From the IMG/VR virus record IMGVR_UViG_3300035670_000099, positions 29,612-93,611 of that record: a stretch of DNA of 64,000 nucleotides; one strand, written 5' to 3'. Both the position numbers and the translations under genes were made by a program. Shown here one piece after another: positions 1-64,000 of the stretch. The stretch is from a virus. The notes under the pieces are model-generated. The model did no database searches. It saw only the letters and a program-made list of their open reading frames with translations, and was not told the origin of the DNA. Position 1 is the stretch's first letter; the number at the start of each line of letters is the position of its first letter.

Positions 1-1509
1 TATTATGCCATTTATTGTCTGAGTTGTTAAATTAGTTATTGTTTGATTGCTAGTTTGATTGGTAGCTAAAGTTACTGGAGTCCATGCGGATACATTGCTA
101 CTACTAACAGTTAAACCACTATTAGATCTATAACTTCTAGTTACTTCAGTTGTTAAAGTAGTTGGTGCTGCTCCTAATGGAATAGTTAAACTTTTCTTAG
201 CCACAATCCAGTAATATGCTTTTTGCCCTGATACTGTTCCGTTTGAAAAGTTGTATTGTACTCCATTTAATAATTCATTGGTGTTTCTTAATGCTTGCTC
301 CCATGTCTTCCACCTATTGTTGTAAGTATCTATTTCAGCTGCGTGCTGAGTTCTCATTTGCTGTAAATCAATGTTACCACTTAAATAACTGTCGATTATT
401 GCATTCCAATTAGAAATCGTGTCTTGTGTGTTGGTTTCGTTAAGATCAGCCTCTGGGCGACGGTTTTCGTGAGTTAATATTGCTGGGACATCATTAAAAA
501 TGCTTGAAACATTTATTGATTTACTAAGATTGTTTGCAAATCCAGCTGCTATTGATATTAAAATATTGTCTAGTGATAACGGTGTTAATGGGCAATTCCG
601 CCAAGCAAATTCCATACTACTCACATTCCGAGTATTAAGTGCAGGGAATGATGTTAATGAGGTGTTGTCCCAAGTCGCATACATAGTATATACATTTTGA
701 GTATTAATCGATGGGAATGATATTAATGAGCCGCAATATTGCCAAGCAGTTTGCATTCTACCCACATTTTGAGTATTAAGCAATGGGAATGATGTTAATG
801 AGGTGCAACCATACCAAGCAAGTAGCATATCAGTCACATTCTGAGTATTAAGCAATGGGAATGATGTTAATGAGCTGCAACCATACCAAGCCGCATACAT
901 ACTAGTCACATTCTGAGTATTAAGCAATGGGAATGAGCTAACACGACAAGCAAAAAAACTGTTATTAGATTTAGTTACCCAAAAATTGTCAAGTGTAATC
1001 GCATTACTGTATTTAAGATTTTGGGATTTGCTTCCAAAATAATTTTCTATAACAGATCTATGATTTGGGTTAGATGTAATAACAATTCCTATAACTTTTA
1101 GAAAAGCATTTGAAGTGCCTGGTTGAAAATTTGCTTTAGTCCAAACATTTAAAATAGTATTAGCACCAACACTAATAGCAAAATCAAGCACACCATGATC
1201 TGCATCAGCAATATAAACAGTTCCATTAAAAGCATTTGTCCCAAAATTTATTAAGAAATTTCTAATAGGACTCATGTTTATAGTTCTTAATCCAGTGCCA
1301 GTAGCAGGATTATAAATTGGCTGTTCACTACCAACAGTTTGTGTAGCTGGTACATTATTAACACTCCTATCCCCCCAGCTGGTTATATTATTAGTGCCAG
1401 AAGCTAATGTAATTGTAGAAGTAGCTGTAGCATCATAAAATCTTAATACTTCAGGGAGTATTGATGATATATCAGCTGTTGCGTTTGTTTTAATTGCGAT
1501 TTTGCCCAT
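1..1509 (-). CDS. Tail-fibre-like protein with BspA-type repeats, 3' end outside window
   Basis: The frame is open across the whole stretch and runs off the left edge, so only the first 503 residues are visible. The ATG at 1509 follows a good Shine-Dalgarno (AAAGGAG). Residues about 183-305 hold five 24-residue repeats of the form SFPLLNTQNVTxM followed by W and C. This is the pattern of BspA/DUF285 leucine-rich surface-protein repeats. The gene is the last visible member of the leftward tail operon and lies 16 bases downstream of two duplicated fibre genes, so a host-binding fibre or adhesin role is likely. The N-terminus (MGKIAIKTNATADISS) is unrelated to those of its neighbours. The repeat family is seen directly; the role is inferred from position. 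Confidence 0.8.
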   Translation of the reverse strand, partial: MGKIAIKTNATADISSILPEVLRFYDATATSTITLASGTNNITSWGDRSVNNVPATQTVGSEQPIYNPATGTGLRTINMSPIRNFLINFGTNAFNGTVYIADADHGVLDFAISVGANTILNVWTKANFQPGTSNAFLKVIGIVITSNPNHRSVIENYFGSKSQNLKYSNAITLDNFWVTKSNNSFFACRVSSFPLLNTQNVTSMYAAWYGCSSLTSFPLLNTQNVTDMLLAWYGCTSLTSFPLLNTQNVGRMQTAWQYCGSLISFPSINTQNVYTMYATWDNTSLTSFPALNTRNVSSMEFAWRNCPLTPLSLDNILISIAAGFANNLSKSINVSSIFNDVPAILTHENRRPEADLNETNTQDTISNWNAIIDSYLSGNIDLQQMRTQHAAEIDTYNNRWKTWEQALRNTNELLNGVQYNFSNGTVSGQKAYYWIVAKKSLTIPLGAAPTTLTTEVTRSYRSNSGLTVSSSNVSAWTPVTLATNQTSNQTITNLTTQTINGII

Positions 1510-1525
1510 TGGTTTCTCCTTTTAA

Positions 1526-3823
1526 TTAATATGCAGCTCCAACGCCTTCAAATAAGTAAGTAAAGGCAGCAATATTTCTGTATTCAACACCATTTGCATC
1601 ACTATGAGTCACAATAACTGTTTGTTCCAAGGTATTAGTATATGTATTTGTTGTTATCGCTTCGGTAGTTGTTGAAGGAAACTCATAATTAAACACTGCT
1701 GTTTGGCTGCTGCCGGCACCAATATCATTATTAACGCTTCCTTTTAACACTGTAACAGATTGATTATTGGATGATTTATCTACAACAATCGAAGGTGTTG
1801 CATTACTAAGGGGAAGAGTTACAGCATTAACTCTTACAGTATCTCCTATAGATATATTATTAAAAACTGCGCTATTTGCGGATAAAGTAAAGTAACTTCC
1901 CCCTGCTCCAGCGGCATAAGTGTTGTCTGCTGCTATTGTTAATCCAGAAATAGACGATTGATTTTTAACTGCATTTAGATTAAATGTGATGGTTAAAGTG
2001 CCATTATTAACACTTGTCCAAACAGATAAAGGACTTCCTATTCTTCTTAATTCAGGAGAGCTGCTACTTCCAGTCCATCCAGATAGAGTTATATCACCAC
2101 CTACAGTATTAACTATACTTGTGTATCTTGATTGTTTTTTAAAACAGATAAGAGCATTTGCTATAAAATAATTTGTCCAATTTGTTTGTGATGCTTCTGG
2201 TATTCCTTTTAATGTTATTCTGCATTGTGTGGTAGTAGGAAAAGTTAATTCACTGTTAACAAGTGCGCTACCAGCAAAATTTACAGCATTTCCAAGTCCT
2301 AAAGGAGTGCTTCCACCGTTGAAGCTAAAACCAAAATTAGCTTGATAAGGTAAAGTTACCAAACCACCTAATTTTGTATGATTCCAGTTAGAATATAACT
2401 TTATTGCAGACACTTGCGCTATTGCTAATTCACCATATTCTGATGTTAGATAATTTACTCCACTAGGATAACTATAATACAATCCATGAGTTATGTTTGT
2501 TCTACTTGGATTGAACAGTTCTCTAAATCCAGTAAAGACAATGCCAGTATTGTTTGTTCCAGTATATTTACTAAAATAAAGATATCTAAGTTTTCGCATT
2601 GCGCTAACTTTAAATGCATAAAGACTAAGCGACAAATCAGAATATAATTCCTCAAGATTTATGCATTTATGTAAATTATTTACTATTGAATTAACATCGA
2701 AAGAACCTTCTATAATCAAAGATTTTAGACTTTGTAAAGGTAGTGGTGCTATACCAATTCCTGGGCCGAATCTAGACTGAGTAGGACTATTTGAACTCCT
2801 TAATTGTAGTTCTTCCAACTTACTTAAATTTGTTCTTAATGTTGTATTATTTGCTCTAAATCTAGTCAAACTAGTTTCTGTACCTGTCATTTGACAGATA
2901 ATTTTTAATCCTCTTATTTCAGTAAAATTATTAAATTTTAGTTTAACAACAATAGGAACTTGAGCGCCTATAACTTTGTCATTAGGTGTTGTTTTGTAAC
3001 TATTATCAAGTTGATCAATAACTCTATTTGATTCATCCGGAAACTCTATTGTAAATGAGGCGTTTTGCTGTAATTTAACATCAAGTCTTGTCAATGTGCT
3101 TGCTATTGCTGGATTAATTTGTTCAGGAGTGTAATAATAATTTTGTGAACTATTTGTTAATCCATTGCATAAAATCCAAATTTCTTTATTATCCCAGTCT
3201 GGAACAGTCACATTAAATCCAGAGCCTCCTTCTAATCCAAGATTAATGATTGAATTGCCTTCGTATCCACAAGCAGCTACTACATATAAATGTGCATCTG
3301 TGTAAGATATTGTTTTCTTGGCTAATTGAGTAGTATCGGCATAATAGGTTACTTGATCTCCTTTCACTACGATAGATAAATTATTTATTCCAGGCTTAGG
3401 GAGAACTTGAGTTAATGTATTTTCGTGAACAATCCATAAGCTATCGTTATTTGTCATTGGACTATGGATAAAACCATAAGCAACAGATCTAGCAATTGTG
3501 TTGATATGTGTTGCGTATAAAGGTGGTATTCCAACTGTAAATCCACAAATAGCACTTAATGGATTGCTAGCTGTATTGTTTTGAAATCCAAACTCAAGTC
3601 TGCCATCATACGTGGCTTTGGCAAGACGTAAATTTAGCATTTTCCACTCAGCAGAGCTGACAAAAGGATTATTGTATCCGCTTCTACTGCTATTTCCGTA
3701 AAATAATGTCCATATGGTGCCATCGACTCCGCCAATAGCATTATTTTGATCAGGAATTTGTGTATGTTTATAAACAAATTGTCCGTTTGTATTTGTGTTT
3801 CTAGTTAAACTATTTGTAGCCAT
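1526..3823 (-). CDS. Tail fibre / receptor-binding protein, copy A of tandem pair
   Basis: A 765-residue protein, paralogous over its full length to the next gene upstream. Both begin MATNSLTR, share an N-terminal module (about residues 1-225, with IWTLFYGNSSRSGYNNPFVS) and end in an aromatic FEGVG tail. The middle (about 350-450) has leucine-rich segments such as LKSLIIEGSFDVNSIV and LEELYSDLSLSLYAF, suggesting a small LRR-like solenoid. The C-terminal about 150 residues are nearly identical between the copies, while residues about 500-620 diverge. It lies 95 bases after copy B, with an AGGA Shine-Dalgarno. A tail-tip fibre role follows from the operon context; no catalytic motif is visible. 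Confidence 0.75.
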   Translation of the reverse strand: MATNSLTRNTNTNGQFVYKHTQIPDQNNAIGGVDGTIWTLFYGNSSRSGYNNPFVSSAEWKMLNLRLAKATYDGRLEFGFQNNTASNPLSAICGFTVGIPPLYATHINTIARSVAYGFIHSPMTNNDSLWIVHENTLTQVLPKPGINNLSIVVKGDQVTYYADTTQLAKKTISYTDAHLYVVAACGYEGNSIINLGLEGGSGFNVTVPDWDNKEIWILCNGLTNSSQNYYYTPEQINPAIASTLTRLDVKLQQNASFTIEFPDESNRVIDQLDNSYKTTPNDKVIGAQVPIVVKLKFNNFTEIRGLKIICQMTGTETSLTRFRANNTTLRTNLSKLEELQLRSSNSPTQSRFGPGIGIAPLPLQSLKSLIIEGSFDVNSIVNNLHKCINLEELYSDLSLSLYAFKVSAMRKLRYLYFSKYTGTNNTGIVFTGFRELFNPSRTNITHGLYYSYPSGVNYLTSEYGELAIAQVSAIKLYSNWNHTKLGGLVTLPYQANFGFSFNGGSTPLGLGNAVNFAGSALVNSELTFPTTTQCRITLKGIPEASQTNWTNYFIANALICFKKQSRYTSIVNTVGGDITLSGWTGSSSSPELRRIGSPLSVWTSVNNGTLTITFNLNAVKNQSSISGLTIAADNTYAAGAGGSYFTLSANSAVFNNISIGDTVRVNAVTLPLSNATPSIVVDKSSNNQSVTVLKGSVNNDIGAGSSQTAVFNYEFPSTTTEAITTNTYTNTLEQTVIVTHSDANGVEYRNIAAFTYLFEGVGAAY

Positions 3824-3919
3824 TGATTTTGTCCTGTATTTTTAGAATTGTTTTGCAGTTTAACAATATTGCTTTTAAGTAAAAAAATAGAAGTAACTAA
3901 AACATTATAAAACATTTGG

Positions 3920-6244
3920 TTAATATCCTCCCCCAACGCCTTCGAACATGTAAGCAAAGGCAGCAGCCATATTTATGTAACTGCCTCCTGAAGGATTCCA
4001 AGTTACAATAACTGTCTCATCTATATTATTGGTATATGTCAATGTATCTGTTATTGCTTCGGTGGTTGCTGAAGGAAATTCATAATTAAACACTGCTGTT
4101 TGGTTGTTGCCGGCACCAATATCATTATCAACGCTTCCTTTTAACACTGTAACAGTCTGATTATTGGAGGATTTATCTACAACAATCGAAGGTGTTGCAT
4201 TGCTAAGGGGAAGAGTTACAGCATTAACTCTTACAGTATCTCCTATAGATATATTATTAAAAACTGCGCTATTTGCGGATAAACTAAAGTAACTAACTCC
4301 TGTTATGCCAGCATTATAAGCATTATCTGTTGTTATGTTTAAACCAGAAATAGATGATTGGTTTTTGATTGGCTTTAGATTGAATGTAATATCTAAATTG
4401 CTATTAGCAATGTTCCAAGCGTATGAAGTATTGCCTACCCTTCTTAGTTCATGATTAGTGCTAGTATCTTTCCATCCAGACAAAGTCACACCATTGACTA
4501 TTTGATCATATCTAGGCTGCTTTTTAAAACAAATCAAGACATTTTCCGTAAAAAACCACACCCAACTTGCTACTGATGTTTGCTCTATTCCTTTTAATGT
4601 TATTTTGCATTGTGTGCCACTGTTAATAAAGCTTAATTCGCCATTAACTAATTGCCTTCCAGCATAATTTGGATTATTTCCAAGCCCCAAAGGATTGGCT
4701 CCACCATTAAAAATAAATCCAAAATTAAGCATTCCAATAAATGTTGTGTAGTTAGGAGTTGCAGTATTATTAAAGCCTAGTTTTGTGTGATTCCAGCCAT
4801 ATAATTTTATTGCAGAAACTTGTGCTGTTGCTAATTCAGCATATTCTGGGACTAAAATATTTTCACCACCACTAGGATAAGTATAATACAATCCATGAGT
4901 TATATTTATATTGCTTGTTCTATTTGGATTAAACAATTCTCTAAATCCAGAAAAAGTAATACCAGTTGTGCCTAATCCAGTGAATTTACTAAAATAAAGA
5001 TATCTAAGTTTTCGCATTGCACTGATTTTAAATGCATAAAGACTAAGAGATAAATCAGAATATAATTCCTCAAGATTTACACATTTATGCAAATTATTTA
5101 CTATCGAATTAACATCAAAAGAACCTTCTATAATCAAAGATTTTAGATTCTGTAAAGGCAATGGTGCTATACCAATTCCTGGTGCAAATCTAGACTGAGT
5201 AGGACTAGCTGAGCTTCTTAATTGTAATTCTTCTAAATTGTTTAAGTTTGCTCTTAATGTTGTATTATCTGTTCTAAATCTAGTCAAACTAGTTTCTGTG
5301 CCTGTCATTTGACAGATAATTTTTAATCCTTTTATATCAGAAAAATTATTAAATTTTAGTTTAACAACAACAGGGATTTGAGCATTTATTGTCTTGTTAT
5401 TGGGTGTTGTTTTGTAATTATTATCGGATTGAGTAATAGCGGTAGTTGATTCATCCGGAAACTCCATTGTAAATGAGGCATTTTGTTGCAACTTAACATC
5501 AAGTCTTGTTAATGTGCTTGCTGCTATTGGGTTAGTTGTCTCATGAGGAGTATTGTAATAATTCTGAGAACTATTTGTTAATCCGTTACACAAAATCCAA
5601 ATTTCTTCATTATCCCAATCCGGAAGACTTGCATCAAATCCGCTACCATTTTCTAAGCCAACATTTACGATTGAATTTCCTGCATATCCGCATGCGCCTA
5701 CTACATATAAATGCGCATCTGTATAAGTTATTGTTCTTGTACTTAATTCAGTATCTCCTGTTTTGTAGGTTACTTGATTCCCTTCTATTGTGATAGACAA
5801 ATTATCTATTCCGTAAGTGCCAGACAATTGGCTTATAGTGTTTTCATGTACAATCCATAACGAGCCGTCGTCTGCCATGGGATTGCGGATAAAGCCATAG
5901 GCAACAGATCTAGCAATTGTATTGATATGTGTTGCGTATAAGGGAGGTATTCCAGCTGTAAATCCACAAATAGCACTTAATGGATTGCTGCTGTTGTTGC
6001 TAAAGCCAAACTCTAGTTTGCCGTTATACGGAGATTTAGTAAGACGTAAATTTAGCATCCTCCACTCAGCGGAACTGACAAAAGGATTATTATATCCACT
6101 TCTACTGCTATTTCCGTAAAACAATGTCCATATACTGCCGTCTTGTCCATAAACAGAATTATTCTGATCAGGAATTTGTGTGTGTCTATAAACAAATTGT
6201 CCGTTAACGTTTCCGCTAGTTCTAGTTAAGCTATTTGTAGCCAT
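3920..6244 (-). CDS. Tail fibre / receptor-binding protein, copy B of tandem pair
   Basis: A 774-residue paralogue of the downstream fibre gene with the same order: N-terminal module, LRR-like middle, variable segment, conserved C-terminal domain. Its ATG overlaps the stop of the upstream baseplate gene by one base (TAATG), so translation is probably coupled. Blocks of almost identical DNA (for example around 4120-4280 against 1735-1890) alternate with clearly diverged blocks. That is what recombination or gene conversion between tandem copies would leave. Two fibres with different variable segments could widen host range. Family membership is seen only by self-comparison; I do not recognise a named family. 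Confidence 0.75.
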   Translation of the reverse strand: MATNSLTRTSGNVNGQFVYRHTQIPDQNNSVYGQDGSIWTLFYGNSSRSGYNNPFVSSAEWRMLNLRLTKSPYNGKLEFGFSNNSSNPLSAICGFTAGIPPLYATHINTIARSVAYGFIRNPMADDGSLWIVHENTISQLSGTYGIDNLSITIEGNQVTYKTGDTELSTRTITYTDAHLYVVGACGYAGNSIVNVGLENGSGFDASLPDWDNEEIWILCNGLTNSSQNYYNTPHETTNPIAASTLTRLDVKLQQNASFTMEFPDESTTAITQSDNNYKTTPNNKTINAQIPVVVKLKFNNFSDIKGLKIICQMTGTETSLTRFRTDNTTLRANLNNLEELQLRSSASPTQSRFAPGIGIAPLPLQNLKSLIIEGSFDVNSIVNNLHKCVNLEELYSDLSLSLYAFKISAMRKLRYLYFSKFTGLGTTGITFSGFRELFNPNRTSNINITHGLYYTYPSGGENILVPEYAELATAQVSAIKLYGWNHTKLGFNNTATPNYTTFIGMLNFGFIFNGGANPLGLGNNPNYAGRQLVNGELSFINSGTQCKITLKGIEQTSVASWVWFFTENVLICFKKQPRYDQIVNGVTLSGWKDTSTNHELRRVGNTSYAWNIANSNLDITFNLKPIKNQSSISGLNITTDNAYNAGITGVSYFSLSANSAVFNNISIGDTVRVNAVTLPLSNATPSIVVDKSSNNQTVTVLKGSVDNDIGAGNNQTAVFNYEFPSATTEAITDTLTYTNNIDETVIVTWNPSGGSYINMAAAFAYMFEGVGGGY

Positions 6245-8895
6245 TAATTTTGCCCTGTAATTACTGAAAGTGTTCCGCTGCCTGTGTTAACAATATGCAA
6301 TGGATTTGTTGCGGTAGGAGTTGCTATATTAAAATTTGATGTTCCTACGTTTGCTTGCCAGCTAATTTGTTCAGTTGTTTTACTAAGCAATTCTCCCAAA
6401 TGCTTTAAGAAAAATAATATTAAATCCTGTGACTCTATTTGATTAGTAAAACTATCATAACTTGTTGCAAAAAATTCTCTATATTCTTGGAATGCGTGAG
6501 TCAAATCTATTTGTTTAGCACCACCTCCTATAACTATATTTGATACTATATCTCCTACTGGCTGAAAACCGTCTTTGCTTACTAGAGCAGTTATACCAGC
6601 AGCTAATAGATTGCCTTTTAGGAATGAATTAGCTGATGTTAAATCAATAAAAGTTCCACCTGAATTTAATTCTAGGACAACTTGAGTAGAATTATATAAT
6701 AACGAATTTAAGTTTGGATCTACAACTATACCTATACTAGGAGCATTAGTTAATATTGTGTTTACAGTACTTGCGTAATTGCGTTTACTTATTACATTTG
6801 AGTTAGTTGTGCTTGCTACATACACAATATCTACACTGTCTACAGCGACAATAATGTCTGGATTTGACAGACTATGGCTAAAACTAAACTCACTACTATT
6901 TGTGTATTGGCTACCACTAAATCTTGTTAGACAAGAAACACTCCCAGATGACAAGGAAATAAATAGTTTAAGTTGGCTGTATGCTATTCCTAGAACAGAA
7001 GAAGCATTGTTAAAAGACGACTCTAAATCAGGAGCTGTTGTAGTCGTAGCAGAATAGATATTAACATTATTTTGCAGTGCAACAAAAAATCTATTATCAG
7101 CAGCTAATACTTGGGCAGTCAGAGGAACAGTCAATCCAGTAACACTATAAATTAGTGATGGAGATAAAAATCCTCTTGGGTTAATTGTGTCATCCGTGAT
7201 GTTCCATACGGTAAAACCTGAGGAATTAGTAATTATTAACCTATCTTGCAGAACACTGTTGACAGTGACAGAAGAAAAAGCCAAATCTATTGCATTAGAA
7301 CTGTTGGTGAGAAAGCTATCAATAATATCTCCAGTGCTTCCATTGATTGCTAAAATAGCATTACTTATGGTAGTTGCTACGTACAAAATATCGTATTTTT
7401 GTACATATAATATATTCCTAGCGTTGCAATCTACTGTTTTAATTAAAGTTTGTAATGTAGTTGAGATAAATGATATTTTGCCTGATAGTGAATCAACAAC
7501 ATAAAGTAAATTCTGACTATCATATTGTTCTTGTACAGTAGGTTCTAATTTTATAGTAGATGAATTAGATTCATTAAGTCTATATCTTCTAATTGTTAAT
7601 TCTGTAGGAACATTAGCTGTAGCTGTTAGATATTTTGGAAAATGTCTAGTGTAGTTTCTTTTTTCATTTAAAGAATCTTTAGTTAATAATCCAAATATAA
7701 AAGACTCCTTGAAAGGAATTAATTCTTTAAATTGTCCAGCAGCAGAAAACATTTTTATTACTGCTGTACTTGCCCCTACTCTAGTGACTGACGTTCCGTA
7801 TTTACTTAACTTACTAACACTTGAAAAACTAACACCTGAAAATGATGGGGTTGTAGAGTGAAAAAAAGTTAAAGGAAGTGCTGACGCGTTCCTTTCTGGA
7901 AATTGATTCAATGTGTCTGAAATGCCTATTTTATGGAACATTGTCCATGTATGTCTTCCCGCTCGTTTATCAGGAATATAAGCATAAAACTTAACAGCAC
8001 TGCCATCATAACTTCCTATTTCAATGGCAAACATTGTTACATAGGAAAAATCTATTACATGTCCAGATACTCCGCTACCATCTAATTTATCAACAAATTC
8101 ATTTCTATAAAAAACTTGATCTATAGTCTTATTGGGAGTTGTAATTCTAGAATCTGTATATCTTCTAACAACTTTAAAATTGTCTCCAGCGCCAGATCCG
8201 CTAATCTCGATAAACCAACCAGTTTCAGATGAATAAATTCCACATCTTGATAAACAGCTTTCGTTTTTATGCTCTCTTTTAAGTCCAAAAGAAACAAAAA
8301 CATTGGCTGCTACATCACAGTCAAATACTTGCTTGGTGGCACAAGTAACATACCTTCTGGCGGTGCTGCCAATGTCATACTTAGAATCTATAATTAAATC
8401 AATTGCAGAATTATCGTAATCTTCATAAGAAATAATCCCTTCATATTCGTCTTGTATTGACTGACTTCCTATACTCCAAACGCCTTTGTAATAAGGAAAT
8501 AAATCATTACTGATAGCATTACCAGAAGTGGATGGCAATTCATTTTTCTTAATATCATTTCCGTCTACACTTCCATATTGTATTACCCAATCGTTAGGAT
8601 CTATTCCATAAGAATGCGTGTCAGCAAATACTATTTGACGTTTATCTTCAATTGGATAACCAAAAATCGTTTCTTCAATTGGCTCTGGAAGTGGGATCGC
8701 TCTGTTAATTGTTACAAATGTGCCTTCTGTACTCAATACAGCAGGATAATGTTTTGGAGTGCTTGAAGGCTTAAGTCCTAAATCTTCACGAGACTCTCCT
8801 AGATCTTCGGGTAAATGTACAAGTTTTGGCCTTTTAAGTCCTGGATCTTCAAGAGACTCTCCTAAATCTTCGGGTAAATATACAAATTCTGGCAT
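6244..8895 (-). CDS. Large tail/baseplate structural protein with propeller-like repeats
   Basis: An 883-residue structural protein. The first 43 residues are a tandem duplication of about 22 residues (FVYLPEDLGESLEDPGLK, then LVHLPEDLGESREDLGLK). Residues about 460-720 contain recurring segments of the type LLYVVDSLSGKISFIS and ILYVATTISNAILAINGSTG. These resemble YVTN/NHL beta-propeller blades. The segment FGYPIEDKRQIVFADTHSYGIDPNDWVIQYGSV matches the next upstream protein in layout (FGFPITEQRQFLLQ, then GIDSSVW), so the two share an N-terminal adaptor domain. Start and stop overlap both neighbours by one base (TAATG). Position between adaptor and fibres suggests a tail-tip scaffold; this is inferred. 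Confidence 0.7.
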   Translation of the reverse strand: MPEFVYLPEDLGESLEDPGLKRPKLVHLPEDLGESREDLGLKPSSTPKHYPAVLSTEGTFVTINRAIPLPEPIEETIFGYPIEDKRQIVFADTHSYGIDPNDWVIQYGSVDGNDIKKNELPSTSGNAISNDLFPYYKGVWSIGSQSIQDEYEGIISYEDYDNSAIDLIIDSKYDIGSTARRYVTCATKQVFDCDVAANVFVSFGLKREHKNESCLSRCGIYSSETGWFIEISGSGAGDNFKVVRRYTDSRITTPNKTIDQVFYRNEFVDKLDGSGVSGHVIDFSYVTMFAIEIGSYDGSAVKFYAYIPDKRAGRHTWTMFHKIGISDTLNQFPERNASALPLTFFHSTTPSFSGVSFSSVSKLSKYGTSVTRVGASTAVIKMFSAAGQFKELIPFKESFIFGLLTKDSLNEKRNYTRHFPKYLTATANVPTELTIRRYRLNESNSSTIKLEPTVQEQYDSQNLLYVVDSLSGKISFISTTLQTLIKTVDCNARNILYVQKYDILYVATTISNAILAINGSTGDIIDSFLTNSSNAIDLAFSSVTVNSVLQDRLIITNSSGFTVWNITDDTINPRGFLSPSLIYSVTGLTVPLTAQVLAADNRFFVALQNNVNIYSATTTTAPDLESSFNNASSVLGIAYSQLKLFISLSSGSVSCLTRFSGSQYTNSSEFSFSHSLSNPDIIVAVDSVDIVYVASTTNSNVISKRNYASTVNTILTNAPSIGIVVDPNLNSLLYNSTQVVLELNSGGTFIDLTSANSFLKGNLLAAGITALVSKDGFQPVGDIVSNIVIGGGAKQIDLTHAFQEYREFFATSYDSFTNQIESQDLILFFLKHLGELLSKTTEQISWQANVGTSNFNIATPTATNPLHIVNTGSGTLSVITGQN

Positions 8896-10844
8896 TATTG
8901 TACTCCATAAACAAGACTACAAGAGACTATTGCATCTGCATCTGCTGATGATACCAAACTTCTTGCTATAACCATTAACGTGTCTCCAGCATTGTTAGGT
9001 GTAACATTCTCAGCGCGTCCTAATAACTCTCTTTGAGGATCGAAAATTTCTCTTAAATCAAATTCAACACCTTGGTTATTGCCGCAGTAAAAAGCTCCTA
9101 TTAATTTTTCTTGTCCAGTTATGCTGGTTGGATATCCGTTAGATACATTAATTGTTGTAGTAGTAAACTGTCCTTGACTAGCGCTTGCTACGGCAACTGG
9201 ATCTAAATCACTATTTAATGTTTGGGCATACCATGTTGGGGTAGTATTAAAGTAACTACTTGCAGCTAGCGCGTGAGAGCCTTTAACTAAATAAAATTCT
9301 GTGTTTTGTGTTGAACTGACATACAATTTAATAGGATACGCTCTTGATTTTTGTGGACGTTGTGCATCAGCCCCAGCAATAGTACTGTTATACACAAATG
9401 GCTTTAGAGCTATTGCCAACATTGGGGTGTACTTGTCATTTACCACTGTAATACCAGTTGCAGATGCTGATTCAATAGTTGCAGGACGTGGATCTCCTCC
9501 ATCAATCCAAACAGATACTCCAAATCTGTCTAAAAATACGCTGTCGTTAATAGTAGCAGTTGTTGCATTTGCTTTTTTACCAATTCTGTATGTAATTGGC
9601 ATATCTGGATTAGACATACTCGGAGTGGGTAAAGTGTCTCCAATCCTAATTTCATGTCCTGTTACCCACCTTGTAGCACCATTGTACGGAGGATTTTGAT
9701 CTGGAATATACATCAATCCTCTACCACCAGCTCCACCATACCAGCTTCTTTGTATAAGAAACATACAAAGATTTGAACGCTCATTAGCAAATATTGTTGT
9801 ACTTGCGGTAATATTGCTTGTTAAATCTCGCGATAGAGTAAATTGTGTTCCACTAGGATTAATAGCGGTAATATATGTATTGGGTTGAATACCACTTCCG
9901 CGAATAGTCATTCCTACTTTTAAAGGAATCTCATTAAGTACTGTTATAGTGTTTAGATTAACGTTACCACTAGCATTATTAAATTCATAGCTATCTGAAA
10001 TAAAAGATACTTGTCTTGCAGATTTTCCTCTTGTGCCATCAGCTGCTGGTGTTCCATCAGCGTCTTTACCAGTATATCTATCTCTGTTAAAACTAACAGA
10101 TCTACTTGTATCTAAAGTCGTAAAAGCTATTTCTTCCCATGTATTTGTATTTATATAAGATGTGTCTGCACCATCAGTGTCAACTAAATAAGCAGGACGG
10201 TACATTGTTGTTTGATTAACAAGTCTTCCTAAGTTAGCAGTATTTTCATACACGTCTCCTTGTACTACGCCTGTAGGAGTATTTTCCGGCATTGCTGAAG
10301 TACGCCTAAAGAATAGTAAATAATTATGCCAAGGGGTGTAACTTCCAGCAGAAGTTCCTTTTCTAGTTAATACTCTCCATCCGTATCCATCGCTTTTAGT
10401 GAATTCTCCCCATTCAATTACACAATTCTCTATTACAGGCCCAATGCTACACTGGACAGCTTGCGATATGGAGATTTGTTTGCCAGGCTGGTATTTGTAA
10501 GCAAATTTGCTTTGATGAGTGGAAATTGAAGTATCTCCACCTCCCCCAACTTTTATATTTACACAACTTCTGGATGGCAAATACGTTACACTACCTCCTG
10601 GATTGTTCCCCCACACAGAAGAATCAATGCCATAGTTAGGTAGTTCTTGTAATAAAAATTGTCTTTGTTCTGTAATAGGAAAACCAAACATTGATGCTTT
10701 TACATCACTAGGTATTGCAGCAGCATCCAATACATTTAACGCTGGTTGATCTGATGCTAATACAACAGATATTGACTCTGATGCTTGTTTTCTTCCTGGT
10801 GTGATAGGAATACTTCTAGAAACTATAACTCTATCATCGCTCAT
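8895..10844 (-). CDS. Tail/baseplate structural protein
   Basis: A 649-residue protein beginning MSDDRVIVSRSIPITPGRKQ, followed by SISVVLASDQPALNV. That N-terminus recurs in phage structural proteins that attach to particles. The body is Ser/Thr/Asn-rich and beta-strand-like with no enzymatic motif. A central segment includes a short beta-repeat (VGMTIRGSGIQPNTYITAI) that recurs in structural proteins of this phage; the first tail-tube paralogue carries a related insert (VGDFVTGAGGTGIPANAYVV). The ATG overlaps the upstream stop (ATGA), and its own stop overlaps the next ATG (TAATG). A role as adaptor linking tail and fibres is inferred from order and shared N-terminal layout with the 883-residue neighbour. 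Confidence 0.65.
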   Translation of the reverse strand: MSDDRVIVSRSIPITPGRKQASESISVVLASDQPALNVLDAAAIPSDVKASMFGFPITEQRQFLLQELPNYGIDSSVWGNNPGGSVTYLPSRSCVNIKVGGGGDTSISTHQSKFAYKYQPGKQISISQAVQCSIGPVIENCVIEWGEFTKSDGYGWRVLTRKGTSAGSYTPWHNYLLFFRRTSAMPENTPTGVVQGDVYENTANLGRLVNQTTMYRPAYLVDTDGADTSYINTNTWEEIAFTTLDTSRSVSFNRDRYTGKDADGTPAADGTRGKSARQVSFISDSYEFNNASGNVNLNTITVLNEIPLKVGMTIRGSGIQPNTYITAINPSGTQFTLSRDLTSNITASTTIFANERSNLCMFLIQRSWYGGAGGRGLMYIPDQNPPYNGATRWVTGHEIRIGDTLPTPSMSNPDMPITYRIGKKANATTATINDSVFLDRFGVSVWIDGGDPRPATIESASATGITVVNDKYTPMLAIALKPFVYNSTIAGADAQRPQKSRAYPIKLYVSSTQNTEFYLVKGSHALAASSYFNTTPTWYAQTLNSDLDPVAVASASQGQFTTTTINVSNGYPTSITGQEKLIGAFYCGNNQGVEFDLREIFDPQRELLGRAENVTPNNAGDTLMVIARSLVSSADADAIVSCSLVYGVQ

Positions 10845-11968
10845 TGTAAATCACTCCAACTATCTGTAAATGTACAATTCCCTTCCATAACTCTAACAGT
10901 GTCTCCGTTATTCAATCTAACTAATATTTCATATCCATATTCTCCATCCATATCGTAAAATTCAGCGCTGTTTACGTATAATTCTAAACTAATTGTGTTG
11001 AATGGTATTACTCCAACCATGAATTTGGAATAAGGAGGGATGATAACATTACCTTCGGGTGCCAAAAGTTTTACTGTTGGTGTGGTTAATGCAGTAGGAG
11101 GGATTCCTACAAAATTTTCCTTGAAAGCTACTGCTCCTACATATTTCCATTCTTTATCAACATTAGAATAAGATTGAACATACAATCTTGTATTTGCAGT
11201 CATTGCGGGTAAACCTAAATACCAGCCTTGGATGCTTACATCTACTCCTGTTGTATTAGTTGAGTCAATCGCTATATCCGCACTTCCGTTATTTAAGTAA
11301 CCAACAGTATTTGTAACATAACAGTTGTAGCCATTAAGAGTGCCAGCGACAACTGTTTCTCTAATTTCAATACTTGTTTGTCCAGCATTTACAGTGTTTG
11401 CTACTGTAACTCCTGTTACTAATGTACCACTTGTAAAAGCAAGTATACTGCCAGCGGGGATTTGTTGAGTTACGCCTGTTACAGTTAACGCATTTTGTGT
11501 GTTGCTAGTTATATTTACGGTAAAATTGCTTGCTATGTTAGCATGAAACGCAGCCACTGATGCAGAACGATTGAATATTCTAGCTTCACTAACTGTTTTA
11601 GTTGCATTAGAACTTAAAACAAGAGTAGAGTCAGTGACAGCATCTACTTTAGCAATTGCAACAGCGCCTTCAACAATTACTTTATCCCCAACTCTAACAG
11701 GCAGTAAAGACAATATTTTACTTTTGTCAGCTGTAGCAGGATATGCTTTAATTTGTACATTTGGGGTGTTAATTGTAGTAGATGCAGTAAATCGTTTAAC
11801 TAAACTAAATCCCGGAGATTTACGTCGAACTTCTCCAAATACCAAAGCATTTGCAAAGTTCATGCCATAACTACCTGTTACAGTTAAATTAAATCTAGCT
11901 GTCTCACCTTTTTTAAGTAATAAATCTAATTTTTGTGTATTAAACTGAGGTTTAAATGGTTCAGTCAT
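10841..11968 (-). CDS. Tail structural protein
   Basis: A 375-residue protein beginning MTEPFKPQFNTQKLDLLLKK. It has a beta-rich N-terminal domain (about 1-60) and a C-terminal domain (about 260-375) that looks like a compact beta-sandwich; no catalytic residues are apparent. Its start overlaps the upstream HTH gene by 8 bases and its stop overlaps the next ATG by 4, placing it second in the leftward operon. The GDKVIVEGAVAIAKVDAV segment is typical of repetitive virion proteins. I do not recognise a named family; assignment as virion protein rests on context and composition. Confidence 0.6.
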   Translation of the reverse strand: MTEPFKPQFNTQKLDLLLKKGETARFNLTVTGSYGMNFANALVFGEVRRKSPGFSLVKRFTASTTINTPNVQIKAYPATADKSKILSLLPVRVGDKVIVEGAVAIAKVDAVTDSTLVLSSNATKTVSEARIFNRSASVAAFHANIASNFTVNITSNTQNALTVTGVTQQIPAGSILAFTSGTLVTGVTVANTVNAGQTSIEIRETVVAGTLNGYNCYVTNTVGYLNNGSADIAIDSTNTTGVDVSIQGWYLGLPAMTANTRLYVQSYSNVDKEWKYVGAVAFKENFVGIPPTALTTPTVKLLAPEGNVIIPPYSKFMVGVIPFNTISLELYVNSAEFYDMDGEYGYEILVRLNNGDTVRVMEGNCTFTDSWSDLQ

Positions 11969-12167
11969 AATCTAATTCCAATAAATAAGACGGACTAATT
12001 TCCAATACTTTAGCTATCTTTTTAATTAAGCAAGCACGTTTAATTCCATTACTTTCCGCCCTAACGAGAGTCATGCGGCTAACTCCAATACAATTTGCTA
12101 GTTGTTGGCAACTAAAACCTTTCTCAATTCTACATTTTTTTAAATAGCTTCCCTGCCTTTTGGACAT
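11961..12167 (-). CDS. Cro/CI-type (XRE) helix-turn-helix regulator
   Basis: A 68-residue single-domain DNA-binding protein. Residues about 12-66 match the XRE HTH pattern: RIEKGFSCQQLANCIGVSR with the recognition helix SRMTLVRAESNG, closing with the hydrophobic IAKVLEISPSYLLELD. It is the first gene of the leftward structural operon and overlaps the next gene by 8 bases, so it is co-transcribed with the genes it may regulate. The divergent spacer towards the capsid gene contains an 11-bp inverted repeat, a plausible operator. Autoregulation and control of the divergent capsid operon are inferred. No good Shine-Dalgarno precedes the ATG, so leaderless or weak translation is possible. Confidence 0.85.
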   Translation of the reverse strand: MSKRQGSYLKKCRIEKGFSCQQLANCIGVSRMTLVRAESNGIKRACLIKKIAKVLEISPSYLLELDYD

Positions 12168-12202
12168 AATTTAATACCATAAAAGATACAGCTACAATAA
12201 TT

Positions 12203-12210
12203 ATTGCCAT
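12203..12210 (-). promoter_or_regulatory. WTGGCAAY box upstream of the leftward tail operon
   Basis: On the minus strand this reads ATGGCAAT, 42 bases (box start to ATG) before the HTH gene. It is the least exact of five copies of an octamer found at a similar distance before structural transcription units (see 17314, 18129, 39869, 58613). A late-promoter or leader element is inferred. Confidence 0.3.
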
Positions 12211-12216
12211 TATAAT
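12211..12216 (+). promoter_or_regulatory. Candidate -10 element of the capsid operon
   Basis: A perfect TATAAT lies about 50 bases before the capsid ATG. No TTGACA-like hexamer is found 16-18 bases upstream, so activator help or another sigma factor would be needed if this is the promoter. Confidence 0.35.
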
Positions 12217-12229
12217 TAGCGAGAATAGT

Positions 12230-12258
12230 TTAAGCTAAAAACAAGTGTTTTAGCTTAA
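12230..12258. promoter_or_regulatory. 11-bp inverted repeat between HTH gene and capsid gene
   Basis: TTAAGCTAAAA and its exact complement TTTTAGCTTAA are separated by 7 bases. The repeat ends 4 bases before the capsid ATG, so in RNA it would occlude the normal Shine-Dalgarno position. In DNA it is a plausible operator for the adjacent HTH protein. The repeat is certain; either function is inferred. Confidence 0.5.
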
Positions 12259-12262
12259 TTGT

Positions 12263-14011
12263 ATGTCACGGAAATTTATAAAAGAATTATCAGAACAGCA
12301 AGTCATAGATTCAATTAATCAAGCAAAAAGAGAAAAAATGTCAGACAAACCAAAAGGATTTGCTATTGCCAACTCCGTCAAGATTCAAGACAGCGTATCA
12401 GTAGAATCTACTACAGATGTTTCAGCTCCTGCACCTACTCCTGCTCCTGAGCATGATGCGCCGAAGCCTTTATCTTTGGACGATGTTGAACGTGTTTTAT
12501 CTGTTCATTTAGATAAAATGCAATCTTCTTTAGAAGCGGAAAAACAAGCTAAAGCAGAATTGGAAGCTGCTTTACAAAAAGAACGTGCTGAAAAGGACGC
12601 TCTTAAATCTCAATTAGATACAGCGAGATTAGCTGAAAAAGTATTAAATGATATTGGTAGAATGCAAGGAAAAACTGAAAGCGTTTTTGTTCCTAATGTT
12701 AATAGAGTAATAACATCTAAAGCAGATGCGCCACAAGGTGCTTTAAAAGATTGGTTTAACATTTTTGATGACTGCTCCAAAGTCATCAAAGTACGCGCCA
12801 ATGGCTCTCAGTATGTTACTCAAGACAACAGGCAGTTGAATCAATTTGTTAAAGAAAACAAAGCAGCTGTTATTAAAGACTTAGAGTCTTGGGCAAAAGC
12901 CAATGGTATGTTGCGTGGTTCTTCTACCATTTCCAAAGATGCTGCAACAGTTGGTGGAGACATCCAAGGCGGCTTTTTGTCTGTTTTGTCATCAATTATG
13001 CGTACTAACAATCGTCAAGGATTTATCTTTTGGCAATTTGCTAATACTGTAATTGATTTTGGCAAAGGATTGGGGGACAACATTAAGATTCCTAGAGCGG
13101 CTTATTTACCCGCTCCTAACGCTCCTGAAGACAGATTATTGTCAAGTGCTGGTGCGTATACTCGTATTGACTCTGGTAATCAAAATTTGTCCACTGGAGT
13201 TGTAACAGCTCAGTTAAGTGAATGGGGTTTAGGACGTAATTCCCAATATCCTCCTGTTACTTTAGTTAGCTTTGTGACTGCCTATTCAATGATTGAACTA
13301 TTGTCAATTTTGAATAGAAACTTAATGCGAGATTACTACGCATGGGAAGATTTGCAGATTAGAAGCTTGTGGACTGGCACAACTCGTGTTGTTTATAATG
13401 ACAAGAACGCTGTTACTACTTCTATTGGTGATGTTGCTACTGCTGGAGATGATGGAACTTTATCTCGCAAATTCTTAGCGTCTCTGTATGGTTACATGAA
13501 AGAACTACAGATTCCTCCATTTGCTGGTAACAAGTATGGCTTGGTAGTTAACAGCACAGCTTTAACTCAATTGAAGATTAGCTATGACACTTTGTGGCAT
13601 GCTGCTACTCCTAGTGAATTGCAAGCTTTGACAGAGTTCTTGAATCCTGTTCTAATCTCTCCTGGCGAGACAGATAAACTAACTGGATATTGTGGAGATT
13701 TTGAGAACTTCATGATTTTCGAGACTAATGCTTATGGTGTTGGTGGTAGCGGCGCTCCTGGTGTTCAAACAGAAAGCAGCAAAGTCACTCACACTAGCTT
13801 TGCTTTTGGTGCTGACACAATCGGACGTGGCATCGGCACTGAAATGGAAGTTCGCTTTGATGATGACACTGATTTTGGACGTGCTACTAGAACTATCTGG
13901 CGCTCTGAAGAAGGATTTGTCCAGATGGATGTTGATGGTGCAGGAGACAGTAGTGCTGTTCCACAACAACTTAGAGTTATCAAAGTTAACACACTCAAAA
14001 CTGCAATTTAA
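12263..14011 (+). CDS. Major capsid protein, HK97-like, with N-terminal scaffold-like extension
   Basis: A 582-residue protein. Residues 1-72 end in a Pro/Ala-rich linker (about 54-69). Residues about 73-131 form a highly charged coiled coil (EAEKQAKAELEAALQKERAE), like the delta/scaffolding domain of HK97-type capsid proteins. The remaining about 450 residues contain features typical of the coat fold, such as GDNIKIPRAAYLPAP, LNRNLMRDYYAWEDLQI and an acidic C-terminal domain. Head genes follow directly. A later in-frame start (MSDKPKGF, 12338) is better placed than the first ATG, which abuts an 11-bp hairpin and lacks a Shine-Dalgarno. No separate scaffold or protease gene is seen nearby, so the fused coiled coil may scaffold assembly. 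Confidence 0.85.
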   Translation: MSRKFIKELSEQQVIDSINQAKREKMSDKPKGFAIANSVKIQDSVSVESTTDVSAPAPTPAPEHDAPKPLSLDDVERVLSVHLDKMQSSLEAEKQAKAELEAALQKERAEKDALKSQLDTARLAEKVLNDIGRMQGKTESVFVPNVNRVITSKADAPQGALKDWFNIFDDCSKVIKVRANGSQYVTQDNRQLNQFVKENKAAVIKDLESWAKANGMLRGSSTISKDAATVGGDIQGGFLSVLSSIMRTNNRQGFIFWQFANTVIDFGKGLGDNIKIPRAAYLPAPNAPEDRLLSSAGAYTRIDSGNQNLSTGVVTAQLSEWGLGRNSQYPPVTLVSFVTAYSMIELLSILNRNLMRDYYAWEDLQIRSLWTGTTRVVYNDKNAVTTSIGDVATAGDDGTLSRKFLASLYGYMKELQIPPFAGNKYGLVVNSTALTQLKISYDTLWHAATPSELQALTEFLNPVLISPGETDKLTGYCGDFENFMIFETNAYGVGGSGAPGVQTESSKVTHTSFAFGADTIGRGIGTEMEVRFDDDTDFGRATRTIWRSEEGFVQMDVDGAGDSSAVPQQLRVIKVNTLKTAI

Positions 14012-14025
14012 TATTGATATTTCCT

Positions 14026-14253
14026 ATGACAGAACAAGATGAGAAGGAAATAATTCAAGAAGCCAAAGAGGTAAAGGAGCCAAGGAAAAAAACATCTACG
14101 GCTCCTACCCCAGCTTTTCAGCATCCTGGCTTTGACTCACAATTCAAATGTTTGTTGTGTGGGCAATTTAGAACTAACTTGGTTGGTACAATATTTTGCC
14201 CAGAGTATTTAAAAGAATGTCCTAGATTTGTGGAGGATAGACGCAATGCCTAA
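14026..14253 (+). CDS. Small zinc-finger-like protein in the head operon
   Basis: A 75-residue protein. A basic, charged N-terminus (KEVKEPRKK) is followed by four cysteines in the arrangement C42-x2-C45-x12-C58-x6-C65 (KCLLCGQF, then FCPE and ECP), consistent with one zinc-binding knuckle. It starts 14 bases after the capsid stop and overlaps the next start by 8 bases. A TTG twelve bases upstream is the only alternative start. Function unknown; conserved position suggests a head-assembly or nucleic-acid-binding accessory role. Confidence 0.65.
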   Translation: MTEQDEKEIIQEAKEVKEPRKKTSTAPTPAFQHPGFDSQFKCLLCGQFRTNLVGTIFCPEYLKECPRFVEDRRNA

Positions 14254-14761
14254 GTTAAATACAATACCAACTAGAGTCCAAGATGACTCCATTGGTGGAA
14301 TCGTTAAAGTTATTTATGATTTTGCTGATGTAGGTGGAAAAGTTGGCAATATTCCTTTGGAATTAGAGTTACCAGTTGGAACTATAATTTATGGTGGCTT
14401 TATAGATGTTGTGACTGCTATAGCAGGCGGCGCTAATGCTACGTTTGGATTAAGTTTTATCGATAACGCAAAATATGCAGTGGGTTCATCAGCAACGCCA
14501 CAAGTTCTTTATGGTGCTACAAACGCAACAATTGCAACAGGAGTTACAAGATTGTTTAGTACTGGAACTAGTGCTGTAACTTCTGTTCCTTCAGGAACAA
14601 CCAGCATTACTTTAACTACTAACACATTCCAATCTCCAGCTCTTAAATTAACAACTGGAGGAACTGGTGGAACAAAATGCGTACTTAATGCAGTAGTAGC
14701 TACTGCTGATTTAACTGCTGGCAAAGCTAATATTTATCTGCAATACTTCGGGGTTGCTTAA
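14246..14761 (+). CDS. Probable capsid decoration or head structural protein
   Basis: A 171-residue beta-rich protein beginning MPKLNTIPTRVQDDSIGG. The start chosen has a strong GGAGG nine bases upstream; an ATG 18 bases earlier lacks one. Patterns such as ELELPVGTIIYGGFIDVVTA and a Thr/Ala-rich second half recur in capsid decoration proteins and small virion proteins. It overlaps the zinc-finger gene by 8 bases and ends one base before the connector gene. No enzymatic motif. The decoration role is inferred from position directly after the capsid protein. Confidence 0.6.
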   Translation: MPKLNTIPTRVQDDSIGGIVKVIYDFADVGGKVGNIPLELELPVGTIIYGGFIDVVTAIAGGANATFGLSFIDNAKYAVGSSATPQVLYGATNATIATGVTRLFSTGTSAVTSVPSGTTSITLTTNTFQSPALKLTTGGTGGTKCVLNAVVATADLTAGKANIYLQYFGVA

Positions 14762-14762
14762 T

Positions 14763-15476
14763 ATGCCGTGGCTCTCTAATCAAGACTGTATTAGTTATGC
14801 TCCCAGCATTACTTTGACTGGAGAGCCATTGACTACTGCAATAACTTTAGCTCAAAGTTTAGTGGAAGGAGTTAATGGCTCTAATCGTCCATTAGCTCTA
14901 ACAGAATTTACTAAAATTTTGTCTATACCAAATACTGGAAGAGTGATTGTGCCAATACGTCCACTACTTCCTTCTCCTGCTCCTGTAATAGAATTAAGAG
15001 GGAGTGATACTCCGCCTCGCTTTGGTGTTTATTCTTTACAAGAATGGGAATTACTTACTTTAGATAAAGATTATATTATTGATTACGATAACAATGAAGT
15101 TGGCTTATTGTCTCTTAGTCGAGTGTTAAGACATGAGTATTTTTATCATACTGGATTTAGAAGATATAGTCGCAGTCCAACAGTTCCTAGATTAAAAAAA
15201 CAACTTAAAATTACTTATTATTCTGGTTTTAATTTTACAACTAACACAGAGGAAGTTGTAATACTAAAACGTGCTTTAGCTAGTATTGTGGCTATGAGAA
15301 TTTCTCCTCAATCACAGGGAGTAAAATCTGTAGATGTTTCTGACGAGAAGTACAAAGTAGAGTATGCATCACAGTCAGATTATCTTGGAATAAGTGGCAA
15401 CAAAACTAGTGGTAGCCCAATAAATGAGTTATTATCAATATTTAGAAAATATCGCCCAAGTGAGTACACGTCATGA
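14763..15476 (+). CDS. Head-tail connector / adaptor protein
   Basis: A 237-residue protein located where adaptor proteins normally sit, between capsid and neck genes. It has the typical mix of an early helical part (TTAITLAQSLVEGVNG), a beta part with FGVYSLQEWELLTLDKDYII, and a late helical part (EEVVILKRALASIVAMRI). Its stop overlaps the next ATG (ATGA). The ATG chosen starts MPWLSNQDC and lies one base after the preceding stop; an upstream TTG is less likely. Assignment to a gp6-like connector is by layout and context, not by a diagnostic motif. Confidence 0.6.
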   Translation: MPWLSNQDCISYAPSITLTGEPLTTAITLAQSLVEGVNGSNRPLALTEFTKILSIPNTGRVIVPIRPLLPSPAPVIELRGSDTPPRFGVYSLQEWELLTLDKDYIIDYDNNEVGLLSLSRVLRHEYFYHTGFRRYSRSPTVPRLKKQLKITYYSGFNFTTNTEEVVILKRALASIVAMRISPQSQGVKSVDVSDEKYKVEYASQSDYLGISGNKTSGSPINELLSIFRKYRPSEYTS

Positions 15477-15913
15477 ATATTGAGCAACTTGTCAGTGGCG
15501 CGTTAGAACATTTGCCCGATAATTATTTTAGTACAGTTAATTTAGAGTTAAAATTCAACGTTGGCAGTGGTAGTTTTACAGTAGATCCAGAGACTGGGAA
15601 TTATGTTCAATCATCTACTCCTACTACACTATTAGTTTCTGCAACTGAATACAAAGATCCAAAAGTGCTGCAAATGCCTGGCAGCTACAGTACTAGCTTA
15701 ATCCAAGTCGAAGGACGGCTGAGTAATCCAAAATTGATGCCAACTACAATCACTGTTCAATCTGTTGGTACAGCTAAACTAACCAACAACGATGGTTCTA
15801 TATTTCAAGGAACTTGGAAGTTCATAGCTATTACACAGAATAGAATAAATGCTTACACAACTAAAAGAGGTACGTTAATACGAGGTACTATAACGCTGCC
15901 AACAGCAGTCTAA
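15473..15913 (+). CDS. Head-completion / neck protein
   Basis: A 146-residue, mostly beta-strand protein following the connector with a 4-base ATGA overlap. Segments such as LIQVEGRLSNPKLMPTTITV and a conserved-looking C-terminus (TKRGTLIRGTITLPTAV) suggest a small barrel, as in stopper or neck proteins. It is the last gene of the capsid operon before a regulatory leader. Function is inferred from position and size only. Confidence 0.55.
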   Translation: MNIEQLVSGALEHLPDNYFSTVNLELKFNVGSGSFTVDPETGNYVQSSTPTTLLVSATEYKDPKVLQMPGSYSTSLIQVEGRLSNPKLMPTTITVQSVGTAKLTNNDGSIFQGTWKFIAITQNRINAYTTKRGTLIRGTITLPTAV

Positions 15914-15932
15914 ATAATTTTTCAGAAAACTA

Positions 15933-15961
15933 TTGACAGCAATAAAATAGGATGCTATATT
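15933..15961 (+). promoter_or_regulatory. Near-consensus sigma70 promoter
   Basis: TTGACA (15933-15938), 17-base spacer, TATATT (15956-15961). Transcription should start near 15968 and read through the structured leader into the DUF3310 gene. Confidence 0.8.
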
Positions 15962-15992
15962 AATTTTATTCGATAAGCAATAGGCAAATTCT

Positions 15993-16043
15993 ATGGTATT
16001 TGATTATGATTATCCCGAACGGGATAAAAAAGACAAACAGTAA
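15993..16043 (+). CDS. Possible 16-codon leader peptide
   Basis: An ATG followed by 15 codons and TAA encodes MVFDYDYPERDKKDKQ. It lies wholly within the leader between the promoter and the terminator-like hairpin and overlaps the first leader hairpin. Only a weak AGG is present at a suitable distance. It may be an attenuation-type leader peptide, a true micro-protein, or chance. Confidence 0.25.
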   Translation: MVFDYDYPERDKKDKQ

Positions 16044-16056
16044 GCTCTAACTTACT
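16010..16056 (+). ncRNA. Two leader hairpins upstream of DUF3310 gene
   Basis: TTATCCC/GGGATAA with a GAAC loop (16010-16027) is followed by AGTAAG/CTTACT with a 6-base loop (16039-16056). Together with the promoter before and the terminator-like hairpin after them, they form a leader of about 145 bases. It could act as an attenuator or be released as a small RNA. Confidence 0.45.
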
Positions 16057-16090
16057 AACTTGCAATAGCTACACCACAACACAAATGGGG

Positions 16091-16111
16091 CCTCCGCAAG
16101 GAGGTTTTTTT
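16091..16111 (+). terminator. Intrinsic terminator whose 3' arm is a Shine-Dalgarno
   Basis: CCTCC-GCAA-GGAGG (GNRA-type loop) followed by seven T. The GGAGG arm is also the Shine-Dalgarno for the DUF3310 start at 16115. The same hairpin can therefore stop transcription and hide the ribosome-binding site. Confidence 0.65.
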
Positions 16112-16114
16112 ATT

Positions 16115-16333
16115 ATGTCAAACGTAGATCACCCACAGCATTACACAACAAGTTCAGTTGAATGCATTGATGCAATTGCAGCAGCTTTATCTCCGGAAGA
16201 GCTAAGAGGATTCATCAAAGGCAATGTCATCAAATACTTATGGAGAAGCGAACACAAGAATGGTAATGAAGATTTACAGAAAGCTTTATGGTACTTAAAT
16301 TGGTATGTCAATAAAATCAAAAATCCATCATAG
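16115..16333 (+). CDS. DUF3310 family protein
   Basis: A 72-residue protein with the features of the small phage DUF3310 family: DHPQHYTTSSVECIDAIAAA near the start and GFIKGNVIKYLWRSEHKNG with a KALWYLNWYV tail. The family is widespread in phages and its biochemical role is not settled. The start is placed at the ATG after GGAGG and seven T; ten upstream codons in frame lie in the terminator stem and are not credible. The 3' end overlaps the convergent sigma-factor gene by 17 bases. Expression is likely gated by the leader hairpin. Confidence 0.85.
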   Translation: MSNVDHPQHYTTSSVECIDAIAAALSPEELRGFIKGNVIKYLWRSEHKNGNEDLQKALWYLNWYVNKIKNPS

Positions 16334-17273
16334 AGTTTTTGTGTAATTTTCCATTTACCACCTTATATTGCTTTAGCCAGTTATAGGCAGTAGATTGGCA
16401 AACACCTAAATAGAGTTTACACCATGCGAATGATTTGCCATTAGAAAGTGCGTTTAAGACTGTTATTTTGACATTGTCATCGTAAGAAGGCCTGCCAATT
16501 TGTAATGGATTTTCAACAAACTGACTTTGGCAACTTTTGCATAAATATTGCTGCCTATTTCCTCTTTTCCCGTTCTTGACAACATTTTTGCTTAAACAGC
16601 TAGGACAAACAACAATATCGTTGACTACATTTTTAAGTAGTTCTATACCTTCAGATTCTAGTTGTTTAATTTGGTATACTGACAAATTTAATAATGACTT
16701 AATATCTTGTATTTTATAATCTTCAATATAAATTAATCTAAGTATTTGTGCGTGCTTGCTTGGAATTTTAGCTAGTATTATCTCTAATTCATCGATAGTA
16801 GAGTTATCAAAGTAACTGATTTCAGGAAGTTCTATGTGAATTTTATCATGAGCTATCGCAGCTTCTTTGGCGGTTAATTCTGAAATAGTCAAGTCCCTAG
16901 CTGATTGTTCATAAGTAATACCTTTCTTTTTAGCATTACGCATTATTTTCTGATAAATGTCTTGGATGTTCCTAGGGATTTTAACTAATCTGTCTTTGTC
17001 CCGCAGGAACATTAACATATATCCATTTATGAAAGGAACAGCAAAGCTGGACAGCTTTTTAGATTTCTCAGGATTATATCTTTCAATAGCTTGGATTAAT
17101 CCTAGACACCCAATTTGTACTAAATCCTCTAATGGAACAGAGCAAGACTTCTGGACTTTTTGAGCAACAGAGTAGACAAGTCCTAAATTTTTTTCTACAA
17201 TCTTATTTCTTATTTTTATGTCTTTACTCTCGTAGTATTTGATTAGCAGCTGTTGGTTAACATCAAAATTCAT
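16317..17273 (-). CDS. Sigma70-family factor fused to IS1 InsA-like zinc-ribbon/HTH domain
   Basis: Numbering here includes one GTG codon before the ATG used. Residues about 22-110 are sigma region 2 (VEKNLGLVYSVAQKVQ, LEDLVQIGCLGLIQAIERYN, FLRDKDRLVKIPRNIQD). Residues about 115-145 resemble region 3 and 160-217 region 4 (ILAKIPSKHAQILRLIYIED with a following HTH). This is the layout of small SigB/SigF-type sigma factors. Residues 224-305 then match InsA of IS1: zinc cysteines C224, C227, C246, C249 (CPSC and CKSC) and a helix-turn-helix ending STAYNWLKQYK. The factor likely redirects RNA polymerase to phage late promoters, with the extra domain adding DNA contacts; that is inferred. No IS element surrounds it. 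Confidence 0.85.
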   Translation of the reverse strand: MNFDVNQQLLIKYYESKDIKIRNKIVEKNLGLVYSVAQKVQKSCSVPLEDLVQIGCLGLIQAIERYNPEKSKKLSSFAVPFINGYMLMFLRDKDRLVKIPRNIQDIYQKIMRNAKKKGITYEQSARDLTISELTAKEAAIAHDKIHIELPEISYFDNSTIDELEIILAKIPSKHAQILRLIYIEDYKIQDIKSLLNLSVYQIKQLESEGIELLKNVVNDIVVCPSCLSKNVVKNGKRGNRQQYLCKSCQSQFVENPLQIGRPSYDDNVKITVLNALSNGKSFAWCKLYLGVCQSTAYNWLKQYKVVNGKLHKNSMMDF

Positions 17274-17313
17274 CACATTAACACAAATGTTACATATTTA
17301 TGTTACTTTAAAA

Positions 17314-17321
17314 ATGGCAAC
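17314..17321 (+). promoter_or_regulatory. WTGGCAAY box upstream of tail completion gene
   Basis: ATGGCAAC, 34 bases (box start to ATG) before the gene at 17348 and preceded by ACTTTAAAA. One of five similarly placed copies; a candidate late-promoter or leader element. Confidence 0.35.
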
Positions 17322-17347
17322 TTTATAGGTAAACTATTCAGGAAACT

Positions 17348-17755
17348 ATGAAAGCTATTTGGAATAAAAATATTAATATTTCTCCTAAAACTGCTACTTA
17401 TACTTGGAGTGCAAATTACGCTCCTATTGTTCATGAAGGCGGTACAAGAAAGGATGGGAGTGATTTTCCTGCTCGTCCCTGGGTTTGGAAAACCGTAGGA
17501 TTAAATGGACAGGAAAGACGTTATGATATTGTACAAGATTTCAATGATAAAATACGTACAGCGAATAGTTTCGATCAATTGTTTGAGGACATTGCAAATA
17601 AACTTGATAGTGAATTTAGGAAGACTATAGAAGCTGAAATATTTACATGGGATGCAGCGACAAAAAGGAAAAATGGCATCACAGTTACGTCTCCAAGAGA
17701 TATTGTTGATTTAGGATTTTTAAGAAACTCTCAATCTAAGTCTATACAGCCATGA
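17348..17755 (+). CDS. Tail completion / neck protein, HK97 gp10-like
   Basis: A 135-residue protein with the signature of HK97-gp10-type proteins: WSANYAPIVHEGGTRKDGS followed by FPARPWVWKTV, equivalent to the family's YAxxVHxG and RPWL motifs. These proteins join the tail to the head. It is first in a rightward tail operon; its stop overlaps the next ATG (ATGA). The family call comes from the motif; the role is established for the family. Confidence 0.75.
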   Translation: MKAIWNKNINISPKTATYTWSANYAPIVHEGGTRKDGSDFPARPWVWKTVGLNGQERRYDIVQDFNDKIRTANSFDQLFEDIANKLDSEFRKTIEAEIFTWDAATKRKNGITVTSPRDIVDLGFLRNSQSKSIQP

Positions 17756-18126
17756 ATGTAGCTGAATTAAACACACAACTAAGAACGCTATTAAGCACAG
17801 AGTTAGGAGTATACAGCAATGGTACTCCTAGTATTTGGGTGTATGGTTCAACAAGCAGTCCACCATCTGTAAGTAATGGACTGGAGTGTTTAATACGTCA
17901 GAATCCGATTGGATATGCCGGCGGATCTAGTGCTGGGCAAAGATATAAACCGCAGCAGTGGGAGATAATTCTTAAGAACTGGAAGCGAGATTCTAATTTA
18001 ATAAAAGCAATATCTAAAATAGAGCAACGTTATTGTGTTATGTCTTTGACACACATACCATTTAGCAATGAATTTATAGAACAGGCAACTATTTTTATTA
18101 AAGATCCAATTTTCATTAACACTTAG
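17752..18126 (+). CDS. Probable tail terminator protein
   Basis: A 124-residue protein placed between the gp10-like protein and the tail-tube genes, where tail terminators (lambda gpU type) usually lie. It has an N-terminal helix (VAELNTQLRTLLSTELG), a beta core (QQWEIILKNWKRD) and a late helix and strand. Overlap with the upstream gene is 4 bases. No unique motif; the call is by synteny and size. Confidence 0.55.
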   Translation: MNVAELNTQLRTLLSTELGVYSNGTPSIWVYGSTSSPPSVSNGLECLIRQNPIGYAGGSSAGQRYKPQQWEIILKNWKRDSNLIKAISKIEQRYCVMSLTHIPFSNEFIEQATIFIKDPIFINT

Positions 18127-18128
18127 TC

Positions 18129-18136
18129 TTGGCAAC
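18129..18136 (+). promoter_or_regulatory. WTGGCAAY box upstream of first tail-tube gene
   Basis: TTGGCAAC, 36 bases before the ATG at 18165, just after the preceding stop. One of five similarly placed copies. Confidence 0.4.
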
Positions 18137-18164
18137 TATTAAGAAAGAAATATAGGGGATTTAT

Positions 18165-19145
18165 ATGCCTTTAGCAACTAGTTCTTTAATATTACAGAAT
18201 ACAAGCTTAGATTTGATTTTATTACCACTTGATGCAAATTATGGTGTACCTAGTCGTACAGTTTCTTTTGCTACTTTAGCGTTGCAAGCAAACGAAAATA
18301 TTGGAGATACCTCTATTAGTGTTTTATCAAGCACTACAGATACTCCTGTTTTTTTGCGCCAAGGAACTTCTTTATCATTTAGTGGTAGTACTGCCGCTCC
18401 ATTTAGGAGGCAAGTAATTGTCAATGAAGACAAAGTTGTTGGGACATCAGCTACTACTTTAAGTGTGACTCCTTTGTTGCGTCCTCTCGTTTCTGGAAGC
18501 GATCCAATAGGAATAGCAATTGTTCCTTTTGTGTCTAATCACGCTAATTTAGTGATTGAGTGTAATACGAGTAATGGTTCGCCAACTATTACTACTACTA
18601 ACTCTTTTGCCGACGTTGAAGTTGGTGATTTTGTTACTGGCGCTGGAGGCACTGGAATACCAGCCAATGCGTATGTTGTGTCAAAAGCAAGTAATACGTC
18701 TTTAACTATTAGCGCAAATGTTACTGCTGATGGCACCGGCGTAAATTTAACTTTTATTTCTCGTATTACTCCAACACCATTAACTGGTATCCAAACGCTT
18801 GATTTAAATAATCAAGAAACTCAAGTTGATACTACTCACTTTGCCTCTGGCGCTGGAACTGAAGCTGCAATTGTTAGATTTAATAGAAGTTACTCAGCAT
18901 CTGGCATTGCGTTAATTGGTGATGAAGCGCTAGAAAGAATTGTAAAAAGAGTAGCTGGTTTTGATAATGCTTTCTTAGGCAGAGAAGTATATGCTGTTTC
19001 AACCACTTCGGATGGTGAATCTATCCATGGTGTTGCAAAAATTATGGCATTAAACTTGCCTGCCAACCAAAACGAAGTTAAGAAATACTCTTTTACTCTT
19101 ATGTATCAAGGCAATGCTGCTTGGGTACAACCTTACTCTTATTAG
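18165..19145 (+). CDS. Major tail tube protein paralogue 1, with insert domain
   Basis: A 326-residue protein starting MPLATSSLILQNTSLDLILL after an AGGGG Shine-Dalgarno. The C-terminal half shares with the next two genes the block IQTLDLNNQETQVDTTHF, then IVRFNRSYSASGIALIGDEA, GREVYA and LNLPANQNEVKKYSFTLMYQ. This copy alone has an extra segment of about 80 residues (roughly 125-205, with VGDFVTGAGGTGIPANAYVV). It resembles a beta domain that would project from the tube. Tail-tube identity is inferred from operon position, abundance-type codon runs and triplication. Confidence 0.65.
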   Translation: MPLATSSLILQNTSLDLILLPLDANYGVPSRTVSFATLALQANENIGDTSISVLSSTTDTPVFLRQGTSLSFSGSTAAPFRRQVIVNEDKVVGTSATTLSVTPLLRPLVSGSDPIGIAIVPFVSNHANLVIECNTSNGSPTITTTNSFADVEVGDFVTGAGGTGIPANAYVVSKASNTSLTISANVTADGTGVNLTFISRITPTPLTGIQTLDLNNQETQVDTTHFASGAGTEAAIVRFNRSYSASGIALIGDEALERIVKRVAGFDNAFLGREVYAVSTTSDGESIHGVAKIMALNLPANQNEVKKYSFTLMYQGNAAWVQPYSY

Positions 19146-19156
19146 GAGAATGAATC

Positions 19157-19942
19157 ATGCCTTTAGCTACCGCGTCTCAGATTTTACAGTCTTTTTCTCT
19201 CGAGATGATGCTTTTGCCATTAGATACTTTTGGTGCTGCCAATAGATCTTCTACTGGGTATCCTTCTGCAACTATTACCACAACTGGTGCTGCTGTAGGC
19301 GCTACTTCTTTAAGCATAAGTGCTAGTTCTAGTATTGGCTCTTCAACAAGCTTTGCTATTAATGCTGGAACAGCTTTATCTTTTGCCCCTGCTAGTAATA
19401 TAAAGTCTAGACAACAAGTTGTAGTAACTCAAGATGTTCAAAGTCTTACAACTTCATCTACGTCAGTTTCTATTTCTCCATTACTTCGCCCAATAGCAGC
19501 CTCATCAACTGCTACTTTAATTTATCAAACAGACGCTAATATTAGTGCTGGCGCTACAAAGCTATTGCCATTAAGTGGTATTCAAACAATGGACTTGAAC
19601 AATCAAGAAACTCAAGTTGATACTACTCACTTTGGCTCTGGCGCTGGCACTGAAGCTGCAATTGTTAGATTCAATAGAAGTTATTCTGTATCTGGAATTG
19701 CATTAATTGGTGATGAATGTTTAGAAACTGTTGTTAAAAGAGCAGCTGGTTTTGATAACGCTAGACTTGGCAGAGAAGTGTATGCAATTACAACAATGCC
19801 TGATGGAGAAAGAATTGCTGGTGTTGCAAAAATCATGGCATTGAACTTGCCTGCCAACCAAAACGAAGTTAAGAAATACTCTTTCACATTGATGTATCAA
19901 GGTTCTATTTACGAATGGACTGCTCCTTACTCTAATTTTTAG
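19157..19942 (+). CDS. Major tail tube protein paralogue 2
   Basis: A 261-residue paralogue of the preceding gene without the insert. It starts MPLATASQILQSFSLEMMLL after AGGAG. The C-terminal block is almost identical to copy 1 (IQTMDLNNQETQVDTTHF, GREVYAITTMPDGERIAGVA), and the DNA is also near identical there, pointing to recent duplication or gene conversion. It is 11 bases from copy 1. This is the shortest Ser/Thr-rich version and may be the main tube subunit. Confidence 0.65.
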   Translation: MPLATASQILQSFSLEMMLLPLDTFGAANRSSTGYPSATITTTGAAVGATSLSISASSSIGSSTSFAINAGTALSFAPASNIKSRQQVVVTQDVQSLTTSSTSVSISPLLRPIAASSTATLIYQTDANISAGATKLLPLSGIQTMDLNNQETQVDTTHFGSGAGTEAAIVRFNRSYSVSGIALIGDECLETVVKRAAGFDNARLGREVYAITTMPDGERIAGVAKIMALNLPANQNEVKKYSFTLMYQGSIYEWTAPYSNF

Positions 19943-19970
19943 TATGGCTTACTAAAAGCTAGGGGGATAA

Positions 19971-20699
19971 ATGGCTTCTACTTCGCAACCACTAAGAAGT
20001 TGCTGCTTAGAAATATTGCTGCTTGACGTTAATTCTGATGGCAGCACTATTACTGATTTGTTTAAGACAGAAATAGAAGTAGTAGAGACGGCAAACATCT
20101 CTGCTACTTCTGTTAAACTGCGCAGTTATACTGATGTATTCTTACCTGCTGGCACTTCTCTATCTTTTGTTAATCCAGACGCTGACGGCATAAATACATA
20201 CAGAAAGCAAATTATATTAACAGAAGACACAACGATAGAAGAATTTACTACAACTGTTAAAATCTATCCTTTACCTTATTCTTTGCGGCAGGGTGACATA
20301 GCAGAAGCCATAGAAGGAATTTTGCCATTATTTGGATTGCAAACAATTGATTTATCTTCCCAAGAAACTCAAGTAGAAACAACAAATTTTCGCTCTGGAA
20401 AAGGCGTAAATAATGCTTTTGTAAGATTAGCTAAAACATGTAATGTCACTGGCATAGCATTGGCAGGAGATAGAGCATTAGAAACTATAGTAAAACCAGT
20501 TGGTATTTTCTCTAGTGAACTATTTGGCAGGGATGTATATGTAGCTGTTACAATGCCAAATGGCGAGCGATTTGAAGGTATAGCTAAAATAGGATCTATG
20601 GCATTACCAGCTAATCAAAATGATGTCCAAAAATTCAGCTTTACTTTACTATTCCAAGGTGAAGATTTTGTTTGGCATCCTCCCTTCATTTTTAGTTAA
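19971..20699 (+). CDS. Major tail tube protein paralogue 3, diverged
   Basis: A 242-residue, more diverged third copy. It keeps the shared block as LQTIDLSSQETQVETTNF, SGIALAGDRALETIVKP-like spacing, and LPANQNDVQKFSFTLLFQG, but the surrounding sequence differs. It has a good AGGGGG Shine-Dalgarno. A distinct role such as tube initiator, terminal ring or minor tube subunit is possible. An 8-bp inverted repeat (20711-20718 with 20736-20743) follows the stop but lacks a T tract. Confidence 0.6.
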   Translation: MASTSQPLRSCCLEILLLDVNSDGSTITDLFKTEIEVVETANISATSVKLRSYTDVFLPAGTSLSFVNPDADGINTYRKQIILTEDTTIEEFTTTVKIYPLPYSLRQGDIAEAIEGILPLFGLQTIDLSSQETQVETTNFRSGKGVNNAFVRLAKTCNVTGIALAGDRALETIVKPVGIFSSELFGRDVYVAVTMPNGERFEGIAKIGSMALPANQNDVQKFSFTLLFQGEDFVWHPPFIFS

Positions 20700-20742
20700 T
20701 CCATGATATTATTATTGTGCAACTAATTTGGTACAACAATAA

Positions 20743-20985
20743 TTGAAAATACTAACTGATAACACACGAGTGCTAGCAATTCTGGTAAACTGTAGACAAA
20801 ACGGCAATAAATTATTGTGTGGAGCAGCAGTTTTTAAGGGCGGATTATCAGGAAACATAAAAGTATACGATATATCAGATCCCTCTGTCTCGTTTACTAT
20901 CAAAGTCCCGGAGTCAGTTGCTTTAGTTGCTACAACAGAAACATTTGCTGATTACTACGATTCGTTTGAACTATTATTGGTGTAA
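20743..20985 (+). CDS. Small hypothetical protein in the tail operon
   Basis: An 80-residue frame between the tail-tube and chaperone genes. The only usable start is TTG right after an in-frame stop, with no clear Shine-Dalgarno, so initiation is doubtful. The sequence (VLAILVNCRQNGNKLLCGAA, VSFTIKVPESVALVATTETF) looks like a small beta-sandwich and is compatible with a coding sequence. No family recognised. Confidence 0.45.
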   Translation: MKILTDNTRVLAILVNCRQNGNKLLCGAAVFKGGLSGNIKVYDISDPSVSFTIKVPESVALVATTETFADYYDSFELLLV

Positions 20986-20990
20986 TAAAC

Positions 20991-21755
20991 ATGCTGCCAT
21001 TAATTCAAAAAAAAAGTTTACCAGAAATCATCAAAGTCGGAACTGATGAATCTGGATATTTGTATTTAGCTAAAACAAAATCTATCACAGTTGGGGAGAG
21101 GCAAGAACTATCTGAACACGAAAGAAAGCGTGGACAAGGTAGCGTAATGGCATCAAATCTAATTAACAAAATTGCCAAAGAAAAAAGCATCAGCACAGTT
21201 GAAGCACGTAATCTACTTGGTGGTATTGATAACTTAGATAATAGTCAAATTGTGGAAGAATATGCCAAAGAATTTTACGATTTGTCTACATTTATTGGCT
21301 CTGCTGACTTAGATATTAAAGTTGCTGTAGCGCATATCATTATTAAGAATAGAGTTGCTTACCCAATCAAAGTTGCTGTAGATGGCAACATAAATGACAA
21401 GAAGTTAACAGTTGAACCATTAACAGTTAATTTAACACATAGGCAAGGCATTAGAATAGGCAGTAGCTACATTATTGCTGAAGGAAATTATGAAATAGAT
21501 AACACGTTGATTAAAACGCAGCCATTACCAGCTTCTATTAAAGCAGGCAGCGTTGGATTTTTGTCATCCAATTATTTCTATGTGCTTGGAAGTTCTGAGT
21601 GGACATTAGAAATGACTAAGCAGCTAGATGAAATTCTTATTAACGATATTTATGACTTTTTCCAAAATGAATCTAACAGATGGGAATCTGTAGAGACAGT
21701 TGTACAAGATGAGCCGGGGGAGGACAAGACTCAACTAGCGTTACCGATGGAATAG
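20991..21755 (+). CDS. Tail assembly chaperone, G-like part
   Basis: A 254-residue protein, mostly alpha-helical and acidic at the C-terminus (QDEPGEDKTQLALPME), in the position of lambda gpG. A second frame, -1 relative to it, opens within its last 43 bases and runs on to 22126 without its own convincing start codon. This is the hallmark of the G/GT chaperone pair. Such chaperones coat the tape measure before tube assembly. Here the tape measure is encoded 18 kb away on the other strand, so the usual gene adjacency is lost. Confidence 0.65.
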   Translation: MLPLIQKKSLPEIIKVGTDESGYLYLAKTKSITVGERQELSEHERKRGQGSVMASNLINKIAKEKSISTVEARNLLGGIDNLDNSQIVEEYAKEFYDLSTFIGSADLDIKVAVAHIIIKNRVAYPIKVAVDGNINDKKLTVEPLTVNLTHRQGIRIGSSYIIAEGNYEIDNTLIKTQPLPASIKAGSVGFLSSNYFYVLGSSEWTLEMTKQLDEILINDIYDFFQNESNRWESVETVVQDEPGEDKTQLALPME

Positions 21756-22126
21756 ATTGGAAAAAACTGTATTGGCGTATTCAATCTTATCAAATCAAAG
21801 ATAGAAGATTTAGTGACTGGGAAACTTATTTGCAGCAGCCAGATTATGTAGTATTTGAATGTATTACTGAGATGGAATCTTTACGCATGGCTCAGTCAAA
21901 CATTGACTCTAGAGTTCATGCAATTGGCTGGGCTGGACTATTCAATGGATTTAAAGGAAAGGAAGATCCATCTATTGATTACACTGAATTGCTGCCTTTT
22001 CCAAATCAAGCCCACAATCCAAAATGCAAATTGAGTGATGTCACAAAAGCGATTATTAACGAAGCTATACGTAAAAAAGATTTACCATTGATTTCGTTGA
22101 CTAGCTTAGCTCTACTGTTAAATTAA
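21713..22126 (+). CDS. Tail assembly chaperone, T-like part made by -1 frameshift
   Basis: The -1 frame is open from just after a TGA (21710) to 22126, about 137 residues. Coding-like sequence is present from the start (WKKLYWRIQSYQIKDRRFSD), well before the first possible start codon, a TTG at 21830. The overlap with the G-like frame contains CCGGGGGAGG (21714-21723), where a glycyl-tRNA on GGG can slip back. The fused product would be about 380 residues. The exact slip position is inferred; the overlapping frames are plain. Confidence 0.65.
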   Translation, partial: AGGGQDSTSVTDGIDWKKLYWRIQSYQIKDRRFSDWETYLQQPDYVVFECITEMESLRMAQSNIDSRVHAIGWAGLFNGFKGKEDPSIDYTELLPFPNQAHNPKCKLSDVTKAIINEAIRKKDLPLISLTSLALLLN

Positions 22127-22156
22127 AAAGCACTGCTGATAAATGCAGTGCTTTTT
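22125..22156. terminator. Bidirectional intrinsic terminator
   Basis: AAAAAGCACTGC and its perfect complement GCAGTGCTTTTT surround an 8-base loop. It ends the rightward tail operon and the convergent leftward small-gene operon. Confidence 0.9.
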
Positions 22157-22160
22157 AGTG

Positions 22161-22319
22161 TTATATAATTATTGCTCCAAACATTAATGCCGCCGATTCT
22201 AAGGACGATTCAATTGTTAGCTTTTTGCCATCGCTGGCGTAGATTTTTCCACCAACACTCCTGACATAATCAATGAAAGCATTCAGGCTTTCTTTGTGTT
22301 CAAATATAACCTGAGTCAT
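22161..22319 (-). CDS. Small hypothetical protein (52 aa)
   Basis: A 52-residue protein, MTQVIFEHKESLNAFIDYV onward. Its ATG overlaps the upstream stop by one base (TAATG), a strong sign that the frame is translated. It ends four bases before the terminator and is the last of four genes in a promoter-to-terminator operon. An amphipathic N-terminal helix is visible; no family recognised. Confidence 0.7.
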   Translation of the reverse strand: MTQVIFEHKESLNAFIDYVRSVGGKIYASDGKKLTIESSLESAALMFGAIII

Positions 22320-22684
22320 TAGTCATTTGATGCCCATTGCAAGAAATTATAGAATTCTAACGCCCACTCTAGAAAGTTGTAAACAACGTTTCTAACAGCT
22401 TCCTGATTGCTTCTTTGCTCAGGAGATAATGTCTCTCCCCCAAAGAAAGAAAGAGTCTCCTCAGAGAAATTTTGCCATGGTGAGATGGCGTGATCGAATT
22501 CCTTGTCAGAATCAATGCCAATTTTGACGTTTTGCTTGATTTGTTCAACTATCAAGCTATCCAAATCGGACGTTAATTCGGCAAATTGTTCCTCTTCAGT
22601 ATATCTTTGCCACAAATTGAAATCATCTGATTTAATTATCTCTCCAAAATCAAATGAATCGTACTCAGTGACTACTTCAATCAT
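22319..22684 (-). CDS. Hypothetical acidic protein (121 aa)
   Basis: A 121-residue, acidic, Phe/Trp-containing protein (MIEVVTEYDSFDFGEIIKSD). The start used follows AAGGAGG at good spacing and overlaps the upstream stop by 8 bases; fifteen upstream codons in frame are within the previous gene. Small acidic early proteins of this kind are common among host-takeover or anti-defence factors, but there is no motif to support that here. Confidence 0.7.
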   Translation of the reverse strand: MIEVVTEYDSFDFGEIIKSDDFNLWQRYTEEEQFAELTSDLDSLIVEQIKQNVKIGIDSDKEFDHAISPWQNFSEETLSFFGGETLSPEQRSNQEAVRNVVYNFLEWALEFYNFLQWASND

Positions 22685-23054
22685 ACAATTTCCCTCCTTT
22701 GTTTGTTCTCTTTGTACGATTTGTTTCAATTATCTCACCATCATGAAGCACTACTAAACATGCTTCATCTGTTGAGTATATGGTTTTGCCCCCAGTGGCA
22801 GGGCATAACAACAACACAAGAATATCAGTGCTGTTGTCTTTGGCTGGGATAATTTCATTGTCCACTAGCTCAACTTCTCCTTGTGTCCAGCCGACTCCAT
22901 CAGGGAGAACTCCCTTGGGAACAAAGTCGTCGTACCCATGATACGAAACTTGAATTTCTGGCGATACATTGATGTCCGTCCCTTGACATTTGCCATCCAG
23001 CGTTTGTATGCCGGCAAATTTAATTCCAAACTCATCGATAGTGTATGTATTCAT
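22677..23054 (-). CDS. Hypothetical protein (125 aa)
   Basis: A 125-residue protein, MNTYTIDEFGIKFAGIQTLD onward, with a beta-rich core (TDILVLLLCPATGGKTIYST) and a basic tail. The ATG overlaps the upstream stop (ATGA). Its last codons supply the Shine-Dalgarno of the next gene (GGAGGG). No recognised family. Confidence 0.7.
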   Translation of the reverse strand: MNTYTIDEFGIKFAGIQTLDGKCQGTDINVSPEIQVSYHGYDDFVPKGVLPDGVGWTQGEVELVDNEIIPAKDNSTDILVLLLCPATGGKTIYSTDEACLVVLHDGEIIETNRTKRTNKGGKLYD

Positions 23055-23242
23055 TCCTCTTCCTCCTTCAATATTGTTTGTGCTACCATTAGCAGCGAAT
23101 ATGCTTGCTGCTGAATTTCTTGTTCATCTGTAAACAGATATTTACAGTATGCGTAGGCAAGTGAGCCACCTTGCTCACTGCTTACATCAATTCCTTGCTC
23201 TTTAGCAAAGCTAACGAATAGATATATATCTTCCAAGTTCAT
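23051..23242 (-). CDS. Small hypothetical protein (63 aa), first gene of early-type operon
   Basis: A 63-residue helical protein (MNLEDIYLFVSFAKEQGIDV) ending in four glutamates. The ATG at 23242 is preferred over an in-frame TTG twelve bases upstream. It follows a near-consensus promoter with a leader of about 20 bases. Function unknown. Confidence 0.65.
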   Translation of the reverse strand: MNLEDIYLFVSFAKEQGIDVSSEQGGSLAYAYCKYLFTDEQEIQQQAYSLLMVAQTILKEEEE

Positions 23243-23269
23243 GCCAAAATTCAAAACTCAATCCATCTA

Positions 23270-23298
23270 ATAGTAGATGATTTTCAGGATAATGTCAA
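23270..23298 (-). promoter_or_regulatory. Near-consensus sigma70 promoter, leftward
   Basis: On the minus strand: TTGACA (23298-23293), 17-base spacer, TACTAT (23275-23270). It drives the four-gene operon ending at the 22125 terminator. Confidence 0.8.
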
Positions 23299-23307
23299 TA
23301 GATTATC

Positions 23308-23622
23308 TTATTTTTTCTTATGCAATTGCTTATAATTACGCTGTAGCATTTTAGTGAAAGCTGGAGTATTTTTATTTTTCCAGACTGGATTATCTTTATT
23401 AGTTAACCAATTAGTAGTAGAGTGGCATATATTTTTATGACAGTATTTGCATACGGGGAAGATGTTAATTCCGTATCTGTCTCCTGACTTTCTATAGCTA
23501 GAATGATGTATTTCTTGACTGTCATTGATTTTGCAGCAACAACACTTACCACCAACATTGCTATGCGCTATTGCTGCTTTCTTTTTATACTTCTTTAGAT
23601 TGCCATATCTTTGCTGATACAT
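23308..23622 (-). CDS. HNH endonuclease-like protein
   Basis: A 104-residue basic protein with an HNH-type zinc core: CCCC at 27-30, EIHHSSYRK with H39/H40, GINIFPVCKYCHKNICH with N53, C58, C61, H62 and H67. Zinc pairs plus the HH-N-H pattern support an HNH nuclease. The ATG overlaps the endolysin stop (TAATG). It could be a free-standing homing-type nuclease or one used in packaging. It lies in the lysis-type operon and not beside a terminase. Confidence 0.75.
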   Translation of the reverse strand: MYQQRYGNLKKYKKKAAIAHSNVGGKCCCCKINDSQEIHHSSYRKSGDRYGINIFPVCKYCHKNICHSTTNWLTNKDNPVWKNKNTPAFTKMLQRNYKQLHKKK

Positions 23623-24362
23623 TAATAAGGGAATATTACTCTACCACTTGGGCGTATATCAGCATGGAAAAATCCTTTATTTCTTCCCATAAATACAGCA
23701 TCTCCTAGTCCTGTAAAATTGGAGGACAAAAGCACTTGCCAAAGTCTTCTAAAATCACCATTAACTGGTTGCATATCTAATGCTTTGAAATAAATATGCT
23801 GACTATTCCTAGCACCACCAATAGATTTGTTTACAGCAGGTGGACGATAGCCGGAAGTAATTCTAATTGGTGAGCCAAATTTATCTCTGACTTCTCCCCA
23901 TGTTCTAGCTAATCTGATAGCGTTCGCCACATGCTCCGACGATATAGGAACTCTTGTGCAGTCTTTAGTAGCTTCTCCCCAAGTCAGTGGAACATTATCA
24001 ACAATTAATGTATTTGCATACACTATTTTTCCACCTGGCAGCATCATACTTGGTTGACTATCAACTTTGTCTGTTTCACTTGCCGCGCATTCTTCTTTAT
24101 CTTGAAGTTCTAATAGTTCCTTTGCAGTTGTAACACCAAGAAATAGAGGATACTCAAGATTTTTATCAGACTTAAAATCTATAAATGCTTGCTTGGTGTT
24201 GTTCCCAACAATGCCATCTACAGTAATTTTAAGCAAAGATTGAATTTCTTTAACTAATTCTACTGGTAATTCGGAAATATGAATTGCAGTAGAATTAGTG
24301 CTTATGAATTTCTCAAGATTTTGCATGACTGGTAAAGATAATATCAATACCAATCTTAGCAT
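23622..24362 (-). CDS. Endolysin: peptidoglycan-binding domain plus M15 peptidase
   Basis: A 246-residue lytic enzyme. Residues about 32-65 match a PG_binding_1 domain (IQSLLKITVDGIVGNNTKQA). Residues about 125-246 are a Peptidase_M15_3 domain: ITSGYRPPAVNKSIGG, then SQHIYFKALDMQP with H189 and D196, then FFHADIRPSG with H233. These are the zinc-ligand and catalytic positions of the family. LTWGEATKD before it is typical of cyanobacterial M15 proteins. The first residues (LRLVLILSL) are hydrophobic but too short for a sure signal peptide; MQNLEKF twelve codons on is an alternative start. The upstream stop directly abuts the ATG. Confidence 0.9.
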   Translation of the reverse strand: MLRLVLILSLPVMQNLEKFISTNSTAIHISELPVELVKEIQSLLKITVDGIVGNNTKQAFIDFKSDKNLEYPLFLGVTTAKELLELQDKEECAASETDKVDSQPSMMLPGGKIVYANTLIVDNVPLTWGEATKDCTRVPISSEHVANAIRLARTWGEVRDKFGSPIRITSGYRPPAVNKSIGGARNSQHIYFKALDMQPVNGDFRRLWQVLLSSNFTGLGDAVFMGRNKGFFHADIRPSGRVIFPY

Positions 24363-24998
24363 TTAAGAGTTGGAAAAGCCTATCTTTTTATTTGCCCGAT
24401 TGATTTGACATATCGCTTCCTCTAATTTCTCAGAAGTGCCGTATATGCTATTCCTGTTGTCAAATGTTTGGACATATTTTACAGCAGCACGAAATTTGTA
24501 CTGAAATATTTGCCATGCTTGTTTTGTTCCTGCCGCTCCAAGATTTAAGTTGGCATCACATAAATTCTTGAGTTTTATTGCTTTCTCTCTAACACCTTCT
24601 TCTAAAAGCATTATAGAAGAAATTGGATTGTACGCAAAAATTTCCCACACTAATGCATCATCAATTAATAGATTAATGTATCTTAGCGCTTTATTACTGT
24701 CTTGATAAAATATTTTCCAGACATATTTTATGGCAGTTTCTCCAACAGGAAATGCTTCATAAACTTGTTTAATATCCAAAGCGACACTTCTAGTTTTTTC
24801 GTTGATTGCAAAGACTGATGCAGCAGGAGGAAAATATTCAAAAATCTCCCATACTAATTTGTTTTTTCTCAGCCCCTCGCTGATTATTTCAGCCTTAATC
24901 TTCTCAGAGTCATAAGAGAAGAAATACGGATCTTGTAAATCGATATCTTCCAACAGCTCTTGCAGATTTTTTGTCTTTTCTTTTGTCTTTCTAGTCAT
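24363..24998 (-). CDS. Repeat protein with four VW-x-IF-x-Y motifs
   Basis: A 211-residue protein. Four units carry a common core: KLVWEIFEYFPPAASVF (48-63), KYVWKIFYQDSNKALRY (91-107), ALVWEIFAYNPISSIML (115-131) and KQAWQIFQYKFRAAVKY (159-175). The pattern suggests a helical solenoid. It is the first gene of the operon with the endolysin and HNH protein, under a strong promoter. The ATG at 24998 is used because the promoter lies over the fifteen upstream codons. No family recognised. Confidence 0.65.
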   Translation of the reverse strand: MTRKTKEKTKNLQELLEDIDLQDPYFFSYDSEKIKAEIISEGLRKNKLVWEIFEYFPPAASVFAINEKTRSVALDIKQVYEAFPVGETAIKYVWKIFYQDSNKALRYINLLIDDALVWEIFAYNPISSIMLLEEGVREKAIKLKNLCDANLNLGAAGTKQAWQIFQYKFRAAVKYVQTFDNRNSIYGTSEKLEEAICQINRANKKIGFSNS

Positions 24999-25024
24999 GC
25001 GTTTATATCCAAAACAATTAGCTA

Positions 25025-25053
25025 ATAATACAGCAAAAAACACATAACGTCAA
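25025..25053 (-). promoter_or_regulatory. Near-consensus sigma70 promoter, leftward
   Basis: On the minus strand: TTGACG (25053-25048), 17-base spacer, TATTAT (25030-25025). It drives the VW-IF repeat gene, endolysin and HNH gene. Confidence 0.75.
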
Positions 25054-25079
25054 TAGTTTTAGGAATAGTGATATATCTA

Positions 25080-25108
25080 TTGACAAAATAGCCAAAATGC
25101 TTTACTGT
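25080..25108 (+). promoter_or_regulatory. Near-consensus sigma70 promoter for helicase gene
   Basis: TTGACA (25080-25085), 17-base spacer, TACTGT (25103-25108). The expected transcription start near 25115 excludes the upstream in-frame codons at 25113 and supports the ATG at 25134. Confidence 0.75.
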
Positions 25109-25133
25109 TAGAATGTGTAGCTATTTTCCATTT

Positions 25134-26855
25134 ATGCTAAGAGACTATCAACAGTCAGCAATTAACCGGATATACCAGTTATTCAGAAACAACATAACCA
25201 GTGTTATGTTGTACGCTCCTACGGGTGCAGGCAAAACGCATATCAGCAGCAAGATTATCGCTGATTGCTTGTCTAAGAACAGGAGAATTTTATTTTTAGT
25301 CCACAGGACTAAGTTAATTGAACAGACAATATCTACTCTGGTTAAAAGCTATGGAGTGAAACTAGAGCAGATAGGCGTTATAGCGCCTAATTACAAGTCG
25401 GATTATAAATGTCCGGTTCAGATATCCATGGTGCAAACTATCCAAAACAGACAATATCCAGAAGACATCGGATTACTAATTGTGGATGAAGCCCATACCA
25501 CTGCTTATTTCAGTGTGTTTGAAAAGTTACTAAATCATTACAGTGGCGGCATTTGGACACAATCTAAATGCTTTGTACTTGGTTTATCTGCTTCACCATG
25601 GAGAACTAAAAAGAGAGAAGGTTTTTGTAGATTCTTCCAAGCGATGGTACGCGCGCCATATCCAGAAGAATTGATTAAGCAAGGACATTTATGCAGCGCT
25701 AGACATTTTGGCTGGGGTGGATTAATTGATTACTCTAAACTCGATGTTGGAGCAGCTGGAGATTTTACCCAAAACAGTTTAGAGGTTGTTTGTAATAGCG
25801 AATATAACAAAGTTATTATAGACAAATTTCTTAAGTTATGCCCCACCAGGAAGACGATAGCTTTCTGTGCTGGTGTTAAACAATCCATAGATTTATCTGA
25901 ACAATTCAATAGTGCTGGCATTAAAGCTAGTGTTGTTACCGGTGAAACTCCGGAATTTGTCCGGAAAGACATCTACAATCAATTTAAACGTGGAGACATT
26001 CAAGTTATTAGTAGCGTATCTGTATTGTGTGAGGGCTTTGATGAGACTAGCTGTAATGCTGCAATTATTGCCCGTCCTACTAAATCTAGAGCATTATTGG
26101 TGCAGATGTGTGGTAGAGCATTAAGATTGCATCCTGATAAACAAGATGCTTATTTATTAGACTTTGGGGATAATTTTAAACGACTTGGATTACCTGTCTC
26201 TAAATTCCCCACACCATTGTGTCCAACGTTTAAGAAAGCAGAAGAAATGCCAGTTAAAGAATGTCCTAACTGTTCTGCAATACTGCCAATTTTTGCTATG
26301 ATTTGTCCTGATTGTGGACACTTGTTTGTGAAAGAGGAAGAAGAAGACACTCCAGATACTTTGCCTGAGTTTGGAGAGATATTCTCCAAAGAACAACAAG
26401 AACAAATATCTTATCTAAGAGGACAACTACTACGTGCTTACAAAGCTGAAAGAGATATTGGGAGAGTCACGTGGTTGTTCACAGAAAGATATAATTTTTT
26501 GCCTCCACAGCATTGGTATTTAGACGCTATTTTTAGACGTGGTAGAAATGTCCATCCCACAGTCAGAAAGACAGATGAACAAGCATTACTACGTTTCTTT
26601 AAGAAGACTAAACCTACTGCCAGTTCTGGTTGGTTAGGAGAACAATTTAGGCGAGAATTTGGCAAAGGATATTATGACTTTGATACAATCAACTGGAAAG
26701 ATGTTTTAGGAGTTCCCGAGCATAGTAATTACAGTTACAAAGACGTAACTGATTTGTATAGACAAAAAATAGTACAAGCCTCTCCAGAAGATGCTTCGCT
26801 CTTAAACTTCTGTCTGGAAGAGGCATTGAAAATATTGAATTCGTCAGCCTATTGA
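25134..26855 (+). CDS. Superfamily 2 DEAH-box helicase with zinc ribbon
   Basis: A 573-residue SF2 helicase. Walker A APTGAGKT (28-35), DEAH box LIVDEAHTT (118-121), motif III LSASP (151-155), and motif VI QMCGRALRLHPDK (324-336). A four-cysteine zinc ribbon follows (C377, C380, C391, C394: CPNC, CPDC), then an about 180-residue C-terminal domain. The zinc ribbon after the helicase core recalls RadD/YejH-type repair helicases, and the role is probably phage DNA replication or recombination. It is monocistronic and driven by its own early-type promoter; the stop lies two bases from the convergent small gene. Confidence 0.85.
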   Translation: MLRDYQQSAINRIYQLFRNNITSVMLYAPTGAGKTHISSKIIADCLSKNRRILFLVHRTKLIEQTISTLVKSYGVKLEQIGVIAPNYKSDYKCPVQISMVQTIQNRQYPEDIGLLIVDEAHTTAYFSVFEKLLNHYSGGIWTQSKCFVLGLSASPWRTKKREGFCRFFQAMVRAPYPEELIKQGHLCSARHFGWGGLIDYSKLDVGAAGDFTQNSLEVVCNSEYNKVIIDKFLKLCPTRKTIAFCAGVKQSIDLSEQFNSAGIKASVVTGETPEFVRKDIYNQFKRGDIQVISSVSVLCEGFDETSCNAAIIARPTKSRALLVQMCGRALRLHPDKQDAYLLDFGDNFKRLGLPVSKFPTPLCPTFKKAEEMPVKECPNCSAILPIFAMICPDCGHLFVKEEEEDTPDTLPEFGEIFSKEQQEQISYLRGQLLRAYKAERDIGRVTWLFTERYNFLPPQHWYLDAIFRRGRNVHPTVRKTDEQALLRFFKKTKPTASSGWLGEQFRREFGKGYYDFDTINWKDVLGVPEHSNYSYKDVTDLYRQKIVQASPEDASLLNFCLEEALKILNSSAY

Positions 26856-26856
26856 A

Positions 26857-27021
26857 TTAACATTTCTCCCAAAGTATGTTTGCTTTAAGCAGATTCACAG
26901 CTTGCAATTTACTTAATGCAGTAACAACTACTGTGGGAGGATAACTTGAAAATTGTTTAAGAATCTCGCCGTAATTGCGAGGTTCATTACAAAATTTGAC
27001 TAGCTCTTGTTCTAAATCCAT
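26857..27021 (-). CDS. Small protein (54 aa), winged-helix-like
   Basis: A 54-residue protein, MDLEQELVKFCNEPRNYGEI onward, with the pattern of a short winged-helix domain (YGEILKQFSSYPPTVVVTAL). It has its own near-perfect promoter 27 bases upstream and ends two bases from the helicase stop. Promoter placement strongly supports expression. A small regulator is possible but unproven. Confidence 0.65.
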   Translation of the reverse strand: MDLEQELVKFCNEPRNYGEILKQFSSYPPTVVVTALSKLQAVNLLKANILWEKC

Positions 27022-27047
27022 AACAATGGTAAAAATGGTACTCTAAA

Positions 27048-27075
27048 ATTATACTATAATCCATTGACATGTCAA
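27048..27075 (-). promoter_or_regulatory. Near-perfect sigma70 promoter with palindromic -35
   Basis: On the minus strand: TTGACA (27075-27070), 16-base spacer, TATAAT (27053-27048). The -35 is half of the perfect palindrome TTGACATGTCAA (27064-27075), a possible operator. Confidence 0.8.
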
Positions 27076-27096
27076 ATTTAAAATTTATTTAAAGCA

Positions 27097-27122
27097 AAGC
27101 CTGTGTTGATTGGCACAGGCTT
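27097..27122. terminator. Hairpin ending the tail-tip operon
   Basis: AAGCCTGTG/CACAGGCTT with an 8-base loop, four bases after the stop of the last leftward gene and followed on that strand by TGCTTTAAAT. A terminator with a weak T tract. Confidence 0.65.
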
Positions 27123-27125
27123 AAA

Positions 27126-27506
27126 TTATTTAACATCATAGACTAAAAAGTTAGAACTCCATTCCAAAATGGATAGCAACATCTTTTGAAAAAAAATTAT
27201 AAATAATGATTTGACTTTTACTACTGACTTAAAGATATTGATTTTAATGTTCCTGATTTCAAAAGTAACTGCATGAGATGCATCATCAACTGAAACCAAG
27301 ACAATTGACTTGATTTTAGATGGTTCAAATTTATCTGTCTGCATGTTATTAGAGCGTAAAAAAGCAATAAATCTAGGATAATGTTCAGTTATCAATATCC
27401 AGATATCGTCTTGACAAGATATAAATAAATCATATCCTTCTTCACTTTGAAAACCTGAGATTGAGCAGTATTCAAGTATTTCTTTGATAGGATTAAGATT
27501 ATTCAT
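27126..27506 (-). CDS. Hypothetical protein at end of tail-tip operon
   Basis: A 126-residue protein (MNNLNPIKEILEYCSISGFQ). Its ATG overlaps the gpK-like stop (ATGA). The sequence alternates strands and helices and has an aromatic, hydrophobic C-terminus (SLFIIFFQKMLLSILEW). The position after gpK would fit a small tail accessory protein. No family recognised. Confidence 0.6.
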   Translation of the reverse strand: MNNLNPIKEILEYCSISGFQSEEGYDLFISCQDDIWILITEHYPRFIAFLRSNNMQTDKFEPSKIKSIVLVSVDDASHAVTFEIRNIKINIFKSVVKVKSLFIIFFQKMLLSILEWSSNFLVYDVK

Positions 27507-28273
27507 TCAAAACTCCTGTGTCTGCATATATATCGTGTTGCATGTTTCCAGTAAGTGCCACCATAAACAAACAATTCGCTAGTTCTTTCACCTCCTAGAT
27601 TATGTAAACCAGTGTTATTGTCATCAATTATTATGCTTACATGGTGAGGCTGTATGTTATTTAAACTCATAACAATGACATCATTTTTTTGATGTAATTC
27701 TCCAAATTCTAACTTACGGAAATTAGCTTTTTGGAAATTCTCTTCTATCAAATTCCAAGAAGAAGATGTTGTTTCTTGCAAAGAAAACCCACGGGGAAAA
27801 TCAGGTAAAGATATATCTAACATTCCTTTATAATAAGCTCTAAGCAAGCTAAAGCAGTCAGTCCTATTGTAAACAAATGGCCACTTTAAATAATAGTTGA
27901 CTTCTTTGGGAGAACCGTCAATAAACAAAGGAAATGGATTAGCTAAATTTGCTGGATCAAACAAGTCCCAGGATTCAAAAGCAGAATGGTACAGAATATA
28001 TTTTATCTTACTGGATTTTGCATTACAAATATCTGGCGGGCTTAGATATTCGCTTTGTTCTGTCTTCCAGTGAGTGTGGTAAACACCTTGGATGTCATTG
28101 TATCCAACTATTAAATCTAGTTCGTCCGGTTCAATAACAAATGCTTCATGCTTGTTCTCAGCAGCATTTGTACATCTATACGGCACGTCTTCCACAATGA
28201 CACCGCAAACTTCTTGCTCTGGAAACTCCTTCGCGTGTTCAATTATATGCTCTTTTATATAAGCAGATATCAT
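27503..28273 (-). CDS. Tail tip assembly protein, lambda gpK-like (JAB + NlpC/P60)
   Basis: A 256-residue two-domain protein. Residues 1-about 105 are a JAB/MPN metalloprotease: E21 (EVCGVIV), H66-T-H68 (GVYHTH) and S78-x2-D81 (SPPD). Residues about 130-250 are NlpC/P60-like with C140 (RTDCFSLLRAYY) and H210/H211 (PHHVSIII). This pair defines lambda gpK, which acts at the tail tip and may cut host peptidoglycan during entry. It sits in an I-J-M-K order operon, overlapping both neighbours by 4 bases. Confidence 0.85.
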   Translation of the reverse strand: MISAYIKEHIIEHAKEFPEQEVCGVIVEDVPYRCTNAAENKHEAFVIEPDELDLIVGYNDIQGVYHTHWKTEQSEYLSPPDICNAKSSKIKYILYHSAFESWDLFDPANLANPFPLFIDGSPKEVNYYLKWPFVYNRTDCFSLLRAYYKGMLDISLPDFPRGFSLQETTSSSWNLIEENFQKANFRKLEFGELHQKNDVIVMSLNNIQPHHVSIIIDDNNTGLHNLGGERTSELFVYGGTYWKHATRYICRHRSFE

Positions 28274-28644
28274 ACTCTTGGTGGGTAAACTTTAGAAATT
28301 ATGCTGGCGTTAGATCTTACTTGAGTACTTGTTATTTTAGTAGAGATTGTGTATTGATTTTCTCCAACTGTGGTTACAGTCCATTCATCACAAACACACT
28401 CTTTAAGATCTTCACCGGTGGGACTCCACTCAAAAGAAGATAAAGAGTACTGTCGTAAATCAGCTAAAATAACATCTAATTCAGGCTTGCTATACACTGG
28501 ACTGCGCACATCCCATTCACAATATGGTGATATGCCCTGCGTTAAAATTTGGCTGTAATTATCCCCTAATCTTGTTTTAATAGTTGGGATAATTGTGTTT
28601 TTAGATAACTGCCACAATGGCGATAATTCCAGCACTAAGCTCAT
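28270..28644 (-). CDS. Minor tail protein, lambda gpM-like
   Basis: A 124-residue protein. RLGDNYSQILTQGI near the N-terminus and FEWSPTGEDLKE in the middle follow the gpM pattern (FGDGYSQ, then FxWxPP). It is directly upstream of the gpK-like gene and overlaps it by 4 bases. A second small protein with a related layout is encoded at 32586 next to gpL, so which is the true gpM counterpart is open. Probable role: tail-tip assembly. Confidence 0.65.
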   Translation of the reverse strand: MSLVLELSPLWQLSKNTIIPTIKTRLGDNYSQILTQGISPYCEWDVRSPVYSKPELDVILADLRQYSLSSFEWSPTGEDLKECVCDEWTVTTVGENQYTISTKITSTQVRSNASIISKVYPPRV

Positions 28645-29156
28645 AAGACAAAATATCCGATTGTGTAATTAAACGCAGAAGCAGCACTTGAGACAATATT
28701 CAAAGCAGTGTTAGCTGTTAGCTTAAATTCTCTATTTGCTGCAAGACTTATATCTTTGACAGAACCTTGAGAGGACAAATAAAAGCGAATTCTGTCTGTA
28801 GATCCATCTCGAATAGTAATAGTCTGAGCGGTAGTACCTTCTAATTCAACTCTAATGAAAGACACATAAATACTTACTCCCGCTCCTGGCGCTGCTATTG
28901 CTGCTGTAGTAGTAGCAGTACTTGCAGTACCAGTTACAAATAGCATTGTTGGCGATACATTAGTTTTTGCTAGTAATCTTTTTGCTAAAGAGATTAAACT
29001 TGCTGATGCAGTGTCTGATGTAGCAGCAGTGTCACCTTTGTCTCCAATAGCTGTTGACTCAAATTGCATCACATCTGGATCATTGGCAGTCCCAGATCCT
29101 GAAGTTGTAGCTCTTTCCCGTTGTTGCCCGGCTCCGTCGATATATTTAACTGGCAT
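28641..29156 (-). CDS. Small structural protein of tail tip
   Basis: A 171-residue protein. The N-terminus (MPVKYIDGAGQQRERATTSG, then STAIGDKGDTAATSDTASAS) resembles proteins used as adaptors in phage tails. The C-terminal about 90 residues are a beta domain (IYVSFIRVELEGTTAQTITI, FYLSSQGSVKDISLA) that looks like a small carbohydrate-binding or trimerising knob. Overlap with the next gene is 4 bases. Role inferred. Confidence 0.55.
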   Translation of the reverse strand: MPVKYIDGAGQQRERATTSGSGTANDPDVMQFESTAIGDKGDTAATSDTASASLISLAKRLLAKTNVSPTMLFVTGTASTATTTAAIAAPGAGVSIYVSFIRVELEGTTAQTITIRDGSTDRIRFYLSSQGSVKDISLAANREFKLTANTALNIVSSAASAFNYTIGYFVL

Positions 29157-29157
29157 A

Positions 29158-29631
29158 TTAAAAATCTAAAGCAATGAATGAGTTTATTTTAGCACTTAAC
29201 TTTAAGCTGTACGTTGTGTAATCCACAATAATAAATGACTCAGCCCAATCAGATGGATTTGTGTTGCTAAAAAATGTTGCCTTGACTCTTGCATAATAAG
29301 TAGCTTTGGGCATATTTGAAAACGTGGCAAATGTCTCTATTGTGTTTTGAGTCATTTCCCATGCTCCTGTCAATCCTTTCTTAATCTCTACAACATATCC
29401 AATTGTCCATGGAGAATTTTGCAAAGAACCATTAATTGTCTGTTGAGGTGGAAGCCAAGAAACATAAATATCAAAAAAGTTTGCTCCTTCCGTGATTGGA
29501 ATACCATCAGCTGATAGTTTACCAATTGGATTAGTTGATACTGTAACTTCTCTTGGAACTACATTAACGTTGGGAGCATTAGAAGACACTCGTTGAGGCA
29601 ACGAATCAAAAGCCCATTGTACTGGTGTCAT
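29158..29631 (-). CDS. Fibronectin type III protein, detached part of J
   Basis: A 157-residue protein centred on an FN3-like domain (FFDIYVSWLPP, then WTIGYVVEIKKGLTGAWEMT and TYYARVKATFFS). In lambda such domains are part of the single long J protein. Here the ATG overlaps the J-like stop (ATGA), so the domain is made as a separate, coupled polypeptide. The next gene follows after one base. Confidence 0.65.
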   Translation of the reverse strand: MTPVQWAFDSLPQRVSSNAPNVNVVPREVTVSTNPIGKLSADGIPITEGANFFDIYVSWLPPQQTINGSLQNSPWTIGYVVEIKKGLTGAWEMTQNTIETFATFSNMPKATYYARVKATFFSNTNPSDWAESFIIVDYTTYSLKLSAKINSFIALDF

Positions 29632-31562
29632 ATTGTTGACATACTATCAATAAAACTATATTTAGTACTATCATATTCTGATGCAGTAATTTCATGCATA
29701 CCTTCAATCGTTTCTGAAACAGGCACTCTATTTATTACTCGATATTGTTTAGGAACAACAGAATTGCCGGATAATATCCAGTTAGATTCAGGTGGCGGTG
29801 CTGCACTAAAAGCAGAAGTTACTGTGACAACTGAAGTTGTATTAGCAGTGTTTTCTATTGTTTCTTGTTGCCAAGTACCATCACTCAAAGTAACACTAAT
29901 TTGGTATGTTTGCCCTGCCACTAACGTCACTGGACTATCTAGATTAATTGTGGTTGTAGTAGCTGAAACAATCAATCCTCCAGCACGCATTTCTAATCGT
30001 TCAGAGTCAGATATAGTAATAATATCTCCTGGCTTTATAAAAGCTGCATAAGCCCTAGCTTTAAATGTTACTGTCTCTTGTTCTAATCTATCAGAAATTA
30101 AAGCTGCTACTCCTGCTCGTCTTGCTTGTCCTCTGCTAGTACATGCAATAGCTTCTAATTCTAGTTCTTTAATTCCCCATTTTTGTATAGCAATTGGATC
30201 TTCTACCATCTCAACTGTTTTGCGGTAAAAATCAGCTGGATTTAGCCAACTTACTAATGCTACAGTTTTTTTGGATTTTAGCCCAACTCTGCTATATATA
30301 AAAACTCCATCTTCAACATCCGCTTGCGTAAATTGGTATTTTATAGCATCTGGTTTATCTGCAATAAATGTTATCGTTCCAGCCTGCCAATAAGCAAATC
30401 CTCTAAATATTGTTATCAAAGATTCCAGTACTTGGTATGCTTCTGTTTTGGCTTGTAAGACAATATTACATTGAAATCTTGGCTCATAAATTGGGCTACC
30501 ATTTGTGCTATATCCGCTTGGAACTAATTCATTACAGTATTTACTAATCTCGTATAATCCCCATTTATCTATTTGTTTAGTATCAATATACTTGCCAAGT
30601 CCATATCTAGTATTTGTAATTAAATCATATAAAATCCATGCTGGATCTGAAACAGCTACGTTTGGTGTTTGAAAAACTCCATTCCAAACGCCATCATAGA
30701 CAATACGTCTATTCAATCCATCTATTATGGCATTACTTGGAACTTGTACTAATCTCCCAAATACTTCAAATAAGACATTTGGAACTGAGCTAAACCCAGA
30801 TGTATCAAACGAAAAAGCTGCTAAAGCTGTATTTGGATAATTTAATTTTTTGTTTGTAATTTTTGCGTAAGAAACAAACGACATATTGCGTTGGTATCCA
30901 GCCTTTTCGGTTTCTGCATTATCTAAAGTAAGTTTGATAACTTTAATAGATAAATTACCCAACCCAGTAACTGGAGGAAATCTAAATCTATAATCAAATT
31001 CTGTTGGGCTTGAATAACGCCCAGAAACTACATTGTAATAAGTAAATAATGTTTCATAAGCATTATTTACTTCTCGTTGTATAATAATTTGAAATTCTAT
31101 ATTAGTTGTTTCAATATTACCATTATCTGGATTCTGTCTTTGCATTTGAAAAGACAATTTTACTTTAACTTCATCAGGAATACCACCTTGAATTTGTTGA
31201 GTAACACCAAGATTATTTCCTTCTCCATTCCATTCTACTGCTGAATTTACAGATATTTCGTTTGAAATAGTATCTCCAAATCCAAATAATTCAATTGGTG
31301 ATTGAATTTGGGTTCCTGCACGATAATCGAATTGAACATTCTTGAAATTATCACTATTATCTTCATTTTTGACTGGAGTTTCATCCAGATAAACTCTAGT
31401 CAATGGATTTGTTCCAAAACCTTGTATTGGGCCTTCTGATATTGCTCCTAAAATGTAAGCAACTGAAGTACTGGTTCCTGTTATTCTAGCAACATTAGGA
31501 GTTCCTCTTCCTCCTTTACCGCCGCCACTTCCTTGGATTTTTTTATGTTTTTTGTGTTTCAT
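29628..31562 (-). CDS. Tail tip protein, lambda gpJ-like core
   Basis: A 644-residue protein matching the N-terminal two-thirds of lambda J: a basic Gly-rich start (KHKKHKKIQGSGGGKGGRGT), GAISEGPIQGF, YLDETPVKNEDN, WILYDLITNTRYGLG, and ITIFRGFAYWQAGTITFIAD. It forms the hub of the tail tip and links the tube to host-binding parts. It lacks the usual FN3 and host-specificity region, which appears in the following separate genes. The start lies two bases after the upstream stop codon. Confidence 0.85.
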   Translation of the reverse strand: MKHKKHKKIQGSGGGKGGRGTPNVARITGTSTSVAYILGAISEGPIQGFGTNPLTRVYLDETPVKNEDNSDNFKNVQFDYRAGTQIQSPIELFGFGDTISNEISVNSAVEWNGEGNNLGVTQQIQGGIPDEVKVKLSFQMQRQNPDNGNIETTNIEFQIIIQREVNNAYETLFTYYNVVSGRYSSPTEFDYRFRFPPVTGLGNLSIKVIKLTLDNAETEKAGYQRNMSFVSYAKITNKKLNYPNTALAAFSFDTSGFSSVPNVLFEVFGRLVQVPSNAIIDGLNRRIVYDGVWNGVFQTPNVAVSDPAWILYDLITNTRYGLGKYIDTKQIDKWGLYEISKYCNELVPSGYSTNGSPIYEPRFQCNIVLQAKTEAYQVLESLITIFRGFAYWQAGTITFIADKPDAIKYQFTQADVEDGVFIYSRVGLKSKKTVALVSWLNPADFYRKTVEMVEDPIAIQKWGIKELELEAIACTSRGQARRAGVAALISDRLEQETVTFKARAYAAFIKPGDIITISDSERLEMRAGGLIVSATTTTINLDSPVTLVAGQTYQISVTLSDGTWQQETIENTANTTSVVTVTSAFSAAPPPESNWILSGNSVVPKQYRVINRVPVSETIEGMHEITASEYDSTKYSFIDSMSTI

Positions 31563-31564
31563 GG

Positions 31565-32587
31565 TTAAGAACCACCATGCTCATATTCTACATACGAAAC
31601 TTTCCAATGTATTTCTACTTTTTGGGAATAATCGTAATTTTGAGATAATCCAGATGTCACTGCTCTAACACGAATTGTCCAAGGGTTGACATTTGTATTG
31701 ACAAGAGAAGAACTGCACACAGCACTACCAAGCCCATCGTCATAAACGCAATTATATGGAGTTAAAGATACATCCTCTGTCAAAAATCCTTGTGAGTTAA
31801 AAATTAATTTATTTCCAGATATAATAAAACGAGAATTATAAGTATCTCCATCCCCTTGCACTAAAGAGAAAGTAACAGGAGAGTTATTTGGATCTCCCAA
31901 GAATTGAAGAGTAGCAAGTTCACTATTTGCTTGGTATAAATTAGGATCAAATGAAGCTTGATCTCCTAATAAAGTTTGACTTTGAAATCTTATCTGAAGT
32001 GGATTACCACTAATTGAACTATCTACTCTACTTGAAATAACATACATACCTGTTTGTATTCTCCCATACACAATAGGCATTCTACCGCCTTCTTGTGTGT
32101 TGTTAGGCAATCCTCCTATTGATTTACTCGTTGGCTCCTCTTCCGGCTTGGCTGGCTTAAATAAAGAGCTAATACCAGCAAGTAGTAAAATACTTCCTAA
32201 TAAAATTGTGGTGCTAGATTTAAGAATATGTGATCCCCAAATTGGAATTCCACCTGGAACCCAAATAGCTAAAGCAAACATTGCAGCAGCGCCGAGCCAC
32301 ATCCACCAATTGTCTCCACTGCCAGCAAGCACAGGGACAATTCTAATGTTACGTACTTTCTTAGATATTGGGCAGCTAAGCTTGTCAATTTTATCGTTAG
32401 TTATGTTTTCATGTCCAACAACTATGCGATATCTTACGCCGCGATTTTCAGCATCTTGTAAATAACTTAAAAAATTGCTAAAATTAGCTTTTAAAGCACG
32501 AAGTACTTCAGCAACTGATTCTACTGCTAAATCAAGTTTGCTTGTAAATAAATCGCCTAATTCACCTTCTAGGAAGACAGAGATCAT
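31565..32587 (-). CDS. Tail assembly protein, lambda gpI-like
   Basis: A 340-residue protein. An N-terminal domain (1-about 90) is followed by two hydrophobic stretches (WWMWLGAAAMFALAIWV and STTILLGSILLLAGISSLF) and then the segment GGRMPIVYGRIQTGMYVISS, typical of gpI-type proteins. It precedes the J-like gene as in lambda. The ATG shares two bases with the oppositely oriented ATG of the 32586 gene; its Shine-Dalgarno (AGGA) lies inside that gene. Confidence 0.75.
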   Translation of the reverse strand: MISVFLEGELGDLFTSKLDLAVESVAEVLRALKANFSNFLSYLQDAENRGVRYRIVVGHENITNDKIDKLSCPISKKVRNIRIVPVLAGSGDNWWMWLGAAAMFALAIWVPGGIPIWGSHILKSSTTILLGSILLLAGISSLFKPAKPEEEPTSKSIGGLPNNTQEGGRMPIVYGRIQTGMYVISSRVDSSISGNPLQIRFQSQTLLGDQASFDPNLYQANSELATLQFLGDPNNSPVTFSLVQGDGDTYNSRFIISGNKLIFNSQGFLTEDVSLTPYNCVYDDGLGSAVCSSSLVNTNVNPWTIRVRAVTSGLSQNYDYSQKVEIHWKVSYVEYEHGGS

Positions 32588-32915
32588 GAGTTATCCTATT
32601 ATTCCTTTGGTTCCAAATTGGGACAGCACAAAGTCAGAGCAATCAAATATTATTGTAACTAAATACCAGCCTAACACAATTGAGGCAAGATCATCAAGAA
32701 CTAAAATCAATACCACAAATGTTACTTTCTCCGTGTCTGTTAATATAACTAATGGAACTGCTGTAGACACATTCTTGAGAGAACGTAATGGCAAAGCATT
32801 TAGAGTGGAAAATGACACTATGCTTTACTCTTGTACAGAATGGACTATACAAGCATTGGGAGAAGGTGTTGATTTATTCTCAGCTACATTTGAACAAGTT
32901 AGGAGATTTTTATGA
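32586..32915 (+). CDS. Minor tail protein, gpM-like, divergent from gpI
   Basis: A 109-residue protein. The C-terminal half (NGKAFRVENDTMLYSCTEWT, ATFEQVRRFL) suits the gpM family, which normally precedes gpL as here. The start is MSYPIIPLVPNW at 32586, with AGGAAG upstream inside the gpI gene. Its ATG overlaps the gpI ATG on the other strand within CATG. The stop overlaps the gpL start (ATGA). Confidence 0.6.
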   Translation: MSYPIIPLVPNWDSTKSEQSNIIVTKYQPNTIEARSSRTKINTTNVTFSVSVNITNGTAVDTFLRERNGKAFRVENDTMLYSCTEWTIQALGEGVDLFSATFEQVRRFL

Positions 32916-33643
32916 TTCCAAATTTATTAAGTTTAAATCCAGATTCATTTATAGAATTATATGAGATATATAAATACAGAGTGGAAGATATAAATAAAGA
33001 TGAAGCTGCACAAAATCCTAACGTGCCATCAACGATGATTGAAACAATTAGGATTGGTAGTATAGCCATGGATGAAAACACACCATGGGTTGTCTTTGAA
33101 GGCAAAACTTATTATGCAGTTGGATGTCAAGGAGAAGGATTTGATTTAATTGGACGTGGTACTATTCCTACTCCAACATTAACTGTATCTAACGTTGGTG
33201 GTATTTTGACTAAATGGCTAAAAGACAGTAGAGATCCAGCATACAGACTGGAAGGTACTCACGTCAAAAGACATGTGACTCAAAAAAGATTTTTAGATGG
33301 ACAAGTAGATGCTAATGCTGGGGTAAAAGAACTGCCAATACAAATTTATGTTATTGAACAGCTAGTAGAAGAGAACTATACTAACGCAAAATTCAGACTC
33401 GGATCTGCCTTTGACGTTGAGGGAATAACATTGCCAGCTAGAGTAATGGTGCGTAGCTGCACTTGGGTATATCGTAGTCCAGAATGCAGTTACGCTAATC
33501 CTGCAAAATTTACAATAAATAATGAGCCAACCCAAAATGCAAGTGAAGATTTCTGTGCAAAAACTATTGCAGCTTGTGAAACAAGATTTGGTGCAGGCAG
33601 TATATTACCATTTGGTGGATTCCCAGGATTAAATACTTACTAA
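32912..33643 (+). CDS. Minor tail protein, lambda gpL-like
   Basis: A 243-residue protein with the gpL C-terminal cysteine pattern: RSCTWVYRSPECSY, then DFCAKTIAACETRFG and LPFGGFPG. In lambda-type phages these cysteines can hold an iron-sulphur cluster, and the protein docks on the tail tip. The stop (TAA) overlaps the convergent RHH gene stop within CTAA. Confidence 0.85.
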   Translation: MIPNLLSLNPDSFIELYEIYKYRVEDINKDEAAQNPNVPSTMIETIRIGSIAMDENTPWVVFEGKTYYAVGCQGEGFDLIGRGTIPTPTLTVSNVGGILTKWLKDSRDPAYRLEGTHVKRHVTQKRFLDGQVDANAGVKELPIQIYVIEQLVEENYTNAKFRLGSAFDVEGITLPARVMVRSCTWVYRSPECSYANPAKFTINNEPTQNASEDFCAKTIAACETRFGAGSILPFGGFPGLNTY

Positions 33644-33828
33644 ACCTCGGATTCGTTGCGTTTTAATTTCATGTATATCTTTATCTTGTTCCGTAGTTCT
33701 AGCTCCTGTATTAATCCACTAACAACTAATCTATTTACGATTGAACTGATAGATTCTTCTGTTTCTTGATGGATTGATTGTAAAACAGCAAAAACATCAG
33801 TTGATACAGACACGGAAACTTGTTTCAT
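33640..33828 (-). CDS. Ribbon-helix-helix (CopG/Arc-like) protein
   Basis: A 62-residue protein. KQVSVSVSTDVFAVLQSI is a beta strand followed by a helix, and ISSIVNRLVVSGLIQELEL is the second helix, as in RHH repressors. The start used has GAGAGG five bases upstream; an ATG four codons earlier is possible. It faces a divergent HTH gene over a spacer holding an 18-base inverted repeat that may be its operator. RHH proteins also serve as centromere-binding proteins in plasmid partition, which fits the FtsK module downstream. Confidence 0.75.
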   Translation of the reverse strand: MKQVSVSVSTDVFAVLQSIHQETEESISSIVNRLVVSGLIQELELRNKIKIYMKLKRNESEV

Positions 33829-33858
33829 ATTACCTCTCATTGCTTACTAAATTAACTA

Positions 33859-33876
33859 TACATTATGTATAATGTA
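33859..33876. promoter_or_regulatory. 8-bp inverted repeat over divergent -10, candidate operator
   Basis: TACATTAT-GT-ATAATGTA, perfect arms. It covers a rightward TATAAT (33868-33873) and lies between the RHH and HTH genes. Binding here could repress both directions. Confidence 0.5.
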
Positions 33877-33887
33877 CATAGCAAAAA

Positions 33888-33907
33888 AGTCCGACTTTAG
33901 TCGGACT
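33888..33907. terminator. Leftward terminator or leader hairpin
   Basis: AGTCCGAC-TTTA-GTCGGACT. Read leftward it is followed by six T, a typical terminator. Read rightward it lies in the leader just before the Shine-Dalgarno AAAGGAGG of the 33924 gene. No leftward gene lies upstream of it, so insulation of the RHH promoter or a leader role is possible. Confidence 0.5.
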
Positions 33908-33923
33908 AAAGGAGGTAACATAC

Positions 33924-34205
33924 ATGGAAATTATAACTAAATTTAATCCTATCCCAGACAAATATTCCTCTTTGGATAGACTCATGTGTCCACTAGAATT
34001 TAAACAAAAGTGGAAATTAACGATAGACGAGATGTCTTGGGTGCTGCAAATTAGTCCGGATACTTTTAAGTCTTGGGCTGTACCTGAGACAAGTGCCAAA
34101 AGCAGAAAAACACCTTTAATTGCTTTTGTTGCTTGCAAAGCATTAGATACTCTTTGGGAAAAGCAAGGTATGCCCAACGTTAGAATTTTGATGAATTTGC
34201 ATTAA
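33924..34205 (+). CDS. HTH-like regulator (93 aa)
   Basis: A 93-residue protein after a perfect AAAGGAGG. The centre (WKLTIDEMSWVLQISPDTFK) has the spacing of a helix-turn-helix with recognition helix SPDTFKSWA. It opens the rightward FtsK module and is divergent from the RHH gene. Probably a transcription regulator of the module; no closer family recognised. Confidence 0.55.
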   Translation: MEIITKFNPIPDKYSSLDRLMCPLEFKQKWKLTIDEMSWVLQISPDTFKSWAVPETSAKSRKTPLIAFVACKALDTLWEKQGMPNVRILMNLH

Positions 34206-34227
34206 AAACTAATTTAATTACGAAACT

Positions 34228-34264
34228 GTGTACTTTGTCCGCATTATTTGTGTACAAAGTACAC
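34228..34264. promoter_or_regulatory. 11-bp inverted repeat GTGTACTTTGT / ACAAAGTACAC
   Basis: Perfect 11-base arms with a 15-base spacer, between the 93-aa and 124-aa genes. A third ATACTTTG follows at about 34277. It may be a terminator for the upstream gene or an operator made of repeated TACTTTG elements. Confidence 0.4.
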
Positions 34265-34303
34265 TTGCTTTATATATACTTTGTTTTTATAGTTTAAGCA
34301 TAG

Positions 34304-34349
34304 TTCCAGAAACATTCCAGAAATAGTTCGGAAGTAAGACGGAAGTAAG
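34304..34349 (+). repeat. Four helically phased 11-12-bp repeats before the 124-aa gene
   Basis: TTCCAGAAA (34304), TTCCAGAAA (34315), TTCGGAAGT (34327) and CGGAAGTAAG (34340) recur every 11-12 bases, about one DNA turn. The second CGGAAGTAAG merges with the AAGGAGG Shine-Dalgarno. Such arrays commonly bind multimers of small regulators or partition proteins. Confidence 0.5.
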
Positions 34350-34357
34350 GAGGAAAA

Positions 34358-34732
34358 ATGGATACAGACATTTTGTATCCTGTTAAACACAAAAGACAGT
34401 ATAGGAGGAAAACTCAGTCATCGGTGGTGTTATCTGATTGCACCAGAGAAGCAATTGCACTTGAGCTGGAAGTATCTACTAGAACTGTTCAAGAGTTAAT
34501 CAGAATTGCATCAACGTATATTGATTTGTTTAATGAGTATACAGATGACAATTACAGATTAAATGGTTTGCCAATAGATTCAAAACAACAAGTTGAAGTG
34601 CTAAGGCAAATCAGACAAGTTAGGCAAAAGTACAGACACGTCAAAGACAAATCCTTTATCAAGAAGGAGTATCAAAAAATCAACGAAAAGGTTAAGGAGG
34701 AACAAAATGGCAGTCAAGAAAGTAACAGTTAA
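34358..34732 (+). CDS. HTH protein with coiled-coil tail (124 aa)
   Basis: A 124-residue very basic protein. TREAIALELEVSTRTVQELI is a clear helix-turn-helix; residues about 65-124 are charged helix (VEVLRQIRQVRQKYRHVKDK). AAGGAGG lies four bases before the ATG. The phased repeats immediately upstream are a natural target. The 3' end overlaps the next gene by 26 bases. Confidence 0.65.
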   Translation: MDTDILYPVKHKRQYRRKTQSSVVLSDCTREAIALELEVSTRTVQELIRIASTYIDLFNEYTDDNYRLNGLPIDSKQQVEVLRQIRQVRQKYRHVKDKSFIKKEYQKINEKVKEEQNGSQESNS

Positions 34733-35309
34733 AGATGTTGCAGCCTCAATTGGCTGGACAGTCAAAGAGTTGGTAACAAGGCTAAATCAAGAGCCTAACA
34801 TTAATGTCGCTCCTAGCGAAGCTTTTCCGACTTTGTCAGAGGACAGCGAGTTGTGGAAGCAAATCCAAGCTGCTGCTCAAAAAAGTCAAGTTAGTCAAGA
34901 GCCAGTTAAAGAGTCTGTCGCTATTGGAGAAGGCGAGATTAGTCCATACCAAACGCCAATACAAACAGTTGACACATTAGCTGAAGCTCAGAAAGTATTA
35001 GCAGAAGAGACAACTGGCATTCAAGTAGAACAAGCTCGTATACTTGGCTCTGTTGCTGGCATTAATGAAACCATTACATATTTTACAGCACGCCAACAAG
35101 TCACTGAAGCATTGCTTAGACATCATATTGAGCAACAAACTAATCTCACAGATAGTTTAATCGGAAAAGCCCAAGAATCTTCATTTGAGCTGCACAAGCA
35201 GACAAGAAATAGCTTGTCAGGAGCCTATGAATTAAAAAAAACTCTAGAAGAGCAAAAAGCCAGACTGAAAAACATAGTGACGCAAATGACACAATCATTT
35301 GGGATGTAA
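34707..35309 (+). CDS. Coiled-coil protein with N-terminal HTH-like part; probable frameshift donor
   Basis: A 200-residue protein after AAGGAGG. The N-terminus (VKDVAASIGWTVKELVTRLN) resembles an HTH or IF2-N-like fold. Residues about 85-195 are helical coiled coil (EAQKVLAEETTGIQ, YELKKTLEEQKARLKN). The slippery run A-AAA-AAA (35234-35240) lies five bases after the last stop of the -1 frame, which then stays open through the membrane protein to 35605. A fused product of about 299 residues, with a soluble coiled coil tied to a membrane anchor, is therefore likely. Partner of the FtsK translocase is inferred. Confidence 0.6.
   Translation: MAVKKVTVKDVAASIGWTVKELVTRLNQEPNINVAPSEAFPTLSEDSELWKQIQAAAQKSQVSQEPVKESVAIGEGEISPYQTPIQTVDTLAEAQKVLAEETTGIQVEQARILGSVAGINETITYFTARQQVTEALLRHHIEQQTNLTDSLIGKAQESSFELHKQTRNSLSGAYELKKTLEEQKARLKNIVTQMTQSFGM
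35234..35240 (+). promoter_or_regulatory. Slippery heptamer A-AAA-AAA, candidate -1 frameshift site
   Basis: In the zero frame the codons are TTA-AAA-AAA-ACT. The -1 frame has its last stop at 35228-35230 and is then open to 35605. An extra base in the eight-A run of the assembly is the alternative explanation. Confidence 0.55.
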
Positions 35310-35374
35310 TTAAGCTGGTTGATGAATCGACTTTAGCGCAAATAGAGTTAGCAATATCGATTGGACAAATTGAT

Positions 35375-35605
35375 ATGCTTCAGCAAATTCTAACAAGAAG
35401 AAAGGAGTTAATTAAAATCATGATTGACACATTGTTAGGAGTATCAAGTGTAGCAGGAGTGGCGACTATAGCGAGTTATTTTGCTGTTGCCACTGCTGTA
35501 GTCAATCCAGTTGTATTAACGGCATTAGGTGCAGCTGCTTTTTTAAGCGGTGTCTATATGCAATTTTCATCATCTAATTCAATTCAAATTACCCGGAGAA
35601 AATAA
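35375..35605 (+). CDS. Small membrane protein, probably also made as frameshift fusion
   Basis: A 76-residue frame with two hydrophobic spans (VSSVAGVATIASYFAVATAV and VVLTALGAAAFLSGVYM) and a basic end. Protein-like sequence continues upstream of the first ATG in the same frame (TIIWDVIKLVDESTLAQIEL), back to the slippery site at 35234, without any ATG, GTG or TTG. The independent start at 35375 has only a weak GGA upstream. So the protein is probably expressed mainly as an extension of the 34707 product. Confidence 0.6.
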   Translation: MLQQILTRRKELIKIMIDTLLGVSSVAGVATIASYFAVATAVVNPVVLTALGAAAFLSGVYMQFSSSNSIQITRRK

Positions 35606-35606
35606 C

Positions 35607-35864
35607 ATGTTGCTTAACGGAAAAGAACAAATCACAAGTCGTGTAGTAACTCAAATTACTAATACTACGTTGGAAAATGGTGGTACTTTGCATGACAAAA
35701 TAGAAACGCATTATTCACCAATTAATTCACACGTTGATAATGCTTTTTCTGCTGCAATTGTACCTTTAGCAATTGCTCTTGGCATATCCGGAGTAATTGC
35801 AGTATCTAACTGGACAGCGCCTCAATCACAGTCAAGAACATCATCCATTTGCTCAAATCAATAG
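35607..35864 (+). CDS. Small protein with one membrane span (85 aa)
   Basis: An 85-residue protein, MLLNGKEQITSRVVTQITNT onward, with one hydrophobic span (AAIVPLAIALGISGVIAV) and a Ser/Gln-rich tail. GGAG precedes the ATG at good spacing, one base after the previous stop. Part of a run of small membrane proteins before FtsK. Confidence 0.6.
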   Translation: MLLNGKEQITSRVVTQITNTTLENGGTLHDKIETHYSPINSHVDNAFSAAIVPLAIALGISGVIAVSNWTAPQSQSRTSSICSNQ

Positions 35865-35871
35865 AGGCAAC

Positions 35872-36282
35872 ATGCTTAGCACATTGAAAGGATTTTTCTC
35901 TAACACAGGAGACAAATTAGAAAACATTCTGTATGGAGTCAATAAGCCAATTTTCCCATACGTTTACGAAGTAAGTGAGGAGGAAGTGAAGCAAATTACT
36001 GAAGACGCAACTGCAACAGAACAAATGGCTGCAAGAGTAAAAGCATATCTAAAAGCAGTGGAAAGAAAAACCAAAAGTGTTGAAGAAATGTTTAATGCAA
36101 ACAATGCTCTTGAAAAGTCAACGATGGCAACTGCTGAAAGACTACATGACAAAAACAAGATGATGTATGCCGCTCGAAAGGAATACAAAAAACAATTGCC
36201 TTTTAGCGTCAAGAGATACTTGCACCCAGCAAGGATTGTAGGCGATTCTACAGCAAACATTATCAAAGGAATTTGTCAATGA
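35872..36282 (+). CDS. Soluble helical protein of FtsK module (136 aa)
   Basis: A 136-residue, charged, helical protein (MLSTLKGFFSNTGDKLENIL; EDATATEQMAARVKAYLKAV). No membrane span. The start follows AGAGG; upstream in-frame codons lie in the previous gene. Its stop overlaps the next ATG. No family recognised. Confidence 0.6.
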   Translation: MLSTLKGFFSNTGDKLENILYGVNKPIFPYVYEVSEEEVKQITEDATATEQMAARVKAYLKAVERKTKSVEEMFNANNALEKSTMATAERLHDKNKMMYAARKEYKKQLPFSVKRYLHPARIVGDSTANIIKGICQ

Positions 36283-36536
36283 TGGAAGACGAAAGAATGA
36301 CAGATATTCAGAATTCAGCAAGGTGGATGTTAGGAGCCAATCAAATACTAATCGTCATAGCTTTTGGTGCTTTTACTGGCTATTTATCCCGCTATTATCC
36401 ACCTTCTAGTTCTGTCACGATAACAGTAATTACGTTTGCATGTATTTGTGGATTTCTGTTTCCAGCTACAAGAAAAATACTACTTTTAGTTGGAATATTT
36501 TATGGACTAGGACTTGTCCTTAGTCATTTGAATTAA
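36279..36536 (+). CDS. Small membrane protein with two to three spans (85 aa)
   Basis: An 85-residue protein (MMEDERMTDIQNSARWMLGA). Hydrophobic segments ILIVIAFGAFTGYL, VTITVITFACICGFL and ILLLVGIFYGLGLVL predict an inner-membrane protein. ATGA overlap with the upstream gene; AAGGA Shine-Dalgarno. It could form part of a membrane channel with the FtsK-like protein, or be a holin; position favours the former. Confidence 0.6.
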   Translation: MMEDERMTDIQNSARWMLGANQILIVIAFGAFTGYLSRYYPPSSSVTITVITFACICGFLFPATRKILLLVGIFYGLGLVLSHLN

Positions 36537-36571
36537 TTGTTTAGGAGATGCCAAGTGGATACCATTACTTG

Positions 36572-36596
36572 CCTCCTTATTCATTTTAAAGGGAGG
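36572..36596 (+). promoter_or_regulatory. Shine-Dalgarno-sequestering hairpin before ftsK-like gene
   Basis: CCTCC (36572-36576) is complementary to GGAGG (36592-36596), the Shine-Dalgarno of the gene at 36601, with a 15-base loop. Pairing would block ribosome entry. Confidence 0.45.
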
Positions 36597-36600
36597 TATT

Positions 36601-38433
36601 ATGTTCTTTTTTAAATCAAAAGCAAAACCTAAAGTTGTACACAAGAAATTTGAATTAAGTCCAGTTGTGTTGTACAACTTAATTGGAGTAACAATTTTAG
36701 TTTTTACACCTGCAATGATTAGCTGGAAAAATGCTAAAGAGTTGCGAGTAGCAAGTAGTGCCGTAGCAGTAATGTACTCTATGGTATTGTTAAAATATGC
36801 CCAAAACAATATTGATGAAGCTGATAGACTTGCCATAGAAAAAGAGCATTACTTTACGGCTTATGCTAATGCTTCTGGGGATGTTTATTTAAATTCAGAA
36901 CAACAAATCAAAAATGCTTTGTTGCCTCCTGCTTCTAGTCCAGAAGTAGACTTAGAAGTTCTGCATCCATTAGAAGATACACTCTTAAAATTAGGCATCA
37001 AAGCAACAATAGATGGAGAACCAATAGATTCTCCTACGTTTACTAGATTCAAGATAGTGCCTGACAAAGGAGTGCATTATCAAAAATTTAATAATTTATC
37101 AGATACCCTAAAAGTTCACATGGGGTATGATACGCCTCCACTGATTTCATGTCAAAGCAAGTATGTCTCGATTGATGTAGCAAAGACAGACTCAGAAAGA
37201 CGTTTTTGTGAATATCATGAATACTCAAACAATTTGAATTATTCTCTTGAGAAGTTCACTGTTCCTATTGGAGTTGATATCAATAACAATCTTGTTGAAG
37301 TGTCGTTATCAGATGCTAACTCCCCTCATTTATTGATTGCTGGAACTACTGGTAGTGGCAAGAGTGGTTGGTTAGTAGCTTGCATAACTAGTTTACTGGA
37401 TAGATTCCCTGCTGATAAATGCAGAGTATTTTTGATTGATCCAAAGCTAGTTGAGTTTGATATTTTTGAAAAATACAAACAAGTTGAGTTGGTAACAAAA
37501 CAAGAAGACGCTCTTACTTTGTTGCACAATTTACTTAACACAATGGAAAGTAGATATGAGCTGTTCAAAAAACATAAAGCACGGGATTTATCTCAATACA
37601 ATAGAGAAAATCCTAAGAATATTATGCCACGAGTTGTGGTGTGTTTTGATGAATACGCAACATTTATGGTAGGAGACAGCAAAGACGATTTTAACGATTG
37701 CTTATCTCAACTAGCACAGAGAGCGAGAAGTGCTGGAATACACCTTGTATTAGCTACTCAGCGTCCTGATGCGACAATTGTCACGCCTAGGATACGCTCT
37801 AACATACCTACTCGCATTGCATTAAAGACTATCCAACACCAGGATAGTGCTATAATTTTAGGAGTAGAAGATGGCACTTTAAATTCCAAGAATTTGTGTG
37901 GTAAAGGTGATTTAATTGCTAATTACAATGGCAAGCTAGAAAGACTGCAAGGATTGTATGTCAAAGATGTAGATTACACGTTATCAAATACTGAAATCAA
38001 GGAGTTAACAAATGTAGATTCACCTTGCCAAAATGACGAGATTGCCTATAGCTATGGTGAAGCACAAGATAGCGAGAAAGGTGAAGTGTATACTCACTTC
38101 TCCAAAACAGCTAAAAAGGATAGTGTACAAGCATTTGAGTCTAAAAACAAATTTGTAACTAGCTTAGTGAAGCTAAAAATCGCTGCCTTAATGTCTGGGG
38201 ATATAGACGAAACTGAGCCGTTATTTGATGATAGTTATGGGCTGTCATCAGAGCAGCAGCTTTTAGTGTTGAAGTTTTTTCTAGACAAAAACATAGGCAA
38301 AGAACGCACAATTAAAGCTCTATGGGGAACAAGTTCTGGTGGTAAAAATCATCATAAATATCAAAAATCAAGTGCTATTTATGATGACATGATATCTAAA
38401 ATAAAAGAACTTGAATACTTAACACAAGTGTAA
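36601..38433 (+). CDS. Membrane-anchored FtsK/SpoIIIE-type DNA translocase
   Basis: A 610-residue protein. Two N-terminal hydrophobic spans (about 23-41 and 50-66) precede a linker and the motor domain: Walker A AGTTGSGKS (247-255), RVFLIDPKLVEF (275-286), Walker B VVVCFDEYA (345-353) and LATQRPD (384-390). Residues about 535-605 form a helical C-terminal domain (SSEQQLLVLKFFLDKNIGKE) that may be winged-helix, like the DNA-reading gamma domain. Such motors pump double-stranded DNA; relatives serve division, plasmid transfer (TraB) or resolution. The short N-terminus is more like conjugative TraB than host FtsK. No relaxase is encoded nearby. Confidence 0.85.
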   Translation: MFFFKSKAKPKVVHKKFELSPVVLYNLIGVTILVFTPAMISWKNAKELRVASSAVAVMYSMVLLKYAQNNIDEADRLAIEKEHYFTAYANASGDVYLNSEQQIKNALLPPASSPEVDLEVLHPLEDTLLKLGIKATIDGEPIDSPTFTRFKIVPDKGVHYQKFNNLSDTLKVHMGYDTPPLISCQSKYVSIDVAKTDSERRFCEYHEYSNNLNYSLEKFTVPIGVDINNNLVEVSLSDANSPHLLIAGTTGSGKSGWLVACITSLLDRFPADKCRVFLIDPKLVEFDIFEKYKQVELVTKQEDALTLLHNLLNTMESRYELFKKHKARDLSQYNRENPKNIMPRVVVCFDEYATFMVGDSKDDFNDCLSQLAQRARSAGIHLVLATQRPDATIVTPRIRSNIPTRIALKTIQHQDSAIILGVEDGTLNSKNLCGKGDLIANYNGKLERLQGLYVKDVDYTLSNTEIKELTNVDSPCQNDEIAYSYGEAQDSEKGEVYTHFSKTAKKDSVQAFESKNKFVTSLVKLKIAALMSGDIDETEPLFDDSYGLSSEQQLLVLKFFLDKNIGKERTIKALWGTSSGGKNHHKYQKSSAIYDDMISKIKELEYLTQV

Positions 38434-38448
38434 TATTAAATATTGTGT

Positions 38449-38505
38449 TAGTTCCGTTTTACTTCTGTTGTAGTTCTGCTTTACTGCCGAAGTATTACCG
38501 GAATT
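38449..38505 (+). repeat. 22-bp direct repeats after ftsK-like gene, partly inverted copies of the upstream array
   Basis: TAGTTCCGTTTTACTTC (38449) and TAGTTCTGCTTTACTGC (38471) are 22 bases apart, two helical turns. CCGTTTTACTTCTG here pairs, with two mismatches, with the inverse of CGGAAGTAAGACGG at 34329. Related motifs thus bracket the FtsK module in opposite orientation. Confidence 0.45.
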
Positions 38506-38611
38506 TAACCAGTATTTTGGTGTTAACACATTGCCAGTACTGTAAGTAGTTGGGAACAGCAGATAACCTCAATAGTTTACTCACGTCAAAGTAAATCCAG
38601 TAAGCAAAATT

Positions 38612-39190
38612 ATGATTAAAAATGATAAGTGGATTCTAGAGGAATGTAAAAAAGGGATGATTCAACCATATGAAACACAACTTGTTAAATACAACAATGG
38701 CAAGCGAATTAGTTATGGATTATCTTCTTATGGTTATGATATTAGTTTGTCTGACACAGAATTCTGGGTGTTTAGAAATGATAACAATACTGTTGTCAAC
38801 CCCAAGAATTTTATTAGAACAAATCTAGAATCTGTGCCTTTGCAAAAAGATGAATATGGAGAGTTTTTTGTAATTCCAGCCCACTCTTATGGATTGGGAG
38901 TTGCACTAGAGAAAATTACAATGCCTGACAATGTAACTGCTGTTTGTGTTGGTAAAAGCACTTATGCCAGAGTTGGATTGATTGCTAACATCACTCCTGT
39001 TGAAGCTGGATGGAGTGGACATTTAACATTAGAATTTAGCAATTCCTCCGGTGCTGACTGCCGAATTTATGCAAATGAGGGAATAGCACAATTACTGTTT
39101 TTTGAAGGTGAGACTTGCTCTACAAGCTATAGCCAAAGACAAGGCAAGTATCAAGATCAACCTGAGAAAGTGGTATTCGCTAAAGTCTAA
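38612..39190 (+). CDS. dcd: dCTP deaminase
   Basis: A 192-residue protein with the Dcd pattern: SSYGYDISLSD (38-48), GKSTYARVGLIANI (114-127), and VEAGWSGHLTLEFSN (130-144), which includes the catalytic Glu before FxN. It converts dCTP to dUTP (some relatives go on to dUMP), feeding thymidylate synthesis. A thymidylate-synthase-like gene occurs at 58630. The stop overlaps the convergent gene stop within CTAA. Confidence 0.85.
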   Translation: MIKNDKWILEECKKGMIQPYETQLVKYNNGKRISYGLSSYGYDISLSDTEFWVFRNDNNTVVNPKNFIRTNLESVPLQKDEYGEFFVIPAHSYGLGVALEKITMPDNVTAVCVGKSTYARVGLIANITPVEAGWSGHLTLEFSNSSGADCRIYANEGIAQLLFFEGETCSTSYSQRQGKYQDQPEKVVFAKV

Positions 39191-39837
39191 GATTGTTGGA
39201 TTACATTCTCTATAAGAGCAGCAATCTCCGCTGCTCTTTTAACTTGTGGACATTTAATAATATGACAACATACTCTTTCTAATAACAAGAATCCAACATA
39301 CTTGCCTTCAATTAAGTAAAACATATAGCTATAAGTCTTCCTCGACTCTAACCATGTTTGGCACACCTTGCCATTTTTGACATTAGAAAACACATATTTA
39401 TCACCAGATTCTAATAAAAAATTAACTTGCAATGATACGTAAGAATAAATACATTTATTGTCTAAAACTTGCATTTTCTTTGTTTTAGAACATACTTCTA
39501 TCCAGGTGGAAAAGCTATCTGCAAATATGCCTTTATCAGTCCTCTTTGTCTGATCCAAAAAGAATAATGTAACTCTATTAAATCCTGTACTTATTAACTC
39601 TTGTAGATATGATTTAATGTATTCCTCCTCTTTAGTAGTAAAGGATGGTGTATTTAATGTGTTCATGGAATTTATTCTGTCACTTAATGTTTTTACACTT
39701 TTCTTAATCAAGTAAATTATCCATGCACTTATTAAAGAAAATAAGATAGGAAATGCGTCTATAATCAATTGAGACGCGACAGATGACACTAAAGATAAAT
39801 CGTTATTTTGAGAAGGAACTTCTTTGTATTCAGCCAT
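39187..39837 (-). CDS. Membrane-anchored hypothetical protein downstream of tape measure
   Basis: A 216-residue protein with a single hydrophobic span (about 22-47: LIIDAFPILFSLISAWIIYL), a short coiled segment, then a soluble domain of about 140 residues (FNRVTLFFLDQTKR, CIYSYVSLQVNFLLESGD). The soluble part has the feel of a GAF-type sensor fold, but this is a weak impression. A WTGGCAAY box lies 39 bases upstream. A holin or membrane sensor are alternatives. Confidence 0.6.
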   Translation of the reverse strand: MAEYKEVPSQNNDLSLVSSVASQLIIDAFPILFSLISAWIIYLIKKSVKTLSDRINSMNTLNTPSFTTKEEEYIKSYLQELISTGFNRVTLFFLDQTKRTDKGIFADSFSTWIEVCSKTKKMQVLDNKCIYSYVSLQVNFLLESGDKYVFSNVKNGKVCQTWLESRKTYSYMFYLIEGKYVGFLLLERVCCHIIKCPQVKRAAEIAALIENVIQQS

Positions 39838-39868
39838 TTTTTTGCTCCCTAGCTGCTCTTAAATAAAA

Positions 39869-39876
39869 GTTGCCAA
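39869..39876 (-). promoter_or_regulatory. WTGGCAAY box upstream of membrane-protein gene
   Basis: On the minus strand TTGGCAAC, 39 bases (box start to ATG) before the gene starting at 39837, in the short gap after the tape measure stop. Confidence 0.35.
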
Positions 39877-39877
39877 T

Positions 39878-42800
39878 CTATCTTTTAAGTATTCCACCCT
39901 GTCTTTGTTGACGTTGTATTTCTACTATTACTGCTGTTTTAATAGCATTCTGCATCGCATTTGGATCTATAGACGGTGATTTGTCACCATCTTGACTTTC
40001 AATCGTTATAGGCACATTTACAGTTGTATTTGTTGTTGGTTGATTAATATTTCCTATTCCAGGAGATGGGGGAATAACTCCACCACTTGCAAAGTTCATT
40101 ATGTTTCTTACTTTTAATTCGCTATTGCTTACGTTACCTCCCATGGCGTAATTCATTACAGATTCAATATTGTTGTTTTTAATTACTTTATCTAATCCCA
40201 TCGACTGGAACTTAGCATTGTCAGCAACACTCAACACTCTTTCTCCTGGCGTTAATACTGCTACTACTGGTGTTATTCCTCCATTTGCAGCTTTTTCTCT
40301 GACAATCGCTTCATTTAATGATTGAATTATGCCTCCACCAGCATAGTTCTTGATTACTCCTCCTTTGTATTGGCTGAATACTTCGCCTCCATCGTTGGCA
40401 CTTGGAACTTCGCCGCCGCTATTTCCTCCAAATATTCCTCCAATTGATTTGAATAGTGAATCAAGAATCCCTCCTGCTCCTACTAATGACTGCATTAATG
40501 ATTTGATAGCTATGTTAATGAGTCCGCTCAGCATGTTTCTAGCTAGGTTGTTTAAGACATCGTCTAGTTTTTCAACACCCATTATTACGTCTGTAAGCCC
40601 AGCTGATAAATCATTGATTAAACTATTTCTTATTAAATCTCTTATAGAAGCTACTACACTTTTGGCTGAATTTTCAATTTCTTTAATTTCTGCATCACGT
40701 TTTGCTTTAGCTTCTTCTTTTTTTTCTTTTTTTTGTTGATCGTCAAGATTTGGATCATTTTCTATATCTTCTTTTTCTTTTTCATATTCTTTTTCTTTTT
40801 GCTTTATTTTTATATCTCTTTCTTGAGCGTTAGCAACAAATTCGTTACCTCCTGAATTTCTGTAATTTTGTATTGTAAGTAATTTAGTTTGTATTTTTGA
40901 CTCTTCAAAACGTTTTGTTTGTTCGTAATCTAAATTTTCTTTTTGTATCTTTGCCAGTCCCTCTACTGCTCTTGTTAAACGATCTTTTTCTTCTTGTGGT
41001 AAAACAGCTGTTTGAATTTTTTCTTTTAAATCAAGTACTCTTAAATCAATATTTAATTTTTCAATAGTTTGATCTTTACCAAAAGCTTCAGCTTCAAGTA
41101 TTTTTAAATTTGTTTTATCTTTATTTGTTTGAATTTCATTTAATGTTGTTTCAATAATTGCCTGTGTATTGTTATTTTGTTTTTGTTTATCACGAATACT
41201 TTCGGCTTTTTTAACTTCTTCTGCTATCTTGTCTTGAGTTAGCCCAGAAGTACTCAAACTAACTTTGATTTTTTCTTGTAAAAATTGAATTTCAGCTTGC
41301 TGATCATTAATTTTTCGTTTTAATGCTGTAATATCATTTAAGGTAGTTAAAATTTTATCTTGTTTTTCTGGGTCTTGTTTAATTGATTCTAATTCTTTTT
41401 CTTTTTGATTTAATGAGCGTTGATAGCTTTCTAATGCTCTTTCAAGTTCCTGTTTTTGCTTTTCATCAGGAGTAACTTTTCTATTTTGTGACACATTTTG
41501 ATTAACTCGTATTCTAGCTTGATCTAATTTTTTTTGTAATTCAGGAAGTTTGCTATTAATAATATTTAACCTTTCTTGAGCTTTTGATTTTGACGATTGT
41601 AAAGCATCGTTCATTTCTTTTATTAAATTACTACCGTCATTTCTTGAAATAAGTCCTTCTTTAACTTGACCTTCTATAGTTTTTCTGTATCTTTCAAAAA
41701 TTGCATCAATTGATTTTAATGCGCTAAATAAATTTGTTTTTTCAGTAGTTAATTTTTTAACAGATTCTTTAGCAGAATCAAGATCTGATTTACTTTGTTC
41801 AATTATTGATTGTGATTCAAATGATGTATTATTATTTATGATTTTATCTAAATCTTGCGTAATTTTGTCTATTTCTGATTGCTTATTTGTAATTGAATCT
41901 TCTTGTAAAATATTATCTTTTATTTTTTTTATTTGATCTTCAAGATTCTGTCTCAATAATCTAGCATCTTCCAATTGCTGTTTTTTTCTTTCAGCGTCTA
42001 AAGCTTGTTGTTGTTGAGTAACTAAATCTTGCGAAATATTTAAAGGTTGATTTGAAACAGGTATTTTTATCGTTGAATTTGTAGATACAGATGTTAATCC
42101 TGGCATTGAACCCTGGAATCCTGTTGTTGGATTTGAATGTGAACACAAACATTTTGTTGCTGAATCTAAAATAGATATTATTTTTGTTACTAAAATTAAA
42201 AGTGGATCTCCTGTTGCTGTTGTATTTGAAACAGGTATTGCACTTGCTGTATTTGCAGGTATTGTTATTGCTGTATTTGAAACAGGTATTGCACTTGCTG
42301 TATTTGCAGGTGTTGTTATTGCTGTATTTGAAACAGGTATTGCACTTGCTGTATTTGCAGGTGTACCTGTTCCTTGCAATATTTTAACTATGTCTAAAAC
42401 AAGCTTTTTCGCTTCAATCTGAGAATTATTTAAAAATCTATTTGCATACTTTTTCTCATCTTCTGTTATTATTGCATTTAAAGGGGTTTTTGTTTTATCT
42501 GAAGGTACAGGTTTTCTTGTTTTTTGTGTTTTATTTGGAGGAGCAAAAACATCATCTAAAGATTCATCAAAAAGATAACTTAAAAAATTAAATACTTCTT
42601 TTTCTGTTATTTTTGTATCTAAAACAGGTTTTGTTTTTTGTGTTTTATTTGGAGGAGCAAAAAAATCATCTAAAGATTTATCATAAAGATAACTTAAAAA
42701 ATTAAATGCTTCTTTTTCTGTTATTAATCCTATTTTTTTCAAATTATCAATTATTGGAGGAGTAAGAGTAACAGAGTTTGTTGGAAGCACAAGTTCTTGT

Positions 42801-45800
42801 TTTGATGTTAATCCTGCTTTTTGCAATTCATTTCCTAATTTAAGAATTGATTGAGAATCGAGGCTATTTACAGAACGTAAATTTAATTTTCTTAAAGTTG
42901 GAACTATTTGTTTTGAATGCTGAGGAATCCGATTACTTTCTTGTTTATTTAAAAAATAATTTTCAAGAATATTTAATGGAGTTCCAACTACATCACCAAT
43001 TACGCCACCAATTACAGGTATTCTAGATCCAAAATTTTTAGCGTGGTCTCCAAAATTTAATTTTTCTCTTTCTTCATTTCTTTTTTTAACTGCTTCTAAA
43101 GTAAAATGCCTTTTTTCTTTTTCAGGCATGCCATAATTAGTAGTTTTTGCATTATTATATTTAGGATTATTTAAGAAATCAACTATTTGATTATAACTTG
43201 ATCTTTGTATTACATTTAAAAATATCTGTTCAACATTTGGATTTATTGGTGAACTTCTGTAATTAGAAATATTTCTAAGCCTATTATACATAGCCTCTTC
43301 TGTTTTTAGGCGCTCTTCTAAAGTCGGATTATCATCATGAGGAATTGCTTGATATCTTAATGGCTTAGATTTAGGTTTGAGAAAACCAAGTGCTATTTCG
43401 TTTTCGTTATTTTTTCTAAAATTTATGTAATCTTTAGGATTTAAACGATTTGAAGAATTAAAAGACGAAGAAGTATTACCACGTTCATATCCAATTAAAT
43501 TCAAAGAAGCTGAAGCTATTTTTACTCCTTGATTAAATCCTGTGTTATTATTAGCAATTTGAATAGAAGAAGGATTGGAAACATGACTAGGTCTTATTGA
43601 AGGTAAAATATTTCCAGGCAAATTATTATTAGGAGTGTTTTGCCTATTCGATTGAACAGAGATAGTAACTATTTTGCTAGATCCAATGTTTGATAAATAA
43701 TTTTTTATTAAAGCAAATTTATAAACACTGTCACTTAAATTTCTGTTTAAAGATAATACACCCGATCCTAATCGATTCATTGATTTTCCTGTTTTATCAA
43801 CTGATTCTTCAATATAAGATACTTGTTTATTGGTAAATTTCATCTCTTTTCTAAGTCTTTCTAATTCTTTGAATGATTCTTCAAATAATTTTTTAAAAGT
43901 AGCAGTAGATTGTTGAGCAAAATTTTTAATAGCATTTACATTTTCATTTGCTGATTTACCTAATAATTGAATAGCTTCGCTAAGTTTACGTTTATCTTCA
44001 ATGTCTTTGCGAGCATCTTCTAAAGCTTTTTGCTCTTGTTGTATTTTTTCTAAAGCTAATTCATTTATTTCAGTAATAAATTCTGAGACAACTTGTGCTA
44101 ATTGTGTTAATTCATTGTCTCCCATTCCTTTAAGTAATAATTTTAATGTTTTACCAGAGAACCTATTGTTAAGCTCTATTACTGCTTTTCTTAATTCAAA
44201 TCTTGCATCTTCAATTTGTTTTTGTACAGCTAGATTATAATCTTCTATTTGTTTTTTAGCGTCTTTAATTTTGTTTCTTAAATCTAAATTAGCTTTGCTG
44301 ATATCAACAGATGCTTTTGATCTATCAACTTTTGCTTTATTTATTTCTTTCTGTAATTCTTCTATCCTTTCTTTGTCTGACTCTCCTAGCTCAGACGAAG
44401 GTATTGAATTTAATAAATTTAAGGCTTGTGTTTTAGTTTTTATTTCATTATCAATAGCATCAAAAGTTTTATTTAGTTGATTTATTTTTAAATTCAACAA
44501 TTGAATATCAGCATCAGATTGAGATATAGTACCTTTATCTAAATTTTTGTAAATTTCTGCTTCTTTTTCATTAGATTCTATTTCAAGCTCTTGAAGATAT
44601 TCATCATAAGCTTTTGTAAATTTATTTAAATTACTAACAATTTTTGTGTATCTAGATTCAATCTCTGGTATAGCTCCTTTAGGTAAAAGATCTTTGTATT
44701 GTTTAGAAAAAGTATCAATTTTTTTTATTAACTCATCAAAAAAGCTACCAACCTTAAATCCTGGAAAAAGCTTTTCCGCTAGTTCCTTTTGTTTTATTAA
44801 AGTTTCTTTAACATTTTCTAATTCTTTGTATTTAGAACTATATCTTGATATAATAGATTGTTTTTCCTTTTCAATATTTGAATACTCTTTATCTATTCGG
44901 TCTATTTCTTTTTCATCATTTGATTCAAATGCTTTTTGTCTTTTCTCGCTTAATTCTTTTTGTTTATTTATTAATTTATTTATTTTTGTTTTATCTTGAG
45001 AAAAGTTTGAATCTTTATCTTGATTGTATTTCTTTAACTCTTTAATATTATCTTCAACTTCTTTGAAAAGATCTTTCTCAATACTATCTTTTAACTCAAG
45101 CATGTTATTTAAAAACATTTTTACTGATTCAAGAGCATCATAATCAGTATCGCGTACAATTGTTCCATACATTCCAAGTTCTTTTGCTATTTTTATTTGG
45201 TTCTTAGTATAAACTTTAGGTTTGTTTTCATCATTAGCTCCTATGTCAACTTGACGTTTAAAACTACCATATCCTTTGTCAAACCAAGTAAGGGGCTGAT
45301 AAGTAGAGCCTAAGTTTCCTCTTTCAACTTGTTCGTCATAATAGTCTTTAAGCTGCTCTGGACTCATTTTCCCTGATTTTACTAAATGAGCAGCGTAATT
45401 TATACGCTTTCTACGTTCATCTTCTACGTACGATTCTTCTTCTCCTTGAACTCCAATTACAACAAATGGATTTAATTGAAAGCCTTTACTAGGAATTGAT
45501 TGATAAGCAGAAAAGTTTGGTTTATTTCCTTTTGTTTTTTTAAGCTCATTATTAAAATCACGAAAAGCATTTGCAGCATTTTCAATACTTTTTGATATAT
45601 CATTAAATCCTTCTTTAAAAGGAACAGAAAAATCAGCTGCAGATAAAAATAAAGTACCAAAAGTAATTGCTAATGATGCTGCTCCTTTCGCTAAAGATCC
45701 AATTGAAATTTTAATTTTTTTAATAGATGTTAATCCAATTGTAATGAAAGTACTAAAAAAAGCAGATCCTAATTTTATTACAGCAGGAATTGCTTGGCTT

Positions 45801-48800
45801 AAAATAATAGATGCCATTTTAGATAAAAACTGTATTATTGTGTGAACAGCAGTTACTGTAAATATTCCTTTAAAAGCACCACCTAAAAAGCTAAATACTG
45901 GACTTATAGATTTAGCAAATTCTTTAAAAGTATTTAAAACAGGCTTTAAAGAAATACTTAAATATTCACTAATAAAACTAAAAGCATTTGTAATGATTTT
46001 AAGTGGATTTCGTCCACCAAAAAATTCATTTAATCCATTATGAAAAGCTGCACCTGAAGCTATTCCAATGATTTTAAATGTAGATGGAAAACTTGTTTGA
46101 AGAACTGCTATCACCCCTTTTAAAGAAGTAGACGCTGCTAAAGAAGCAGTGATTCCTGAAAAAATAGCAGGAGCGATTAATAAAGCAATTCCAGCAATTG
46201 CTATACTAAGTATAATAGCTGCGGAAGTGACTCCTTTTATAGCATTTGTAAGAATAGAGAAGCTGTCAGCAATATTAATAATTGCTTTAGGTATTATTCC
46301 AATCAATAATTCAAAAGAATCAATAATATGTAGTACTGCTTCAGTTCCAATGTTTTGCAGTTTTGTCAATGTTATTGCCAACCCACTTGCATTTTGCGCT
46401 GAGCCTTCGTATCTAGCTCTTAATATTTTGCCAACATTAGGTAATATATCAGCAGAAAGAATAGCACCTTGGCTTGTTAAATCAATTAACTCAGGAATTG
46501 TTTTGCCTATAGCCTGAGCAAAAATTTCCATCGCTGGAGGGAATTTTTCTCCTAATTGCTGTCTTAATTCTTCCATAGATAACTTACCTTTCGCCAATAT
46601 TTGAGTATAAGCAAGTAATATGTAAGTTACGTCTTTTCCTGTGATACCTAATGCATTTATGGATGAAGCAATTCCTTTATATAAATCTTGAATACCTTGC
46701 CCTTCTAGTTTTGTATTTTGCGCAGCTGCAAGTAATTGTCCATAAGCTTCTAATCCATCTGATATCGATACGTTGTATTGCTTAGATGCGTTAATTGCAA
46801 AATCAATTTCTTTTCCGCTTTTTGCTTCTCCTACAATAGAATTAATTTTTCTCAACGAAGGCTCTAATTTTATTATTTCTTCTCCAAGAGCAATTATTTT
46901 ATCAGTCAAGATAGACATAAAATCAGAAATATTGTAAAAAACATTAGTTAATGGGGAGAAAGTATCATCAATAGTATTTCCTAATTCTATTAAAGGAGAA
47001 ATTGCATTATGAAATTCTTCTCCAGCAATTTTAGCTAATCCATTAATTTCAGTAAGTTTGTTAATACCTTCAGATAATTTTTCTGGATCTGGTAAACTAG
47101 CTTCTTTTATGTCATCTACTATCTCTGAATGAACACTTGCATCAGGAGCTGAAATAGCTTGAAATTCTGTATAATCTTCAGTCGTTACTAAATTTATTTT
47201 AGTTTCTTCGCTTTCAATAGGATCTGTATACTGCTCTATTTCAACTTGTCCACCTTCTAATAAGATTTTAAAATTCCTAAGCTTTATTTCTTTTTCTTCT
47301 TCTGATAAATCAGGATGCTCAATAATTGCTTTAATTTCTTTTCTTATATTTTGCTGTGTATATTGACTAAATTCTGCTTTAATATCAAATTTTTGTTCTT
47401 TTTTAATTTTTTTATCTAATTCTTTTTCTAATTTATTTTTTTGATTTTTTAATTCTTCAATTTTCTTTTTCGCTTTATTTTCTTCTTTTGTTATTTCATT
47501 GTTCAATGCTTCACTTCTCGCTCTTAACGATTGAATCATTTCTGCACTAGCTTTTTGATCTGAGCCTTGTATAATATCTTTTTCGTAATCACTCAAATCT
47601 TTTAATTTTAATGCTGCTTCTTTTCTTTTGTCAATTAATTCTTCTTCTGTATTTTTAATTGCATTTACTTTATCTTGTATATTATCAAGTTCTTTTCCAT
47701 ATGTTTCACTTAATTTTGCAAATTTATCTATTCTTGATGCGTTTTGGTAATCTTTTTCTGCTTGCATTGCTTCTTTTTCTGCTTGTTTTATTTCTTCTTC
47801 TAATCTTGCAATTGATGCTTTATTCTCTTTTATTTGTTCTTCATATTTTTGCTTTTGCTCTTTGCCTATTTTACCTTTTTGTCTGTTTGTACGTTCATTT
47901 TGAAGACTTTTAAGTTCTGCCTGTGTTTGTTTAATCTCTTTGTCGTCGCGAGTTTTTTGTTCTTTTGTATATCCTCTACGACGTTCGTCAAAATCAAGGC
48001 GATTCATTTTTTCAACCAATTTATCTCTTTTTTCCTGTATTTCTTTTCTTTCTTCAATGTCTTCAGGTAATGTACGTCCAAACTCTTCTTCTAGTATTCG
48101 GTCTTCATCCTCAAGTTTCTTAATTTCATTATTAATAAATTCATCAAAATTTTTATTTTTTATTTTTTTATTTTCTTTTAATTCTCGAAGTTTGTTTATA
48201 AGATTTTCTATATTTTCGTCTAATTCTTTTTCTTCTTTTACTGTGAAATTTCTTTCGTTTTTTGCGTTTACTTTTTTTATTTCTTCTTCAATGTTATCAA
48301 GCTCTGCTTCTAAATTCTCTATTAATTTTATCTTTTCTTTAAGGTTTTCTATTTTAGCAGTGTCTGGATCAAAAGAAGATTCTTCAAATTCTAAAAGCTC
48401 TCTAAGCTCTGCTTTGTTTCCAGTACTTAATTCTAAATGAAGTTTTTTTTCTGTTTCTTTTCTTTCTTTCTCATATCCTTCGAGTTCTTTTTTATATCCT
48501 CTTCTTTCTTTGCTTGTTACATCTGTTTTTAAAAATTCTAATTGTTCATTTTTTCTTTTTAAATCTATTATTTTGTCTTCATTTTCTGCTTTTATAGATT
48601 CTTTTTCGTCTTTTTTTGATTCTTTTTTTCTTTCCAATGCTTCTGTATCATTAAATCTTATTTGATTTTGTTTTTTTAAAATTTCTTTATTAACTCTTTC
48701 ATTCATGCTATTAAGTTCTGCTTCTTTCTTTGCTATTTCTTTATCTAATCGTTCAAGTTCTTTTTTCTTGGATTCCTCCGCAGTAGTTTCATTTTTTTTA

Positions 48801-51800
48801 AGTGCCGTTATTTCTTTATCTAATCTCAATAATTCTTTTTTTGATTCTAATTCTTTTTGTTTTATCTGTTTATTTATTTTTTCAATTTTAGCAGTTTTAT
48901 CTTTTTCTGAAATAGATAATTGTTTTTGTTCTTCTAATTTTTGTATTTCTTTTTCAACTTCTAGTGATTTTTCCCTTATTTTTTGATTTATACTTTGAAT
49001 TCTTTCTTTTTTGTCTTCTTCATTTAATTTTTTATTTGCTGAAATTTCTCTTCTTTCTTTTTCTAAATCACTAATTGGTTGTCTTGCTATTTTTTTCTGA
49101 TTTTCAATTTCTCTATCTCTTTCTTTTTTTTTCACTTCACTAAAAACAGTAAGTCCTTCAATTCTTGCTTTTTCTTCATTAAGTTTTGATACTGCTTTTT
49201 CAGTTTCTTTTATTTTTTTATTTTTTGAAGCTTGTTTTTCTAAAACAGCAGATGATGTATCATGACTAATGCTTTCTACTCTAATTTTTTCTTCTCTTAA
49301 ACCTGTTAACTCTGATTCAAGTTCTCCTTGCTTTTCTAATCGCTTATCTTCTAATTTCTTTATTTCTTCTCTAATTTCTGCCACTTTTTCGCCTGTTTCT
49401 TTAGCTTTCTTTATAATAATAGAAGGATTAATAGTATTTAAAAAAGCTTTTCCAATAGCATGTGTAACAACCGCTAATTCTGCTACAACCGAATTAGAAT
49501 AAGAGTGAACAACATTATATCCTACATCTCTTAATTCTGTTGATGGAGAAGCTATACCAAATACTTTTTTAATAATTTTTAAAACGCCCTCAAATGCATT
49601 TTTAATAACTTGATTATCTATTGAAGCAATTTGGCTTTCAAAAGTATCTACAATATTTTTACCAATATTTTTGTATGAATCATCAATAACATAATCTATA
49701 GGATTTTGTATTAAATTTTGTTTAATTGCTTTTGGAGTCAATTGAACAGCTTCAGCAATACCAGTTCTTTCACTAGCTAGATTTCTTTTTCCATCCTTAC
49801 CAACTTTTGGGTTGACAGGCGCTGTAGTAACTTGTAGTAAATAATTTGTTCTAGCTCCTGCATCATGAATTCCTGATTTTTCTAATTCTTTAAAATTAAC
49901 TAATTTATCTTTATACATTTTTGCTAATAAATTGTTAAATTCCTTTCTTGAGTATAAAGACATTTTCTCCCTAAGTTCTTTAATGTCTACTAACAATTCA
50001 TCATTGTCTTTATATTTTTTTATTAATGTTTTAAAATAAAAATCAAAATCAGATTGAAATTGTTTATATAATTTATCTAATTCTTCTTGAGAATATATTT
50101 TTTCAAATCTTTTAAGATTTGAAGTAATAGCTGGAATCCAGCTATCTTTACCGTCAAACAAAGCTGTGCCTTTTCCAGCAACAACTATTTCTGGAAGTGG
50201 TTTCATATGAATTGGTTTATGTCCTTCTGATCTTTTTATTTTTGCTGAAAGTTGAAGAAGTATTTTCATCAAACCAATCGAGTTATGATCTTGCTGGCTA
50301 GTTATTACAGAATTACGAGGAGCGTAACCTTTTTTAGCAAAATTAGGATGATTATGTGCCACAGAATAAAATATTTTGTCATTAGATTTTCTTGCAGCTT
50401 CATAAATTTTTAAAAAAAGTTTGTCACTATCAAATTGAACGTACTTTTCACTCCGTTCTTTAGCAATATTAAATTCTTCTATAATTTGTCCTCTAGAATT
50501 CATAATAATACCTATTACATCTTCTAATTTTTCATTTCTAATGTCATCTATTTTTTTACTATTGTAAGGATTTTGTATTTTATCTAAATTTTGTCTAGGA
50601 TTTATAAAATTTAATTTTCCAGCTTTAGAATAATCATCTAATTCTCTTTTCTGATTTTCATCTGTTAATAATTCTTCTCTTAAATGTTTATAAATTTCAA
50701 TATAATCTTCTAACTTTCTAAATTCTCCTAATTCAGGCTTTGCAATATTTAAATCAAATAAATGATCTGGTATATCTTTAATTTCTCCAAATTGTCTAAA
50801 TAAACCCTGAATAATGTTATCAATAATAAGCCGTCCGGCTTTAAATCCATTTTTAATCGAGTCAAAAAATGTTTTTGTAATATTTACTGCTACTTCTATT
50901 ATTTTTTTAGCTGGAGAAGCTATACCAAATACATCTTTAATACCTTGTAAAACTTTCTTAAATTCATCTTTAATAGATTCATCGTCTAATAAAGCAATTT
51001 GGCTTTCAAAAGTATCTACAATATTTTTACCAACATTTTTGTATGAATCATCAATTCCTTCAATAGCAGAAGCTTTAGATTGATTAATTTGCCTACTTTG
51101 CTGCGGAGTTGAAGAGTAAGCAGTCTTATAAGATTCTGATGTAGATTCAAGTTTGTTTTTGACATCAAGTACATTATCTTTTATGTATTTAGATAAAGTT
51201 TTTAGCAATGCAAAAACTTCTGCATCAATATTTAATGATTGAATTTTAGGTAAAATTTCTTTTATTTGTTGTATAAAAGTATCATTTACTTCTTTGTATA
51301 AATTAGTAATTTTTATAAAGTCATCTTGTAAAAACTGTTGATTAGGCGTGCTAGGTATATCAGCATCTTGCATTGATGCGACATTTGCTGTATTTTTAAT
51401 ATAATTATAAATAAAATCTAATCCTTGAGAAGATATTGCTTTATTAGCATCAGAGACATTATTTATTAATTCTTGTTTAAATGTGTCTATAAAACTAGTA
51501 TCAATTTTTTTACCACTATTAGCAATTTTATTAGTAATTGTTTTTTCAATTGCATTTAGCGCTTTATTAATGGATTCATTAATAGTAGCAGGATCAACGC
51601 CTCCTGTTTTTTGTATTGATTCAATGATTTCTTGTTGAATTTTTGTTAACTTTTCTTTATATTTAGTAGCAAGATTTTCAGGTTTTGTCGGATTAATTGA
51701 TTTAGCAATATTTTTAAGATTTAAAGATTGGTTTAATATATCATCTAATCTAGTAGAAGAATTAGTAGTTGGTAGCTTTGATGCAATTTTATTAATTGAA

Positions 51801-54800
51801 GCAATTAATTTTTTCTGATTAAAAACAAAATCTATAATTTTATTTTCAGTTTGTCCTAATCCTTTAAGTTCATTCTCAAATGCTTCTAAAACATCTAAAG
51901 CATCACTAGGATTAAGTTTGTCTAAATATATTTTTTGGAATTTAAGTATTACTGTTTTTGTTTTATTGATTATTTTTTCAATATTGCCTTTATAACTTCC
52001 GGATGTATCTTCTTTAGATAATTCAACAGCATTATCAATTATTGACGCAAATGATTTTGCCCATTTTATTACATCTTGTAAAATTATATTTTTATCTGTT
52101 ATAGAAGCATTAAGTATTGTTTCTAACTCTTTTAAGCTTTTTGCTGTTAAAGAATTAGCTTGTTTTTCTAATTCTGCAATTCTTTCATTAATATTTTCAA
52201 CCTCATTACTTTCCAAAGACATTTCTATCTGTGGGTTAGGTTGTTGAGTAACAATAAATTGTTTTTTAGACTCAGTTGATTTAGATGAATCGATTGTTTT
52301 TTTAGATAATTGGGATGAATCTTGCGTAACATTAGCATACTCTAATTGTTTAATTTGTGGTAATTCAATTTTTATATTATTAACTTTTTTAGCTGCTGCT
52401 TCTAATTTTTCCAAAGATTCCGTTAATTGTTTTATTAAATTATTTAAATTACTAAAGCTTTCTAAATTATATTTAATATTAATTTCATTATTATTTAAGC
52501 ATTTTTGAGTATCTTTAGCTGCCTCACAAATTAAATGAATATTATCCGCAATTTCCTTAGAATTAGTGCCAACAGATAATTTAAAGTTAAATTCATTTAA
52601 TGCTTGTTTAATTAAATTTAAAGATTCGTTGACAGAATTTAACAAACTTGCATCATCAATTTTTATTTCAGCTTTTAATAAATTAAGTTTTTTGTTAATT
52701 TTTTCTGCTAAATCATCAGCCGCAAAAGGAACTGATTTTAATGATTCTTCAAATTTACTTAAATCTACATTGATTTCAATTAAATTTACAGTATTAAAGT
52801 TTTCTAATATTAAATTAGAGATTTTTCTAAGATCTCCAGCTAAAGACTCTGCTTCTTTAACAGTTATCTCTATTTCATAATTTTTGTCAAAGTTGCTAAG
52901 ATTTTGAATTACATTAGATGTTAATTCTTGCAATTGTCTAAAAGAATCAATATTCTTGATATCAAGACTTAGATTCTCAAATTGATTTAAAAGATTTTTT
53001 AGAGATTCTATATTTCTAGCTATAGTAGTAGAATCATTTACAAATGTCTTGAGATCAGTCAAATAACTCTTGACTTGATTCATCCCTTGAGTAAAATTAA
53101 CTAAAGATGCGTCAACGTCTGCTAAATTAGATTTTACTTGTTCTTTTTGTGTTGAAGTGCCTGTTGATTCATTTAATGCTTGGTGTCCAGAAATTACATT
53201 TCTAACATTATCTGCAAGTGATGTTATTTCTTTCAATTTTTCAATTATTTGATTTGCTTGAATTAAGAAATTACTAGTATCATCAAGCATTCCAATTTTA
53301 ACTTTACTTAAATCAGAAATAGATATTATACTTTCCCTAAGTTCTTCTAACTTAGCTATAAAATCATCTACTACTGGAATGCCTTTTAAATCTATATTTA
53401 TGTCAGAATCGAAAGTATTCTTAATGCTTTTTGCGGTATTATCTAATAATTGTAAAATTTCACTTAAATTATTTAAATCTGGAGTTTGATTAATTACAAT
53501 ATTTAAAGGAGTTTTTAAATTAGCAGTTAAACTTTTAACATTTTTATCAATTTCTTTTACTGCTTCATTAACAGACTGTAAATGCGTTGTTATACTTGTT
53601 TGATTTACAGCTTCCAAATCTAATTTATATTGGCGTAATGCTTCCCCTATAGCTGATATACTAGAAGTCACTTTTTGTGCTGATTGTTCATCTACTCCAA
53701 ATACAACTTTATTATCTAAAACACATTGATTATTTTCTTTTACTACTTCACAAATACTGTTAACTTGGTTAATTATTTCATTTAAATTTTGCAAATTAAC
53801 ATTAATAGATAAAATATTATTGTTTAAAATACTCTGTAAATTTGTCAATAACTCTGTCAATCTTTCGATAGCAGATTGCCTATTGATTTGAAAATCTAAA
53901 TTAATTGATTGATTATTTGTTGCTTCTTCAATATTTAAATTTTGGAGGCTATTAATTTTTTGCTGTATATTTTCTGTTAAAGTATTGATTTGATTAGCAT
54001 TAATTTTTACATTAAATTCTTCTGCTAATTTATTTTTTAAATTATCTAATACTTGAATTAAATTGTTTAAACTATTTTGAGATCTGTCAGCAGAGGATTG
54101 AATATGTCCTAAAGACTCAACGGCATTTCCTATCTGTAAATTCAAAACTTTGCTATTAACAACTTGAGTAACAGAATCAAGTAAAGAATTAACTTCATTT
54201 AATACTGTATTTGAAACATTAAAATCAATAACAACTTTATTATCATTTTTATTTATTTCATCTTGGCATTCTTTAATAATTGCTTTAATTTGAGATTCGG
54301 CAGCAGAATTAACTGCAACTTGTATAGTAATGTTTCCACTAATTTGTAAAGAATTTAATGTTGCTACTAAAGCATTAATTTGCTCTCTAAGAGCATTTGG
54401 ATTATCTCCACTAAAAGAAATATTAATACTAGATAAATTATTTTGGTTAAGTTGAATTATTGCATTAATTAAATTGTTAACAGATTCAATCCCGCCAGAA
54501 ATTTGAGTATCATCTAATTCTGGAACAGCTATTTTTATAGCAGAAAGTGCATCAGCGCCTTCTCTTAATTGATCAGAAATAATTTGAATTTTTGAAGTAA
54601 TATTTACTTCATCTAAATTGGTTAAATCAATTTTAGCAATAAATACATTAGAATTAGCAGATTCTATTGCTTGCTTATATGTATCTAATTTTAATATTAT
54701 ATTGTTTATTAACAAATCTAAAGAAGAGATTGAATTATCGTCAAAATTTATTTTAAATACATTATCGTTTAAATACTTTTTAATTCCTTTTATTGATTCA

Positions 54801-57800
54801 AGTATTTTAGTAATCTGCTCAATTGCTTCTTCAGGATTATTTACAGATATATTATATTCTAAATCATTGTCATCAATTAATTCTTGTAGATTATTTAAAA
54901 GATTTAAAAGTGCTGCCCTAGCATTTTCTGATTCAGGATTAAGTTGTACATTCAATGCTTGCAATTGAATGTTATCCAATACATCACTAACAGCGTTTAA
55001 AGGATTATTTATTTCTGTAGTAATATTAATTTTTTTATCATTAATTTCTTGAATTTTATTATTTACAAAATTACTAAAATCGTTAATTTTATTTTCTGCT
55101 GCTTTTAAAGATTCTTCAAAATTTTCATTATTAACATCTAAGTTAGAAATAATATTAAATAATACTGGAACAGATGCACTTGCTTTTAATTCATTAATTT
55201 TTTGAGTAGCATTTTCTATTGCTTTAATACTAGATACTAACTCTGTAGTATCAATAGATAAATTATTTTTTAAATTATTTATTTTAATTAAAATTTCATC
55301 AATTTTTAAAATTAAATTTTCATAATCAGAAAAATTAACATCTATATTATATTCTAAATCTAAAATTTGTTTAAGATCGTTTAATATTTTTGTTAAACTA
55401 GCAATTTTTTTATTATTTTCTTCAACAGCATTAGCATTAGCAGTAGCAGTAGCGGTAAAATTAGAAAAGTCACCATCGACAAAAGCAGCAATTCTTATAT
55501 CAGAAAGATCCGCAATAGTTCTTTGAATAAGAGATTTAAAACTTTCTAAGTTAGCTATAGAAAGAGTAATTCCTACAGGAGTTTTTTGTAATTCAGATCT
55601 AAATCTGTTAACTATATCTTGAGATTGCTCTAAAACATCAGCAGAAAGGTATGCTCTAATTTCTACAACTCCACTTAAAGCTAATCCAGCTAAGCTATTA
55701 TTGATTTGTTCAATATTTTCAGAATAATTAGATATATCAGATCTAAAGAAAATATTAATTTCTACTGTTTTATTATTATTTAAATTCTCAATAGTTTCTG
55801 TTAAATTATCAATGGATTGTTTAGTAGAATCTAAATTTTCTGTATTAACAGGTCTTATATTAAGTGTAATATTTTCCAGCTCTTGTTTTTTTGCTTTTAC
55901 AACTTCACATACTTCGTTAATAGCATTAGAAATATTATCTTTATCAATTTCATTAAGATTTATTCTTACAACTAAAGTATTGCTATCTAAATACTGCTGA
56001 GTCTGTTCTACTTGATTACGTACTTCAGAAGTATTGATTTCTATTGGTTTATTATTAATTTCTGTATTAATTTCATCTATTTTAGATTCGATACTATTTT
56101 TAAATGTATTCAAAGAATTTAATAAATCAGCACCAATATCTTCTGAAGCATTAATGTTGATGCTTTGAGTTTTAGTAGATTGCAGTAATTCTAAAGAATT
56201 TATTACATTATTTATTTGTTCAACAATTTGATTTAAATTTTGATTCTGTGTTGTTATCGAAATTTCTACATCTTTAACTTCAATAAGTTGATTTAATAGA
56301 TTTCTTAAATTATTAATATCTTCAATCAAGGAAGAAGTATTTAATTCATTTATATTAAGATTGATAGAATTATTAGAAAAATATTCAATAGCATCATTTA
56401 GGATATTCTTAACTCCTCCTAACTCAGTAACTAATTTTTGCGCATTAACGTCAAAATCAACAGTAGTTTTTTGATTATCAACTTCGCTAGATTGAGTAGG
56501 AGTAGCATTTAATGATTTTAATTTAACTTGTATATTTTCTATTGCAGTATCTAATTGAGATATAGCATTTTCGATTGAACTTTGATTTATCGATAAAGAT
56601 ATTTCATTATCTAATTTTCCTTTAATTTCATCTAACTTTGTGCTTAAATTATTTATAGAAGTTTGAGCTAAATTACTATCATTAGAAGTGTCATTTAATG
56701 CTGCATTTAATTTATTTATTTCCTCTTCAACTTGAATAATAATATTTCTTAATGAATTTAAGTTATTTGATATATTGTTTATATTTACGTAAGATTCTTC
56801 TGATATATTAAATTGAATTTGTTTTTCTGATAAATTATTTAAAATACCATTTAAATTATTAACAATATCGCTAAAACTATCTTCTAATTCTTTTAATTTG
56901 TTTTTAATATTAGTAACAACAGCTAAATCTGCATTATCTGAAACTTCACTAAAAATAGTAGCAAAACTTGTTTTTATTTCTTGAATATCATTTCTTAAAA
57001 TATTAATAAAATCATTATTTATTTGTATTTGAATAGTTTTATCATTTGTTGAAATAGCTTCATCAAGGTTAAGATTGCTTAAATTATAAACAATATTTAC
57101 TGCGTGAGGATTTTGTTTTATTGCATTTATTCTTTGCTCTATATTTGTTAAATTAGTATCATTTACCTTAATATCTAATATTAAATTATTAACAATATTA
57201 AAAATATTTGTTAAATCTTGTATAAGTTTCTTTACATTAGCCTGCGAATCTGGATTTATTTGTAAAGAAATCGCCGAAGAACTGTAATGCGCTATTAAAT
57301 TATTTAGATCGTTTTTTAAGCCTGATAAATTATTTTTTAAATTATTGATATTATCTAAATTTACAACAGGAGTAATTCTACCAGAATCAAAAGTATTTAT
57401 TGTTTCCAATAAAACGTTTTCGGCTTTTTCTAAATCATCTTTTATTTCTTCAATATTAGATGAATCAATTAAAACTTTTGCTTCAATTGTTTTATCTTTG
57501 GAACCAGAAGATTGAGATTCTCCTTTTCCTTGGATAATAGCTTTTCCTCCTGTAAAGACTCTTCTTAGTCTTTCTATTGATGTATTTATGCCAGATCTAA
57601 TAGCTGGTCCAAGACTTTGCGTTATTTGCCCTAATTTGCCAAAGCTATTTAAAAGCAAATTAGGAAGTTGATTTAATCCTAGCGAATTTGCATTTCCTTC
57701 TCTATTTTCTTTGCTAGAACGATTAGATGCAGTTTTTTCTTTATTGCGTTCAACAATACTACTAGTAACTTGCGACGTGTTAGATGATTTAGTTGTTACA

Positions 57801-58585
57801 TTTTGCTGAATATTAATATTTTGTTTTTCTGTAAATGCTCTGCGCAATGCATTACTAGTAGACGATTTAATAACTGATTCAATTGCTGACGATGTATTTG
57901 TTAACCCATTTCTAATTCCTTCCGTTAATCCTAACTCAATTGATAAAGAGACTAATTGTTTTGTTTTTTCTACGCTATTTTTATCAATTAAAAAAGATAC
58001 TGGTATTTCATAAGAATTAGAAGTTAAATCATCTAATTGTTTATTTAAATTATCTAATGCAGAAGAATCAACTCTAGGCTTAATAGGATTTGAAGCAAAA
58101 TAATTATTAACTTCTTTAGAATGTTGTACTTTTTTGTCTAAATGTTGATTTAAATCATCTAATTCAGAATCGTCTACAGTTGCCTTAACTGCAACGAGAG
58201 AGCCTAACAAAGTAAATGATCTTATTCTTTTTTCTAAATTATTTAATTCAGAATCATCTACATTTACTTCGATATTAACAATTTTGTTTATCAAAGCAAG
58301 CGACTTTATTCTTTTTTCTAAATTATTTAATTCAGAATCATTTACTTTTATTTTTATTGAATTGTCGTTATAATATTTAATAGTTGTATCTAAATGCTTT
58401 TCTGCGGTTTTTAATTCTTTTGCTAAATTATTAAAGCTTGCTTTATTTGCAGAAATATTAGCTTCTAAATCTAATCCAAGAGAATCTTTAGATTTACTTA
58501 TATTTGATTGAATATCTTTAATTTGTTTTTGAAAATTACTTGTATCTAATGACAGCTTAACAATTAATTCACCTAATGTAGTCAT
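39878..58585 (-). CDS. Giant tail tape measure protein (6,235 aa)
   Basis: One uninterrupted 18.7-kb gene. The N-terminus (MTTLGELIVKLSLDTSNFQK) is typical of tape measures. Residues to about 2,400 are helical, Asn/Ile-rich repeats; near the start DDSELNNLEKRI recurs. A JAB-like metalloprotease segment lies near 2685-2800 (H2744-N-H2746, S2763-Q-Q-D2766). Two related FGIASP blocks occur near 2510-2560 and 2965-3015. A very K/E-rich coiled coil spans about 3060-3800. The tape-measure domain (KLSMEELRQQLGEKFPPAME) lies near 3905-4050, followed by hydrophobic segments (about 4100-4310) usual for membrane insertion. The C-terminus includes a 17-residue repeat linker. At about 0.15 nm per residue it would set a tail of up to about 0.9 micrometre. 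Confidence 0.9.
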   Translation of the reverse strand: MTTLGELIVKLSLDTSNFQKQIKDIQSNISKSKDSLGLDLEANISANKASFNNLAKELKTAEKHLDTTIKYYNDNSIKIKVNDSELNNLEKRIKSLALINKIVNIEVNVDDSELNNLEKRIRSFTLLGSLVAVKATVDDSELDDLNQHLDKKVQHSKEVNNYFASNPIKPRVDSSALDNLNKQLDDLTSNSYEIPVSFLIDKNSVEKTKQLVSLSIELGLTEGIRNGLTNTSSAIESVIKSSTSNALRRAFTEKQNINIQQNVTTKSSNTSQVTSSIVERNKEKTASNRSSKENREGNANSLGLNQLPNLLLNSFGKLGQITQSLGPAIRSGINTSIERLRRVFTGGKAIIQGKGESQSSGSKDKTIEAKVLIDSSNIEEIKDDLEKAENVLLETINTFDSGRITPVVNLDNINNLKNNLSGLKNDLNNLIAHYSSSAISLQINPDSQANVKKLIQDLTNIFNIVNNLILDIKVNDTNLTNIEQRINAIKQNPHAVNIVYNLSNLNLDEAISTNDKTIQIQINNDFINILRNDIQEIKTSFATIFSEVSDNADLAVVTNIKNKLKELEDSFSDIVNNLNGILNNLSEKQIQFNISEESYVNINNISNNLNSLRNIIIQVEEEINKLNAALNDTSNDSNLAQTSINNLSTKLDEIKGKLDNEISLSINQSSIENAISQLDTAIENIQVKLKSLNATPTQSSEVDNQKTTVDFDVNAQKLVTELGGVKNILNDAIEYFSNNSINLNINELNTSSLIEDINNLRNLLNQLIEVKDVEISITTQNQNLNQIVEQINNVINSLELLQSTKTQSININASEDIGADLLNSLNTFKNSIESKIDEINTEINNKPIEINTSEVRNQVEQTQQYLDSNTLVVRINLNEIDKDNISNAINEVCEVVKAKKQELENITLNIRPVNTENLDSTKQSIDNLTETIENLNNNKTVEINIFFRSDISNYSENIEQINNSLAGLALSGVVEIRAYLSADVLEQSQDIVNRFRSELQKTPVGITLSIANLESFKSLIQRTIADLSDIRIAAFVDGDFSNFTATATANANAVEENNKKIASLTKILNDLKQILDLEYNIDVNFSDYENLILKIDEILIKINNLKNNLSIDTTELVSSIKAIENATQKINELKASASVPVLFNIISNLDVNNENFEESLKAAENKINDFSNFVNNKIQEINDKKINITTEINNPLNAVSDVLDNIQLQALNVQLNPESENARAALLNLLNNLQELIDDNDLEYNISVNNPEEAIEQITKILESIKGIKKYLNDNVFKINFDDNSISSLDLLINNIILKLDTYKQAIESANSNVFIAKIDLTNLDEVNITSKIQIISDQLREGADALSAIKIAVPELDDTQISGGIESVNNLINAIIQLNQNNLSSINISFSGDNPNALREQINALVATLNSLQISGNITIQVAVNSAAESQIKAIIKECQDEINKNDNKVVIDFNVSNTVLNEVNSLLDSVTQVVNSKVLNLQIGNAVESLGHIQSSADRSQNSLNNLIQVLDNLKNKLAEEFNVKINANQINTLTENIQQKINSLQNLNIEEATNNQSINLDFQINRQSAIERLTELLTNLQSILNNNILSINVNLQNLNEIINQVNSICEVVKENNQCVLDNKVVFGVDEQSAQKVTSSISAIGEALRQYKLDLEAVNQTSITTHLQSVNEAVKEIDKNVKSLTANLKTPLNIVINQTPDLNNLSEILQLLDNTAKSIKNTFDSDINIDLKGIPVVDDFIAKLEELRESIISISDLSKVKIGMLDDTSNFLIQANQIIEKLKEITSLADNVRNVISGHQALNESTGTSTQKEQVKSNLADVDASLVNFTQGMNQVKSYLTDLKTFVNDSTTIARNIESLKNLLNQFENLSLDIKNIDSFRQLQELTSNVIQNLSNFDKNYEIEITVKEAESLAGDLRKISNLILENFNTVNLIEINVDLSKFEESLKSVPFAADDLAEKINKKLNLLKAEIKIDDASLLNSVNESLNLIKQALNEFNFKLSVGTNSKEIADNIHLICEAAKDTQKCLNNNEINIKYNLESFSNLNNLIKQLTESLEKLEAAAKKVNNIKIELPQIKQLEYANVTQDSSQLSKKTIDSSKSTESKKQFIVTQQPNPQIEMSLESNEVENINERIAELEKQANSLTAKSLKELETILNASITDKNIILQDVIKWAKSFASIIDNAVELSKEDTSGSYKGNIEKIINKTKTVILKFQKIYLDKLNPSDALDVLEAFENELKGLGQTENKIIDFVFNQKKLIASINKIASKLPTTNSSTRLDDILNQSLNLKNIAKSINPTKPENLATKYKEKLTKIQQEIIESIQKTGGVDPATINESINKALNAIEKTITNKIANSGKKIDTSFIDTFKQELINNVSDANKAISSQGLDFIYNYIKNTANVASMQDADIPSTPNQQFLQDDFIKITNLYKEVNDTFIQQIKEILPKIQSLNIDAEVFALLKTLSKYIKDNVLDVKNKLESTSESYKTAYSSTPQQSRQINQSKASAIEGIDDSYKNVGKNIVDTFESQIALLDDESIKDEFKKVLQGIKDVFGIASPAKKIIEVAVNITKTFFDSIKNGFKAGRLIIDNIIQGLFRQFGEIKDIPDHLFDLNIAKPELGEFRKLEDYIEIYKHLREELLTDENQKRELDDYSKAGKLNFINPRQNLDKIQNPYNSKKIDDIRNEKLEDVIGIIMNSRGQIIEEFNIAKERSEKYVQFDSDKLFLKIYEAARKSNDKIFYSVAHNHPNFAKKGYAPRNSVITSQQDHNSIGLMKILLQLSAKIKRSEGHKPIHMKPLPEIVVAGKGTALFDGKDSWIPAITSNLKRFEKIYSQEELDKLYKQFQSDFDFYFKTLIKKYKDNDELLVDIKELREKMSLYSRKEFNNLLAKMYKDKLVNFKELEKSGIHDAGARTNYLLQVTTAPVNPKVGKDGKRNLASERTGIAEAVQLTPKAIKQNLIQNPIDYVIDDSYKNIGKNIVDTFESQIASIDNQVIKNAFEGVLKIIKKVFGIASPSTELRDVGYNVVHSYSNSVVAELAVVTHAIGKAFLNTINPSIIIKKAKETGEKVAEIREEIKKLEDKRLEKQGELESELTGLREEKIRVESISHDTSSAVLEKQASKNKKIKETEKAVSKLNEEKARIEGLTVFSEVKKKERDREIENQKKIARQPISDLEKERREISANKKLNEEDKKERIQSINQKIREKSLEVEKEIQKLEEQKQLSISEKDKTAKIEKINKQIKQKELESKKELLRLDKEITALKKNETTAEESKKKELERLDKEIAKKEAELNSMNERVNKEILKKQNQIRFNDTEALERKKESKKDEKESIKAENEDKIIDLKRKNEQLEFLKTDVTSKERRGYKKELEGYEKERKETEKKLHLELSTGNKAELRELLEFEESSFDPDTAKIENLKEKIKLIENLEAELDNIEEEIKKVNAKNERNFTVKEEKELDENIENLINKLRELKENKKIKNKNFDEFINNEIKKLEDEDRILEEEFGRTLPEDIEERKEIQEKRDKLVEKMNRLDFDERRRGYTKEQKTRDDKEIKQTQAELKSLQNERTNRQKGKIGKEQKQKYEEQIKENKASIARLEEEIKQAEKEAMQAEKDYQNASRIDKFAKLSETYGKELDNIQDKVNAIKNTEEELIDKRKEAALKLKDLSDYEKDIIQGSDQKASAEMIQSLRARSEALNNEITKEENKAKKKIEELKNQKNKLEKELDKKIKKEQKFDIKAEFSQYTQQNIRKEIKAIIEHPDLSEEEKEIKLRNFKILLEGGQVEIEQYTDPIESEETKINLVTTEDYTEFQAISAPDASVHSEIVDDIKEASLPDPEKLSEGINKLTEINGLAKIAGEEFHNAISPLIELGNTIDDTFSPLTNVFYNISDFMSILTDKIIALGEEIIKLEPSLRKINSIVGEAKSGKEIDFAINASKQYNVSISDGLEAYGQLLAAAQNTKLEGQGIQDLYKGIASSINALGITGKDVTYILLAYTQILAKGKLSMEELRQQLGEKFPPAMEIFAQAIGKTIPELIDLTSQGAILSADILPNVGKILRARYEGSAQNASGLAITLTKLQNIGTEAVLHIIDSFELLIGIIPKAIINIADSFSILTNAIKGVTSAAIILSIAIAGIALLIAPAIFSGITASLAASTSLKGVIAVLQTSFPSTFKIIGIASGAAFHNGLNEFFGGRNPLKIITNAFSFISEYLSISLKPVLNTFKEFAKSISPVFSFLGGAFKGIFTVTAVHTIIQFLSKMASIILSQAIPAVIKLGSAFFSTFITIGLTSIKKIKISIGSLAKGAASLAITFGTLFLSAADFSVPFKEGFNDISKSIENAANAFRDFNNELKKTKGNKPNFSAYQSIPSKGFQLNPFVVIGVQGEEESYVEDERRKRINYAAHLVKSGKMSPEQLKDYYDEQVERGNLGSTYQPLTWFDKGYGSFKRQVDIGANDENKPKVYTKNQIKIAKELGMYGTIVRDTDYDALESVKMFLNNMLELKDSIEKDLFKEVEDNIKELKKYNQDKDSNFSQDKTKINKLINKQKELSEKRQKAFESNDEKEIDRIDKEYSNIEKEKQSIISRYSSKYKELENVKETLIKQKELAEKLFPGFKVGSFFDELIKKIDTFSKQYKDLLPKGAIPEIESRYTKIVSNLNKFTKAYDEYLQELEIESNEKEAEIYKNLDKGTISQSDADIQLLNLKINQLNKTFDAIDNEIKTKTQALNLLNSIPSSELGESDKERIEELQKEINKAKVDRSKASVDISKANLDLRNKIKDAKKQIEDYNLAVQKQIEDARFELRKAVIELNNRFSGKTLKLLLKGMGDNELTQLAQVVSEFITEINELALEKIQQEQKALEDARKDIEDKRKLSEAIQLLGKSANENVNAIKNFAQQSTATFKKLFEESFKELERLRKEMKFTNKQVSYIEESVDKTGKSMNRLGSGVLSLNRNLSDSVYKFALIKNYLSNIGSSKIVTISVQSNRQNTPNNNLPGNILPSIRPSHVSNPSSIQIANNNTGFNQGVKIASASLNLIGYERGNTSSSFNSSNRLNPKDYINFRKNNENEIALGFLKPKSKPLRYQAIPHDDNPTLEERLKTEEAMYNRLRNISNYRSSPINPNVEQIFLNVIQRSSYNQIVDFLNNPKYNNAKTTNYGMPEKEKRHFTLEAVKKRNEEREKLNFGDHAKNFGSRIPVIGGVIGDVVGTPLNILENYFLNKQESNRIPQHSKQIVPTLRKLNLRSVNSLDSQSILKLGNELQKAGLTSKQELVLPTNSVTLTPPIIDNLKKIGLITEKEAFNFLSYLYDKSLDDFFAPPNKTQKTKPVLDTKITEKEVFNFLSYLFDESLDDVFAPPNKTQKTRKPVPSDKTKTPLNAIITEDEKKYANRFLNNSQIEAKKLVLDIVKILQGTGTPANTASAIPVSNTAITTPANTASAIPVSNTAITIPANTASAIPVSNTTATGDPLLILVTKIISILDSATKCLCSHSNPTTGFQGSMPGLTSVSTNSTIKIPVSNQPLNISQDLVTQQQQALDAERKKQQLEDARLLRQNLEDQIKKIKDNILQEDSITNKQSEIDKITQDLDKIINNNTSFESQSIIEQSKSDLDSAKESVKKLTTEKTNLFSALKSIDAIFERYRKTIEGQVKEGLISRNDGSNLIKEMNDALQSSKSKAQERLNIINSKLPELQKKLDQARIRVNQNVSQNRKVTPDEKQKQELERALESYQRSLNQKEKELESIKQDPEKQDKILTTLNDITALKRKINDQQAEIQFLQEKIKVSLSTSGLTQDKIAEEVKKAESIRDKQKQNNNTQAIIETTLNEIQTNKDKTNLKILEAEAFGKDQTIEKLNIDLRVLDLKEKIQTAVLPQEEKDRLTRAVEGLAKIQKENLDYEQTKRFEESKIQTKLLTIQNYRNSGGNEFVANAQERDIKIKQKEKEYEKEKEDIENDPNLDDQQKKEKKEEAKAKRDAEIKEIENSAKSVVASIRDLIRNSLINDLSAGLTDVIMGVEKLDDVLNNLARNMLSGLINIAIKSLMQSLVGAGGILDSLFKSIGGIFGGNSGGEVPSANDGGEVFSQYKGGVIKNYAGGGIIQSLNEAIVREKAANGGITPVVAVLTPGERVLSVADNAKFQSMGLDKVIKNNNIESVMNYAMGGNVSNSELKVRNIMNFASGGVIPPSPGIGNINQPTTNTTVNVPITIESQDGDKSPSIDPNAMQNAIKTAVIVEIQRQQRQGGILKR
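42222..42374 (-). repeat. Three 51-bp direct repeats inside the tape measure gene
   Basis: Copies begin at 42222, 42273 and 42324 and encode a 17-residue unit around ANTASAIPVSNTAIT. Near-identical DNA indicates recent expansion. A flexible Pro/Ala/Thr linker; copy number could vary between isolates. Confidence 0.8.
42510..42735 (-). repeat. 114-bp direct repeat inside the tape measure gene
   Basis: Two copies offset by 114 bases encode 38 residues each (FNFLSYLFDESLDDVFAPPN and FNFLSYLYDKSLDDFFAPPN). In-frame duplication adjacent to the 51-bp repeats. Confidence 0.75.
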
Positions 58586-58612
58586 AATTAAACACCAATC
58601 TATATATTAAGT

Positions 58613-58620
58613 GTTGCCAA
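58613..58620 (-). promoter_or_regulatory. WTGGCAAY box upstream of the tape measure gene
   Basis: On the minus strand TTGGCAAC, 35 bases (box start to ATG) before the tape measure, in the gap after the thymidylate-synthase-like gene. TATATA follows ten bases later. Confidence 0.4.
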
Positions 58621-58629
58621 AACAAAATA

Positions 58630-60033
58630 TTAAAATTGAAAATAAGGTTTTTTTTCTAATAAACTATTTTGAGCTTTAGCTAGCTCTATACCAAGATAAG
58701 CAGCATGACTTGCCAACATAGAAGGATTATTGACTAAAATCTTGCTGCAAATTAAATTGCAAGATATGCCAGAGTATTTAGCTATTTCTTCTCCATCCTT
58801 AGTCACGTGAGTTACTAAAATCCTATTGCTATCAACTTCGATAACAAAATTTCCAACAGGATCGTCAAAAACTTTTTGATTAGCAATCCGCTGGTAATAA
58901 GAACAAATAACATCATCAGCAGCAACCCAAGAGTTTTCATATATATGTGCGCTTTCACTAATAATCGTTAAAGAGCCTATTTTAATGTCTGGGTAAAAAT
59001 TTTTAATTTGACTAAAAATATAATACTGCAATCGCCTTAGCCCCATGGCATTAGATACCCAAGCAGAAAACATGTCATTACTTCTAAAAAGTGCTGTTAA
59101 GTAAAATTGATTATTATATATTTTTATCCAAATATGATTTAAGCATGGTGGAGATTGAGAAAAAATATCAGTATTAGCATCCCAAAGATTAATTACTAAT
59201 CTGTTAGAGATTTGACTTGTTTTAAGCATGTTAATAACATTTTCAATCTGATTAACACCAAAATACTCATTAATCCTAGTTCCATAGCTGTTGCTGTTAT
59301 CAGCAATGCATAATATTTGCTGCACATATTTGTTTATAAACTCTCTGCTTGTCGGTAAATAATTTGGTTCTGGGAATATTAATTCTTCTGGTTCTTCTGT
59401 AATAATAACAGTAAAATTTAATAATTCTTGCCACAAAATATTGCTTGAACTAATGTCAATTTTACCAAGACTTCTAATTCTATGCAATATTTTTACCCAA
59501 GCTTCATGAATAAATTTTGATTGTATTCTATGTCCATTTAATTCTCCGGAAACAGTCGAGACAATTGGTTTGTTTTCTGGAAAAATCATTGGAGAAGCCC
59601 ATAAATTACAACTTTTACCGCTAAATGATTTAACAGCTTTTACTAAAGAAAAAATATCTTCAAATTTGTATGATTGAACAGAAAATCGTAAGCAATCAAG
59701 AGCATTTTTTGGTATTTCAATATCAATATAAGCTGCATGTTTAGATTCTACTATCCAAGCATTTCTGCCGCCACTAGTCTTTCCTAGCCTTACTCCATTA
59801 GCAAAAAAATCCAATAAGCAATCTATAGAGCCTGAATTTAAATCATATTTACTAGCTTTTAACAAAAATAAATATCTAATATTTGTATTAGCTAATAAAT
59901 TACGTATTAACAAATTAATTCCAGGAGTGCATGAATATAATTCTTTTAATACAAAATAATTATTTGCTTCTAAATGTTTAGAGACATTAGAAGCAATTGT
60001 CCATCCTGTTGCTATAGCAATATGATTACTCAT
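58630..60033 (-). CDS. Thymidylate-synthase-like protein with N-terminal MtrA/DUF4346-like domain
   Basis: A 467-residue protein. Residues about 1-120 (IATGWTIASNVSKHLEANN, GINLLIRNLLANTNIRYLFL) resemble DUF4346, related to methyltransferase subunit MtrA. The C-terminal half has thymidylate synthase landmarks: SPPC with C297 as the likely nucleophile, LFRSNDMFSAWVSNAMGLRR corresponding to the RSxD...N motif, and ESAHIYENSW corresponding to HxY. This layout recalls archaeal and cyanobacterial synthases. It could make dTMP or, as in phages with hypermodified thymine, hydroxymethyl-dUMP. The ATG overlaps the upstream stop by 8 bases; upstream in-frame codons lie within the Csf3-like gene. Confidence 0.7.
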   Translation of the reverse strand: MSNHIAIATGWTIASNVSKHLEANNYFVLKELYSCTPGINLLIRNLLANTNIRYLFLLKASKYDLNSGSIDCLLDFFANGVRLGKTSGGRNAWIVESKHAAYIDIEIPKNALDCLRFSVQSYKFEDIFSLVKAVKSFSGKSCNLWASPMIFPENKPIVSTVSGELNGHRIQSKFIHEAWVKILHRIRSLGKIDISSSNILWQELLNFTVIITEEPEELIFPEPNYLPTSREFINKYVQQILCIADNSNSYGTRINEYFGVNQIENVINMLKTSQISNRLVINLWDANTDIFSQSPPCLNHIWIKIYNNQFYLTALFRSNDMFSAWVSNAMGLRRLQYYIFSQIKNFYPDIKIGSLTIISESAHIYENSWVAADDVICSYYQRIANQKVFDDPVGNFVIEVDSNRILVTHVTKDGEEIAKYSGISCNLICSKILVNNPSMLASHAAYLGIELAKAQNSLLEKKPYFQF

Positions 60034-60649
60034 AAGAAACATTATGCAATGGCATGTAGCATCGTGCTTGATTATCTGGTAAATAAGATGGGCATCTCCA
60101 ACCCCAATCCTTGACTTTATAATCACACAAAAATATTCGGCTGTCTTTTTGCAAATAAATACAAGGAACAGGACGACTAAGTTTGTCATTTTTCCATAAA
60201 TGATAATCGTCGATTAGCTCTTCTACTAACCAGCTTTTAATACCAGAATAAAACATAGTTTTATATTTTCCTAAAAAATGAATATATTCTAGCAATTCTT
60301 CTAATTTTTGCAAATCTGCTCGACAATACCAAGTAATTTGAGATGTTACTCTCCATGGTTTTATAGTACCATTGCCAAGATTATGATTTTTCTGTAAAAA
60401 ATAATACGGACTACTAGTTTTATAATACCAACTTGTCTTATCATTAGATAAATACCCAATTTCTAATGGAATATTCTCTTTTATGATTATTAGCCCAGCT
60501 TTAATTTGTTCCATATCAGGGTTTTGTTTAAGCATTTTAGCATTAAACAAAATTTGATGAGACAAAATTGCGTCAAAGCTAGGATTCCAATCATTACTTA
60601 ATGCGACAGGATTGGATAAAAAGGCAACTATTTTAATGTTAGAAATCAT
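60026..60649 (-). CDS. Csf3/Cas5-like RAMP protein
   Basis: A 207-residue protein. The N-terminus (IKIVAFLSNPVALSNDWNPS, then FDAILSHQIL) fits the start of Csf3-type RAMPs. FLGKYKTMFYSGIKSWLVEE (125-144) sits where the glycine-rich loop GK+xxGxGxVxxWxVE is expected, followed by LWKNDKLSRPVPCIYL and WGWRCPSYLPDN-ARCYMP, like the family's RPxP and YRPPYW...C endings. These are resemblances from memory, not a search. No other cas gene and no CRISPR array are in the window. It overlaps the thymidylate-synthase-like gene by 8 bases and may act with it. Confidence 0.5.
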   Translation of the reverse strand: MISNIKIVAFLSNPVALSNDWNPSFDAILSHQILFNAKMLKQNPDMEQIKAGLIIIKENIPLEIGYLSNDKTSWYYKTSSPYYFLQKNHNLGNGTIKPWRVTSQITWYCRADLQKLEELLEYIHFLGKYKTMFYSGIKSWLVEELIDDYHLWKNDKLSRPVPCIYLQKDSRIFLCDYKVKDWGWRCPSYLPDNQARCYMPLHNVSYE

Positions 60650-60657
60650 GATTAAGT

Positions 60658-61335
60658 ATGAATTACCATAATATTTTGAATCTGTGTCAATACTGCGCTA
60701 AAGTCTATGTGACCGAATCTATCATAGAGCATTCAACTGATACTGAAGTTTTAATAGATAAACAGCCTGACAAAATTATTATAGCATTTTGCGGAAGTGA
60801 ATCTATTGTAGATTGGAAGCAAAATATTGATTTTATATTAAGACCATTTCCTCAAGATAGAAAATGTAAAGTGCATTCTGGTTTTCTAGAATGCTTTTTA
60901 TCTGTTAAAAACAAAATCAATAAGATTTTAGAATTAATTCAAAATGAAAAACTTCCAGTTTTCTTTACAGGACACAGCTTAGGAGGTGCTATAGCTACTT
61001 TAGCGGCTGTTGATGCAAAAATGTCTTATCAAAATCTTAATATTACTTGTGTTACTTTTGGATCTCCAAAACCAGGTGACAAAAATTTTTCTCTGCTTTA
61101 TTCTAATCTAGGAATTTCAACATATAGAGTAATTAATTCTAATGATATTGTCCCATCACTGCCAAGATGGTGGCAAGGAAATTATTATCACGTCTGCCCA
61201 GCCTATCAAATTGGATTTGCAAATATTTTCTCCGCTATTAAATTAACAAATAAAATCAAAAACCACTATGTAAGTAAATACATAGAGGTTTTAGAAAAAC
61301 AATTATCTATTAACCATTTTGATTTTACGCGTTAA
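60658..61335 (+). CDS. Class 3 lipase (alpha/beta hydrolase)
   Basis: A 225-residue Lipase_3 protein. FFTGHSLGGAIATLAA holds the nucleophile S107, SNDIVPSLP the acid D163, and KNHYVSKYIE the likely H203. IIAFCGSESIVDWKQNIDF precedes, as in the family. There is no signal peptide. A role in lysis or in altering host lipids is possible. The ATG is only 8 bases from the divergent Csf3-like ATG, so its promoter must lie inside that gene. The 3' end overlaps the convergent TPR gene by 33 bases. Confidence 0.85.
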   Translation: MNYHNILNLCQYCAKVYVTESIIEHSTDTEVLIDKQPDKIIIAFCGSESIVDWKQNIDFILRPFPQDRKCKVHSGFLECFLSVKNKINKILELIQNEKLPVFFTGHSLGGAIATLAAVDAKMSYQNLNITCVTFGSPKPGDKNFSLLYSNLGISTYRVINSNDIVPSLPRWWQGNYYHVCPAYQIGFANIFSAIKLTNKIKNHYVSKYIEVLEKQLSINHFDFTR

Positions 61336-61605
61336 AGCTAATTCTTTTTTTGCTTCACGATTATTAGGATCAATTCTTAAAATAGCCTTAAAATCTGCTA
61401 TCGCTTCATCGTAAAAAAGTATTTTACGATATAATAACGCACGAATTAATAGACTTTCTATGTCTTTGGGATTTCTATCTATTAATTCACTGTATTTATA
61501 AATTAATAAAGACTCATTGTTTTGCGATTGTGCGGGCAAACAATTCAACCCAAGTAAAATTGAAATAGCTATTGTCAGCTTTACGCATTGTCTTGTTAAT
61601 GTCAT
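61303..61605 (-). CDS. Small secreted TPR protein
   Basis: A 100-residue protein. Residues 1-about 27 are a signal peptide (LTIAISILLGLNCLPAQSQ) with probable cleavage after AQS. The rest contains about two tetratricopeptide units (YDEAIADFKAILRIDPNNRE). The signal sequence style and TPR type are common in cyanobacteria, so a host-derived gene is likely. Its own near-consensus promoter suggests expression apart from structural genes. Function unknown. Confidence 0.75.
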   Translation of the reverse strand: MTLTRQCVKLTIAISILLGLNCLPAQSQNNESLLIYKYSELIDRNPKDIESLLIRALLYRKILFYDEAIADFKAILRIDPNNREAKKELALTRKIKMVNR

Positions 61606-61636
61606 GGATAAGTACTGATAATTTAAGAATACTTTT

Positions 61637-61664
61637 AATATACAACATATTTTAAATATGTCAA
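61637..61664 (-). promoter_or_regulatory. Near-consensus sigma70 promoter for TPR gene
   Basis: On the minus strand: TTGACA (61664-61659), 16-base spacer, TATATT (61642-61637). Its -35 is four bases from that of the divergent promoter at 61669. Confidence 0.75.
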
Positions 61665-61668
61665 CCTA

Positions 61669-61697
61669 TTGACAAAATCCAAAAGGTAGTTTATAGT
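61669..61697 (+). promoter_or_regulatory. Near-consensus sigma70 promoter for AT-hook gene
   Basis: TTGACA (61669-61674), 17-base spacer, TATAGT (61692-61697). The two divergent -35 boxes form the inverted repeat TGTCAA-CCTA-TTGACA. Confidence 0.8.
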
Positions 61698-61726
61698 ATT
61701 TTTAGTATTAATTTTGTAGGTGTAAT

Positions 61727-62326
61727 ATGAAAGTCCCGTATGTAAGGCTAGAAACAAAAACACTTGTGCTTAAAGACAGAGAAGTAGACATCACAAACAA
61801 GCTTTTGTTTAATAGAGCTTTGAACGAAGCCTTGAAGGAACAAAAAGCTGCAAAAAAGGAAAGTAGTAATTCTTTCCTTGTTGTAGGAAAAGAATTTAGT
61901 TATAGGATGCGGTTTCTTAAATCTGGAACTGCTGTAAATCCTAGATGGACTTCAGAGAAAAAAATAGAGAAAACTAATGTAAAATATTACCTCCCGGTAG
62001 GAGATCCATTAACAATATCAAGTTTACTTGATTTTTACGCAAGATATAAAGTTGAGCTAGAGGCGGCAAATCTTGAAATCAAAAAAAGAGGTAGGCCTAA
62101 ATTACCAGCTGAATTAAGAAAGCCAAGAAAAAAGTATCCTAAGCCTCCATCTTTGTCCTTAAAGAAAAGAGGAAGACCAAAGTCTGAAAAGACTTTAGCT
62201 AAAGAAAGATGGATTAAATGGCATGAAGATAGCGGTGTACCTATAGCTCCTCGAAAAAGAGGAAGGCCATTGAAAAAAACTTTGTGGTATACTTGCGAAT
62301 TGCCACCAAATTATGTAAAATTATAA
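61727..62326 (+). CDS. DNA-binding protein with three AT-hooks
   Basis: A 199-residue, strongly basic protein. Three AT-hook cores with flanking basics: KKRGRPK (119-125), KKRGRPK (147-153) and RKRGRPL (177-183), spaced about 28-30 residues. Residues about 1-110 form a separate domain (SNSFLVVGKEFSYRMRFLKS). AT-hooks bind the minor groove of A+T runs, so the protein could condense or silence A+T-rich DNA, or compete with host chromatin proteins. Early-type promoter; terminator follows. Confidence 0.75.
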   Translation: MKVPYVRLETKTLVLKDREVDITNKLLFNRALNEALKEQKAAKKESSNSFLVVGKEFSYRMRFLKSGTAVNPRWTSEKKIEKTNVKYYLPVGDPLTISSLLDFYARYKVELEAANLEIKKRGRPKLPAELRKPRKKYPKPPSLSLKKRGRPKSEKTLAKERWIKWHEDSGVPIAPRKRGRPLKKTLWYTCELPPNYVKL

Positions 62327-62329
62327 AAT

Positions 62330-62352
62330 AATAGGCAGGTTATCTGCCTATT
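62330..62352 (+). terminator. Intrinsic terminator after AT-hook gene
   Basis: AATAGGCAG-GTTAT-CTGCCTATT, then T and AT-rich sequence. Some readthrough is needed for the next gene, as no other promoter is visible. Confidence 0.7.
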
Positions 62353-62373
62353 TAATATTATTGAGTTAAAGAC

Positions 62374-62895
62374 ATGAAAGAACATTTAAAAGTAGAAAAC
62401 AAAGATCTATCGTCTCTAAAGCCTTACATTAATAATGCTAAATTGCATCCTGAAGAACAAATACTTAAAATAGCTAGGAGTATCAAAGAATTAGGCTTTC
62501 TAGATCCAGTAGCTGTAGATGAGAATAATGAAATATTAGAAGGACACGGCAGATTTTTGGCTGCAAAATTACTGGGATTAGAAACAATTCCTACTATAAC
62601 TATCACTAATTTATCTAAAGATGAAAAAATAGCGTATAGAATTGCGCACAATAAATTGACAATGGATACAGGCTGGGATCTTGAGCTATTGCAATTTGAT
62701 TTACAACAAATAGAGGATTTAGATATTTCATTATCAGGTTTTGATAAATTTGAATTTTCCTCTTTTTATGAAGATGAAGAGGATGAAAGTGAAGATCAAG
62801 ATGAAGATGAAGACTTGCCATTATCCAAAGAAATTTTAGATGATGATTTAAAGAAATATAAACACACATGTCCAGAGTGTGGATTTAAATGGTAA
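62374..62895 (+). CDS. ParB-like nuclease-domain protein linked to DNA methyltransferase
   Basis: A 173-residue protein. The ParB/Srx N-terminal domain spans about 10-110: LKPYINNAKLHPEEQI, LGFLDPVAVDENNEILEGHG (GHGR box) and IPTITI. A very acidic stretch and a CPECGFKW end follow. Stand-alone ParB-like proteins of this type often precede phage DNA methylases, as here, where the genes overlap by 7 bases. Likely a partner in DNA modification, not partition. No HTH of true ParB is present. Confidence 0.8.
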   Translation: MKEHLKVENKDLSSLKPYINNAKLHPEEQILKIARSIKELGFLDPVAVDENNEILEGHGRFLAAKLLGLETIPTITITNLSKDEKIAYRIAHNKLTMDTGWDLELLQFDLQQIEDLDISLSGFDKFEFSSFYEDEEDESEDQDEDEDLPLSKEILDDDLKKYKHTCPECGFKW

Positions 62896-63869
62896 AAGAT
62901 TTAACTGTTATTAGTACTTTTGCTGGTGGCGGAGGATCTAGTCTTGGCTATAATTTAGCTGAATACAAAGAATTGCTAGCTATTGAATGGGATTCTAACG
63001 CTGCCGAATGTTTAAAGGCTAATTTTCCTGATTTACCTGTATTCCAGCAAGATATAAAAAAAATTACATCTAAAAAAATATTAGATTTTACTGGATTAGC
63101 GCCAGGAGAATTAGATTTATTAGATGGCTCTCCGCCTTGTCAAGGATTTTCAACTACAGGCAAAAGAGATTATAAAGATCAAAGAAATAATCTTTTTATA
63201 GAGTTTGTTAGACTTCTTAAAGATTTACAGCCAAGATCTTTTTTAATGGAAAATGTGTCTGGAATGATTATAGGAGCTAATAAAAAGACATATTTATTAT
63301 GTGTAGATGAATTAAGACAGGCTGGATATGTAATAAAATCTGGGCTATATAATACCAAATACTTTGGTGTTCCTCAATCTAGAGAGAGATTAATTATTAT
63401 AGGCATTAGAAAAGATTTAGGCATAGCACCAACTTTAATTGAAAATAAAACAAAGCCTATTACAGTAAAAAATGCTTTTAAAGGATTAGATGATAATTCT
63501 GGAATAGAATTTCCAGATTGGCTTAAAAAAGCAACATTAGAAATGATTCCAGGTAATTTTGGAAAAGAACATGTAGAAAGAGCTTTTATAAAATATAGAG
63601 GAAATCCAAATGGTGCAAGATCTTTTAAATTATTAGCATGGGATAAACCATCTTGTACAGTCACAAAAACTTGGATTCTACCATCTGGTATAGCACATCC
63701 AGATAAACAAAGATATATTAATATTTCTGAAATAAAAAGATTGTGCAGTTTCCCAGATAATTACAAATTGCCTGGTAAATTTACAGATCAATTAGCAAGA
63801 ATGGGTAATTCCGTACCACCATTGTTTGCAAAGCATTTAGCAGAGCATATAAAAAATTTATTGTCATAA
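62889..63869 (+). CDS. DNA (cytosine-5) methyltransferase
   Basis: A 326-residue C5 methyltransferase with all key motifs: I FAGGGGSSLGY (11-21), IV GSPPCQGFS with catalytic C84, VI ENV (121-123), VIII QSRER (163-167), and X GNSVPP near 308. The region between VIII and X would set the target sequence. No cognate restriction enzyme is present, so self-protection against host restriction is the likely role. Start overlaps the ParB-like gene stop. Confidence 0.92.
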   Translation: MVKDLTVISTFAGGGGSSLGYNLAEYKELLAIEWDSNAAECLKANFPDLPVFQQDIKKITSKKILDFTGLAPGELDLLDGSPPCQGFSTTGKRDYKDQRNNLFIEFVRLLKDLQPRSFLMENVSGMIIGANKKTYLLCVDELRQAGYVIKSGLYNTKYFGVPQSRERLIIIGIRKDLGIAPTLIENKTKPITVKNAFKGLDDNSGIEFPDWLKKATLEMIPGNFGKEHVERAFIKYRGNPNGARSFKLLAWDKPSCTVTKTWILPSGIAHPDKQRYINISEIKRLCSFPDNYKLPGKFTDQLARMGNSVPPLFAKHLAEHIKNLLS

Positions 63870-63882
63870 TCACTTAAACCAC

Positions 63883-63923
63883 AAGCAGTTTAGGGAGAAA
63901 AAAGTTTTTTTTCTAAACTGCTT
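63883..63923. terminator. Long hairpin overlapping the next promoter
   Basis: AAGCAGTTTAG/CTAAACTGCTT, with internal A-run/T-run pairing in the loop. The 3' arm runs into the -35 TTGACA at 63922. It may end the methyltransferase transcript, act as an operator, or both. Confidence 0.5.
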
Positions 63924-63950
63924 GACAAACAGAAAAAAGTAGTTTATATT
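63922..63950 (+). promoter_or_regulatory. Near-consensus sigma70 promoter
   Basis: TTGACA (63922-63927), 17-base spacer, TATATT (63945-63950), driving the gene that starts at 63982. Confidence 0.8.
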
Positions 63951-63981
63951 AAAAACATACACAGAGAACGGAGAGAGGACA

Positions 63982-64000
63982 ATGTTTAACGATAAGTTAG
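63982..64000 (+). CDS. Start of a further gene, cut by the right edge
   Basis: ATG preceded by GGAGAGAGGAC; six codons (MFNDKL) are visible. The promoter at 63922 gives a leader of about 25 bases. Nothing can be said about function. Confidence 0.6.

Follow-up and report, generated by a model that had tools for sequence, protein, structure and literature searches.

In Streptomyces, the TraB/Spd systems of pIJ101 and pSVH1 serve conjugation and intramycelial spreading, as described in PMC4170104. The small HTH proteins BldC and RdfS form head-to-tail oligomers on DNA, and both the excision of an ICE and its conjugation depend on RdfS (PMC5859096 and PMC11963761). We analysed a stretch of 64,000 nucleotides (positions 29,612 to 93,611 of IMG/VR virus record IMGVR_UViG_3300035670_000099, hereafter the window), in which an FtsK-type motor gene stands together with small regulator, coiled-coil and membrane protein genes between phased repeats. 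The module seems to be a system, so far undescribed, by which DNA is moved or anchored at the cell membrane. A first-pass annotation had proposed it as a candidate undescribed system, and no description of such a module appeared among the papers listed in searches of the open-licence literature.

The gene cluster in cyanobacterial phages

The source virus is a relative of cyanobacterial phages, with a record length of 93.6 kb. Its nine module genes stand in the fixed order RHH (minus strand), HTH1, HTHcc, IF2Ncc, s76, s85, cc136, tm87 and FtsK motor. The features are as follows, with positions counted from the first letter of the window.

33640..33840, minus strand: RHH (CopG-like) regulator, 66 aa; Pfam RHH_7 match at E 0.002, under the curated cut-off
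33924..34205, plus strand: HTH1, Cro/CI-like regulator, 93 aa; matches CrV gp046, 'Cro/C1-type'
34228..34264, between HTH1 and HTHcc: inverted repeat GTGTACTTTGT/ACAAAGTACAC, 16-nt arms, 88% complementary; possible operator
34304..34351, plus strand, just upstream of HTHcc: iteron array 1, phased 11-bp units with core C(G/A)GAA
34358..34732, plus strand: HTHcc, predicted MerR-like HTH with a long C-terminal helix, 124 aa; from profile and AF2 model
34707..35309, plus strand: IF2Ncc, 200 aa, IF2_N-like N-terminus (weak IF2_N match) and a long C-terminal part, seemingly helical or coiled-coil
35375..35605, plus strand: s76, small hydrophobic membrane protein; from hydropathy and plasmid profile match
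35607..35864, plus strand: s85, small membrane protein; from hydropathy, with position and 23% identity in Cr phages only
35872..36282, plus strand: cc136, probably helical or coiled-coil, 136 aa; 31% identity in Cr phages
36282..36536, plus strand: tm87, small membrane protein; from hydropathy, 42% identity in Cr phages; the ORF opens at TTG 36273
36601..38433, plus strand: FtsK-type motor, 610 aa, with an N-terminal membrane segment and a helical C-terminal domain
38446..38511, minus strand, directly after the FtsK stop: iteron array 2, inverted, core C(A/G)G(A/C)A

The gene cluster is real and conserved across phages. The same nine genes in the same order are found in the Cylindrospermopsis phages CrV and Cr-LKS4 and in related viral contigs, and the window-type proteins share 19-43% identity with their counterparts in these records. 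RHH has 35% identity and an equal position in Cr-LKS4/CrV, and HTH1 is 36% identical to CrV gp046 across 59 residues. The complete set is present in 7 of the 10 distinct module records, the other three ending at contig edges, and nine-gene synteny occurs in further records (L008-L010) additional to these. The genome-neighbourhood search that the first-pass annotation had suggested thus finds the genes together in fixed order in other phages, and finds their head on plasmids.

An ORF check located the module ORFs at the positions first given. The description as one rightward cluster holds from HTH1 through FtsK; RHH is on the minus strand, and is therefore divergent and outside the rightward operon. 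The supposed coiled coil-membrane fusion resolves into a pair of ORFs (34707-35309 and 35375-35605). The second of these, s76, may have a non-standard start or be part of a frameshift fusion, since its frame is open back to 35231, with no ATG, GTG or TTG start in that upstream part, and the protein is N-terminally longer in the Cylindrospermopsis phages. Hydropathy predicts membrane segments in s76, s85 and tm87.

The motor domain is assigned to FtsK by Pfam (FtsK_SpoIIIE, 8e-33, 114 bits versus a cut-off of 24), by PHROG (2e-70) and by PDB (6e-41). Together with at least one predicted N-terminal membrane segment (residues 22-40), this supports the earlier reading of a membrane-anchored FtsK-type motor. 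FtsK_gamma is absent among its Pfam hits. A packaging or head role, already doubted in the first-pass annotation, finds no support, the terminase PHROG reaching 4e-9 against 2e-70 for FtsK. The TraB family profile (NCBIfam NF041214) gives 60 bits, below its cut-off of 800, and the phage module proteins submitted to Pfam, PHROG and NCBIfam-type profile searches have no VirB4 match. Among the phages and plasmids compared, the nearest relatives are the FtsKs of related phages (40-43% identity, 426 bits), and the best plasmid FtsK among the best 40 of 996 records scores 237 bits, with 39.8% identity across 52% of the protein. An FtsK-alignment scan of genome contigs gave one distant, uninformative locus.

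Iteron arrays and the modules of Nostocales plasmids

The phased repeats do bracket the module as first claimed. The two strongest lag-11 places of the 93.6-kb record are at 34304 (32/44 matches) and at 38445 (29/44), the third-best having 27 matches, and both arrays have p=0.002, the floor of 500 dinucleotide shuffles. Array 1 has four cores at exact 11-bp spacing and adjoins the HTHcc ribosome-binding site; array 2 has four minus-strand cores with the same exact spacing, and the two face inwards toward the module. The arrays are degenerate and were detected by lag analysis, not by the general repeat search, where no family for them appears among the 20 listed of 26 direct-repeat families. 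Cr-type phages lack the downstream array, and in L013, L014 and L016 the upstream one falls short of significance, being weak or missing. At least 120 stretches with the CGGAA 11-bp pattern exist in viral contigs, and the loci retrieved from them hold no module relative at E<=0.01, so that the core alone is no marker of the system.

HTHcc is a candidate iteron-binding protein and IF2Ncc a candidate adaptor. The AF2 model of HTHcc is of middling confidence (pLDDT 69) and its structural matches are weak: CueR (Z 5.2, 68 aligned, 3.2 A) and RacA (Z 5.2, 66 aligned, 3.2 A) are level with the unrelated 1y10 (Z 5.5), and among the matches listed by a Foldseek search with the model none has E under 2.

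Plasmids of filamentous (Nostocales) cyanobacteria (e.g. pNe_5, p057_J and pC052_C) carry the head HTHcc-IF2Ncc-s76 in the phage order, the genes being annotated as 'hypothetical protein'. The profile matches are 97.3% (1.7e-11) for HTHcc, 98.1% (9.8e-14) for IF2Ncc and, weakest of the three, 72.6% (3.2e-5) between s76 and a plasmid small membrane protein. Plasmid kinship is established for these three and for HTH1, the middle genes cc136 and tm87 standing outside it. An HTH1 relative precedes the plasmid HTHcc-IF2Ncc pair in the two loci tested, L045 and L048 (87.1%, 4e-6), and by eye a different small gene is found there in L042 and L044. Negative controls gave 0.1% and 4.3%, and reversed sequences in the HTH1 test 0.4% and 0.1%. 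A tblastn search with HTH1 (E<=1) matched 33 plasmid records, 32 of Nostoc and one of Tolypothrix (best E 5e-8), which differ from the IF2Ncc-locus plasmids; the profile match to plasmid HTH1 is 99.1%. Searching in reverse with plasmid IF2Ncc through 50,697 phage records (E<=1) recovered only the two Cylindrospermopsis phages, at their IF2Ncc gene, and 58 pattern matches in viral contigs held no relative.

The plasmids share the arrays as well. Periodic CGGAA arrays lie at the HTHcc 5' end in window-type phages and in 7/8 plasmid loci examined, and an inverted array follows the plasmid motor gene in 5/8 loci, three of them clear. On a short stretch, the arrays of L044, L045 and L042 had p of 0.26, 0.07 and 0.07 at lag 11, because they overlap the start of the annotated ORF or repeat every 10 bp; over a longer stretch those of L044 and L045 are the best lag-11 windows of their loci and that of L042 the best at lag 10. 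With no more than two CGGAA cores, L044 falls below the three-core scan.

The plasmid motors are other P-loop proteins, of at least three groups. In blastp comparisons of the phage FtsKs with eight of them, the best E is 1e-4 (L034, in the P-loop region), and the five compared IF2Ncc-locus motors and that of L047 give 0.2 or worse; the similarity between phage and plasmid motors is thus no more than that of a weak P-loop match, and they do not form one family. In Pfam, neither FtsK nor any other P-loop family matches the motor of L048. A further group of Nostoc plasmids has HTH1-HTHcc at the front of a VirB4 operon, with an ATPase that matches TraC/VirB4 (8.5e-15, pNsp_b), and the loci of this type (L031, L036, L038-L040 and L046) have no significant lag-11 array. 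The small Nostoc plasmids L034, L035 and L037 have an operon of about five genes in addition to HTH1, to which L035 adds an RHH gene; no comparable array was found in them. Judged by sequence, the phage carries a module of plasmid type in which the motor can be exchanged, because the plasmids have a homologous head and CGGAA arrays with different motors. The earlier suggestion of a plasmid-type system aboard a phage stands as far as this homology and the common iteron arrays go. That the C-terminal domain of FtsK binds the repeats, as first imagined, is less likely, because the plasmid arrays accompany HTHcc though the motor is not FtsK, and because the C-terminal model is all-helical (four helices, no strand), with no clear structural match among those listed (best VIA, Z 2.3).

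Plasmids with the p057_J-type motor are typed as mobilizable or conjugative in 44/53 records, versus 91/208 records with a replication gene, related plasmids being counted as independent and the comparison set being of our own choice. In pNPM6, mobC and a relaxase are encoded within 3 kb of the motor gene.

Possible roles of the module

Our tentative explanation is that the locus is the phage version of a Nostocales plasmid DNA-handling module, in which arrays coated by HTHcc would be tethered to a membrane pump and DNA would be moved. HTH1, and probably also RHH, would time the expression of the module. HTHcc, predicted to be MerR/BldC-like, may polymerise, one copy beside the next, along the helically phased iterons at the two module ends, and the polymer would repress the operon and mark the DNA of the element. 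IF2Ncc, cc136 and the small membrane proteins would tether the HTHcc-DNA complex to the membrane motor, and FtsK would pump the double-stranded DNA of the element through a membrane or septal pore. The likeliest gain for the phage would be genome movement between neighbouring cells of a filament, and for the plasmids transfer or spread. We prefer cell-to-cell passage along filaments as the use, with partition as the main rival. In the most far-reaching form, which we consider distinctly unlikely, an iteron-nucleated membrane pump would send the phage dsDNA genome through the filament septa, neighbours would be infected without the phage leaving the filament, and the plasmid versions would do in cyanobacteria what TraB/Spd spreading does in Streptomyces.

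Partition or anchoring is possible but rather improbable. The arrays would then be centromeres bound by HTHcc, the coiled-coil and membrane proteins would anchor them, and the motor would clear or move septal DNA, both daughters keeping copies. Iterons with a period of 10-11 bp that precede a small DNA-binding gene and recur behind the operon do resemble centromeres, and the weak structural matches of HTHcc include the MerR-like chromosome anchor RacA. The ParA-like family PF13614 has no match in the phages (0/3 records searched) or in the 20.7-kb Fischerella plasmid. However, 6/7 IF2Ncc plasmids tested already have a PF13614 protein, though two systems per plasmid are possible, and no filament-forming NTPase was recognised in the module. 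A lysogenic plasmid state lacks support too: the three phage records have no match to the recombinase families PF00589 and PF00239, which with the missing PF13614 favours a use outside lysogeny, and plaque assays served to isolate the Cr-LKS phages (PMC10811720). The relaxase family searched, PF03432, is likewise found in 0/3 phage records, so any transfer would probably be relaxase-free.

It is unlikely that the membrane FtsK and its partners act as a host-takeover or replication-site organiser inside the infected cell (division block, resolution or movement of replicated phage DNA, packaging feed) with the arrays only as operators. In PHROGs, phage proteins that resemble FtsK do fall under 'moron, auxiliary metabolic gene and host takeover', and the upstream array, like an autoregulatory operator, directly adjoins the ribosome-binding site of HTHcc, but plasmids have the same head genes and arrays without a lytic cycle, and an operator needs no second inverted array downstream of the motor. 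The motor region matches PADLOC SspH (7.6e-49) and mad8 (1.1e-23), which might point to an anti-phage or superinfection-exclusion system; these matches are confined to the shared motor domain, and of five other module proteins given (RHH, s76 and s85 left out) three have no hit while IF2Ncc and cc136 have weak ones (E 0.002-0.009), making this reading very improbable. FtsK genes are common on plasmids, and the cluster could have formed by chance around a recently captured host FtsK, but we give this almost no credence: nine-gene synteny is kept between the window type and other phages at 19-43% identity, and the best matches found among the phages and plasmids compared are the FtsKs of related phages. 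On these grounds we reject a recent stray host copy, and neither this nor a lack of co-occurrence elsewhere, the two outcomes that the first-pass annotation had named against itself, was found.

Our results tie a cyanophage clade to a family of plasmid operons that lack annotation, and give the so far nameless HTHcc protein a predicted DNA-binding site. If the module is a DNA mover, as in the preferred reading of passage along filaments, it would be a system of cell-to-cell DNA spread for multicellular cyanobacteria and a viral route through the filament; if it serves partition or anchoring, such a system would be unlike the familiar ones, its P-loop motor being exchangeable. The arrays and HTHcc make the question testable in vitro under either reading.

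Comparison with known systems

The Nostocales plasmid modules resemble the phage module in the HTHcc-IF2Ncc-s76 order, in the CGGAA arrays and, in two tested loci, in the HTH1 relative; they differ in having other P-loop motors and different middle genes, some with a relaxase. Chromosomal FtsK/SpoIIIE shares the motor domain, whereas the phage motor has a short N-terminus and no FtsK_gamma hit, and comes with a small-membrane-protein operon and iteron arrays. In pB171 the par2 operon is flanked by repeat sites at either end and uses ParA/ParB proteins; the flanking repeats are alike, whereas the phages have no PF13614 protein. HTHcc is predicted to be a small MerR-like HTH protein as BldC and RdfS are, oligomers on DNA being known for these two, but it has an additional long C-terminal helix and would be a putative homologue at most; the BldC sites in whiI are 9-bp repeats (PMC5859096 and PMC11963761), versus 11 bp in the module arrays. 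The Streptomyces TraB/Spd systems are similar in combining an FtsK-type dsDNA motor, small diverse proteins including membrane ones, repressors, repeated DNA sites on the element and a multicellular filamentous host (PMC4170104). They have 8-bp TRS in clt (same source) where our module has 11-bp arrays at both ends. Unlike them, the module shows no sequence kinship past the motor, has arrays linked to a separate HTH protein, and is borne by a phage.

Layout and conservation of the phage module

The nine genes of the module form a functional unit, since they stay together across two deep branches of phages. The virus record has 93,611 bases in total, and the window, which is part of it, contains the following features.

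Features of the window (coordinates, strand, description)
33640 to 38433, RHH divergent (minus strand) and other genes rightward: the module, i.e. RHH, HTH1, HTHcc (predicted MerR-like HTH with a long C-terminal helix), IF2Ncc (IF2_N-like and coiled-coil-like), s76, s85, cc136, tm87 and the FtsK motor; a dCTP deaminase gene is next after FtsK
34304..34351 (+): array 1, iterons before HTHcc
35231-35375: s76 frame, open upstream across the IF2Ncc end, without ATG, GTG or TTG
38446..38511 (-): array 2, iterons after FtsK
16317-17276 (-): phage protein with sigma-70 regions 2 and 4 and an InsA-like zinc ribbon
39878-58585 (-): very long ORF, 6,235 aa
58630-60189 (-): thymidylate synthase domain fused with a pterin-binding DUF4346 domain
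60658-61335 (+): class 3 lipase gene
62374-63869 (+): ParB_N-domain protein, then directly a C5 cytosine methyltransferase

The single rightward cluster described in the first-pass annotation holds for the series from HTH1 to FtsK but not for the divergent RHH gene. Two separate ORFs make up its coiled coil-membrane fusion, although the frame of s76 stays open as far back as 35231, and a non-standard start or a frameshift fusion is possible. A lambda-like tail gene L precedes the module in both annotated relatives, Cr-LKS4 and CrV, and because these are the annotated relatives we infer a cyanobacterial host for the window's phage. The 6,235-aa ORF is probably a tape measure protein, judging by its length and its place in the Cr (Cylindrospermopsis) phages.

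The same nine-gene order and strand pattern is found in the isolated phages Cr-LKS4 (OQ625504) and CrV RM-2018a (MH636380), where the s85 counterpart is assigned by position and 23% identity. Among viral contigs, loci L008-L012 and L021 are near-identical members of the window type, while L015 and L017 of the Cr branch are close to Cr-LKS4 and two more lineages of that branch, L016 and L013/L014/L026/L027, are at 74-96% to it. The module is present in 13 of the 14 viral-contig loci compared, which come to 10 distinct records as L028-L030 are repeat views of contigs already counted; seven of the 10 have all nine genes and the other three (L026, L027 and L021) end at a contig edge. The 14th locus, L018, has an FtsK match alone (25%). 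Compared with the Cr branch, the window type is 41-43% identical in FtsK, 32-35% in HTHcc and 19-22% in IF2Ncc.

Homologous genes on Nostocales plasmids

The genes also recur together elsewhere, as the first-pass annotation had asked: besides the fixed order in other phages, a related head is found on Nostocales plasmids. The starting clue was a weak match of the L016 HTHcc to a Nostoc plasmid (E 0.9), adjoining an HTH1-like gene. With the window HTH1 as query, plasmid records matching at E<=1 number 33 (32 Nostoc and 1 Tolypothrix, best E 5e-8), and a plasmid HTHcc query finds 20 plasmid records. We studied eight of the 11 records with an IF2Ncc homologue, i.e. plasmids of Nostoc (C052, HK-01, C057 p057_J and N. 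edaphicum pNe_5), Aulosira AP018309, Calothrix NIES-22, Tolypothrix PCC 7601 and Fischerella NIES-4106, using protein sequences for six of them and the gene table only for pNe_5 and Tolypothrix. A gene at the HTHcc place precedes IF2Ncc in all eight, followed by small genes and a large gene; the Fischerella HTHcc, absent from the plasmid HTHcc match list, was assigned by place and eye only, and no full motor gene was found within the stretch examined in Aulosira.

Profile comparison of phage and plasmid proteins gave rough figures, from shallow alignments, of 97.3% (1.7e-11) for HTHcc, 98.1% (9.8e-14) for IF2Ncc and 72.6% (3.2e-5) for s76, with 0.1% and 4.3% for unrelated control pairs. The HTH1 profile, in equally rough and shallow comparisons, matched HTH1 of other Nostoc plasmids at 99.1% and the gene before HTHcc-IF2Ncc on the Calothrix and p057_J plasmids at 87.1% (reversed-sequence controls 0.4% and 0.1%), and the gene before HTHcc in HK-01 and Aulosira appears different from HTH1. 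Searched in reverse against 50,697 phage records (E<=1), the Calothrix IF2Ncc matched only CrV (3e-4) and Cr-LKS4 (1e-4), in both at the IF2Ncc gene.

The HTH1-HTHcc regulator pair also serves a DNA-transfer-type operon, since a TraC/VirB4-like ATPase follows it on the plasmid pNsp_b. At the head of this operon the pair is followed by genes for a membrane protein of pilin size, a second, small one and the ATPase. The ATPase matches TraC (8.5e-15) and VirB4 (4.6e-12) in a family search run on pNsp_b alone; the pilin-sized protein, with no family match, would be VirB2 by position. T4SS-like operons headed by HTH1-HTHcc, without a CGGAA array, were seen in the Nostoc plasmids L031, L036, L038-L040 and L046 (the ATPase was tested in L036 alone), and these VirB4-type loci have no significant lag-11 array. 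The small Nostoc plasmids L034, L035 and L037 have an unannotated operon of about five genes, with a P-loop protein last, adjoining HTH1 genes; L035 has an RHH gene too, and L034 has the motor in two copies.

Iteron arrays in phages and plasmids

The phased repeats reported to bracket the module are the two best lag-11 places of the 93.6-kb record. We counted bases matching the base 11 positions on across the whole record, and the top two windows are at 34304 (32/44), directly before HTHcc, and 38445 (29/44), directly after FtsK, each with p=0.002 against 500 dinucleotide shuffles. The two arrays have in common the unit core C(A/G)G(A/C)A, a pattern picked after they had been viewed, array 2 being inverted relative to array 1, and the record has no further chain of at least three such cores at exact 11-bp steps. 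The third-best place (27/44; L002:9113-9167, genome 9113) lies inside a ParB_N-domain gene and has TTCCGG and CGGAAG motifs. The Cr-type upstream array is weaker, with p of 0.008-0.018 in L005, L006, L015 and L017, and falls below significance in L016 (0.064) and in L013 and L014 (0.31 and 0.34); among the phage lineages tested by lag-11 and shuffles, a downstream array is found in the window type only. The stretch AGACGG(A/C)AGTA upstream of HTHcc is common to all phage lineages compared. Long near-perfect 11-bp tandem arrays with CGGAA, without module genes, were also seen in the unrelated viral contigs L060, L068, L083 and L116.

A bracket of convergent arrays is a feature of the plasmid modules too, and is therefore not confined to the phage. 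Six to 8 CGGAA iterons in 11-bp steps stand at the HTHcc 5' end of C052, p057_J and pNe_5. The array is the locus-best lag-11 window in L041, L044, L045 (Calothrix), L048 (p057_J), L049 and L170, and in L042 it is best at lag 10; an HTHcc 5' array is thus present in 7/8 plasmid loci, counting L044 with just two CGGAA cores, and none is found there in Fischerella. An inverted array (TTCCG) directly follows the motor gene in C052, p057_J and pNe_5, and there are weaker arrays, with two or three units each, ~200 bp beyond the motor gene in Calothrix and 1.8 kb beyond it, past one small gene, in Tolypothrix (5/8 loci, 3 of them clear), with none seen downstream in HK-01, Aulosira and Fischerella.

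The motors differ between phage and plasmids, so it is with the conserved DNA-binding protein, HTHcc, that the arrays are associated. At least three groups can be told apart among the plasmid motors (L048/L171 with L170/L173 at 34%; L034/L174 at 41%; L047). The phage FtsK has its nearest matches among true dsDNA motors of the FtsK type; with the plasmid motors, the phage FtsKs reach a best E of 1e-4 (L034), and 0.2 or worse for L047 and the five IF2Ncc-locus motors compared. Binding of the repeats by the FtsK C-terminal domain, as had been suggested, is without support, because the model of this domain is helical, without strand and without clear structural match.

Possible mechanism and role

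The MerR-like fold of HTHcc is plausible but not proven. Its model (mean pLDDT 69) has two HTH-like helices, a short helix with isolated strand residues and two more helices, the last one long; the MerR-family proteins CueR, CadR, RacA and MtaN fill many top rows of the structural comparison, with Z values of about 5 that unrelated rows equal. The available parts of PMC5859096 and PMC11963761 describe head-to-tail oligomerisation along DNA for BldC, which is MerR-like, and for RdfS, an integrative-element HTH protein on which excision and conjugation depend. Read most simply, the arrays would be covered by a side-by-side coat of HTHcc, their iterons lying one helical turn apart. Such a coat might repress the operon, and could mark the element for the membrane motor via IF2Ncc and the small membrane proteins.

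The proposal of a plasmid-type system in a phage gains from the head homology and the arrays common to plasmids. Among the possible uses we tentatively favour transfer or spread, a reading that has a reasonable chance of being right. Plasmid records with a relative of the p057_J motor number 53, all of genera that we take to be Nostocales, and 44 of the 53 are typed with a relaxase, compared with 91 of 208 records of a yardstick replication protein, unicellular genera included (Fisher p 2e-7, the records not being independent); on pNPM6 the motor gene is 3 kb from mobC and a relaxase gene. HTH1 has a slightly broader range than this motor, one Oscillatoria being among 42 records listed for it. 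Because iterons placed around an operon are a typical sign of centromeres, a partition or anchoring system, though somewhat unlikely, stays a serious rival; against it, a ParA-like protein is already present in 6/7 IF2Ncc plasmids tested. A role in intracellular takeover seems less likely still.

The three phage records have no PF00589 or PF00239 recombinase, no PF13614 (ParA-like) protein and no PF03432 relaxase, and the Cr-LKS phages were isolated via plaque assay, according to the available part of PMC10811720. A lysogenic plasmid state is for these reasons unproven, and a use of transfer in lytic growth is attractive, in which phage genomes would be moved to neighbouring filament cells. 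Motors of this class are known already, and so is the idea of a TraB-like pump. The array-HTHcc-IF2Ncc module, of which no description was found in open-licence literature (titles and abstract starts of the papers listed), appears to be undescribed so far, as does its occurrence in both phages and plasmids. Movement of phage genomes along the filament would have its analogue in TraB/Spd of Streptomyces, which serves spreading within the mycelium (PMC4170104, available part).

Follow-up and report, generated by a model that had tools for sequence, protein, structure and literature searches.

Introduction

Type IV-B CRISPR operons borne by viruses are already known, as in the Fuxiviridae of Bathyarchaeia (PMC10848311), and the same holds for anti-CRISPR proteins that mimic Cas5: AcrIB3, a phage Cas5 homologue devoid of an 18-residue hook, displaces Cas5 in the type I-B system (review PMC13131331). 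The rare recruitment of Cas proteins by viruses as inhibitors has been called an enigma in a 2024 review (PMC11656645). In the type IV-A3 system, interference was annulled by a set of arginine substitutions in the thumb of Csf3 (R102A, R104A, R105A and R110A; PMC11519345).

Here we describe a csf3-derived gene, deprived of both the thumb and the accompanying csf operon, in a stretch of viral DNA of 64,000 nucleotides (the window), corresponding to positions 29612–93611 of a 93,611-bp virus record. A search of the open-licence literature retrieved no report of a lone phage csf3, of a thumbless paralog or of an anti-type-IV protein. Within that literature, the thumbless phage Csf3 paralog is new, and so is the pattern of its occurrence in sister phages with and without type IV-B operons.

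Results

A member of the type IV Csf3 family in the window phage

Among named viruses, the window phage, a cyanophage, is closest to Cr-LKS4 and CrV-01T, both Cylindrospermopsis phages, with CrV matches for 49 of its 96 predicted proteins and a terminase 71% identical. An exceptionally long tape-measure protein (6235 aa) is predicted on the minus strand at 39878–58585 of the window. The position of the csf3-derived gene, of its relevant elements and of the flanking genes is reported in Table 1.

Table 1. Features of the csf3 locus (positions are those of the window).
Feature	Position	Strand	Description	Basis
Lone csf3-derived gene	60026..60649	(-)	Thumbless Csf3 paralog, 207 aa, ATG start	ORF, profile, fold
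Retained C-terminal Csf3 motif	60041..60106	(-)	Residues 182-203, WGWRCP...NQARCYMPLHN	Motif comparison
Degenerate RAMP G-loop	60230..60271	(-)	Residues 127-140, GKYKTMFYSGIKSW	Alignment
Short linker replacing the thumb hairpin	60338..60406	(-)	Residues 82-104	Residue count vs operon Csf3s
Thymidylate synthase	58630..60033	(-)	467 aa, C-terminal pterin-binding DUF4346 domain; true start 60033	Orthologues
Class 3 lipase	60658..61335	(+)	Divergent neighbour, kept beside csf3 in G002 and G011	Domain, synteny
Small secreted protein	61303..61605	(-)	Travels with the cassette	Matches to TPR proteins adjoining the G002 and G011 cassettes

The csf3 product matched the PADLOC profiles PDLC01727 (Csf3_0_IV; E=7.9e-25) and PDLC01498 (E=5e-12), as well as the PHROG family phrog_34599 (E=8e-18). 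The match with NCBIfam TIGR03116 was sub-threshold (E 0.022; 14.4 bits, with 140 required) and the Pfam search of this product gave no match. The AlphaFold (AF2) model had a pLDDT of 90.2, and the best three Foldseek matches in the PDB (7xg1_B, 8rc3_F and 8rc2_F) were all type IV-A Csf3 proteins with probability 1.0, a Cas5-like RAMP fold being present in the product. In a library of viral structures only one close match was obtained, a protein of 240 aa and 30% identical, whose length and identity are consistent with the CrV homologue. The resemblance is far beyond chance: the ORF is a member of the type IV Csf3 (Cas5) family, and the gene is of Csf3 descent.

An earlier note on this DNA had proposed a Csf3/Cas5-like RAMP protein, a proposal to be dropped if the product fell in a non-RAMP family or lacked the RAMP fold, and it is borne out by the PADLOC, AF2 and Foldseek results. 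The C-terminal WRCP...ARC pattern on which that proposal was built is indeed a genuine Csf3 motif, common to the family in the form W-G-W-R-x-P...N..(R)C.MP. The Gly-rich loop that had also been reported is instead absent, both glycines of the RAMP loop being replaced in the window copy.

Absence of a csf operon and of a CRISPR array

Model searches for Csf2, Csf1 and Cas6 gave no match in the 93.6-kb record, in the related phage G002 or in two complete Cylindrospermopsis isolates, and each model detected the genes in positive controls. Likewise, the CysH model found no match in the window-phage genome or in the two complete isolates, while detecting its positive controls, and a cas11 family HMM, able to find cas11 in operon loci, identified none among the ORFs of the window and of the left end. 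The window-phage record is linear and measures 93.6 kb, compared with 101–104 kb in the isolates, and a few kb may be missing, an eventuality against which the complete isolates guard. From the Csf2, CysH, Csf1 and Cas6 searches of the record, the window csf3 is not part of a csf operon, and the csf1, csf2, cysH and cas11 genes required to assign the window phage to type IV-B were not found in it.

No CRISPR array was detected in the window or in the left end, nor any Rfam match. The repeats of the window fall in coding repeats and were rejected as CRISPR-like arrays. Type IV-B loci are usually without a CRISPR array, so that this absence is not discriminating. The gene had been described as lone and without an array, and on these searches the description is correct: it is a phage gene for a solitary homologue of a Cas5 subunit. 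Pattern-limited scans of GTDB genomes found no relative of the window csf3.

Arrays annotated by the depositors are found in lone-csf3 phages, namely CrV-01T (L095, 89192–89521) and Cr-LKS4 (L096, 87526–88160 and 88835–89093; record coordinates), and CrV has further 36-nt repeat pairs at 71244, 88233 and 91317. Since one 'spacer' from the arrays of Cylindrospermopsis phages matches dispersed places within the same phage group, part of these arrays may be dispersed repeats. A 668-aa 'transposase' with a Cas12f1-like TNB domain is encoded in a Cylindrospermopsis phage (L006, 18846–20852, minus strand) about 3 kb from the lone csf3 of that phage. In L007 (G000:C1), a ribonucleotide reductase ORF of 1809 aa (10301–15730) contains an intein splicing domain and several LAGLIDADG domains, and two identical 23-nt direct repeats, 41 bp apart, lie within a non-coding gap (1565–1651).

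Lone copies have lost the thumb and the G-loop glycines

Csf3 relatives were gathered from IMG/VR, plasmids and phages. Six lone rows (the window, L015, L003, L019, L020 and L023, the last nearly identical to L003), to which the copy of the sister phage G011 was added later, were compared with 28 Csf3 proteins of other type IV loci, in which csf2, csf1 or cysH neighbours are recognisable with few exceptions. The conserved interval between P81 and W107 spans 25–31 residues in the lone copies versus 54–74 in 28/28 operon Csf3s. With 25 residues in this interval, the window copy has no thumb hairpin. In its G-loop, F and S take the place of two invariant glycines, both of which are present in all 28 operon copies and neither in the lone ones. 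The lone G011 copy is likewise without thumb and without G-loop glycines.

The segment missing from the lone copies comprises a stretch rich in K/R residues and a T..G..K motif, whose G..K part is common to type IV-A Csf3 and even to Cas5c, and it aligns with R110, T114 and K119 of the K. pneumoniae IV-A3 Csf3 (8rc2_F), which are part of the thumb. The importance of the thumb is known from type IV-A only. The missing thumb is not an artefact of the alignment, because it is also evident as a simple residue count, and an origin from alignment or assembly errors was rejected since the same condition recurs in two genomes of isolates and in several contigs from metagenomes. The lone copies have therefore lost both the thumb and the G-loop glycines.

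Neighbouring genes and overlap with the thymidylate synthase

The thymidylate-synthase ORF as called (519 aa) is over-extended: its orthologues in L015 and G011 begin at the methionine at 60033, and the overlap with csf3 is thus of only 8 bp (60026–60033) and not of 164 bp. An overlap between the two genes had been noted before and is real, but an overlap of merely 8 bp is ordinary translational coupling. The suggestion of a nucleotide-processing role keeps some slight support; however, given the size of the overlap and a Cylindrospermopsis phage that keeps csf3 but has no such thymidylate synthase, the two genes were rejected as a nucleotide-metabolism pair.

Pairing of csf3 with the thymidylate synthase and the lipase was observed in three phages, at two genome positions. 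When the window phage was compared with G002, most proteins were more than 90% identical, with the exception of csf3 (55%), thymidylate synthase (65%), lipase (53%) and also tail-fibre-like proteins. The csf3-thymidylate synthase-lipase cassette is divergent, as would be expected of exchanged or fast-evolving accessory genes.

Such a fixed pairing might indicate that an old Csf3 was recruited as a stand-alone protein for a task of the phage itself, based on RNA or protein binding and with no link to type IV, for example the regulation of late or nucleotide-metabolism transcripts. The maintenance of csf3 in genomes without any other csf gene and the loss of thumb and G-loop are in line with this exaptation. 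It agrees less well with the Cylindrospermopsis phages that keep csf3 and dispense with the thymidylate synthase and with the retention of the Csf3-specific C-terminal motif; moreover, the canonical nucleic-acid-handling elements are precisely what went missing. Overall, we regard it as unlikely, although deserving serious consideration.

A sister phage carries both the thumbless gene and a type IV-B operon

The sister phage G011 (IMGVR_UViG_3300042908_001045), whose terminase is 85% identical and in which 81 of 104 predicted window-phage proteins were matched, has a thumbless csf3 71% identical to the window copy. Also in this phage the gene overlaps the thymidylate synthase by 8 bp and adjoins the lipase, at a genome position that differs from that of the window phage. 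In addition, G011 holds a complete csf3-cysH-csf1-cas11-csf2 type IV-B operon (L084, 10491–14194), about 1.5 kb beyond its csf3-thymidylate synthase pair, and the Csf3 of this operon is canonical, with thumb and glycines present. The operon lies between the orthologues of two genes that are adjacent in the window phage, there 38 bp apart, and its flanks have diverged too far for the exact junction to be located. As G011 has both genes and the operon site of the window phage is empty, the thumbless csf3 is a dedicated separate paralog, maintained irrespective of the operon. Neither csf3 nor csf2 was seen in a second relative, G012, the contig of which (67.5 kb) lacks the tape-measure end, so that absence from this phage does not follow.

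Further contigs bear type IV-B operons as well, in one case next to capsid genes; on the contig of L018, phage head genes adjoin the operon. Type IV-B systems are usually without Cas6; a Cas6 gene is included in the operons of L016, L017, L018, L022, L029 and L004. The type IV-B locus of L032 (1544–8665) comprises three csf3, two cysH and two csf1 genes. In L026, a possible mini-CRISPR array made of three repeats of about 30 nt spaced 61 bp (12133–12285) lies some 3 kb away from a type IV-B operon.

The presence of the gene together with a complete operon in G011, and of several csf3 copies at L032 loci, could be explained if the thumbless Csf3 were an alternative working subunit, giving a type IV-B complex with a different guide or target preference in association with Csf1, Csf2 and Cas11 from the phage's own operon, as in G011, or from a co-resident element. 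Most of the lone carriers, however, have no operon, and the combined loss of the thumb and of the loop glycines goes against a working guide-holding role, making this explanation quite unlikely in our opinion.

Phylogeny and selection

All lone copies grouped in one clade with support of 100/100 (98–99/99 after cutting the trait columns), nested within the Csf3s of type IV-B operons, including those of a Gloeobacter plasmid and of several viral contigs. The unusual amino-acid make-up of the lone rows is a caveat to these trees. A single origin as an artefact of the trait columns was rejected, since the clade persists when those columns are cut. Because the trait changes arose once, the contrast between lone and operon copies counts as a single evolutionary event. 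The lone csf3 genes were not joined to the G011 operon copy.

The position in the tree also bears on the possibility that the protein inhibits another class 1 system of the host, either type I or type III, by using its Cas5-like fold as a mimic. AcrIB3 offers a precedent in type I-B, and type I and III systems are common in cyanobacteria. Yet type IV-B Csf3s are the nearest relatives of the lone copies and the searches gave no type I Cas5 as a closer match, so that we consider such an inhibitor very improbable.

Between the window and G011, dS of the lone csf3 was 0.84 and dN/dS 0.19, compared with a dN/dS of 0.20 for the linked thymidylate synthase and of 0.09 for the terminase, csf3 being looser than the latter. 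Frames were intact in all lineages carrying a lone csf3, with dN/dS values of 0.07–0.2. The ORF is a real gene under purifying selection, and this largely refutes the idea that a type IV-B operon was lost and left the gene behind as a non-functional relic, an idea to which a genome without the operon and the location of the G011 operon at another site could have lent weight. In G011, the thumbless gene lies beside the thymidylate synthase and outside an operon provided with its own csf3, and the trees do not unite the two copies. The dN/dS values, the frames preserved intact across several distinct lone genes and the coexistence in G011 led us to reject the remnant of a decayed operon, and a relic seems to us hardly tenable.

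Discussion

The lone csf3 product resembles the Csf3 of type IV-B operons (Gloeobacter plasmid L004; IMG/VR L016, L021 and L024) in its identity of 25–36% over the whole length, in the Cas5-like fold, in the SSP motif and the C-terminal W-G-W-R-x-P..N..C.M motif, and in its well-supported nesting among them. It differs in that the lone gene is without the csf1/csf2/cas11/cysH operon, the thumb hairpin and the G-loop glycines. As in the Fuxiviridae, type IV-B genes are found in a virus genome, but in place of a complete system the window phage has a modified Csf3 alone, to which G011 adds a full operon.

A phage-borne solo protein of the Cas5 family is also what characterises AcrIB3, whose primary study is reportedly that of Katz et al. 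(Nature 2024), and other phage solo Cas-homologue anti-CRISPRs. Both in AcrIB3 and in the window protein an element is missing, which for the thumb is one whose need in the complex is known from type IV-A3 alone (PMC11519345). Unlike AcrIB3, the window gene is of type IV lineage and a candidate inhibitor only, it has lost the thumb and not a Cas8b-binding hook, and in one phage, G011, its thumbless homologue is accompanied by a complete operon. The RNA anti-CRISPRs (Racr) are similar as solitary CRISPR components proposed to form non-productive complexes, but they consist of repeat RNA, whereas the component of the window phage is a protein.

By analogy with AcrIB3, we propose that the thumbless Csf3 is a defective end-capping subunit acting in trans on type IV-B complexes and conferring immunity or modulation in phage-phage conflict, a reading to which we assign a probability approaching an even chance. 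The protein would no longer serve as the guide-holding subunit of a complex of its own. Having kept the Cas5 fold and the Csf3-specific C-terminal region, it could, in the simplest reading, still occupy the Csf3 position, and the parts it has lost correspond to those gripping the target DNA and the guide-target duplex in type IV-A. Made in the infected cell, it would sit at the guide 5' end in lieu of the normal Csf3, in type IV-B complexes specified by a rival phage or plasmid or, where present, by an operon of the same phage. The outcome would be a capped, non-productive or altered complex, with the protein acting in trans as an immunity or modulator subunit.

The loss of the nucleic-acid-gripping parts suggests that the thumbless Csf3 might jam or modulate rival machines; on the other hand, a protein that took up some new and unrelated role might also have shed its RNA-handling parts. 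That the thumbless Csf3 enters complexes, that it inhibits them and that phages are in conflict through them is what we infer, and the choice of the target complex and the alternative between its inhibition and its re-tuning are likewise matters of inference. We know of no type IV-B activity that could be inhibited. As G011 has the thumbless gene together with an apparently intact operon, a plain type IV-B poison would need timing, self-insulation or regulation, and this arrangement speaks for plain poisoning no more than for a function in immunity or as an off-switch. The role of anti-CRISPR or Cas5 mimic envisaged by the earlier note is retained as the leading reading, at the level of a proposal by analogy. 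More broadly, type IV-B operons might serve related cyanophages as weapons or control devices in their conflicts, with the thumbless Csf3 as the corresponding immunity or off-switch subunit both in phages that have the operon and in those that do not. We hold this wider scenario to be possible, if on the doubtful side.

For type IV-B systems, the thumbless paralog represents a natural dominant-negative candidate together with a testable model of conflict. The system is tractable, as a homologue is present in Cr-LKS4, a phage with an isolated host. If the wider scenario is true, this protein would be the first candidate anti-type-IV-B protein and would provide a genetic handle on type IV-B activity, adding a type IV example to the viral recruitment of Cas proteins as inhibitors.
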